A stretch of DNA of 40,286 bases from Sporichthya sp. GTDB lineage: Bacteria; Actinomycetota; Actinomycetes; Sporichthyales; Sporichthyaceae. Each line of letters starts with the position of its first letter. Position 1 is the first letter of the stretch. Both the position numbers and the translations under genes were made by a program. This document shows, in pieces, positions 1-40,286 of this stretch. The notes under the pieces are model-generated. The model did not search any database. It was not told where the DNA came from and saw only the letters and a list, made by a program, of their open reading frames with translations. The stretch is from the NCBI RefSeq assembly GCF_013815995.1, contig NZ_JACDFE010000008.1, forward strand, positions 1 through 40,286, written 5' to 3'.

Positions 1-22
1 CCCGTGGGCTATAGCTCACGGG
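1..22. terminator. short hairpin, possible terminator of an upstream gene
   Basis: cccgtgggc-tata-gctcacggg, 9-bp stem with one G:T-type mismatch. Confidence 0.35.
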
Positions 23-63
23 CGTTCGGACGCAACGGTGCTCGACGTTAAAGTGACGGGACG

Positions 64-1134
64 TCAGGCCGGGAGTGTGATCTTCGGGGCCACCTCCTGC
101 GCCAGCCGACGCATGGACTCGTCCCACTGCTTCGAGCCGTCGATGTAGTCGTAGCTGTAGACCAGCAACTGGCCGAAGCCGCCGGTCTCGCCCTGCCAGT
201 CCTGCAGCTTCTGCGTCACGGTCTCCGGGGAGCCGGTGATCCAGACATGGTCGGCGAGGTAGGCCGCGTCGACGTCCTCGACGTTGTGCGACGGGTCGGC
301 CAGCAGGCCCTCCATCACCCCGAAGCGCTTGTAGGTCGGGGCCAGGTACTGCTCCCACGCCGCGCCCAGCCCGCCCTCGATGGCGAACTTCTTGGCCTCG
401 GCGTCGGTGTCGGCGACCACGACGTCGCGAACCACGCGGTGGATCGCGCGGTCGGCCGGGTGACCGTTCGCGGTCGCGGCCGCCTCGTAGACGTCCCAGT
501 GGTTCTTCACGAACTGGTTGCCGGAGTAGATCGAGACCGGGATGTACCCGCGCGCGCCGGCGAAGCCGATCGAGGGGGAGTTCGGGCTCAGGCCCGTCAT
601 CGCCATCTGGATCCGGCCGCCGGGCGGGCGGATGTCGCGGACCGGGTGGGTCGGGTCCTCGTGCGGGAACCCGTGGTTCCAGAACTGGCCCTCGGCCTGG
701 TACTCCTTGCCGGCCCAGACCGCCTCGATGATCTCGATCGCCTCGAAGAGCATCTTGTGGTTGACGCTCATGTCGGTGATGCCGCGCAGCGCCGCGTCGG
801 TCGGGTAGGCCCCCGCGGCGATGCCGAGCTGGTAGCGGCCACCGCAGATGTGGGCCAGCCACGCGGTCTGCACCGCCAGCGTCGCCGGGTGGTGGTAGGG
901 CAGCAGGTGCGCGAGCGGCCCGAGCTTGATCTGGGTGGTCTGCGCCGCGGCCGCCGCGATGACCAGCTCGGGGCTGGGGATGCTCTCCCACTGCAGCGTC
1001 GCGTGCTCGCCGATCCAGTACTCGCTGAACCCGGCCTGGTCGGCGGTGACGGCCTGCGCGACCGCCCAGTCGAAGACCTGGCGGGGCGTCCGGTCGGGTC
1101 GCATGAACGGGGTCTGGAACATGCCTACGTCCAC
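64..1134 (-). CDS. LLM-class (luciferase-like) flavin-dependent oxidoreductase
   Basis: ORF 64..1377; the recognisable family sequence begins VDVGMFQTPFMRPDRTPRQVFDWAVAQA (GTG ~1134 or ATG 1122); EYWIGEHATLQWE, LGPLAHLLPYHHPATLAVQTAWL typical of the bacterial luciferase-like family. Confidence 0.85.
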   Translation of the reverse strand: MDVGMFQTPFMRPDRTPRQVFDWAVAQAVTADQAGFSEYWIGEHATLQWESIPSPELVIAAAAAQTTQIKLGPLAHLLPYHHPATLAVQTAWLAHICGGRYQLGIAAGAYPTDAALRGITDMSVNHKMLFEAIEIIEAVWAGKEYQAEGQFWNHGFPHEDPTHPVRDIRPPGGRIQMAMTGLSPNSPSIGFAGARGYIPVSIYSGNQFVKNHWDVYEAAATANGHPADRAIHRVVRDVVVADTDAEAKKFAIEGGLGAAWEQYLAPTYKRFGVMEGLLADPSHNVEDVDAAYLADHVWITGSPETVTQKLQDWQGETGGFGQLLVYSYDYIDGSKQWDESMRRLAQEVAPKITLPA

Positions 1135-1258
1135 GTGGTGCCTCTTTCTCCGGGTTGAGACCGACGTCGCGGGCCAGCCTGCCTTGCGTACGGGCCGGTC
1201 TGTCACCCCTCCATCGGCACCTCTTGTTGACTTCTCCAACGGATGCGAGGCTGCGCCC

Positions 1259-3085
1259 GTGGAGTCCCAGGTGCTTGAAGCGTTCACCGACATCGCGCGG
1301 GACGCCACGGCCGTGAACTCCCCGGAGTCCCTGGACACCCTGCTGCGCACCGTCGGCCGCCGGCTGTGCGAGCTCATCGGGGTCCGGCGGTGCTCGGTCT
1401 ACCTGGGCACCGGTCCGGGGGAGTTCCAGGGCCGGGTCGGGTACTACGTGCTCGACGACATCGACGCCGGGGTGAAGCTGCTGGTCTCCGGCTCCGACCG
1501 GTTCACCGAGGAGATCGTCGCCACCCGCGCCCCGGTGCTGATCACCGACGCCCAGCACGACCCGCGGACGGTGCAGTCGACGATGCAGCGGTGGGGCGTG
1601 CGGGACATGCTCGGCGTCCCGCTGGTGATGGACACCGAGGTCATCGGGATCATCTACCTCGACGACCGGGAGACCGAGCACGTCTATACGGACCGTCAGA
1701 TCTCGCTGGCCCAGACCTTTGCCAACCTGGCCGCGCTCTCGGTGCGGCAGGCCGCCCTGCTCGCCGAGGTCTCCCAGCGGGCCGCGGTCATCGAGGCTCA
1801 GCGCCGCGAGCTGGCCCAGGCCACCGCCGCGCACGAGCGGCTCACCGACGCGGTGCTCTCCGGGCTCACGCTGGTCGACATCGTGCGGGTGCTGGCCGAC
1901 CTGCTGTCCCGCCCCGTGCTCGTCTACAACCTCAACCAGGTGCTGATGACCTCCTCCGCCCGCGGGGGGGACCGGCACAACACGGCGCTGCAGGGCGCGG
2001 CCCGCGGCACCGGCAAGGCCGAACTCGTTGCCGCCCTGCGCGCGAGCGGGGAGACCGGGCCCTCGGTGGTGCTGGCGCCGGCGCCGGCGCTGGGCTGTCC
2101 GCACCGCCGGATGATCTGCCCGATGGTGATCGAGGGCCGCACCGCCGGCTACCTGGTCACGCTGGAGACCGGCGGCCGGTTCAGCGCCCTGGACACCCGG
2201 ATCGCCCAGCACGGCGCGACGGTGGTGACGCTGGCCATGTTCCACGAACTGCGGCAGTCCGCAGCCCGCGACCAGGCCCGGCAGGAGTTCCTCGGTGACC
2301 TCCTGCACGGCGGCCGTGACCCCGGCACCATCGCCCGCCGGGCGCAGGTGCACGGCATCGACCTGGCCCTTCCGCACGTGCTGGTCCGGATCGCTGAAGC
2401 CGCGGCCCCGGAGCAGCGGGGAGGGCTGGCGGCGGCGCTGGCCGGTGAGCTCGGGCTGGCCGACGTGCTCACCACCGCCGTCCCCGGCGCTGCCGTCCTG
2501 CTGGTGGCGACGCCGGCGGAGAAGGAGATCGCGGCGGCCAGGGCGGTTCGCGACGCGGTGGTCCGGGTGCTGCCCGCCCAGTTCGGGTCAGCGCCGCCGA
2601 CCGTGGTCATCTCCTCGGTCTGCCGGGAGCTGGGCGACTATCCGCGCGCCGCCGTCGAGGTCCGGCGGGTGATGGACCTGCTCGCCCGGATCGGCCGGCG
2701 CGGTCAGGTCGAGCTGGCCGGCGAACTCGCGGTGTCCCGCCTGATCGCGTCGTCGGTGCCCTCCGCGCAGGCGCTCGACGTCGCGCGCCAACTGGTCGGG
2801 CCGATCCTCGAGCTGGACCGGGTCGGGCACGCCGAGCTGCTGCCCACGCTGCGCGCGTTGCTCGCCGAGGACGGCCAGGTCCGCGGCACCGCTCGCCTCC
2901 TCGGGGTGCACGAGAACACGGTCCGCTACCGGATGGCCAAGGTCCGGGACTGTTCGGCGATCGACCCGCACCGGCTCGACAGCCTGCTGGACCTGCGCTA
3001 CTGCCTGCAGATTCTTGACCTCGCAGGCGAGCTCGTTGGAGATGTCGACAACCGGTCACAGGACGTGGTTGCGCCACCTGGGTAG
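1259..3085 (+). CDS. GAF domain / PucR-type C-terminal HTH transcriptional regulator
   Basis: In-frame GTG at 1259 inside ORF 926..3085; GAF-like N-terminus (GVPLVMDTEVIGIIYLDDRE); C-terminal LLAEDGQVRGTARLLGVHENTVRYRMAKVRD = PucR/CdaR-type HTH_30. Confidence 0.85.
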   Translation: MESQVLEAFTDIARDATAVNSPESLDTLLRTVGRRLCELIGVRRCSVYLGTGPGEFQGRVGYYVLDDIDAGVKLLVSGSDRFTEEIVATRAPVLITDAQHDPRTVQSTMQRWGVRDMLGVPLVMDTEVIGIIYLDDRETEHVYTDRQISLAQTFANLAALSVRQAALLAEVSQRAAVIEAQRRELAQATAAHERLTDAVLSGLTLVDIVRVLADLLSRPVLVYNLNQVLMTSSARGGDRHNTALQGAARGTGKAELVAALRASGETGPSVVLAPAPALGCPHRRMICPMVIEGRTAGYLVTLETGGRFSALDTRIAQHGATVVTLAMFHELRQSAARDQARQEFLGDLLHGGRDPGTIARRAQVHGIDLALPHVLVRIAEAAAPEQRGGLAAALAGELGLADVLTTAVPGAAVLLVATPAEKEIAAARAVRDAVVRVLPAQFGSAPPTVVISSVCRELGDYPRAAVEVRRVMDLLARIGRRGQVELAGELAVSRLIASSVPSAQALDVARQLVGPILELDRVGHAELLPTLRALLAEDGQVRGTARLLGVHENTVRYRMAKVRDCSAIDPHRLDSLLDLRYCLQILDLAGELVGDVDNRSQDVVAPPG

Positions 3086-3148
3086 GCCCTCGAAGACTGC
3101 GGCATCAGTAGAGGTGTCCGCAGCGAACGCGCGAGGGGATGGAACCGG

Positions 3149-4249
3149 ATGCAGGTCGGCCTTCAGTTCATCATTCAGAACACCCACGACGGCGGGATGT
3201 CGGACGCGGAGATGTTCCGGCAGGAGACCGAGCTGGCCGTGATGGCCGAGGACCTCGGGCTCGACTTCATCCAGGCGCCGGAGCACCACTTCGACCCGGG
3301 CTACTCGATGTGCCCGGACAACATGCAATGGCTGGCCTACGTCGGCGGCCGCACCTCGACGATCGGCATCGGCTGCGGGGCGATCATCCTGCCGTGGTGG
3401 GGCAACCCGCTGCGCGTCATCGAGAAGATCTCGATGCTCGACATCCTGCTCGGCGACCGCTTCACCCTCGGCTTCGGGCGCGGCCTGGCCCGCAAGGAGT
3501 ACGAGATCTTCGGCGTCGACATGTCGACCTCGCGCCAGCGCTTCGACCAGGCCGCCGAGCTGATCCTGGACGCGCTCGAGACCGGCGTCGCCGAGTGGGA
3601 CACCGAGTACTTCACCCAGTCCCGCACCGAGATCACGCCCAAGCCGCAGCGGGGCTTCCGCGACCGCCGGTTCTACTCCGTCGCGATGACGCCGGACTCC
3701 GGTATCGCCGCGGCCAACCTCGGCGCGACGATGATGTCGTTCGTCCAGCTGCCGTGGGAGATGCACGACGAGGGCATCCAGGCCTGGCGCGAGCACTTCG
3801 TGAAGGTGCACCCGAACAAGGAGCCGGGCGCGCCCGGCATGACCGACTTCACCTACTGCCACGCGGACGCTCAGGTCGCGGAGGACACCGCCCGCACGTA
3901 CCTCTCCAAGTACTTCAAGACCGTCATCTCGCACTACGACTTCGACGGCTCGCACTGGGGCGAGACCGCGGGCTACACCGCCTACCAGGCCGGCGCGGAC
4001 GCCATCAACGAGGTCGGGATCGACGCCGCGGCCGAGGGTTTCGTCCAGTCGCAGTGCTGGGGCACCCCGGACCAGATCCTCACCGAGTGGCAGCGCCGCG
4101 TCGACATGAGCGGTGACCTGCGCCCGAGCCTGGCCGTGTCCTACGCGGGAATGCCGTTCGACATGGTCCGCGACAGCCTGGGGCTGATCTCCAAGGAGGT
4201 CGCGCCCGAGCTCCGCAAGATGGGCGCGAATGTCTCCGTCAGCGCCTGA
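3149..4249 (+). CDS. LLM-class (luciferase-like) flavin-dependent oxidoreductase
   Basis: 366 aa; EDLGLDFIQAPEHHFDPGYSMCPDNMQWLAYVGGRTSTIGIGCGAIILPWWGNPLRVIEKISMLDIL; GDRFTLGFGRGLARKEYEIFGVD. Confidence 0.88.
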   Translation: MQVGLQFIIQNTHDGGMSDAEMFRQETELAVMAEDLGLDFIQAPEHHFDPGYSMCPDNMQWLAYVGGRTSTIGIGCGAIILPWWGNPLRVIEKISMLDILLGDRFTLGFGRGLARKEYEIFGVDMSTSRQRFDQAAELILDALETGVAEWDTEYFTQSRTEITPKPQRGFRDRRFYSVAMTPDSGIAAANLGATMMSFVQLPWEMHDEGIQAWREHFVKVHPNKEPGAPGMTDFTYCHADAQVAEDTARTYLSKYFKTVISHYDFDGSHWGETAGYTAYQAGADAINEVGIDAAAEGFVQSQCWGTPDQILTEWQRRVDMSGDLRPSLAVSYAGMPFDMVRDSLGLISKEVAPELRKMGANVSVSA

Positions 4250-4310
4250 CCCACCTCTGCACCCCCCGTACGCACCCCTACGAACTGGCCCACAACCCGG
4301 AGGAGAACCC

Positions 4311-5060
4311 ATGGGCGGCATCGCAATTCTCGGCGGGGCAGGTGGCCTCGGGGCCGCGGTCTCCCGGCGCATCGGCCCGCGCACGCCATTGACCATCGGC
4401 TACCAGGGCAACGCCGAGCGCGCGAACGCGCTGGTCGACGAGCTCGTCGCCGCCGGCGGACAGGCGGTCGCCGCGCAGGTCGACATCACCGACACCGCGT
4501 CGGTGACCGACTTCCTGGCCAAGACCGCCGCGCAGTGGGGCAAGCTCGATCACATCGTGCAGGCCACCGGCCCGGCGATCCCGCTGTGTGCGCTCAAGGA
4601 CGTCAGCGAGGACGATTTCAAGCGGATCTACGCCACCGACGTCTTCGGATCGTTCAACGTCATCAAAGCCGGCACCGCCGCGCTGGCCGAGACCGGCGGC
4701 GGCAGCATCGTCATGTTCCTGACCACCGCGGTCGGGCGCACGCTGGAGAACGACGGCATGTCCGGTGGCCCCAAGCACGCCGTCGCGGGCCTGCTCCGCC
4801 AGGCCGCCCGTGAGTGCGGCAAGGACAACGTGCGGCTCAACGGCATCTCGCCGGGCGTCATCGACGCCGGCATCGTGCACAGCTCGTTCGTGGTCGACGA
4901 GGTCGCGATGAGCGTCATCCAGAGTTGCCTGGCCCAGACCCCGCTCGGCCGGATGGGCCGGCCCGAGGAGGTGGCCTCGCTGGTCGAGTACCTGGTCTCC
5001 GAGGGCGCGGCCTACATCAGCGGCCAGCTGATCGCGGTCGACGGCGGCTACGCCGCCTGA
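4311..5060 (+). CDS. SDR family oxidoreductase (atypical catalytic motif)
   Basis: ATG 4311 preceded by ggagga; ILGGAGGLGAAVSRRIG nucleotide motif, C-terminal YISGQLIAVDGGYAA. Confidence 0.85.
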   Translation: MGGIAILGGAGGLGAAVSRRIGPRTPLTIGYQGNAERANALVDELVAAGGQAVAAQVDITDTASVTDFLAKTAAQWGKLDHIVQATGPAIPLCALKDVSEDDFKRIYATDVFGSFNVIKAGTAALAETGGGSIVMFLTTAVGRTLENDGMSGGPKHAVAGLLRQAARECGKDNVRLNGISPGVIDAGIVHSSFVVDEVAMSVIQSCLAQTPLGRMGRPEEVASLVEYLVSEGAAYISGQLIAVDGGYAA

Positions 5061-5073
5061 GCAGTCCAGCCCC

Positions 5074-5118
5074 GTCGAGGGCCTGAGGGTGATGACCCTC
5101 AGGCCCTCGACCTTTTTG
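5074..5118 (+). terminator. Rho-independent terminator after the SDR gene
   Basis: Perfect 17-bp stem gtcgagggcctgagggt / accctcaggccctcgac, 4-nt loop gatg, followed by ctttttg. Confidence 0.9.
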
Positions 5119-5294
5119 ACAACTGAATATGACTCAGTGTCAGGAGTGGGCTAGAGAAAGCGACAAAGCCTCCCAACTCCGGCCTGGTCGGGGGTTGGTC
5201 CGCGGGCGAGACTCCGCGCAGGTGCGGCGAGTCCGCACGACCATCGGCGCCCTTGCGAGGCAGTACGGGTGCCGTCCCTGGGAGAGAGGTGCGC

Positions 5295-6857
5295 ATGAGG
5301 AGAACCCGCTTCGGACGAGGTCCGTCGATCGCGGTGGCCGTGATGTCCGCGCTGGCGCTCGTCGCCGGGTGCGGCGGCTCCAGCGTGGAGGACTCCGCCG
5401 CCGATTCGCAGCCGACCGTGCAGGATGCGGTCGTCCCGGGCGTGCAGGCCGGCGCCGACAGCGTTGGAGCTGTCGACACCACCGCGGGGGTCCCGGCGGC
5501 TGGTTCAGCCGCGGACGCGGCCGCGCCCGCAGACTCGACCGCTGCGGCCGCCGGCGCAGCGGCTGGCTCGTCGGGTAACGCGAGCAAGGACAAGAAGGCG
5601 GGCGGCACCGCGAAGACGCCGGGTCAGGCGGCCGGCACCGGACTGGCGGCTGAGCGGATGGCCGCGAGTGCCGCCATCTTCGGGGGGAATGCGCCGTGCA
5701 AACCGGCCACCCTGTCTGAAGTCAACATCGGGAACGTGAGCACGCTCAGCGGAGTGCTGGGGGAGTTGTTCTCGCCGGCGGCGTCGGCGCTCCAGGTGTT
5801 CGTCAGTTCGCAAAACGCCTGCGGCGGACTCAACGGCCACAAGATCAAGTTCTTCCTCGACGACGACCAGGGCGATCCGACAACGGCGGCGTCCAAGGTC
5901 CAGGAAATGATCTCGGGCAAGAAGATCCTGGCGTTCGTGGGGAACATCCAGGTCCTCACGGTCGACGCGATCGTGCCCGTCATCAAGCGATCGGGCATCC
6001 CGGTCATCGGATCGGACATGACCAGCAACACCTGGTTCACCAATCCGCTGATGTTCCCGCAGGGATCACCCCTGCAGTCGGTCGGCTACGGGTTCAACCT
6101 GGCGACGCGGGACTATTTCAAGAAGAAGGTCATCGGGACGATCTACTGCCTCGAGGTGCCGCGGGCGTGCGAGCAGTACAACCTCGCAACGAAGGAACTG
6201 GCGCCGAGCATGGGGGTGGAGTTCCGCAAGGAGATCCAGGCGTCCCTGACCGCGCCGTCGTACATCCAGGAATGTCTCGCGCACAAGAATGCGGGGGTCG
6301 AGGTGCTGGGCCTGCTGATCGATGCCGCGTCCCAGCACCGGATCGCGCGATCGTGCATCCAGGTCGACTACTACCCGAACGTCGTCACGACGCCGATCTC
6401 GGTCGGCAACGACAAGCAGTTCCTGCAGGGCAAGCCGTGGCTGGGGAACGCCTACATCGCGATGAACGTGTTTCCCTGGGTGGGCGACACGACGCCGGCC
6501 CAGAAGTACTTCCAGGCCATGGTCAAGAAGTACAGCCCGGGCATGACCTCCGGAGGATCCGCCAGCTACGGGTGGACGGCCGGGGCGCTACTGGTCGCTG
6601 CCTCCGCCGGGTTCTCGCAGACCAACCCGACCACCCAACAGTTGCTGGACACCCTCTGGACCTTCAAGGGCCAGAAGTTCACCTCGCTCGGCGGCCTGTC
6701 GGGTCCGCGCAGCTTCGGCAAGGACACCAACCCCCGCGTGCCCTACTGCCTGTTCGGGATGATCACCAACGATCAGAACACGGGCTGGAAGTTGGTGGAC
6801 GACAAGGCGACCTGCACCGACCAACTCTCCGCGAGCGATCCGCAGCGGAAGAGCTGA
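5295..6857 (+). CDS. ABC transporter substrate-binding lipoprotein (branched-chain amino acid/Leu-Ile-Val type)
   Basis: ATG 5295 after ggagagagg; lipobox SALALVAGCGGSS; Ala/Gly-rich linker; VNIGNVSTLSGVLGELFSPAASALQVFVSSQNACGGLNGHKIKFFLDDDQGDPTTAASKVQEMI. Confidence 0.85.
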   Translation: MRRTRFGRGPSIAVAVMSALALVAGCGGSSVEDSAADSQPTVQDAVVPGVQAGADSVGAVDTTAGVPAAGSAADAAAPADSTAAAAGAAAGSSGNASKDKKAGGTAKTPGQAAGTGLAAERMAASAAIFGGNAPCKPATLSEVNIGNVSTLSGVLGELFSPAASALQVFVSSQNACGGLNGHKIKFFLDDDQGDPTTAASKVQEMISGKKILAFVGNIQVLTVDAIVPVIKRSGIPVIGSDMTSNTWFTNPLMFPQGSPLQSVGYGFNLATRDYFKKKVIGTIYCLEVPRACEQYNLATKELAPSMGVEFRKEIQASLTAPSYIQECLAHKNAGVEVLGLLIDAASQHRIARSCIQVDYYPNVVTTPISVGNDKQFLQGKPWLGNAYIAMNVFPWVGDTTPAQKYFQAMVKKYSPGMTSGGSASYGWTAGALLVAASAGFSQTNPTTQQLLDTLWTFKGQKFTSLGGLSGPRSFGKDTNPRVPYCLFGMITNDQNTGWKLVDDKATCTDQLSASDPQRKS

Positions 6858-6864
6858 TCTGAGC

Positions 6865-6890
6865 GCCTCCGGGCCCGCCCGCCCGGAGGC
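6865..6890. terminator. GC-rich hairpin downstream of the substrate-binding protein gene
   Basis: 9-bp perfect stem gcctccggg / cccggaggc with 8-nt loop, just after the stop at 6857. Confidence 0.6.
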
Positions 6891-6917
6891 CGGGCCCCTT
6901 GCCGTGCCCGGAGTGCG

Positions 6918-6977
6918 CCGATAGTGGAGTTGAGCCCCGGTCCGTGGCTCCGCAGCGGTGTCCAACTCCACTATCGG
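6918..6977. repeat. 15-bp perfect inverted repeat between convergent genes (bidirectional terminator or REP-like hairpin)
   Basis: ccgatagtggagttg (6918-6932) / caactccactatcgg (6963-6977), with an internal gagcc/ggctc pairing in the loop region. Confidence 0.8.
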
Positions 6978-6989
6978 GCGAGTCGGGGC

Positions 6990-8348
6990 TCAGATCCCCA
7001 TCAGGCCGCGGTAGAGCGCGTAGAAGTGGCGGATCTTCGTCTCCTGGTAGGCGCCGAAGCTGACGCCGGGCTTGTGCTCGACCAGGGTGTGCAGGCCCTT
7101 CTGCACGAAGCCGACGTTGTACTCGTCCTGGAAGAACACCCGGGCCAGTGGACCCAGTTCGACGGCCTCCAGGAAGGACTGCTCCAGGCCGAGGCGGCGC
7201 ACCGGTGCGTCCGGCGGACGCTCGCCGGAGAACGGGGAGAGCACGAGGACCTCCATGAAGCAGGTCTCCGGGTCCGCGCCGTTCGGGCGGAAGCGGTAGC
7301 AGGTGCGGTTGTAGCTGCCCCAGGGGTGAAAGTTCGGGAACGCCGTGTAGAAGAAGGTGTCCACGCACTCCGAATCTGACAGCTCGTCAGCTTTCGGGCC
7401 CAGCGAAGCGGCCATCCGCGAGCGGGTGGCCGCGGCGATCACGGTGCGGGCGGTGGCGCCGTCAGGGAGTTCGAGGATGCGCGGGTCGTCCAGGCCGAGG
7501 CCCATCATCGCGTCGAAGATCTCTTGCTCGGTGGGCTCATAACTCAGGTGCGGGCTGGGGGTGCCGCGCGGGGTGATCGCGCGCGACGTCCAGCCCCACG
7601 CGTCGTACTGGGAGTTGGCGTCGCCGATCCCGCGCAGCAGCTGCGGATGCGTGGTCACCACGTGGAAGCTCTCCATGAAGGCCTCCTGCGCGACCTTCCA
7701 GTTGCAGGGGAGCAGCTTCTCCACGTGCGCCTCGACGTAGCGTCCGGCCATGTCCCAGTGCTCGAGCTCGGTCAGCCGGCCGAGGTAGTCGCGCAGCGGT
7801 ACCTGATCCGGGTCGAGGCAGACGAAGACGAACCCGCCCCAGGTGTCCACCCGGACCTGCGGCAGCACGAAGGCCTCGTCGGTGACCTGGGGGAAGTCCC
7901 AGCGGGCCGGTACCCGGGCCAGCTCACCCCGCAGGTCCCAGCAGAAGCCGTGGAACTGGCAGGCCAGTTCGCTGACCGGACCGTCCACCTGGCGCAGTTG
8001 TCGGCCCCGGTGCAGACAGGCGTTGTAGAAGCCGCGCAGCCCGCCGTCGTCGCCGCGCACGAGCAGGATCGAGAGATCGGCAATGTCGTAGACGACAGTG
8101 TCGCCGGGGTTGGCCACCGCGGTCTCGCGGCAGGCGAACTGCCACACCGTCTTCCAGATCCGCTCCTTCTCCAGCGCGACCAGGTCGCGGTCGAAGTAGA
8201 AGGAGGCCGGGATGTCGGCGATGCCGAAGCCGGACTCGCCCTCGGTGCGGAGGAAGTCCGGGACCTCGCGGGTGTCCGCGTCGAGCAGGTCCTGGTAGCT
8301 CGGGCCGGGGGAGCGGTCCGTGCGCTCGGAGCGGGTGGGCGCGGTCAT
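6990..8348 (-). CDS. Rieske [2Fe-2S] aromatic-ring-hydroxylating dioxygenase, alpha subunit
   Basis: Rieske motif CLHRGRQLRQVDGPVSELACQFHGFCWDLRG; catalytic region NWKVAQEAFMESFHVVTTHPQL; start MTAPTRSERTDR at 8348. Confidence 0.92.
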   Translation of the reverse strand: MTAPTRSERTDRSPGPSYQDLLDADTREVPDFLRTEGESGFGIADIPASFYFDRDLVALEKERIWKTVWQFACRETAVANPGDTVVYDIADLSILLVRGDDGGLRGFYNACLHRGRQLRQVDGPVSELACQFHGFCWDLRGELARVPARWDFPQVTDEAFVLPQVRVDTWGGFVFVCLDPDQVPLRDYLGRLTELEHWDMAGRYVEAHVEKLLPCNWKVAQEAFMESFHVVTTHPQLLRGIGDANSQYDAWGWTSRAITPRGTPSPHLSYEPTEQEIFDAMMGLGLDDPRILELPDGATARTVIAAATRSRMAASLGPKADELSDSECVDTFFYTAFPNFHPWGSYNRTCYRFRPNGADPETCFMEVLVLSPFSGERPPDAPVRRLGLEQSFLEAVELGPLARVFFQDEYNVGFVQKGLHTLVEHKPGVSFGAYQETKIRHFYALYRGLMGI

Positions 8349-8593
8349 CCCTGCCGCTCCGCCTCGACGCCGTGGTCCTGCGTGAACCCCACGAGGTGCC
8401 GGGAGGCCGGCGTGTAGCCCTGCGTCCCGACCCAGCGGCACAGCTCGGGATCGGCGGTGCGCAGCTCGCCCGCCACCCAGGTGCCGCGGAAGTCGAAGAT
8501 CCCGCGCTGCTCGCCCTTGGCCACCTCGACGCGGCCGTCCTCCAGCCCGGTGTAGATCGCCCCGCTGAACGGGTGCTCAAGCCGGAACGCCAT
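8345..8593 (-). CDS. small hypothetical protein (82 aa) translationally coupled to the Rieske oxygenase
   Basis: MAFRLEHPFSGAIYTGLEDGRVEVAKGEQRGIFDFRGTWVAGELRTADPELCRWVG...; stop overlaps the Rieske ATG (ATGA). Confidence 0.6.
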   Translation of the reverse strand: MAFRLEHPFSGAIYTGLEDGRVEVAKGEQRGIFDFRGTWVAGELRTADPELCRWVGTQGYTPASRHLVGFTQDHGVEAERQG

Positions 8594-8687
8594 GCGAAAT
8601 AGTCTAGCCCTTGACCTTTCCTGCGGTCCCCCAGCAGATGTCACCGTTACAAGCTGGGACCAAGGTGTCCGTGAGACCCTGACGCCG

Positions 8688-9440
8688 ATGAGTGCGTACG
8701 CGGGGGGTCCCAAGCTGCCCTGGGAGGGCAAGGCGCAGCCCGCCGACAAGGTGATCGTCGCGGTGATCATGCTCAGCGGGATCTACGGGCTGGCCACCAT
8801 GCCGCTGATCCCCTGGATGATCCAGGAGCACCCGGTCTGGCTGGCCGCGATCCGCGGCGGGATGACCTCCATCGTCAACCTCGGGGCGATGGCCCGGATC
8901 GGCGAGGTCAACGTCCTGGTCGCGATCTTCGTCGGCCTGCCGGCCACCGTGATGTTCGACTGGGCCTACTGGTGGGCCGGGGCGCGGTGGGGCGAGCGGG
9001 CCCTGCACATGATCCTCGGCGAATCCCGCAAGACCGAAGCGCGCCTGGAGAAGGTCAAGCGCTGGACCGAGAAGTACGGCGCGCTCGCGGTGCTGACCGC
9101 CTACTACCTACCGGTGCCGACCGTGCTGATCTATGCCGCCGCCGGCTGGGCCGGCATGCGGCTGACGACGTTCCTGATCCTGGACATCGTCGGAGCGCTG
9201 TTGTGGGTCGGGGTGCTCGCCGGCCTGGGCTACTGGGCCGGGCAGTCCGCGGTGGACGCCGTCGACGCGGTAGCGGACTACACGCTCTACATCACGATCG
9301 CCATCGTCGTGGTGGTGGTGGCGCGGCAGGTCTGGACGACGCGGCGTCAGATCAAGGAAGCGACGCAGGCCGCGCACGCCGAGAAGGCGGCGCGGGACAG
9401 CGCCGCGCGGGAGGACGCAGCCTCCGACCCTGTCGCCTGA
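8688..9440 (+). CDS. DedA/SNARE-associated (VTT) family membrane protein
   Basis: Multiple TM segments; FVGLPATVMFDWAYWWAGARWGERALHMI, AVLTAYYLPVPTVLIYAAAGWAGM; ATG 8688 inside ORF 8592..9440. Confidence 0.75.
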   Translation: MSAYAGGPKLPWEGKAQPADKVIVAVIMLSGIYGLATMPLIPWMIQEHPVWLAAIRGGMTSIVNLGAMARIGEVNVLVAIFVGLPATVMFDWAYWWAGARWGERALHMILGESRKTEARLEKVKRWTEKYGALAVLTAYYLPVPTVLIYAAAGWAGMRLTTFLILDIVGALLWVGVLAGLGYWAGQSAVDAVDAVADYTLYITIAIVVVVVARQVWTTRRQIKEATQAAHAEKAARDSAAREDAASDPVA

Positions 9441-9443
9441 CGG

Positions 9444-10115
9444 CTACTCGAGGCCGGCGCGCATCCCGTCCTGGGTCAGCTCCACCCACATCGCCCGGCC
9501 GCCGCGCTCGGTGTTGAAGGTGACGACGTACTTCTCGGCCGGCTCCAGGTTCAGCTCGCCGTTGCCGTGCCGCAGGCCCTGCTCGGCCCAGGCCGGCTCG
9601 CCTTCCTTCGGGTCGGTGCGGGTCCAGCCGTCCTTCTCCAGAATCTCGATCGCCTGCGCGCCGGTGATGTTCCGCCACAACGCGGAGACGCCGCCGAAGT
9701 CCGGGCCCTCCGCGGGGTCGCAGTGGAAGGTGTCGTCGGGGTGCATCGGCTCCACCTGGCGCAGCGCCTTGGCGGGGAACAGCGCAAGCACGTGCTTGTT
9801 GATCAACGCATTGGAAGCGGCCACCGCGAGCGCGCACTCCTGCTTGCCGGCCTTCGGCTGGTCGCTGGTCGGGTCCTTGCCCTTCCGCGGGTCGGTCGTG
9901 GCGATCGGCTTGGTGCCCGTGGCGGTGCCGTCCTTTCCGGACTCGGCCACCGTCTTCGCGTCGTCGGCGGGCCGGCCGGTGGTGCTATCGGCAGCCTTGT
10001 CAGCAGGCACGATGTCGACCCGGCCGTCGATCGCGGCCGGCTCCTCGTCGCCGGCGCAACCCCCCAGGGCAAGCACCAGTGCCGCGGCTCCGCACCCGAT
10101 CCGCCAGTTCCTCAT
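9444..10115 (-). CDS. hypothetical lipoprotein
   Basis: MRNWRIGCGAAALVLALGGCAGDEEPAA lipobox; 223 aa; no family recognised. Confidence 0.7.
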   Translation of the reverse strand: MRNWRIGCGAAALVLALGGCAGDEEPAAIDGRVDIVPADKAADSTTGRPADDAKTVAESGKDGTATGTKPIATTDPRKGKDPTSDQPKAGKQECALAVAASNALINKHVLALFPAKALRQVEPMHPDDTFHCDPAEGPDFGGVSALWRNITGAQAIEILEKDGWTRTDPKEGEPAWAEQGLRHGNGELNLEPAEKYVVTFNTERGGRAMWVELTQDGMRAGLE

Positions 10116-10160
10116 GTTCCTACTGTGCCGACAACAGCCCCCTGAAGCGGGGATGTCCGC

Positions 10161-10523
10161 CTAGAAACTGGCGTCGAGGAAGGCCGGAGTGCTGCGGTCG
10201 AGCGCGTGCGCCTGGATCCGCTCGGCGAGGCGGAGCTCCTGACGGGCGGCGGCGACGGCCCGGCTGAGGTCCTCGGCCAGGCGCAGCTGCCGGGCGGCGA
10301 TCGCCTCGGCGCGGGCGCGCAACCGCTCGGGCAGCGGACCGGACAGGGCCGGGGCGACCCAGTCCGGACGGGGCGCCACCGCGACCGCGGGCGTTCCGTC
10401 GGTCAGCAGCCGCTCGGCACGGGTGACGTCGAGCTCGAGCGTGATCAGCGCGTCGGCCCAGGCGGTCTCCCAGTCGGTCGCGAGCTGCTCGGGCGCGACC
10501 AGGCGCAGAGTGCGTTCGGCCAT
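10161..10523 (-). CDS. hypothetical, alpha-helical protein
   Basis: MAERTLRLVAPEQLATDWETAWADALITLELDVTRAERLL...; plausible coding composition; no family recognised. Confidence 0.5.
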   Translation of the reverse strand: MAERTLRLVAPEQLATDWETAWADALITLELDVTRAERLLTDGTPAVAVAPRPDWVAPALSGPLPERLRARAEAIAARQLRLAEDLSRAVAAARQELRLAERIQAHALDRSTPAFLDASF

Positions 10524-10687
10524 CACGTCCGCCTCAGCCCGCGCGCTCGACCGGGGCGGCCGCGACGGAGACCTCAAGGGCGGCGGCCCGCCAGGCTTCG
10601 GCGAGAGGCTCCACCAGGGCGCGGACCCCGGCGGTGCGCTCCGGATCGCCGGCGACGTTCGCGCGGACCCTGGTGGGGAGGTAAGCC

Positions 10688-11188
10688 ATGATCGGACGTG
10701 TCACCCAGCGCTCGATCGCGACGCACACGCTGATGGGTTTGCAGGGCAACCTGAGTCGGATGGCCGGCATCCAGCAGCAGCGCTCCAGCGGCAAGCAGAT
10801 CTCGCGGCCCTCGGACTCGCCGACCGGCACCGTCGCCGCGATGCAGATGCGTGGCGAGATCCGCGACAGGGCGCGGACATCTTCGGTGTGCTGACCGACA
10901 TCTCGACCGCGCTGCGCTCGGGCAACCGCGCCGCTCTGAACACCGGGCTGGGTGACCTCGACACCGCGATGAACCGGATCTCCGGCAAGCTCGCGGAGGT
11001 CGGCGCCGGCTACAACCGGCTTGAGCAGATGCAAAGTGCCGCCGACGACCGGGTGATCAGTTTGACGACCTCGTTGTCCGACGTCGAGGACATCGACCTG
11101 CCCGCAACCATCGTGGAGCTCAACTTGGCCCAGGTAGCCCAGCAGGCCGCGCTCGCCGCGACCGAGCGCGTGATCGCCCCCTTCGCTT
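10688..11188 (+). pseudogene. flgL: flagellar hook-associated protein FlgL, middle missing and frame broken
   Basis: N-terminus MIGRVTQRSIATHTLMGLQGNLSRMAGIQQQRSSGKQISRPSDSPTGTVAAMQMRGEIR in one frame; C-terminus DIFGVLTDISTALRSGNRAALNTGLGDLDTAMNRISGKLAEVGAGYNRLEQMQSAADDRVISLTTSLSDVEDIDLPATIVELNLAQVAQQAALAATERVI in another; central part absent. Confidence 0.82.
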
Positions 11189-11202
11189 GCGGACTTTCTC
11201 CG

Positions 11203-11628
11203 ATGAGCGCCGTGATCGAGGGCTCCGTCGGACAAGGGGAGCTGGAAACGGTGCCCGCGCTGGAGTTCGTCGGCCCGGTCGCCGGTTTCGCCGCGCTGTG
11301 TTCGTTCGTGCTCACCGAGATCGACCCCGCCTCGGTGGTGTGTGCGATGCGCTCACTGGAGGACCCCGAGGTGCGGTTCCTGGTGATGCCACCCGGACCG
11401 TTCTTCCCCGACTACGCGCCGGAGATCAGCGACGACTGGGCCGAGAGCCTTGGCTTGACCTGCGCCGAGGACGCGTTGGTGCTGGTCATCGTCAACCCCG
11501 GCACCTCGGTTGCCGACGCGACGGTGAACCTGCTCGCGCCCATCGTCATCAACACCGTCACCCTGCATGCCGCGCAGGTCGTCCTCGCCGAGGACCTGCC
11601 GCTGCGGGCACCCCTGCCGGTGAACTGA
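11203..11628 (+). CDS. fliW: FliW flagellar assembly factor
   Basis: MSAVIEG...FVLTEIDPASVVCAMRSLEDPEVRFLVMPPGPFFPDYAPEISDDWAESLGL...VNPGTSVADATVNLLAPIVINTVTLHAAQVVL. Confidence 0.85.
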   Translation: MSAVIEGSVGQGELETVPALEFVGPVAGFAALCSFVLTEIDPASVVCAMRSLEDPEVRFLVMPPGPFFPDYAPEISDDWAESLGLTCAEDALVLVIVNPGTSVADATVNLLAPIVINTVTLHAAQVVLAEDLPLRAPLPVN

Positions 11629-12136
11629 CGACCGGTGAACTGACGGCCTCCGCGATCTGTTCAGCGACCCGCTCGCCGTCCAGGTCGGTGGTGTCGACCG
11701 TCAGATCGGCGAGCTGCTCGAGCAGCGGGTACCGGTACTCGACCTGGGTGCGTAGCTGAGCTTCGACGTCGTCGTTCCACGGGCGACCGGAGCCTTCGGT
11801 CGCCCGGGCCGCGAGCGTCCGCGCGTCGGCGCGCAGCCACACCACGAACGCGCGCTCGGCCAACACGCGTCGGCAGGTCAGACTCTCCACCGTCGAGGCC
11901 GCGGCCGTGAGGACGCTGCGCTCCTCCGAGTTCAGCAGATCCAGCAGCACCGCGGCCTCGGCGGCGTGCAGGGCGTCCAGGCCGTTGCGGTCCTTGAGCT
12001 GCGCGGCACTGGCGCCGAACCGGGCCAGCAGCTCGCCGTCGTTGTCGCGGTAGGTCCACCCCAGCCGAAGCGCCAAGCGCTCGCCGACCGTCGTCTTCCC
12101 GCTGCCCATCAGCCCGAGCAAAGCGATCCGTTCCAT
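11558..12136 (-). CDS. shikimate kinase-like P-loop kinase
   Basis: MERIALLGLMGSGKTTVGERLALRLGWTYRDNDGELLARFG; 192 aa; 3' end runs antisense into fliW. Confidence 0.75.
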   Translation of the reverse strand: MERIALLGLMGSGKTTVGERLALRLGWTYRDNDGELLARFGASAAQLKDRNGLDALHAAEAAVLLDLLNSEERSVLTAAASTVESLTCRRVLAERAFVVWLRADARTLAARATEGSGRPWNDDVEAQLRTQVEYRYPLLEQLADLTVDTTDLDGERVAEQIAEAVSSPVVSSPAGVPAAAGPRRGRPARHAG

Positions 12137-12331
12137 GCCGGCGTTCTACCCGCGTCGGCCCCGCGTCACCCGGTCCGCTGGCACCGCCTCTGAAACGCAA
12201 CTGAGCGACAAGGTTGAGACGCGGGAGGTGCCTCGTCGGCCCCGGATCGCATCACACGTATCAACCCTGTCGCCCAGTGGTGCGAAGCCGGGCGAGCGCG
12301 TGCCGCACGGAGCGCCGGAGCGGGCTCCCCT

Positions 12332-12625
12332 ATGCTCGGCGGCACCGGCGCGGCTCAAGGAAGGGCCGCTGCCTCCCACGGAAGGTCGGCACGGCAGCGA
12401 ATCGGCAGTCTGGAGGAATCCCAGCGGGCCGTGCTGAACGTCCACGACAACGTGCTGCAGAACATCTTCGCCTCCGGCCTGATGCTCAGGACGACGCTGA
12501 ACACCGGTGCGCCCCCGGCTATCACCATGGAGCAGACGCTGGACCGGATGGACGACGCGGTGCGCGCCATCCGGCAGGTCGTCGAAGACCTCAACGACCA
12601 GCTCGACGCGAATCCAACGACCTAG
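12332..12625 (+). CDS. short orphan histidine-kinase dimerisation (DHp)-like protein without an ATPase domain
   Basis: ESQRAVLNVHDNVLQNIFASGLMLRTTLNT...TLDRMDDAVRAIRQVVEDLNDQL resembles HisKA_3 LHDxxxQ region; stop follows immediately. Confidence 0.5.
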   Translation: MLGGTGAAQGRAAASHGRSARQRIGSLEESQRAVLNVHDNVLQNIFASGLMLRTTLNTGAPPAITMEQTLDRMDDAVRAIRQVVEDLNDQLDANPTT

Positions 12626-12638
12626 GTCCGCACCGATC

Positions 12639-12652
12639 GGGACTCTTGGCCT
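12639..12652. promoter_or_regulatory. DosR-box-like site upstream of a receiver-only regulator
   Basis: gggactcttggcct; resembles DosR/DevR box core (GGGACTWWAGTCCC). Confidence 0.3.
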
Positions 12653-12719
12653 GTCCTGTCGTGGGTCTGCGCGACCGATGCACACGAGGTAAGGAAATCC
12701 GACCCGGGAGGCGGAGGTC

Positions 12720-13151
12720 ATGTTCAAGCAGCTTTGTCCCGAGACCGAACGGCTCGACCCGCTGCAGCTGCGTGCGACCTTCTGCCGGGTCCAGGTGTTG
12801 ATCGTCGACGACAGCGCACTGGTCCGCCGGTTGATCACCGCCCAGCTGGAGGGCACCGGTCGCTTCGACCTCGTGATGACGGCCGGCGACGGCAACGAGG
12901 CGATCGGCCTCGCCGAGTTGATGCAGCCCGACGTGGTCCTTCTCGATCTGTCGATGCCCTTCCTCGGTGGTCTCGAAGCCCTGCCGCTCGTGCTCTCCGT
13001 CGCCCCGCACGCGCGGGTGATCGTGATGTCCGGCTCGCCGTCGGACGAGATGGCGGTCCGCGCTCTGGCCGCGGGCGCAGTCGGCTATCTGGACAAGGGG
13101 CCGCAGCTGCACCTGCCGGCCGTCATCGACGCCGTTCTGGGCGCGGCCTGA
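12720..13151 (+). CDS. receiver-only (CheY-like) response regulator
   Basis: VQVLIVDDSALVRRLITAQLEG...DVVLLDLSMPFLGGLEALPL...VIVMSGSPSDEMAVRALAAGAVGYLDKG. Confidence 0.85.
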   Translation: MFKQLCPETERLDPLQLRATFCRVQVLIVDDSALVRRLITAQLEGTGRFDLVMTAGDGNEAIGLAELMQPDVVLLDLSMPFLGGLEALPLVLSVAPHARVIVMSGSPSDEMAVRALAAGAVGYLDKGPQLHLPAVIDAVLGAA

Positions 13152-13227
13152 GGGGTTTGTCCACAGGCCTCCCGCCGCCCCGCCGTTTCGGGGCAGACTC
13201 CTGCCTTCGCTGACATCGGGGGTGGCC

Positions 13228-13470
13228 ATGGAGCAGCACGATTTCGAGTTGCGGTTGGAGGGGACCGGCGAGGAACGCGGGGCCCTCCGGCTCGATGCGC
13301 TGAGTGAAATCTGCCCGGCGGCTGCAGGAGCTGTCGCGGCGGGTCGCGCGCCACGTCGCGGGCGGGCCGGAGGTCGGTCGCACGCCGGACCATCCGGCCG
13401 CGGTCGGTCGCCTTGTCCTGCGGGAATCCGGGCCGGCAGCGCTGCGGGCTTGTGGGCAGCGCCCTCCTGA
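13228..13470 (+). pseudogene. frameshifted remnant of an unknown gene
   Basis: MEQHDFELRLEGTGEERGALRLDALSEI in frame 1 appears to continue as ARRLQELSRRVARHVAGG in frame 2 after ~13310. Confidence 0.35.
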
Positions 13471-13672
13471 CTCCGGAGGGGTAGGCAGGAGGACGCCGCT
13501 GAGCGCTTACCTGTCGCCGGGAGGGGTGTCGCGCAGGCGGGCGCTGAAGGCGGCGAATGTCCGCCTTGTCGTAGGAGAGTTGGTGCCGCGTCGTCGAGGC
13601 CGGCCGCTTCGCGAGCGAGAGCCCTCGCCACTCCTGCTGCGGCCGGATCGGACGGGACTCGATGTCGGTGGG

Positions 13673-14065
13673 TCAGGCGCCGGGCGGGGCGAAGAACTCC
13701 AGCGGCAGGTTGTCGGGGTCGCGGAAGGACAGGCCGGACCCGTAGGGCGCGTCCACGATGCCACCGTGCTTGATGCCGAGGCCGTCGAGGTGCTTCTGCT
13801 GCAGCTCGAGGGCGGCGCGGTCGGGGCAGCCGAAGGCGAGGTGGTCGAGACCGACGCGACGCTCGTCGAACCGGGTCGCATCGGTCCCGCTGGGGAACTG
13901 GTGCAGACCGATCAACGTCCCGTCGATGGCCCAGACGACGTGCCGGAACGGGCCGGTGTCCTCGTCGAGGACCGGTTCGGCCCCGAACAGGGCGGTGTAC
14001 CAGGGGACGCTCACGGACAGGTCCCGGACGGTGAGAGCGACGTGGGTGATCGAGGGGAAGGACAT
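13673..14065 (-). CDS. VOC family (glyoxalase/bleomycin-resistance fold) protein
   Basis: MSFPSITHVALTVRDLSVSVPWYTALFGAEPV...GLDHLAFGCPDRAALELQQKHLDGLGIKHGGIVDAPYGSGLSFRDPDNLPLEFFAPPGA. Confidence 0.88.
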   Translation of the reverse strand: MSFPSITHVALTVRDLSVSVPWYTALFGAEPVLDEDTGPFRHVVWAIDGTLIGLHQFPSGTDATRFDERRVGLDHLAFGCPDRAALELQQKHLDGLGIKHGGIVDAPYGSGLSFRDPDNLPLEFFAPPGA

Positions 14066-14178
14066 AGTAGGGCTCCTGAGGTGTCGGGGTCGCTTGGCAG
14101 TTCGACCTTTACCCCTGCACCCGGCCATGATCAAGTGCAGGTTCAATACCGACCCGCCCAGATTCTGGGCTGGGCACC

Positions 14179-14600
14179 TCACCGTCCGGGCAGCGCCGGC
14201 ACCTTGTGTGTCCCCACGGCCGAGCCGCGGGCCTTCAGCGACAGCACGAACGCCAGCACCTGCGCGACGGCGGCGAACAGCTCGCCGGGGATCTCCTGCT
14301 CCACCTCGCACGCCTTGTAGAGCGCCCGGGCCAGCGCGACGTCGGAGACCATGGGCACCCGGTGCTTGGCGGCCTCCTCGCGGATCCAGGTCGCCACGTG
14401 ACCTGAACCCTCGCACGACGTCGCCGTTGGCGATCTTGCTCATCATCCGGTTGCGGCTCATCGCATCTGCTTGGACCGGATCGCGCCCTTGAGGGGGTTC
14501 ATCCCCTTCCACTACGGCTTGAGGTTCTTCGTCGCCAGGTGCACCCCCCTGCGCCGCCGAGGTGATGAAGGTGACCACAGCCAGGCTCCTTCTGGCCCGG
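14179..14600 (-). pseudogene. flhB: FlhB (flagellar export switch) remnant with frameshift, in-frame stop and internal deletions
   Basis: Pieces in order but different frames: LAVVTFITSAAQG / VHLATKNLKP*WKGMNPLKGAIRSKQM / AMSRNRMMSKIANGDVV / VATWIREEAAKHRVPMVSDVALARALYKACEVEQEIPGELFAAVAQVLAFVLSLKARGSA. Confidence 0.82.
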
Positions 14601-14655
14601 AGTTGAGGACCAACGGCCAGGTCGATAAGAGGACCGAAAAGTCATCGGTGGGGAC

Positions 14656-14669
14656 GGGACCTTCGACCC
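14656..14669. promoter_or_regulatory. DosR-box-like site
   Basis: gggaccttcgaccc. Confidence 0.25.
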
Positions 14670-14914
14670 TGGGAGGGCCTTGCGGCCTCGGCTTCACTCG
14701 AATGGCGGTCGACGGCACCCGACCGCCGCTCACTCTGGCGGGTGAGAGAAGAGGTTGCGCGAGGGCCCGGATCGCTGCGGTCGATCCGGGCCCTCACGTC
14801 ATAACGGCCGCCACGTCAGCAGCCGGCGCGCCGCCTTCCCTGGCCGATTCACGCCTTGCGGCCCGGTCCGAACGGGGGCGCGACCTCCTTGCGCTGATCA
14901 CCGGCGGAATGACA

Positions 14915-14977
14915 GACCCGGCGGACCCGGCGGACCCGGCGGACCCGGCGGACCCGGCGGACCCGGCGGACCCGGCG
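14915..14977. repeat. 9-bp tandem repeat, 7 perfect copies
   Basis: (gacccggcg)x7 in a non-coding interval. Confidence 0.95.
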
Positions 14978-15014
14978 GTTGGGCGGGAATGGCCCGACCC
15001 GGCTATGAATCCGG

Positions 15015-16151
15015 CTAGACCTGCCCCGGTGGCCCTGCTGCGACGCCGGCCGATGCCCAACGGTCGAAGGCCGCGCGGAGCTGTCTCACCCGGTCGCGGC
15101 TGCCGTCGAGTGAACCGGCTGCGGCCAGGAACTCCAGCTCCCGCGAGATCGACTCCATCCTCAGTGCCCCGACACTTGCGGCGGCGCCCTTGATCGCGTG
15201 CGCAAGCCGGGTGACCTCCTGGGCATCGCCGGTGCCGATCGCGGCCTGAAGGTGGGTCAACCGGTCCTGGGCATGTACCCGGAAGCCTTCCAGGATTGAG
15301 GCGACGGCCGCGGGTCCGATCCGGCCGATGAGGGTGGAGAGCGCCTCCTGGTCCACGTCGTGCCCGGGATCGGTGATCTCGTCGGGTTGCTCGCGCCGTG
15401 GCCGGGCGGCATGGCGGGCCAGCGCAGCATCCAGATCGGACAACACGAGGGGCATGGACAGGTGGTCGGTCAACCCCGCCGCCAGCCAGGACTCCCGCCC
15501 ACGTCCGAGATCGCCGGACATCACGATCACCGGCAGGGGGCGGTGCTCACCGGCCCGGCGCTGCAGCTGCGCGGCCACCTCGGCCGCGGTCAGGTTGGGC
15601 AACTGATCGGCGAGCAGGACGGCCGCGTACCTGCGGGTCCCGGCCAGGGCCACCCCGATGCTTCCGTCGGCGGCCACGTCGGCGCGGTATCCGAGCCACT
15701 CGAGCAGATGCCGGACGAGTTCCTGGTCGTCGCGATCGGGGTCGATGACGAGAATCGGCGGTTGTTCTGGTGACTGGCCGTCGGAGGTGTCGCCGAGGGC
15801 CTCGCGCAGACGGGCCGGCAACGAGCCCGCCCGGAGATGCTTTTCCACGAAGCCGCACGCGCCCAGCGCGCCCGCGGTCCTGGAGAACTCTCGTCGGCCG
15901 AACCCGGACAACACCACAACCTGGGTGGAGGGCGAGGCGGCCAGGATCAGCGGGAGGGCTTCCAACCCACCCATGCCGGGCATCGCCAGATCGAGCAGCA
16001 TCACCTCGGGCCGGTAATGGCCGGCGATCTCGATGGCTTCCTTTCCGTCGGCGCCCTCGGCGCAGACCTCGAAGCCGCGGTCGCGCTCAAGCTCCGCGCG
16101 CCACAGGGATCGGACGTCTTCGGAGTCGTCGATGATCGCGACTTTTCGCAT
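15015..16151 (-). CDS. REC-REC-HPt phosphorelay protein
   Basis: MRKVAIIDDSEDVRSLWRAEL...VMLLDLAMPGMGGLEALPL; second receiver-like ILVIDPDRDDQELVRHLLEWLGY...AAVLLADQLPNLTAAE; C-terminal HPt LAHAIKGAAASVGALRMESISRELE; start ATG 16151. Confidence 0.85.
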   Translation of the reverse strand: MRKVAIIDDSEDVRSLWRAELERDRGFEVCAEGADGKEAIEIAGHYRPEVMLLDLAMPGMGGLEALPLILAASPSTQVVVLSGFGRREFSRTAGALGACGFVEKHLRAGSLPARLREALGDTSDGQSPEQPPILVIDPDRDDQELVRHLLEWLGYRADVAADGSIGVALAGTRRYAAVLLADQLPNLTAAEVAAQLQRRAGEHRPLPVIVMSGDLGRGRESWLAAGLTDHLSMPLVLSDLDAALARHAARPRREQPDEITDPGHDVDQEALSTLIGRIGPAAVASILEGFRVHAQDRLTHLQAAIGTGDAQEVTRLAHAIKGAAASVGALRMESISRELEFLAAAGSLDGSRDRVRQLRAAFDRWASAGVAAGPPGQV

Positions 16152-16221
16152 GGCGTCTCCTTTCGGCGAGCTCAGGAGTCCCGCCATCGGCAGGATCGGT
16201 CGGCACGAGCGCGCCTGTGAG

Positions 16222-16235
16222 GGGGCATTGGTCCT
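16222..16235. promoter_or_regulatory. weak DosR-box-like site in a divergent promoter
   Basis: ggggcattggtcct. Confidence 0.25.
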
Positions 16236-16264
16236 GACAGGCATCGAAGGAGCGGGACGAGGAC

Positions 16265-16279
16265 GGGACCTTCGGTCCT
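16265..16279. promoter_or_regulatory. DosR-box-like palindromic site between REC-REC-HPt and PAS-GGDEF genes
   Basis: gggaccttcggtcct, containing ggacc-ttc-ggtcc. Confidence 0.35.
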
Positions 16280-16289
16280 CGATGCGGGC

Positions 16290-17291
16290 GTGCCCATGGC
16301 CGACAACACGGACATCAGCGCAATTCGGTCCCGAACCCTCAACAACGAACGAGGAACAATGACGAGTGCCGGCCAGATCGACGGCGGTGTCGAGCAGGCC
16401 CTGTTGCGGTCGGTACTCGACAACGTTCCCGCGCCGATCGCCTACTGGGACCGCGCCCGACGCAACGTGGTGGCCAATCGCGCCTATCTCGACTGGTTCG
16501 GCAGAACGCCGGAGCAGGCCCGAGGCCTGCATATCCGCGAGGTGCTCGGGGAGGTGCTCTACCGGCGGAGCCGGCCGCACATCGACGGCGTCCTGGCCGG
16601 GGTGGCCCAACAGTTCGACCGCACCGTCGTTGATCCGTCGGGCCGGGTGCGGCATTCGCAGACGTCGTATGTCCCGGACCTGGACCAGGACGGCGCGGTG
16701 CGAGGCTTCTACTCCCTGGTCAGCGACGTCACGGCTCGCGTTCACGCCGAGGCCGATGCGGCGACGATGCGGCTCGACCTCACGTCGAAGGCGACCACCG
16801 ATCCGCTGACCGGGCTGGCCAACCGCCGCGAACTTACTCGGCGGGGAACTGCGGCGTTGGCGGAATGCGCTGCGGGGGGCGGCCCGCTCGCCCTGCTCGT
16901 CCTGGACCTGGACGGCTTCAAGGCGGTCAACGATGCCTGGGGTCACGCCGCGGGTGACGCCGTGCTGGTGCAGATCGCGGGCCGACTCACTGCGAGCCTT
17001 CGTCCGACCGACCTGGTGGCCCGCGTGGGCGGGGACGAGTTCGTGGTGGTGATACCCCACATCGGATCCGCCGCCGCCGCGTCCCGGGTCGCGGACCGGT
17101 TGATCGCGGCGGTGCGTACACCCGTCGCCCTGGGCTCCTGCCCATCCGGACCGATCTCCCTCGGGGTCAGCGTCGGCGTGGTCGTGGTCGGTCCAGGTCC
17201 CGGGCAGGCCAGCCTGGATCAGCTGATGGCGGAGGCCGACCGCCGGATGTACTGCGCCAAACGTGAGGGTGGCGCGCGCTGGTCGGGCTGA
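16290..17291 (+). CDS. PAS-GGDEF diguanylate cyclase
   Basis: PAS-like LLRSVLDNVPAPIAYWDRARRNVVANRAYLDWFGRTPEQARG; ATTDPLTGLANRRELTRRG; canonical RVGGDEFVVVIP; start GTG 16290 or a later ATG. Confidence 0.88.
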   Translation: MPMADNTDISAIRSRTLNNERGTMTSAGQIDGGVEQALLRSVLDNVPAPIAYWDRARRNVVANRAYLDWFGRTPEQARGLHIREVLGEVLYRRSRPHIDGVLAGVAQQFDRTVVDPSGRVRHSQTSYVPDLDQDGAVRGFYSLVSDVTARVHAEADAATMRLDLTSKATTDPLTGLANRRELTRRGTAALAECAAGGGPLALLVLDLDGFKAVNDAWGHAAGDAVLVQIAGRLTASLRPTDLVARVGGDEFVVVIPHIGSAAAASRVADRLIAAVRTPVALGSCPSGPISLGVSVGVVVVGPGPGQASLDQLMAEADRRMYCAKREGGARWSG

Positions 17292-17307
17292 ATCTGATCC
17301 CAGTCGG

Positions 17308-17327
17308 TTCGGGACTTTGGTCCAGTC
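17308..17327. promoter_or_regulatory. DosR/DevR-box candidate
   Basis: ttcgggactttggtccagtc; 16/20 to TTSGGGACTWWAGTCCCSAA by eye. Confidence 0.45.
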
Positions 17328-17429
17328 ATCCTCGCCGGATGACGAGCCGATGAGATCAACACGGGCGCCGAAGCGCCGGTCTCGCCTCATCGTAGGCAGC
17401 AACGCTCTCGACCCGCTTGGGGTGGCGGA

Positions 17430-17705
17430 ATGAAGTACGCGGTGCGCGTTCTCTCGGGAGCGGTGCTGGGCGTTGGCCTTGCCGTCCTCGTCGGCTGGTA
17501 CTTCCACCTGGACACCTTGACCTCCCTGGTACCGGGCTACGCCTCGATGAAGCCGAACACGGCGCTCGGACTGGCGGTGCTGGCGGGCGGGGACATCTGG
17601 TACGAAGCGAACCGGCCGTCCGGGGCCTGCTTCGCCGTTCGGCTGCCCGTCGCTCGCGAGCCCGTTTCCCTGCCCCGGGCCCGGCGTGAAGGAGCAACGA
17701 GGTGA
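17430..17705 (+). pseudogene. sensor histidine kinase reduced to its N-terminal membrane segment and C-terminal ATPase tail
   Basis: N-part VLVGWYFHLDTLTSLVPGYASMKPNTALGLAVLAG joined in frame to GGDIWYEANRPSGACFAVRLPVARE (end of HATPase_c); kinase core missing. Confidence 0.65.
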
Positions 17706-19482
17706 ACCCGCTTCCTGTGGCGGAGTCCGTCGGTGACCTGCCTGGAGCGTGCCCGGGCCAGGCCGCGGCCGACGCGGCGCTGGCGGCTGCGTTGCCGATG
17801 TTGGCCGAGCTTTCCGGCGCGACCACTGTGCTGGTGGTTCGCCCGCGCGGCGAGGGCGAGATTGTCGCGATGCGCGTGGGGCCCGACCTGGACCCCGACG
17901 CACTGGCGAGTGGCCGGACCGCCACCCGGCCGTTGCCCGGCAATGCGGGTGACGTGGTCGCGGCCTGGGTCCACGAACCGGACGAGCCGTGCCTGATCCG
18001 GCTGGAGCTGGCGCTGACCATCGTCACCGAACGCCTCGCCCGTCTGAACGCCGAGGACCAGCTCATGGATCTGACGGCACGTATGAACAGCGCCCAGCAG
18101 CTGGCCAACATGGGCGACTACGACTGGCACATCGCCAGCGACACCAACCGGTGGTCGGATCAGCTCTACCGCATCTACGGCCATGAGCCGCAGTCGTTCA
18201 ACCCCTCCTACGAACTCTTCCTGGCCCACATCCATCCGGAGGACCGGGACCGGGTCGCGGCGGTCCACCAGCACGCCTATGCCACCGGCGAGCCGTACGA
18301 GATGGTCGAGCGCGTTGTCCGGCCGGACGGTGGGGTCCGCTACCTGTCGTCCAACGGCCAGGTCGTCCTCGACGAAGCCGGCCGGCCCACCCGGATGCGG
18401 GGCACCTGCATCGACATCACCGACCGGGTCCTGGCCGAGCAGGCCCGCGAACGCATCGCGGCCCGCTTTCGCCACATGGTCGATTCGTGTCCCGACGCGA
18501 TCCTGGTGCTCGATGTCCAGGGCCGGATCGTGCAGGGCAACCGCCGCGCCCACGACCTTCTGGGTGGCGACCCCACCGGCAGGAGAGTCGAGGAGATCGC
18601 ACGCGGGCTGCGCGTCGACGGCCAGGGGATCGAGGCCCTGGGCCTCGACGGTCGGCCGCTGAGACTTGACGTGATCACCGCCGAGCTCAGCGGGTCGACG
18701 GGGAATTCCTGCTCGCGGTCTACCTTCGCGACGCGTGCGTCCGCCTCGCCAACGAAGCACATGCCGCCGCCCTCCGGGAGGTCCAGGTGCGCCACCGCCA
18801 GGCGCTGGAGATCAACGACGACGTCGTACAGGGGCTGACGGCCGCGGTCCTGGCCATGCAGCAGGGAGACCTCGCGGGGTCCACGTCCTATCTGGAACGG
18901 ACGTTGTCGGCCGCTCGCCGGCTGATGAATGGTTGGTCGCAGCCGAGTGGAGACCACCCGCTCCTACCGGGAGATCTGGTACGCACGCTCGCCTCATCGC
19001 TCCACGGCCCAGCGGCTGCAGCCGTCACCAATAGTCCCCCCGGGTCGGTGGCGCCGGGGTCGGCGCCCACGATCCTGGTGGTGGACGACAGCAGCGACGT
19101 CCGAACACTGCTGTGCGCCCAGCTGAGATCCATGGGGAAGTACGAGATCGTCGGACAGGCAGCCGACGGCAAGGAGGCGGTCCGCCTGGCCGCATCCCTG
19201 CAGCCTCAGGTAGTCCTCTTGGACCTTTCGATGCCTGAGATGGACGGCTTGCAGGCGCTCCCGTTGATCCTTGAGGTCGCGGCCGGCGTCCGAGTCATCG
19301 TGATGTCCGGTTTCGATCAGCGCCGCGTGGGTGCTCAGGCGTTGGCCGCCGGCGCGGTTCGCTACATCGAGAAGGGCTTGCGCATGGACCTGGCCACCGT
19401 GATCGACGAAGTCCTGGCGGTGGCGGAGGCGCCCTCCGTCCGGGTTTCCGGGGCGCCGGCGCAGCTACGGTGGTCCACTTAG
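17702..19482 (+). pseudogene. PAS-PAS-DHp(degenerate)-REC hybrid protein interrupted by a 1-nt frameshift near 18692-18694
   Basis: ORF 17702..18838 (GDYDWHIASDTNRWSDQLYRIYGHEPQSFNPSYELFLAHIHPEDRDRV; second PAS) continues in frame 1 as VDGEFLLAVYLRDACVRLANEAHAAALREVQVRHRQALEINDDVVQGLTAAVLAMQQGD and a receiver ILVVDDSSDVRTLLCAQLRS. Confidence 0.8.
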
Positions 19483-19595
19483 GGCGTTTCGGCCGCGAAT
19501 ACCTCGAGTTGGTCGTCGCGGATGCCGAAGATCCAAGGAATGCACGGGCATCGAAGTCGGCGCCCGAGCCATGACGGGGAAAGGAATCCGTACAA

Positions 19596-20264
19596 GTGGA
19601 CACCTCCGAGCAACTGTCGGGCGACGCCAGCCCCATCACCGTCTTCCTGCTGGACGACCACGAGATCGTCCGGCGCGGCGTGGCCGACCTGTTGAACTCC
19701 GCCCCCGACATCACCGTGGTCGGCGAAGCCGGCACCGCCGCGCAGGCGCTGGTCCGCATCCCCGCCCTCAAGCCGCAGGTCGCGGTCCTGGACGCCCGGC
19801 TGCCCGACGGCAGCGGCATCGACGTCTGTCGTGACATCCGCTCGGCCATGCCCGAGGTGCGCTGCCTGATCCTGACCAGTTACGACGACAACGACGCGAT
19901 CTTCGCCGCCGTGATGGGCGGCGCGGCCGGCTATCTGCTCAAGGAGATCCGCGGGACCAACCTGCTGGACGCGATCCGCCAGGTCGCCGCCGGCAAGTCC
20001 CTGCTGGACCCCTCCGTCACCGAGCGGCTGCTGGCCCGGCTGCGTGACGGCGCCCCGACCGACCCGCGAATGGCCTCGCTGTCCGAGCGGGAGCGGGAGA
20101 TTCTCACCCTGATCGCCGACGGCCTGACCAACCGGCAAATCGGCGAGCGCCTCTTCCTGGCCGAGAAGACCGTGAAGAACTACGTCTCCGCGCTGCTGGC
20201 CAAGCTCGGCATGGAGCGGCGCACCCAGGCCGCGGTCTACGCCGCGGAGCTTCGCAAGTCGTAG
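19596..20264 (+). CDS. NarL/FixJ-family response regulator, DosR/DevR-like
   Basis: FLLDDHEIVRRGVADLLNSAPDITVVGEAGTAAQALVRIPALKPQVAVLDARLPDGSGIDVCRDIRSAMPEVRCLILTSYDDNDAIFAAVMGGAAGYLLKEI; HTH FLAEKTVKNYVSALLAKLGMERRTQAAVYAAELRKS, very like mycobacterial DosR as recalled. Confidence 0.88.
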   Translation: MDTSEQLSGDASPITVFLLDDHEIVRRGVADLLNSAPDITVVGEAGTAAQALVRIPALKPQVAVLDARLPDGSGIDVCRDIRSAMPEVRCLILTSYDDNDAIFAAVMGGAAGYLLKEIRGTNLLDAIRQVAAGKSLLDPSVTERLLARLRDGAPTDPRMASLSEREREILTLIADGLTNRQIGERLFLAEKTVKNYVSALLAKLGMERRTQAAVYAAELRKS

Positions 20265-20289
20265 CCCGGGAATAGCGCGGCAGCTACTA

Positions 20290-20301
20290 TTGTCCGTACA
20301 A
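20290..20301. promoter_or_regulatory. putative GntR operator upstream of the MBL-rhodanese gene
   Basis: ttgtccgtacaa, reverse complement of the site at 37778-37789. Confidence 0.65.
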
Positions 20302-20339
20302 ATGGCGCGCAGCTGACGCCAGATGTCCGGGAGGCCTGC

Positions 20340-21725
20340 ATGATCCTCGACCAGTACTACCTCTCCTGCCTGTCGCAGGCGTCGTACCTGGTCGCCGACC
20401 CGGGCTCGCGCCGGGCGGCGGTGATCGACCCGCGCCGAGACGTCAAGGAGTACCTGACCGACGCCGAGGCGCAGGGCCTGAGCATCGAGCTCGTCATCCT
20501 CACCCACGTGCACGCCGACTTCATCCCCGGCCACACCGAGTTGGCCGAGCGCACCGGCGCCGAGATCGCGATGGGCGAGGTCGCGCCGGTGCAGTTCCCG
20601 ATCCGCCGCCTGCGCGACGGCGAGCGCATCACCCTCGGCGACCCGGAGACCGGCGTCGTCCTCGAGGTCCTGGCCACCCCGGGCCACACGCCGGAGTCGA
20701 TCACCCTGGCCATCTACGAACACGGCTCCGATCCGGCGCCGCACTCGATCCTCACCGGCGACACCCTCTTCCTCGGCGACGTCGGCCGTCCCGACCTGCT
20801 CGGCGCCGCCGGCCGCACCTCGGCGGAGATGGCGCGCGAGTTGTTTCAATCGTTGCGCGGCAAGATCCTGCCGCTGCCCGACGAGGTGCTGGTCTACCCC
20901 GGTCACGGTGCGGGCAGCGCGTGCGGCAAGGCGCTCTCGACCGACACCGTCTCGACTCTCGGCGACCAGCGCCGCACCAACTACGCGCTGGCCCCGATGA
21001 GCGAGGACGATTTCGTCGCCGTCGTCACCGACGGGCTGGGCGCGCCACCGGCGTACTTCGCCGACGAGGTGGCGGTGAACAAGGTCGGTCACGTGCCGTT
21101 CGACGAGGATCAGCCGGTGCCCCGGACCGACGGCACCACCGCGGTCCGGCGCCAACAGGCCGGCTACCTGCTGCTCGACGTCCGCGACGACCAGGCTTTC
21201 GCCGCCGGGCACCTGAAGGGCTCGGTGAACGTCGGGCTGTCCGGCCGGTTCGCCGAGTACGCCGCCGCGCTGCATGCCCCGGAGCAGCCGGTGATCCTGG
21301 TCGGCTCCGACGAGCAGAACGCCGAGGCGCGGCTGCGGCTGGCCCGGGTGGGCGTGGACCAGGTGACCGCCCAGGTGAACGAGAGCATCCTGGTCGAGAG
21401 TCCCGAGCTGGTCGTCGCTTCCAGTCGTCTGACGGCCAGTCAGGCCGCGGAGGCGATCAAGTCCACGCCCGACCTGCAGGTCGTCGACGTGCGCGGGCCG
21501 GGGGAGCACAAGGCCGGCGCGCTGCCCGGCGCGGTCAACCTGTGCGTGACCCGATTGCGCACCACGCTCGACCAGCTGGACCCGGCCAAGCCGGTGCTCG
21601 TGCACTGCGCCGGCGGCTATCGCTCGATGGCGGCCGCCAGCCTGCTCGAGGCCAATGGCTTCCACGACGTCTCCGACGTCCTCGGCGGCTACACCGCCTG
21701 GGCTGCGGACCCCTCCGCCGCCTAG
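20340..21725 (+). CDS. MBL-fold / double rhodanese protein (CstB/persulfide-dioxygenase-like)
   Basis: MBL motif ILTHVHADFIPGHTELA, TGDTLFLGDVGRPDL, VYPGHGAGSACGK; two rhodanese-like modules, the second with VHCAGGYRSMAAASLL active-site Cys. Confidence 0.85.
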   Translation: MILDQYYLSCLSQASYLVADPGSRRAAVIDPRRDVKEYLTDAEAQGLSIELVILTHVHADFIPGHTELAERTGAEIAMGEVAPVQFPIRRLRDGERITLGDPETGVVLEVLATPGHTPESITLAIYEHGSDPAPHSILTGDTLFLGDVGRPDLLGAAGRTSAEMARELFQSLRGKILPLPDEVLVYPGHGAGSACGKALSTDTVSTLGDQRRTNYALAPMSEDDFVAVVTDGLGAPPAYFADEVAVNKVGHVPFDEDQPVPRTDGTTAVRRQQAGYLLLDVRDDQAFAAGHLKGSVNVGLSGRFAEYAAALHAPEQPVILVGSDEQNAEARLRLARVGVDQVTAQVNESILVESPELVVASSRLTASQAAEAIKSTPDLQVVDVRGPGEHKAGALPGAVNLCVTRLRTTLDQLDPAKPVLVHCAGGYRSMAAASLLEANGFHDVSDVLGGYTAWAADPSAA

Positions 21726-21733
21726 GCGGAGCC

Positions 21734-21761
21734 TCACCCGCGCAGGCGAATCGAGGGGTGA
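21734..21761. promoter_or_regulatory. inverted-repeat motif upstream of NarL-type regulator
   Basis: tcaccc-N14-aggggtga. Confidence 0.35.
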
Positions 21762-21811
21762 ACCCGCGCTCGCCCACTGGCGGGCGCCCGGCGCCGCCGT
21801 AGCCTGAGGAG

Positions 21812-22504
21812 ATGACGTCGCCAGTGCACTCCCAGGGTTCTCGGCCGGCGACCTGCCCGATGCGGCTCGTCCTCGTCGACGACCACCAGATGGTGCTGCA
21901 CGGGCTGACGGCGATGCTCGCCCACTTCGACGACGCGGTCGCCATTGTCGGCACGGCTACCTCCTACGATGCCGCCCTGCTGGTCGCCGCGCAGACCGAC
22001 CCCGACATCGTGCTGTGTGACGTCCGGCTGGCCGGCGCGAGCGGCATTGATCTGTGCCAGGCGATCTCCGGACTGCACCCGGAGATCAAGGTCGTGCTCC
22101 TGACGGTCTACGACGACGAGCACTACCTCTTTCAGGCGCTGCGCGTAGGTGCGGCGGGATACATCCTCAAGCGGGTCGATGCGGCCGAACTGGTCGCACA
22201 GCTGCGCCGCGCGCGCGAAGGGGAGATCGTAGTGGACCCCGCCCTGGCCGGGCGGGTCGCGCTCTCGGCGGCCCGGATCCACGCCGGCGAGGTCTGGCCG
22301 GGCGCGCACCTGGGGTTGACTCACCGCGAATCCGAGGTGCTGGCCCTGCTGGTCTCCGGACACTCGAACAAGGGCGTCGCGGCCAAGCTGGTGGTCAGCG
22401 AGGACACCGTGAAAACCCACATCCGCGGGCTCTATCGCAAGCTCGGGGTGAGCGATCGCAGCGGGGCGGTCTCGGTCGCCCTGCGCGAGGGCGTCTTCCA
22501 ATGA
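21812..22504 (+). CDS. NarL/FixJ-family response regulator
   Basis: MRLVLVDDHQMVLHGLTAMLAHFDDAVAIVG...DIVLCDVRLAGASGIDLCQAI...; LuxR HTH LTHRESEVLALLVSGHSNKGVAAKLVVSEDTVKTHIRGLYRKLGV. Confidence 0.9.
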   Translation: MTSPVHSQGSRPATCPMRLVLVDDHQMVLHGLTAMLAHFDDAVAIVGTATSYDAALLVAAQTDPDIVLCDVRLAGASGIDLCQAISGLHPEIKVVLLTVYDDEHYLFQALRVGAAGYILKRVDAAELVAQLRRAREGEIVVDPALAGRVALSAARIHAGEVWPGAHLGLTHRESEVLALLVSGHSNKGVAAKLVVSEDTVKTHIRGLYRKLGVSDRSGAVSVALREGVFQ

Positions 22505-23634
22505 CGGAGGTGACGGATGCGGCGGGCCTCGCCGCCCGCCTCGGCGCGGACGCGGTCGTGATCTTCGGCGGTGACGGCGACGACCTGTTCGTGGCCGACG
22601 CAGCCCCGGGCGACCCGAGGCTGGCCGAGGCGCTTCGCATTCCGATCGGGTTCGGCGTGACGGGACGGGTTGCGAGCACCGGCCGCCCGGTCCGTATCGA
22701 TCGGGACTCTCCACGCAATGCGCTGCACCGTCAGCTGATCGGGCTGGCCGACGGCGATCCGATCAGCCGGGTGTGTGCCCCGATCCCCGGCCTCTACGGC
22801 GAGATCGTCGGCGTGCTGGCCGGGTACCGGTCGGTCGATCGGCCGTTCACCGAGCCGGAGCTGGGCACCGCGAGCGAGCTCGCCTCGTCGCTCGGCCTGC
22901 GCATGCACACCGAGCAACTGTGGCTCGCGGTCCGCCGGTACCGCGATGATCGGGACCTGCTCATCGCCCAGGCGATCGAGGCCCAGGAAGGCGAGCGTCG
23001 GCGCATCGCGTTCGACCTGCATGACGGGGTCATCACCGTGCTGGCCTCGACGGCGTTCCACCTCAACGCCGCCGCGCTGGCGGTGTCGGGTCCGGGGGAC
23101 GCATCGGCCGCGCTGGCCCAGATCGCCGAGGCCCGGCACCTCGCTGATCTGGCCTACCACCAGACCCGGGCGGCGGTCACCGGCTTGCACAGCCTCGTGC
23201 TGGACGACCTCGGTCTGGTCGCGGCCCTGGAATCGCTGGTGCGGACGGTGGGCCCGGCCGGGGGCACCGAGGTCGAGCTGCTGGCGGACCCGGCCCAGGC
23301 GCTCGGCGAGATTCCAGATCATGCGGCCTCCGCGTTGTACCGCATCGCCCAGGAGGCCCTCGGCAATGCGATCCAGCACTCCGGAGCCTCCCGGATCCTG
23401 CTCTCCCTGCAGCGAGTACCTGGCGCGCTGGTCCTGGCCTGCACCGACGACGGCACCGGGTTCGATCCGGTCGAGCGCAAGGCGGCCCGCGCTGCCGATG
23501 CCGACCCCGCCCGCCAGCACTTCGGGCTGTCCTCGATGGAGCAGCGCTGTGCGCTGCTCGGCGCCGATCTGCGTCTGGAGTCGGCTCCCGGTCGGGGCAC
23601 CCGCGTCATCATCGAGGTGCCGCTCGCGGGTTAG
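22501..23634 (+). CDS. GAF-type sensor histidine kinase (HisKA_3/HATPase)
   Basis: ATG overlaps regulator stop (ATGA); EGERRRIAFDLHDGVITVLASTAFHLNAAAL; ALYRIAQEALGNAIQHSGA; CTDDGTGFDP; FGLSSMEQRC. Confidence 0.9.
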   Translation: MTEVTDAAGLAARLGADAVVIFGGDGDDLFVADAAPGDPRLAEALRIPIGFGVTGRVASTGRPVRIDRDSPRNALHRQLIGLADGDPISRVCAPIPGLYGEIVGVLAGYRSVDRPFTEPELGTASELASSLGLRMHTEQLWLAVRRYRDDRDLLIAQAIEAQEGERRRIAFDLHDGVITVLASTAFHLNAAALAVSGPGDASAALAQIAEARHLADLAYHQTRAAVTGLHSLVLDDLGLVAALESLVRTVGPAGGTEVELLADPAQALGEIPDHAASALYRIAQEALGNAIQHSGASRILLSLQRVPGALVLACTDDGTGFDPVERKAARAADADPARQHFGLSSMEQRCALLGADLRLESAPGRGTRVIIEVPLAG

Positions 23635-24509
23635 GGCAGGACAGCGCGCCGTTGCTCCATCAGGCGCAGGATCATCGGCGTGAAGATGAGTTGCATGGCC
23701 AGCTCCATCTTCCCGCCGGGGGCCACGATCACATTGGGCCGGGACATGAACGAGCCGTTCAACATCGAGAGCAGGTAGGGGAAGTCGATCTCTCGCGGTT
23801 CGCGGAAGCGGATCACCAGGAAGCTCTCGTCCGCGGCCGGGATGTGCCGCGCGATGAACGGGTTGGACGTGTCCACCGTCGGCACCCGCTGGAAGTTGAC
23901 ATGGGTGCGCGAGAACTGCGGACACATGTAGTTGAGGTAGTCGGGCATCCGTCGGAGGATCGTGTCCACCACCGTCTCGTTCGAGTAACCGCGGGTGGTC
24001 TTGTCCCGGTGCAGCTTCTGGATCCACTCCAGGTTGATGATCGGCACGACGCCGATCAGCAGGTCAGCGTGCTGGGCCACGTTGACCTCGTCGGTGACGA
24101 CAGCGCCGTGCAGCCCCTCGTAGAACAGCAGGTCGGTACCGTCGGGGACGTCCTCCCAGTCGGTGAACGTGCCGGGTTCCTGCCCGTAGGGCGCGGCCTC
24201 CGCCTCATCGTGCAGGTACCTCCGGGTTCGGCCGGTCCCGGTCTCGCCGTAGGCCAGGAAGAGCTCGGCGAGCTCCGCGAACAGGTTGGAACCCGGGCCG
24301 AAGTGGGAGAAGTGGTTGTTGCCCTGGCCGGCCGCTTCGGCCGACTCCTTCGCCATCTCCGCACGGTCGTACCGGTGGAAGGCGTCGCCCTCGACCACAG
24401 CGGCGGTGACGCCCTCGCGCCGGAAGATCTGCTGCACGGTGCGCGTGACCGAGGTCGTCCCGGCTCCGGAGGAACCGGTGATCGCGATCACCGGGTGTCG
24501 GATCGACAT
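23631..24509 (-). CDS. prk: phosphoribulokinase (bacterial class I type)
   Basis: MSIRHPVIAITGSSGAGTTSVTRTVQQIFRREGVTAAVVEGDAFHRYDRAEM...DLLFYEGLHGAVV...IINLEWIQKLHRDKTTRGYSNETVVDTILRRMPDYLNYMCPQFSRTHVNFQRVPTVDTSNPF. Confidence 0.95.
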   Translation of the reverse strand: MSIRHPVIAITGSSGAGTTSVTRTVQQIFRREGVTAAVVEGDAFHRYDRAEMAKESAEAAGQGNNHFSHFGPGSNLFAELAELFLAYGETGTGRTRRYLHDEAEAAPYGQEPGTFTDWEDVPDGTDLLFYEGLHGAVVTDEVNVAQHADLLIGVVPIINLEWIQKLHRDKTTRGYSNETVVDTILRRMPDYLNYMCPQFSRTHVNFQRVPTVDTSNPFIARHIPAADESFLVIRFREPREIDFPYLLSMLNGSFMSRPNVIVAPGGKMELAMQLIFTPMILRLMEQRRAVLP

Positions 24510-24514
24510 GGGCC

Positions 24515-25576
24515 CTAGACCCGGAAAAGGGATCGGTTGTTGAACAGGGAGAAGTCCTCGGCCGACCCGCTGAGGTCCTCGCGGTGGTATCGCTCGATGC
24601 GGTCCACCTCGGCGCTCGAGCCGAAGATGAACGGGATCCGCTGGTGCAGCGCGCCTGGTTGCACGTCGAGCACGCGGCCCCGCCCGGTGCTGGCCGATCC
24701 GCCGGCCTGCTCGACGATGAACGAGATCGGACTGCACTCGTACAACAGCCGCAGCCGTCCAGCCGAGCGGGCGTCCTTGCTGTCGGCCGGGTAGAGGAAG
24801 ACCCCGCCCCGGGTCAGGATCCGGAACGTCTCCGCGACCAGCGAGGCGACCCACCGCATGTTGAAGTCCCGCTCCCGCGGGCCCGCCCGGCCGACCAGGC
24901 ACTCGGCCACGTAGCGGCGCACGGGGGGCTCCCAGAACCGCTCGTTGGAGGTGTTGATCGCGAACTCGGACGTGTGCTCGGGAATCCGGATCTGAGGGTG
25001 AGTCAGGATGAAGGTGCCCAGCTCGCGGTCGAGGGTGTAGCCGTCCACCCCGGACCCGGTAGTCAGGATCAGCATGGTCGCCGGTCCGTACAGGGCGAAG
25101 CCGGCACAGACCTGCTCGGTGCCCGGCTGGAGGAAATCCGCCAGGGCCGGCTCGGCGCCGGGGTTCGGGGTCCGCAGGATCGAGAAGATGGTGCCGGTCG
25201 GGATGTTCGCGTCGATGTTGCTCGACCCGTCCAACGGGTCGAACACCAGCAGGTACTGCCCACGCCGGAAGCGCGTCGGCACCGGATAGAACGTCGCCAG
25301 CTCCTCAGACACCATCCCGGCCAGGTACCCGCCCCACTGCGTTTCGGCGATCATGATCTCGTTGCTCAGCACGTCCAGGCGTGCCTGCGCCTCGCCCTGG
25401 ACGTTGAGGGTTCCCGCCGCGCCGAGCGACCCGCCAAGCGCCCCCTTGTTGACCTGCAGGGCGATCGCCTGCACCGCGATGGTGATCGCCTGCAGCAGGC
25501 CGGCGAAGTCGCCGGGCGAGCCCGGACCGTCGGGCCCGACCAGCTCCTCGAGCGCCGGCGCGGCGACGCTAGGCAT
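24515..25576 (-). CDS. fbp: class I fructose-1,6-bisphosphatase
   Basis: LLVFDPLDGSSNIDANIPTGTIFSI; GTFILTHPQIRIPEHTSEFAINTSNERFWEPPVRRYV; RLRLLYECSPISFIVEQAGGSASTGRGRVLDVQPGALHQRIPFIFGS. Confidence 0.95.
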   Translation of the reverse strand: MPSVAAPALEELVGPDGPGSPGDFAGLLQAITIAVQAIALQVNKGALGGSLGAAGTLNVQGEAQARLDVLSNEIMIAETQWGGYLAGMVSEELATFYPVPTRFRRGQYLLVFDPLDGSSNIDANIPTGTIFSILRTPNPGAEPALADFLQPGTEQVCAGFALYGPATMLILTTGSGVDGYTLDRELGTFILTHPQIRIPEHTSEFAINTSNERFWEPPVRRYVAECLVGRAGPRERDFNMRWVASLVAETFRILTRGGVFLYPADSKDARSAGRLRLLYECSPISFIVEQAGGSASTGRGRVLDVQPGALHQRIPFIFGSSAEVDRIERYHREDLSGSAEDFSLFNNRSLFRV

Positions 25577-26616
25577 GGGCGGACACCAGACGCGACCCGT
25601 CGGCAGTCATCTCGGGGACGGTCGTGGTGCCGGTCGCGGCGGCGGCCCGGGCGCAGTTGGCCGCCAGCGCCGACTGGGCCGCCGGCACCGCAGCCGGATC
25701 GCCATGCCACGTGAGCAGCGCGTCGTTCACCAGAGCCCGGCCGAAGGAGAACGACAGCCGCCACGTCGTGTCGTTGCGGTCGGCGGCCTCCGCGGTAATG
25801 GCGGTCAGGTTGGCGCAGGCGCGCTCATTGCTCTGTCCGCCGGAGAGGGAAAACGACGCCCGGCACGGCGGCCGGCACCGCGCCCCGCAGCACCCGGACC
25901 GTGCGCGCGGCGATGTCCTCGGGAGTCGACTCCTCCTCGTTGTCGGCGAAGCCCGCGACCACCATGTTGGTCTTGAGTACCAGAGCCTGCGGATCGACGC
26001 CCATCAGGGCCAGGTGCTTGAACACGTTGGTGAGGACATTGGAGGTGACCGCCTGGCACAACGCGATCTCGTGCGCCCCGTCCATCAGGATCTCGGGCTC
26101 GACGATCGGGACCAGCCCGCACTCCTGGCACAGTGCCGCGAAGCGGGCCAGTGAATGCGCGTTGGCCCGCACGGCGCGCTTGCTCAAGCCGTTGGGGTCG
26201 AACACTGCGCGCCACTTCGCGAAGGTGGCCCCCAGTTCGCGGTACTCCAGCAAGCGCGGACGCAGGCCGTCGAGCCCCTCGGTCACCATCCCGCCGTTGG
26301 CGAACGGGAGGGGGGACGTCCCGGTATCCACCTTGATGCCGAGCCGGATGCCGCGTCCGGCGGCAGCGACCGGGAACGGCGTGCCGTCCGCCAGCGTCTG
26401 GCGCAGCGTCTCGTCGCAGACGATCATCCCGGAGATCCAGGCGGACAGCCGGGGTGTGGTGAGCAGCAGTTCGCGGTAGTCCCCCCGGGACTTCGCGGTC
26501 GCTGGCACCCCGGCCGCCGCCAGCCTCTTCGACATCGTGGCAACGCTCTCGTCCGCAGCCAGGATCCCCGCACCGGGGCGGACCAGATCAAGGGCGGTGT
26601 TCGGCAAGTTCGTCAT
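25569..26616 (-). pseudogene. class I fructose-bisphosphate aldolase, frameshifted by one extra base near 25847-25849
   Basis: ORF 25825..26616 MTNLPNTALDLVRPGAGILAADESVATMSKRLAAAGV...IVEPEILMDGAHEI...VLKTNMVVAGF; reading ends GVVFPLRRTEQ*; removing one C restores GVVFLSGGQSNERACANLTAITAEAADRNDTTWRLSFSFGRALVNDALLTWHGDP... to a stop at 25569. Confidence 0.88.
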
Positions 26617-26651
26617 GGCCCGACGCTAGGGACGGGGCGCCAATGGGCACC

Positions 26652-26670
26652 TCACCCCTGCGAGGGGTGA
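26652..26670. promoter_or_regulatory. perfect inverted repeat in fba/rbcL divergent promoter
   Basis: tcacccct-gcg-aggggtga. Confidence 0.6.
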
Positions 26671-26712
26671 CGCGGGTGAGTGCCGGTCCCGGGCGAGCGC
26701 CTGACCGGCGAC

Positions 26713-26742
26713 CTCACCCCGGCCACCGCCCCGCGGGGTGAG
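26713..26742. promoter_or_regulatory. second related inverted repeat upstream of rbcL
   Basis: ctcacccc-N14-ggggtgag. Confidence 0.5.
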
Positions 26743-26766
26743 CCCCTCCGGTGCCGGTCCGCCTAG

Positions 26767-28227
<1,461 letters not shown>

Positions 28228-28237
28228 GAGTTCCGAC

Positions 28238-28660
28238 ATGCACCTGCGCCACGGAGCCTTCTCCTACCTGCCCGAACTGACCGACGACGAGATTGCCGCC
28301 CAGGTCCGTTACGCGCTGGGAAACGACTGGCCGGTCTCGATCGAGTTCACCGACGACCCACACCCGCGCAACGTGTACTGGGAGATGTGGGGCCTGCCGA
28401 TGTTCGACCTCGACGAGCCCGACGGGGTGCTGCGCGAGATCAACGAGTGCCGGGCGACGTACCCGCAGCACTACGTGCGGGTGCAGGCCTACGACGCGCG
28501 GCTGGGTCGGCAGACCACCGCGTTGAGCTTCCTGGTCCAGCGGCCCGCGCACGAGCCAGGGTTCCGGCTCGACCGGGTCGAGGTGCAGGGACGGGTGCAG
28601 CAGTATTCGATGCACTCCTATGCGACCCAGGCACCGGCCGGGGAACGGTACGGACGGTGA
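28238..28660 (+). CDS. rbcS: RuBisCO small subunit
   Basis: [91 protein letters not shown]-terminal extension typical of red-type. Confidence 0.97.
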
Positions 28661-29625
28661 ACTCGGCGTTCGGTCTGGAGCGGCCGGGCGTCGGGCCGGC
28701 GCCGGCGCCGGCACCCGCCGGGGAAGACGGACCGGCGACGCCGGAACTGCTGCCGGACGACGCCAAGGTGAGCCTCGACGACGACGATGCGTCCGCCCAG
28801 GTTCTCCAGGTGCTGGCCCGCCTCGACACCGACCTGATCGGCCTGGCTGCGGTCAAGCGCCGGATCCGGGAGATCGCCGCGCTGTTGATGGTCGACCGGG
28901 CGCGAGCCCGGTTCGGGCTCAGTGCCAGCAAGCCGTCGCTGCACATGAGCTTCGCCGGGAGCCCGGGCACCGGCAAGACCACCGTCGCCCTGCGGATGGC
29001 CGAGATCCTGCACGCGCTGGGCTACCTGCGGCTGCCCAAGGTCCACGCGGTGACACGCGAGGACCTCGTCGGCCAGTTCATCGGGCACACCGCACCGAAG
29101 ACCAAGGAGGCAATGGCCAAGGCGGCCGGGGGCGTGCTGTTCATCGACGAGGCCTACTACCTGCACCGGCCGGAGAACGAGCGCGACTACGGCCAGGAGG
29201 CCATCGAGATCCTGCTGGCGGAGATGGAGTCCGAGCGGGGTTCACTGGTGGTGATCTTCGCGGGCTACCCGGACCGGATGGGCGCCTTCTTCGCGTCCAA
29301 CCCGGGGCTGAGCTCGCGGGTGGCGCACCACATCGAGTTCGCCGAGTACAGCGCGGGCGAGCTGGCCGAGATCGCAGAGCTGATGGTGGCCCGGGATCAC
29401 TACGTGTTCGATGCCGCGGCCCGCGGGGCGTTCACGGAGTACCTCGATCTGCGGATGGCGCAGCCGCAGTTCGCCAACGCGCGCAGCGTCCGCAATGCGC
29501 TGGAGCGGGCCCGGCTGCGGCAGGCCAACCGGCTGGTCCAGGCCGGCGGTGCGGTGACCCGCGACGACCTGATGACCCTGACCGAGGCCGACATCCGCGG
29601 GAGCCGAGTGTTCGGCCGATCCTGA
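28657..29625 (+). CDS. cbbX: CbbX, AAA+ red-type RuBisCO activase
   Basis: GTG overlaps rbcS stop; [93 protein letters not shown]. Confidence 0.96.
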
Positions 29626-29630
29626 GCGGC

Positions 29631-29825
29631 TCAGTCGCCGCGTTCACTGATGGGCGTGACGCTTCGCTCGTCCTGGAGCCCGGTCGGGGAGTGCCAGTAC
29701 GGCGAAGCAGCGCGACCCGTCATAGGGGAATGGCGGCGAACCGGCCTGTTGGCGCCGAGCGCCCACGCCAGCGTGAACGCGAGTGATGCCCCGGTACCCG
29801 TCAGGCACATCGCCCATGCGGACAT
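29631..29825 (-). CDS. possible small membrane protein
   Basis: MSAWAMCLTGTGASLAFTLAWALGANRPVRR... one hydrophobic stretch; weak. Confidence 0.3.
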   Translation of the reverse strand: MSAWAMCLTGTGASLAFTLAWALGANRPVRRHSPMTGRAASPYWHSPTGLQDERSVTPISERGD

Positions 29826-29956
29826 ATTCGATGACTCGACCACGGCGGCCTTTCCGATGTTGGGCCCATCACGTTGTCAAGCGCCCGGCCTCGGCGCCTC
29901 CCCCGGTGGGGTGGTCCGGGGGAGGAGAGCGAGGTCGCCCGTGCGAGGTCGGCGGG

Positions 29957-30295
29957 CTAACTCAGGATCGTGACCAGGTCCGCGACGCCGAGGGCGAGCA
30001 CGCCGGCGGTGATCAGCAGCAGCGGCCTTGTGGGCACGTGCGCGTAGCGGGTCTTGTCGCTGTCGGCGATCTCGTCGGCCCGTAGCCGACCGAGTACCGC
30101 GACCATCAATGCCAGCGCCAGCGACAGCGCAGCGGCGGTGAATCGGGCCGGGCCGCCCCCGCCCGGATCGCGGACCACCAGGAGCGCGCCGTGCGCAATC
30201 AGCGCCAGCGCGGTGCGGTCCCAAGCCATCAGCGTCCGTTGGGACGGCCAGCCGGGCAGCTGAGCTCGGGGTCCCGAGATCGGCGTGAGCTTCAT
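29957..30295 (-). CDS. DUF202 family membrane protein
   Basis: QLPGWPSQRTLMAWDRTALALIAHGALLVVRD... three TM segments. Confidence 0.75.
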   Translation of the reverse strand: MKLTPISGPRAQLPGWPSQRTLMAWDRTALALIAHGALLVVRDPGGGGPARFTAAALSLALALMVAVLGRLRADEIADSDKTRYAHVPTRPLLLITAGVLALGVADLVTILS

Positions 30296-30651
30296 CGGGC
30301 CAGGAGCACGACGACCGCGACGCCCACCGCCACCACGGCGAGCCCGAGGTAGATCGGGTCGCGGGAGGCGGCCAGATTTTCGTGCTGCTGCATCGCCTGC
30401 TGGACCCGGTGCCAGCGTCGGATGCTGGCCAGCACCACAGCGATGCCGAGCAGCGCGAGCGCGAAGCCGATGCCCTTCTCGGCGTTGTCGGCGTCCTCGC
30501 CGCTCGCGGGGACGACGTGCACCAGGGCGACGGCGCCGGCGAGCAGGCCCAGTGCGGTCCGCAGCCAGGCCAGGAACGTGCGCTCGTTGGCCAGCGTGAA
30601 CCGGTAGTCGAGGTCGTGCCCGTCCTCGCGCGGGGGTTGTCCGGCGTCCAT
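30292..30651 (-). CDS. DUF202 (YidH-like) family membrane protein
   Basis: DYRFTLANERTFLAWLRTALGLLAGAVALVHVVP...RRWHRVQQAMQQHENL. Confidence 0.85.
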   Translation of the reverse strand: MDAGQPPREDGHDLDYRFTLANERTFLAWLRTALGLLAGAVALVHVVPASGEDADNAEKGIGFALALLGIAVVLASIRRWHRVQQAMQQHENLAASRDPIYLGLAVVAVGVAVVVLLAR

Positions 30652-30743
30652 CCCACCTCCTGGCCGAGTCCTGAGGCGGCCCGCCTCCGAGGGAAGCGTG
30701 GCACGACCGGCAAGGCTGGTGGTGTGGCCGCGCCGTACGGTCT

Positions 30744-30757
30744 ATTGTACGTACAAT
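30744..30757. promoter_or_regulatory. putative GntR operator upstream of FeS/NrfD-molybdoenzyme operon
   Basis: attgtacgtacaat, 14-bp perfect palindrome. Confidence 0.7.
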
Positions 30758-30791
30758 TGCGCTACCCCGACCGCCACGGGAGACGCCCCTC

Positions 30792-32396
30792 ATGCGCTAC
30801 GGCTTCGCGATCGACCAACGCACCTGCATCGGGTGCCATGCCTGCACGGTCGCGTGCAAGACCGAGCACGAGATCCCGGTCGGTCAGTTCCGCACCTGGG
30901 TGAAGTACGTCGACTCCGGCACCTTCCCGGACAACACCCGCGACTTCGGCGTCATGCGCTGCAACCACTGCACCGACGCCCCGTGCGTCGCGATCTGCCC
31001 GACGCACGCGCTGTTCACCCGCAGCGACGGCATCGTCGACTTCGACGGCGACAGCTGCATCGGCTGCAAGAGCTGCCAGCAGGCCTGCCCGTACGACGCG
31101 ATCTACATCGACGCGAACACCCACACCGCGGCCAAGTGCAACTTCTGCGCCCACCGCGTCGACGAGGGTCTCGAGCCGGCCTGCGTCGTGGTCTGCCCGA
31201 CGCACTCGATCTGGGTCGGCGACCTCTCCGACCCCCTGAGCGGCATCTCCCAACTGCTCGCCGAGGGCGCGGTCGAGAACCAGGTCGCGGTAAGGGCGCC
31301 GGAGCAGAAGACCGGCCCCAATGTCTTCTACCTCGGCGCGACCATCCCGGTGCTCAACCCGCTCGAAGCCCCGGTCGACGACACCTACATCTTCAGCGAG
31401 CCCGACCCGCACCGCGCGATGGTCTCCTCGCACCTGCCGCCCTCGGCGGACAACGCCAAGACCACCCTGAACACCGCCCACCCGCGGCCCTGGGGCTGGC
31501 GCGTCACCACCTACCTCTGGACCAAGGGCGTCGCCGCCGGCGCTGTGCTGGTTGCGGCCCTGGCGGTCCTGTTCGACATCGACCTCGGCCGCTTCGGTTC
31601 GATCGGCGCCCCGCTGGTCGGCCTGATCGGCGCCGCCGTCACCGGCGTTCTGCTGATCACGGACCTGAAGCGACCCGAGCGCTTCTACTACATCTTCACC
31701 AAGGGCAACCGGACCTCGTGGCTGTTCCTCGGCTCGTGGGCGCTCGCCATCTTCGGCGCGATCCTCACCGGCTGGCTGGGCGCAGGGCTCTTGGCGGAGA
31801 ACGGCGCCGGTTGGGCCGAGGACGTCTGGAAGGTCCTCGCCGTGATCTCGATCCCCGCTGCCGTGATGGCGGCCGGGTACACGGCCTTCCTGTTCAACCA
31901 GGCCAAGGGTCGCGACCTCTGGGAGTCGCGCCTGCTCTTCCCGCACCTGATCGCCCAGGCGGTCATGGTCGGCGCGGGCGCCATGGCGATCCTCATCGGT
32001 CCGGCGAACAAGCCGATCGGCGGCCTTGCCGACCTACCGGCGCCTTCCAACGGACTGGCCTACGGATTCGTTTGGATCCCTGAGGCCGAACAACTCGTGG
32101 TCCGCGCCCTGGTGATCGCGACCGTCCTGCACATCGCGTTCTCCCTGGTGGAGTTCTACGGCAAGCACGAGACCAAGCAAGCCACTGCGGCGGCGCACCT
32201 GGTCACCCACGGGCCGTACCGCCCGCTGTTCCTCGGCTCACTGGTCGCGTGTGTGATCGCCGCCGGCCTGGCGATGGGCGCGTGGGACGGCGAGCACATG
32301 GGGCTCGCGGTGGTGGCGGGGCTGATCGTCCAAGGCGCTTTGCTCGCCTACGAATCTGTGTTCGTCCGCGCGGGACAGGACATCCCGCTGTCATGA
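30792..32396 (+). CDS. fused 4Fe-4S ferredoxin (DmsB/PsrB-like) and NrfD/PsrC-like membrane anchor
   Basis: CIGCHACTVACKTEHEIPVG, CNHCTDAPCVAICP, CIGCKSCQQACPYDAIYID, CNFCAHRVDEGLEPACVVVCPTHS; then multi-TM region TYLWTKGVAAGAVLVAALAVLF...DLKRPERFYYIFTKGNRTSWLFLGSW. Confidence 0.9.
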   Translation: MRYGFAIDQRTCIGCHACTVACKTEHEIPVGQFRTWVKYVDSGTFPDNTRDFGVMRCNHCTDAPCVAICPTHALFTRSDGIVDFDGDSCIGCKSCQQACPYDAIYIDANTHTAAKCNFCAHRVDEGLEPACVVVCPTHSIWVGDLSDPLSGISQLLAEGAVENQVAVRAPEQKTGPNVFYLGATIPVLNPLEAPVDDTYIFSEPDPHRAMVSSHLPPSADNAKTTLNTAHPRPWGWRVTTYLWTKGVAAGAVLVAALAVLFDIDLGRFGSIGAPLVGLIGAAVTGVLLITDLKRPERFYYIFTKGNRTSWLFLGSWALAIFGAILTGWLGAGLLAENGAGWAEDVWKVLAVISIPAAVMAAGYTAFLFNQAKGRDLWESRLLFPHLIAQAVMVGAGAMAILIGPANKPIGGLADLPAPSNGLAYGFVWIPEAEQLVVRALVIATVLHIAFSLVEFYGKHETKQATAAAHLVTHGPYRPLFLGSLVACVIAAGLAMGAWDGEHMGLAVVAGLIVQGALLAYESVFVRAGQDIPLS

Positions 32397-35263
32397 CGAC
32401 AACCCCGGAACGCGCCAAGCAGGCCGAGGACACTGCGCCCGCGCCGCGCAAGCTGCCCGGTGACCGCACCCACGAGGGCCTGCGCAACTTCCCGCCGGTC
32501 GAGAACTGGGACAACCACGTCGAGTACGACGCCAAGGCGCACCCGCGCAAGGTGCCGCACACCTACATGCTGATCCCGACGACGTGCTTCAACTGCGAGT
32601 CCGCCTGCGGCCTGCTCGCCTACGTCGACAAGGACGACCTGTCGGTCAAGAAGGTCGAGGGCAACCCGGCGCACCCGGGCTCGCGGGGACGCAACTGCGC
32701 CAAGGGCCCGGCGACCATCAACCAGATCAACGACCCGGAGCGGATCCTGCACCCGCTCAAGCGGGTCGGCGAACGCGGCGGCGGCCAGTGGGAGCAGGTC
32801 TCCTGGGACGACGCGCTCGACGACATCGCCGGCCGGATCCGCAGGGCGATCCAGGAGGACCGCCACGAAGAAGTGGCCTACCACGTGGGCCGTCCCGGCG
32901 AGGACGGCTTCGCCGAGCGGGTGCTGCAGGCCTGGGGCTGCGACGGGCACAACTCCCACACGCAGGTCTGCTCCTCCGGTGCGCGGTTGGGCCAGACCCT
33001 GTGGGGCGGCTACGACCGGCCGAGTCCGGACCATGCCAACGCCAAGGTGATCCTGCTGTTCTCCAGCCACCTGGAGACCGGGCACTACTTCAACCCGCAC
33101 GCCCAGCGGATCATGGAGGGCAAGCAGGGCGGCGCGAAGCTGATCGTCGTCGACCCGCGGATGTCCAACACCGCGAGCCACGCCGACATCTGGCTGGCGC
33201 CCTGGCCGGGCAGCGAGGCGGCGCTGCTGCTGTCCATCGCGAGTCATCTTCTGAAGACCCGTCAGATCGACGAGGCCTTCCTCCGCCGCTGGCTGAACTG
33301 GGACGTCTACCTGCGCGAGCTGCACCCGGACACTGAGCCCACGTTCGAGAACTTCCTCGACCGGCTCGAGGCGGACTACGCCGAGTACACCTTCGAGTTC
33401 GCCGCTGCCGAGTCCCAGGTCCCGATCGAGCGGATCCGCGCGATCGCCGAGGCCGTCGCCGACTGCGACCACAAGCTTTCCGCGCACATCTGGCGGTCAG
33501 CTGCCGCGGGCAACTACGGCGGCTGGGCCGTCGCGCGCGCGATGTGGTTCGTGCTCGCGCTGACCGGTTCGATCGGCACCGTCGGCGGCACCGCGCCCAA
33601 TGGCTGGAACAAGTTCATCCCGCACGGCCCGGACGTCCCCGCCCACGATCACTGGAACCCGCTGACCTGGCCGGAGGAGTACCCGCTGGCCTGCAACGAG
33701 ATGTCGATCCTGCTGCCGCACTTCCTCGCCGAGGGTCGCGGCGTCATGGACGTCTACTTCTCCCGGGTGTTCAACCCGATCTGGACCTACCCCGACGGCT
33801 TCACCTGGATGAAGGCGCTCTCCGACCCGGAGAAGGTCCGCTGCCACGTCGCACTGACCCCGACCTGGTCGGAGACCGCCGAGTTCGCGGACTACGTGCT
33901 CCCGATGGGCCACTCCACCGAGCGCCACGACACCCACTCCTACGAGACCCACGCTGCGCGCTGGCTCGGCTTCCGCCAGCCGGTCAAGCGGGTCGCGATG
34001 GACAAGCTCGGCATGCCCTACACCGACACCCGGGACTCGAACCCCGGCGAGGTGTGGGAGGAGAACGAGCTCTGGTTCGAGCTGTCCTGGCGCATCGACC
34101 CGGACGGCTCGATGGGCATCCGGCAGCACTTCGAGTCCAAGTACCGCCCCGGTGAGAAGGTGACCGTCGACGAGTACTACCGCTGGATCTTCGAGAACCG
34201 GATCCCCGGCCTGCACGAGAAGGCGGACGCGGAGGGCCTCACGCCGTTGGCCTACATGCGCAAGTACGGCGTGGTCGAGATCGCCGACAACCTCTACCGT
34301 CAGGACGAGCGCCCGCTCACTGAGGCCGAACTCGACGGCGCGGTGCCGGACGAGAACGGCGTGCTACGCAAGCTCACCGACCTGGACTCCGTCCCGCCGC
34401 TGATCGGCGAGGCCGGCGCGGTCGGGGTCCAGCACGAGGACGGCTCCGTCACCGCCGGCTGGCTCTCGCCCTCGCGCAAGCTGGAGATCTACTCCACCCC
34501 GATGAAGGAATGGGGTTGGCCCGAGCACGCGACCCCGGGCTACATCCGCTCCCACGTCGCCGCGTCCGAGATCGATCTGCCCGCCGGCGACCTGGTGCTG
34601 GTCCCGACCTTCCGACTGCCGACCCTGATCCACACCCGCTCCGGCAACGCCAAGTACCTCAACGAGATCTCCAACTCCCACCCGCTGTGGCTGAACTCGG
34701 TCGACGCCAAGCGGCACGGGGTCAAGACCGGCGACCTGGTCCGGCTGCGCACCTCGATCGGCTACTTCGTGCCGCGGGTGTGGGTGACCGAGGCGATCCG
34801 CCCCGGCGTTTGCGCGCTGAGCCACCACATGGGCCGCTGGCGCCTGCACGACACCGAGGGCTCGCGCTGGGTGCAGGGGCTGGTCGACATCACGCACCCG
34901 GACGGCCCGGACTCCTTCATGCTCCGCTACAAGGGCGGCATCGAGCCCTTCGAGTCCGACGACCCGGACTCGAAGCGGATCTGGTGGACCGACCCCGGCG
35001 TGCACCAGAACCTAGCTTTCGCCGTGCAGGCCGACCCGTGGTCGGGCCAGCAGTGCTGGCTGCAGAAGGTCCGGATGACGCACGCCGAGCCCGACGACCG
35101 CTACGGCGACGTCTGGGTCGACACGGCGAAGTCGATGGAGATGTACCGGGAGTGGCTGGCCAAGACCCGGACCACCCTCGGCCCCGGTGGTCAGCGCCGC
35201 CCCGAGTTCCTGATGCGCCCGGTCAAGCCCCGCCGCCGCGCCTTCCTCGTCGACCCCGAATGA
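32393..35263 (+). CDS. molybdopterin oxidoreductase, DMSO-reductase family (SoeA/PsrA/PhsA-like)
   Basis: ATGA overlap with preceding gene; [4Fe-4S] motif CFNCESACGLLAYVD...GRNCAKG; QVSWDDALDDIAGRI; LFSSHLETGHYFNPHAQRIMEGKQGGAKLIVVDPRMSNTASHADIWLAPWPGSEAALLLSI. Confidence 0.93.
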   Translation: MTTTPERAKQAEDTAPAPRKLPGDRTHEGLRNFPPVENWDNHVEYDAKAHPRKVPHTYMLIPTTCFNCESACGLLAYVDKDDLSVKKVEGNPAHPGSRGRNCAKGPATINQINDPERILHPLKRVGERGGGQWEQVSWDDALDDIAGRIRRAIQEDRHEEVAYHVGRPGEDGFAERVLQAWGCDGHNSHTQVCSSGARLGQTLWGGYDRPSPDHANAKVILLFSSHLETGHYFNPHAQRIMEGKQGGAKLIVVDPRMSNTASHADIWLAPWPGSEAALLLSIASHLLKTRQIDEAFLRRWLNWDVYLRELHPDTEPTFENFLDRLEADYAEYTFEFAAAESQVPIERIRAIAEAVADCDHKLSAHIWRSAAAGNYGGWAVARAMWFVLALTGSIGTVGGTAPNGWNKFIPHGPDVPAHDHWNPLTWPEEYPLACNEMSILLPHFLAEGRGVMDVYFSRVFNPIWTYPDGFTWMKALSDPEKVRCHVALTPTWSETAEFADYVLPMGHSTERHDTHSYETHAARWLGFRQPVKRVAMDKLGMPYTDTRDSNPGEVWEENELWFELSWRIDPDGSMGIRQHFESKYRPGEKVTVDEYYRWIFENRIPGLHEKADAEGLTPLAYMRKYGVVEIADNLYRQDERPLTEAELDGAVPDENGVLRKLTDLDSVPPLIGEAGAVGVQHEDGSVTAGWLSPSRKLEIYSTPMKEWGWPEHATPGYIRSHVAASEIDLPAGDLVLVPTFRLPTLIHTRSGNAKYLNEISNSHPLWLNSVDAKRHGVKTGDLVRLRTSIGYFVPRVWVTEAIRPGVCALSHHMGRWRLHDTEGSRWVQGLVDITHPDGPDSFMLRYKGGIEPFESDDPDSKRIWWTDPGVHQNLAFAVQADPWSGQQCWLQKVRMTHAEPDDRYGDVWVDTAKSMEMYREWLAKTRTTLGPGGQRRPEFLMRPVKPRRRAFLVDPE

Positions 35264-35390
35264 CGCAACGGGGTGGCAGAAGGAACGCCGCCAGCTCTAC
35301 CGCCGGGTAAGGACGGGTCAAACCCGGACAACTCCGCTCGGTTTCGGGCGCTCGGTCGCGGAGAATCCCTGGAAGACGAGAGGGACGCGG

Positions 35391-36203
35391 ATGCGGGTAC
35401 GGGGTGCGCTCGGGGCGGTGGCCGTCCTGACGTTGGTGCTGGCCATCTTCGGCAGCATCGTCCTGCTCGCCGAGGCCAAGTTCGGCGCGTCCAGCGGGAC
35501 GGTCGAGGCCGCCGCGGTGTCGGAGCCGGTTGCGGCCCCCGAAGCGGCCGTCGCCGCCCCGGCCGAGGCTGCGGCTGCGGTGACGCCGGCCAAGGCCGCG
35601 CCCAAGCCGGCGCCGGCCGTCGACGGCTTCGGGACCTACACCGACTACCAGCGCTCGATCATCAACACGATCGACGGTTGGTGGGAATCGGCGCTGGCCC
35701 GCGCGGGCGTCAGCTACAACGGCCCGCGCCTCACCGTCGCCGCGAAGGGCAAGTCGGCCAACTCCCAGTGCGGCCGCGCGGTGGCCAATCCCGTCGACGT
35801 CAAGGCGGCCTACCCCGCGTTCTACTGCCGCGGCGACAAGACGGTGTACCTGTCCTCGGGCTGGCTGTACGCGGCGATCTACTCCCAGTTCCACAAGGGC
35901 GGGGTGGCGGCGATCATCGCCCACGAGTTCGGCCACCACGTCCAGCACGCGATCGGCATCGCCGACCCGCTGGTCAGCAAGCAGGAACTGCAGGCCGACT
36001 GCCTGGCCGGGATCTGGGTGCACGCCGCGGTCAAGAACGGCTCCTTCACCGCTGGCGACGTGACGGACGCGCGCAAGGCGCTGCGGGCCCTGGGCGACAA
36101 GAAGCTCGAGTCCAAGCTGCACCACGGCACGCCCACCGAGCGCACGGCTTGGTTCGACCGCGGATTCAACAGCGGCGATGCCTACGTCTGCAACCACTTC
36201 TAG
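35391..36203 (+). CDS. neutral zinc metallopeptidase (YpfJ-like), membrane-anchored
   Basis: IIAHEFGHHVQHAIGIAD; N-terminal TM plus Ala/Pro-rich linker. Confidence 0.85.
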   Translation: MRVRGALGAVAVLTLVLAIFGSIVLLAEAKFGASSGTVEAAAVSEPVAAPEAAVAAPAEAAAAVTPAKAAPKPAPAVDGFGTYTDYQRSIINTIDGWWESALARAGVSYNGPRLTVAAKGKSANSQCGRAVANPVDVKAAYPAFYCRGDKTVYLSSGWLYAAIYSQFHKGGVAAIIAHEFGHHVQHAIGIADPLVSKQELQADCLAGIWVHAAVKNGSFTAGDVTDARKALRALGDKKLESKLHHGTPTERTAWFDRGFNSGDAYVCNHF

Positions 36204-36210
36204 CGAGCGT

Positions 36211-37728
36211 TCAGCCGAGGGCATCGCCCGAGTTCAGGATCCGCGTGGTCAGGGCCGCGGAGTTCGGCGGCATCCAGCTGAGCTCGGCCTCGAGCCCGAT
36301 CTCCCGGGCATGGGCCAGCACCGAGCGCAGCACCAGCGCCCCGGTGGTGTCGATGCGGCCGAGCCCGGACAGGTCGATCTCCACCCGGACCATGCCGGGG
36401 TTGGCGGCGAGGGCGTCGGTGACGGCGCCGTCCAGGCGCTGCGCGGTGCCGAACCAGAGCACCCCGCGGGGGAGCAGGCGCAGAGTGGTGCCGTCGGTGA
36501 GGACGTCAATGTCGAGCTGCAGTGCGCGCCAGAGGAACACCGCCAGCGACATCCCGATCCCGATCAGCACCGCGATGTCGATCCGGGGCGCGAGCAGCAG
36601 GGTGGCGACGAAGGTGGACCAGGCGACCACCGCCTGAGGGACCGTCAGGCGCCACAGCGCGAGCAGCGGACGGAAGCGGAGCAGGCCGAGCACGGCGGAG
36701 ATCACGATCCCGGCCAGGGTGGCCAGCGGCAGCGGCTCCAGCAACCCGGCGAAGGGCAGGAAGGCCAGCACGGTCAGCCCGGTGACCGCCCCGGCCAGCC
36801 GGGTCCGGGCTCCGCAGGCCCGGGCCACCGAGCTGCGGCTGAAGGACCCGCCGCAGGGCATCCCGCCGCTGGCGGCGGCGACCACGTTGGCCACGCCCTG
36901 GCTGACGAACTCCCGGTCGGGGTCCCAGCGGCTGCGCTCCTGGTCCGCGAACCGGCGGCTGATCGACGCGGCCTCGGAGAACCCGATCAGCGCAATCACC
37001 ACCCCCGCCACCAGGAGGCGGTGCAGGTCCCCCCAGGGTAGGTCGTCGACGGTGAACGGCGGCAGGCCGGCCGGGATGGTCTCGACGGTCGCTCCGTCAT
37101 AGCCGCCGGCGTCGGAGACCAGGGTCGCCACCACCGCGGCGATCAGGATGCCGGGGAACAGCCTATGCAGGCGGCGCCCGCCGATCACCACGACCAGCGT
37201 CGTGACGGTGACTATCAGCGCTTCGCTCTGCCATCGGTCCGGGTGCCCGAGCACCCAGGCCGCGTCGAGGAACTGGTTGTCGTGCTCGGGCCGCTCGCCA
37301 ACCCCGAACGCCGACCCCAGCTGGGAGAACGCGATCAGCAGCGCCGCGGCCGGGATGAATCCGAGCAGCATGGGCTGCGACATCAGGTAGGCGACCCAGC
37401 CGGCCCGCAGCAGGCCGAGTGCGATCCGGGCCACCCCGACGATCAGGGCCAGCCCGAGGCCGAGGGTGGCGTACTCGGCGCTGCCCGGAGTGGCCAGCGA
37501 GGAGAGCGCCCCGAAGCTGAGCAGCGCGGTGATCGCGACCGGGCCGGTCTGCAGATATGGGGAGGAGGCGAAGATCGCGGCGACCAGCGGGGGCAGCGCC
37601 GCGGAGTACAGGCCGGCCACCGGGGGCATCCCGGCGATGTCCGCGTAGGCGAGCGACTGCGGGATCACCACGACAGCGACGCTGACGCCCGCGACCAGGT
37701 CGCCGGCCAGGCCCGGCGAGATCCGCAT
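36211..37728 (-). CDS. SulP-family anion transporter with STAS domain
   Basis: MRISPGLAGDLVAGVSVAVVVIPQSLAYADIAGMPPVAGLYSAALPPLVAAIFASSPYLQTGPVAI; QGVANVVAAASGGMPCGGSFSRSSVA; STAS VRVEIDLSGLGRIDTTGALVLRSVL. Confidence 0.92.
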   Translation of the reverse strand: MRISPGLAGDLVAGVSVAVVVIPQSLAYADIAGMPPVAGLYSAALPPLVAAIFASSPYLQTGPVAITALLSFGALSSLATPGSAEYATLGLGLALIVGVARIALGLLRAGWVAYLMSQPMLLGFIPAAALLIAFSQLGSAFGVGERPEHDNQFLDAAWVLGHPDRWQSEALIVTVTTLVVVIGGRRLHRLFPGILIAAVVATLVSDAGGYDGATVETIPAGLPPFTVDDLPWGDLHRLLVAGVVIALIGFSEAASISRRFADQERSRWDPDREFVSQGVANVVAAASGGMPCGGSFSRSSVARACGARTRLAGAVTGLTVLAFLPFAGLLEPLPLATLAGIVISAVLGLLRFRPLLALWRLTVPQAVVAWSTFVATLLLAPRIDIAVLIGIGMSLAVFLWRALQLDIDVLTDGTTLRLLPRGVLWFGTAQRLDGAVTDALAANPGMVRVEIDLSGLGRIDTTGALVLRSVLAHAREIGLEAELSWMPPNSAALTTRILNSGDALG

Positions 37729-37777
37729 GGCACAGTCCTCAATCCGGTTCCCCGCACGCCGTCGTGCAGGCTCCAGA

Positions 37778-37789
37778 TTGTACGGACAA
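37778..37789. promoter_or_regulatory. putative GntR operator between SulP and gntR genes
   Basis: ttgtacggacaa. Confidence 0.65.
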
Positions 37790-37868
37790 CTGCGTTCCGT
37801 CGGCAGGGGTGCCGCAGGCCGGGCTTGTACGCTTGCCCTCCGTCTTCGCCAGCGGAAGGTGCCCCCAC

Positions 37869-38660
37869 ATGTCCGGCAGCGCGACGACGCCTCGCGAGCT
37901 GGACCGCGCCTCGGCCACGCCGCTCTGGGCACAGCTGGAGGAGGACCTGCAGCGCCGGCTGGCGGACGGGGCGTTCGAGATGGCGTTCCCGGGCGAGCAC
38001 GAGCTGGCCGGGGAGTACGGGGTCAGCCGGCACACAGTGCGCGAGGCGCTACGCCGGATGCGCGCCTCCGGCGTCGTGGACTCCACCCGCGGCCGGGGCA
38101 GCTCGATCCGGCACGCGGCGATCGAGCAGCCGCTCGGCGCGCTGTACTCGCTGTTCCGCTCGGTCGAGGCCACCGGCGTCGAGCAGCGCAGCAAGGTGCG
38201 CGTGCTGGAGGTACGCCGCAACCCGGCGGTGTCCGAGGCGCTCGGGATCGACCCGGACTCCGAACTTGTCTTCCTGGAGCGGCTGCGTCTGGCCGACGGC
38301 GAGCCGCTGGCCCTGGACCGCAGTTTTCTGCCGCGGTCGGTGGGTGAGCCCCTGCTGGCCGGCGTCTTCGAACACACCAGCCTTTACGGGGAGTTGGCCC
38401 GGCTGACCGGGATCCGGCTCAACGGCGGACGGGAAGCGATCACGGCGGTCGTGGCAGACTCGCCCACACGCCGATTGCTGGGTATCAAGTCCGATGTCGC
38501 CGTGCTCGCGGTGACGCGGATCGGGTGCCTGGACGGTCGGCCGCTGGAATTCCGGGAAAGCCTCATCCGTGGCGATCGGTTCAGCCTCTCCGCAGAGTGG
38601 CCGGGAACCGCGGGCTACCGGGTTGACGTCGCAGGAATGAAGGGAAGCAACGGCGGCTGA
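37869..38660 (+). CDS. GntR-family transcriptional regulator with UTRA domain
   Basis: PLWAQLEEDLQRRLADGAFEMAFPGEHELAGEYGVSRHTVREALRRMRASGVVDSTRGRGSSI; UTRA region LVFLERLRLADGEPLALDRSFLP. Confidence 0.92.
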   Translation: MSGSATTPRELDRASATPLWAQLEEDLQRRLADGAFEMAFPGEHELAGEYGVSRHTVREALRRMRASGVVDSTRGRGSSIRHAAIEQPLGALYSLFRSVEATGVEQRSKVRVLEVRRNPAVSEALGIDPDSELVFLERLRLADGEPLALDRSFLPRSVGEPLLAGVFEHTSLYGELARLTGIRLNGGREAITAVVADSPTRRLLGIKSDVAVLAVTRIGCLDGRPLEFRESLIRGDRFSLSAEWPGTAGYRVDVAGMKGSNGG

Positions 38661-38756
38661 GCGCGCGCACGGTCGATGGTCTGCACGTCGAGAATCTGAC
38701 GGTCCGTTACAGCGGCCTGACTGGTGCCTGTATGTCTGTGTGTGTCTGACGCAGTG

Positions 38757-39626
38757 TCAGTGGGTGGTCGCCGCGATCCGGTTGGCGAAGGCCAGCACGG
38801 AGGCGACGAAGGCGTCGTTGTCATCGGTCGCCGCGGTGTGCGCTGCGTCCGCAATGTCGACCACCTCGAGATGTGACACCAGGCCGCGCAGGTGCTCGAC
38901 GCCCTCGTCGTCCACGATGTCGCTGAGCAGGCCACGAATCAGCAGCGTCGGCACCCGGACCGCGGAGGCCGCGTCGTCCAGCCCGCCCTTGACCAGTTCG
39001 ACGTCGTTGAGGACTTCGCGCACCATGCGCGGGTCCCAGTGCCAGTTCCAGCGGCCGTTGGGCTGCTGGCGCAGGTTGCGCTTGAGGCCCTCGGTGGCGG
39101 CCGGGCGCGGGCGGTGCGGCAGGTAGGCCGCGACGGCGTCGGCGGCTTCCTCGAGAGAGGCGAAGCCGTCCGGGGCGGCGTTCATGAAGTCCAGGATCCG
39201 GCGGGCGCCGTCCATCCGGACGTCGGGGACGATGTCGACCAGCACCAGTCCGGCCACGAGGGTGTCGAGGGGGCCCGTCGCGATCAGCGCCGCGATCCCG
39301 CCCATGCTCGCGCCGACCAGCAGGACCGGCCGGTCGTCGCAGAGCGCGGAGTACGCGCGAGTGACGTTCTCGACGTCGCTCCCGAAATGCTCCGGCAGGT
39401 ACGCGGCCTCCGGCGACCAGTCGCTGTCGCCGTGCCCGCGCATGTCGATCGCCACCGCCCGGGCGCCGCGCTCGGCAAGGGCGTTCAGGGCGCGACCCCA
39501 GGAGTTGCGGGTCTGCCCGCCGCCGTGCAGGAGGAGCACGGGAAAGCCGTCCTCGGGCCCGGCGATGTCGCCGGCCAGACGGATCCCGTCGTGGCCGGGG
39601 AGCTCGATCCCGCGCCGACTATTCAT
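38757..39626 (-). CDS. alpha/beta hydrolase
   Basis: FPVLLLHGGGQTRNSWGRAL; AIDMRGHGDSDWSPEAAY; VLLVGASMGGIAAL. Confidence 0.9.
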   Translation of the reverse strand: MNSRRGIELPGHDGIRLAGDIAGPEDGFPVLLLHGGGQTRNSWGRALNALAERGARAVAIDMRGHGDSDWSPEAAYLPEHFGSDVENVTRAYSALCDDRPVLLVGASMGGIAALIATGPLDTLVAGLVLVDIVPDVRMDGARRILDFMNAAPDGFASLEEAADAVAAYLPHRPRPAATEGLKRNLRQQPNGRWNWHWDPRMVREVLNDVELVKGGLDDAASAVRVPTLLIRGLLSDIVDDEGVEHLRGLVSHLEVVDIADAAHTAATDDNDAFVASVLAFANRIAATTH

Positions 39627-39670
39627 GGTTCACATAGAAGCACGAATCGCCGCCGTCGCGCTGCGCGGGT

Positions 39671-39684
39671 GTACGGATCCGTAC
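39671..39684. promoter_or_regulatory. 14-bp perfect palindrome upstream of the alpha/beta hydrolase
   Basis: gtacggatccgtac. Confidence 0.45.
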
Positions 39685-39706
39685 TGTGGCCTTGCTTACG
39701 GGGCCT

Positions 39707-40042
39707 CTAGCGATCGCCCCGGATCAGCGGGCGCATCTTTTCCGCCGCGGCGGGGGTGACCATGTCGGGGTCGGCGTAGACCGGCGGGCCGCCCGCCTCG
39801 GCACGGCTCTCCGGCAGTTGCACCGGGTCGTTTCCGCGGCTCTTCGGTACCGGGGCAGCACCGATGTCCGACCAGGTCGGCGTCGGCGGTGCCTCGGCCT
39901 GCGACGCGGTGCTGGAGTCCGGCGGCGCCTCGTCCATCCGGTGGCGGCGGGGGTTCGAGACTGACGTGTCGTCAGTAGTGCTGCGCCGCGTGCGGAGGAA
40001 CCGCTCGATCAGGCGCCGGGGCTTCTTCGCGTCCATCACCAT
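39707..40042 (-). CDS. hypothetical protein
   Basis: MVMDAKKPRRLIERFLRTRR...; low complexity Pro/Ala-rich; plausible. Confidence 0.45.
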   Translation of the reverse strand: MVMDAKKPRRLIERFLRTRRSTTDDTSVSNPRRHRMDEAPPDSSTASQAEAPPTPTWSDIGAAPVPKSRGNDPVQLPESRAEAGGPPVYADPDMVTPAAAEKMRPLIRGDR

Positions 40043-40083
40043 GCGCTACCCGGGCAGGGGTGTATCAAGCGCCGCCGTGGGCC

Positions 40084-40286
40084 CTAGAACGGTGGGGTCT
40101 CGAGAGCTTGATCGGGCGCCCCGAACTCGGGTGGTTCCTCGCCGTTGGCCGGTGGCGGTCGGACGGTGAAGATCTCCCCGGTGGGGCTGGTCCAGGTGAA
40201 GGTGCCTTCGGTGTCCTGGGTGCAGGTCCAGCCGGGCATGTGCTTGATCTTGTGGTGGAAGCGGCAGATGCACCCGAGGTTGCTGT
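40084..40286 (-). CDS. HNH endonuclease-type protein, C-terminal part (truncated by window edge)
   Basis: NLGCICRFHHKIKHMPGWTCTQDTEGTFTWTSPTGEIFTVRPPPANGEEPPEFG, typical of DUF222/HNH proteins. Confidence 0.75.
   Translation of the reverse strand, partial: SNLGCICRFHHKIKHMPGWTCTQDTEGTFTWTSPTGEIFTVRPPPANGEEPPEFGAPDQALETPPF

Follow-up and report, generated by a model that had tools for sequence, protein, structure and literature searches.

Is the 91-residue product (MKYAVRVLSGAVLGVGLAVLVGWYFHLDTLTSLVPGYASMKPNTALGLAVLAGGDIWYEANRPSGACFAVRLPVAREPVSLPRARREGATR) of a short open reading frame (ORF) in Sporichthya a small membrane protein in its own right, or is it what remains of a histidine kinase? 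The first-pass annotation of the window (the whole stretch of DNA analysed here, 40,286 bp, which is the complete contig C9 of a 4.5 Mb draft genome) had described the ORF (Table 1) as a sensor kinase reduced, in frame, to its two ends, and had offered both a decaying kinase and a new small membrane protein as readings.

Table 1. Positions of the ORF, its parts and neighbouring features in the window
Feature	Position	Strand	Basis or remark
FlgL relic: 60 aa of the N-terminus and, after a gap of 377 bp, 104 aa of the C-terminus run into FliW	10688..11628	+	Congener comparison, Pfam
Membrane-DHp protein of the genus: last 77 aa left, membrane domain lost; congener frames 402/380 aa	12332..12625	+	Congener comparison
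FlhB C-terminal stub	14182..14439	-	Congener comparison
Upstream PAS-GGDEF gene, intact	16290..17291	+	Domain content
DosR-type box TTCGGGACTTTGGTCCAGTC	17308..17327	+	16/20 to TTSGGGACTWWAGTCCCSAA; best match of the contig
Probable collapsed sensor-kinase relic	17430..17705	+	91-aa ORF, GTGA overlap with next gene
N-terminal half (aa 1-53): first TM helix (~aa 7-24), PG.x.MKPNTA loop, second helix start; belongs to a MASE-like membrane sensor domain that Pfam does not model	17430..17588	+	Sequence matches
Junction zone GLAVLAG	17565..17590	+	Residues fit both parents; full kinases carry at least ~450 additional codons here
C-terminal half (aa 47-79): last HATPase_c strands (GLAVLAGGDIWYEANRPSGACFAVRLPVAREPV)	17568..17666	+	Alignments to kinase ends
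Next gene, PAS-PAS-degenerate DHp-REC, frameshift-split	17702..19482	+	Comparison with intact congener orthologue
DosR-like NarL/LuxR response regulator, intact	19596..20264	+	94% aa identity to G001

When the entire ORF was compared to 395 genomes of the class, good matches spanned either approximately the first 55 or approximately the last 40 residues, and no convincing relative matched it as a unit. Searched separately, each half found real homologues, in different parts of long proteins. The C-terminal half matched the ends of full histidine kinases (tblastn E values of 8e-10 and 9e-8 per genome); GLARAAGGDAWYEPNTPAGSAFAVALPLPKEAV from L073 and GLARAAGGDAWYMPNRPTGSVFGVRLPSA from L074 show 60-66% identity to GLAVLAGGDIWYEANRPSGACFAVRLPVA in ungapped alignments. 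Kinases of this type (HisKA-HATPase_c), with the C-terminal pattern GLARAAGGDAWYxPNxPxGSxFxVxLP, differ from the ORF in having another N-terminal membrane region and a full catalytic core. The N-terminal half matched the beginnings of long proteins, and a profile built from eight such starts, with invariant G, W, M and A, found matches in 16 more genomes out of 397 from the phylum (best E value 1.7e-19, then 4.4e-16 and weaker). For both halves, the E values rule out chance similarity. The claim that kinase ends are joined in frame is thus supported, each half being homologous to full-length kinases; the N-terminal membrane helix lies at approximately residues 7-24, and the stretch quoted for it, SLVPGYASMKPNTALGLAVLAG, is in fact the loop that follows and the beginning of helix two.

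The multi-helix membrane domain to which the N-terminal half belongs had no match in Pfam or NCBIfam. It is found together with HisKA/HATPase_c in single proteins (L101, L102, L105, L111, L112, L114, L117 and L077), and it also starts GGDEF or GGDEF/EAL proteins (L116, L115 and, by sequence, L072), the STAS protein L107 and, by sequence, the PP2C protein L078. This unmodelled MASE-like domain, with approximately three GW..PG.x.MK.NTA-type repeats, occurs in L101-L117, L072 and L075-L079, and is common to histidine kinases, GGDEF/EAL, PP2C and STAS proteins. Only the first repeat of the L101-L117 type is present in the 91 residues.

The MASE-like kinases L105 (630 aa), L111 (569 aa) and L117 (563 aa) carry the first helix, the PG.x.MK.NTA loop and the final HATPase_c strands as in the ORF, which, compared to them, is devoid of the rest of the membrane domain, the DHp domain and most of HATPase_c. 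In full kinases the two ends lie at least ~450 residues apart (85 to ~540 in L117, 111 to ~587 in L105). Since the GLAVLAG residues are compatible with both parents, the join can be placed no more finely than the junction zone. The 91 residues matched nothing in Pfam or the PDB: HisKA was not found, the DHp domain with its phospho-acceptor histidine is absent, and HATPase_c was not detected even at an E value of 1. Alignments indicate that the N, G1 and G2 boxes of HATPase_c are missing and that only the final strands after GG are left; no catalytic residue remains, nor does any defining feature of a working kinase. A single-sequence AlphaFold2 model, which constitutes weak evidence, displays N-terminal helices and an unstructured tail, with a mean pLDDT of 56.6 and values of about 41-49 in the C-terminal half, which is predicted to be disordered; this is as expected of fragments. 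If translated, the product would span the membrane once, end in a disordered tail and have no phosphoryl-transfer core.

Two genes, rather than one, could have contributed these ends, if a single deletion fused the N-terminal half of one gene (for example, that of a membrane-domain GGDEF or DHp protein) to the C-terminal half of a downstream kinase. Signalling genes are commonly adjacent in the region, the best N-terminal matches in the class lie in GGDEF/EAL proteins as well as in kinases, and the best C-terminal matches, L073 and L074, are kinases with a different N-terminus. We nevertheless consider such a fusion distinctly improbable, since many genomes hold single proteins that carry both ends, and one gene is therefore the simpler source. 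Searches of the genus gave no full-length orthologous kinase; the deletion is thus not seen directly, and we infer, rather than observe, that both halves stem from one kinase and not from two neighbouring genes.

A conserved standalone family, the outcome that the first-pass annotation had named as contradicting its interpretation, did not appear: no short form was found in the 395 genomes of the class and 397 of the phylum (~790 in total), nor in the genus. In plasmid records only HATPase ends were recovered, with no match to the N-terminal half, and a scan of named genomes yielded merely three HATPase ends. In its own genome, no second match to the N-terminal half was found, a profile search for the remaining part of the membrane domain detected no trace, and the DNA of the junction region is unique; the latter is absent from both congeners, which have the membrane domain in a protein with frames of 402 and 380 aa. 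We considered the N-terminal half as the displaced start of this membrane-DHp protein of the genus, and rejected it: the stub at 12332-12625 is ~71% identical to its orthologue, while the N-terminal half is only ~40% identical to the orthologue's start. The ORF matches two distant regions of longer proteins, lacks what lies between them and has a short form that is not conserved, as in a deletion pseudogene, and it is most likely not a new kind of protein.

The surroundings of the ORF point in the same direction. BLASTN of window positions 5-25 kb against the congeners G001 and G002, followed by local refinement, showed collinearity with G001:C7:289-338 kb and G002:C1:985-936 kb; the two congeners are ~92% identical to each other across the whole stretch (55 kb). 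Their locus encodes FliD, flagellin, FliA, FlgL, FliW, AroK, CsrA, CheY/CheB/CheW/CheA and a membrane-DHp protein with REC, and onward FlhF, FlhA, FlhB, FliR/Q/P, MotA/B, FlgE/D, FliI/G/F, FlgB/C and then the DosR-like regulator (FlhA, CheA, FlhB, flagellin and FlgL were assigned by Pfam, the other genes by sequence and order). Within the congeners' chemotaxis cluster (L011/L121:6477-7682, L122:7662-8801), a membrane sensor with a HisKA_3-like helix (VHDDVLQSLFASGLMLRTAL) and no ATPase lies beside a REC gene.

In the window, this flagellar/chemotaxis locus is cut by six or more deletions, ranging in size from 63 bp to 17.5 kb, with overlaps of 0-5 nt at the junctions. Relative to the congeners, a 6.1-kb stretch is gone at 10669, flgL has lost 377 bp at 10868, and 10.9 kb are absent between 12130 and 12386. 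Further on, the window lacks most of a 5.4-kb stretch between 13151 and 14181, 63 bp of flhB at 14413-14419, and 17.5 kb between 14494 and 14652. The remnants comprise the stubs of Table 1 and a REC gene, with aroK (shikimate kinase, 11558-12136) intact between two deletions; apart from the stubs, the congeners' CheB-to-MotA DNA (CheA, FlhA, FlhB) has no full counterpart in the genome. The coding fraction of 10.6-19.6 kb (0.573) is below that of all 54 other 9-kb pieces of the same genome (0.628-0.997) and gene lengths are normal elsewhere, so that the decay is local. The pN/pS values of the stubs (0.23-0.52) are ordinary when compared to those of intact genes (0.13-0.76), indicating either that decay is recent or that an assembly effect is involved. 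The FlgL and FlhB stubs, internally deleted pseudogenes of the same contig, resemble the ORF in being truncated, once-full genes, cleanly joined, in a locus that the lineage has lost; the ORF differs in that its join is in frame, which leaves an open reading frame.

The segment at 14.8-19.6 kb, which holds the ORF, is absent as a whole from the congeners' locus, and no intact orthologue is present at this position. It contains a REC-REC-HPT gene (-), the PAS-GGDEF gene, the ORF and the PAS-PAS-DHp-REC gene. Compared to an intact 509-aa orthologue elsewhere in G002, the latter is broken in two by a frameshift of 1 nt near 18690-18710. In its product (window 17702-19482; L039:7760-9289), N replaces the phospho-acceptor H of the DHp-like helix (EINDD[VI]VQGLTAAVLAMQ), a feature kept in the congener orthologue; the protein is a degenerate DHp fused to a receiver, with no ATPase. 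The REC-REC-HPT protein adjoining the ORF (window 15018-16148, -) is without a kinase core. With truncated genes throughout the surrounding 9 kb and the next gene frameshifted, it is the decaying kinase, of the two initial options, that is favoured.

Window positions 21728-29964 (~8.2 kb) stand where the congeners have ~0.1 kb, and part of this segment (from 21849) matches contig C11 of G001, indicating rearrangement. The end of contig C3 (G000:C3:8043-11042, L165) corresponds to sequence ~1.8 kb beyond the collinear block in G002; the left border of the block (window 6985) is thus also a rearrangement or an assembly break.

An intact kinase could also merely look collapsed, through an assembly or consensus error in which the draft joins across unassembled DNA. 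The assembly consists of 383 contigs at 94.6% completeness, and 480 kb of it contain no N, so that gaps could have been silently closed; the contig carries several clean junctions with overlaps of 0-5 nt, and by pN/pS the stubs look unaged. We nevertheless regard such an error as unlikely. The losses are functionally coherent, affecting flagella and chemotaxis while sparing aroK, a gene of an essential pathway, between two of them, the missing DNA is on no other contig, and elsewhere the assembly shows normal gene lengths and coding density; moreover, k-mer collapse would not be expected to give zero-overlap joins. A genome-wide sequence error is ruled out by the normal gene lengths elsewhere. 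A BLASTN control with other contigs of the same genome against 400 kb of G002 offered too little collinear sequence for a deletion count. The deletion behind the ORF is thus presumably biological, and it reads best as recent.

The TGA of the ORF (17703-17705) shares GTGA with the GTG of the next gene (17702-17704), confirming the overlap that had been noted, and AAGGAG (17689-17694) provides a good ribosome site ahead of this GTG; for the ORF itself the site is less clear. Third-position G+C is 0.85, within the range of the signalling neighbours (0.83-0.88), and most genes of the contig have higher values. As a possible duplication scar we considered an imperfect direct repeat of 32 nt on either side of the ORF (17398-17429 / 17693-17724, 24/32), and set it aside, since 7 of 133 background pieces of the window hold a repeat that is as good or better.

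The DosR-box candidate reported upstream was located 103 nt from the ATG. By comparison with the published consensus TTSGGGACTWWAGTCCCSAA (PMC2275270), a 16/20 match is expected about once per 20 simulated contigs (about 0.05 per window). In its own genome, the candidate box alone fits a relaxed pattern exactly, the pattern having been loosened after the site was seen; with two mismatches allowed, a reversed control gave as many matches, with no genome-wide excess. In G002, the orthologue of the PAS-REC gene has a 15/20 DosR-type box directly upstream, and the candidate box more probably serves the transcription unit of the PAS-REC gene than the 91-aa ORF.

Could the ends of the kinase have become a functional small membrane protein, perhaps a DosR-controlled regulator or decoy subunit? 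The open frame, the GTGA coupling, the contig's best DosR-type box and a DosR-like regulator 1.9 kb downstream would suit such a role. It is, however, very improbable: ~790 genomes hold no standalone homologue, none of the conserved ATPase boxes survives in the tail apart from the final strands, the fold is of low confidence, the start-site context is weak and the next gene, the would-be partner, is frameshifted. The small-protein option is left unsupported by these searches and by the predicted disorder of the C-terminal part. A more specific version, in which a newborn, DosR-controlled single-pass membrane peptide arose by in-frame deletion of a kinase and was kept for coupling to, or modulating, the PAS-REC protein, appears extremely unlikely.

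Taken together, these data suggest that the ORF is probably a non-functional relic of a membrane-anchored histidine kinase gene that lost its middle by one deletion, the frame being kept by chance, in a segment under dismantling. The ancestor would have encoded a MASE-like sensor, DHp and HATPase_c; one deletion would have taken the middle of the kinase, with ends that happened to preserve the frame, and the stub would then have been left between the promoter and the next gene. The surrounding chromosome segment would be under dismantling in this lineage, with several separate deletions in the neighbouring flagellar/chemotaxis locus and a frameshift in the next gene. The kept frame and the intact GTGA overlap count against a relic, as they would be expected of a functional gene too. 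We infer that the product does nothing; the ORF might have no role left beyond coupling the translation of the next gene through GTGA.

For annotation, the ORF, as a relic, is a caution that a small ORF that is open, coupled and promoter-bearing can be an in-frame deletion scar. For the organism, the reduction of the flagellar/chemotaxis locus to stubs (window 6990-21728, mainly 10600-14800) probably reflects recent loss of motility, and an actinobacterial-type lineage losing the whole of this locus through several deletions on either side of an intact aroK would offer a modest, checkable case of such a loss.
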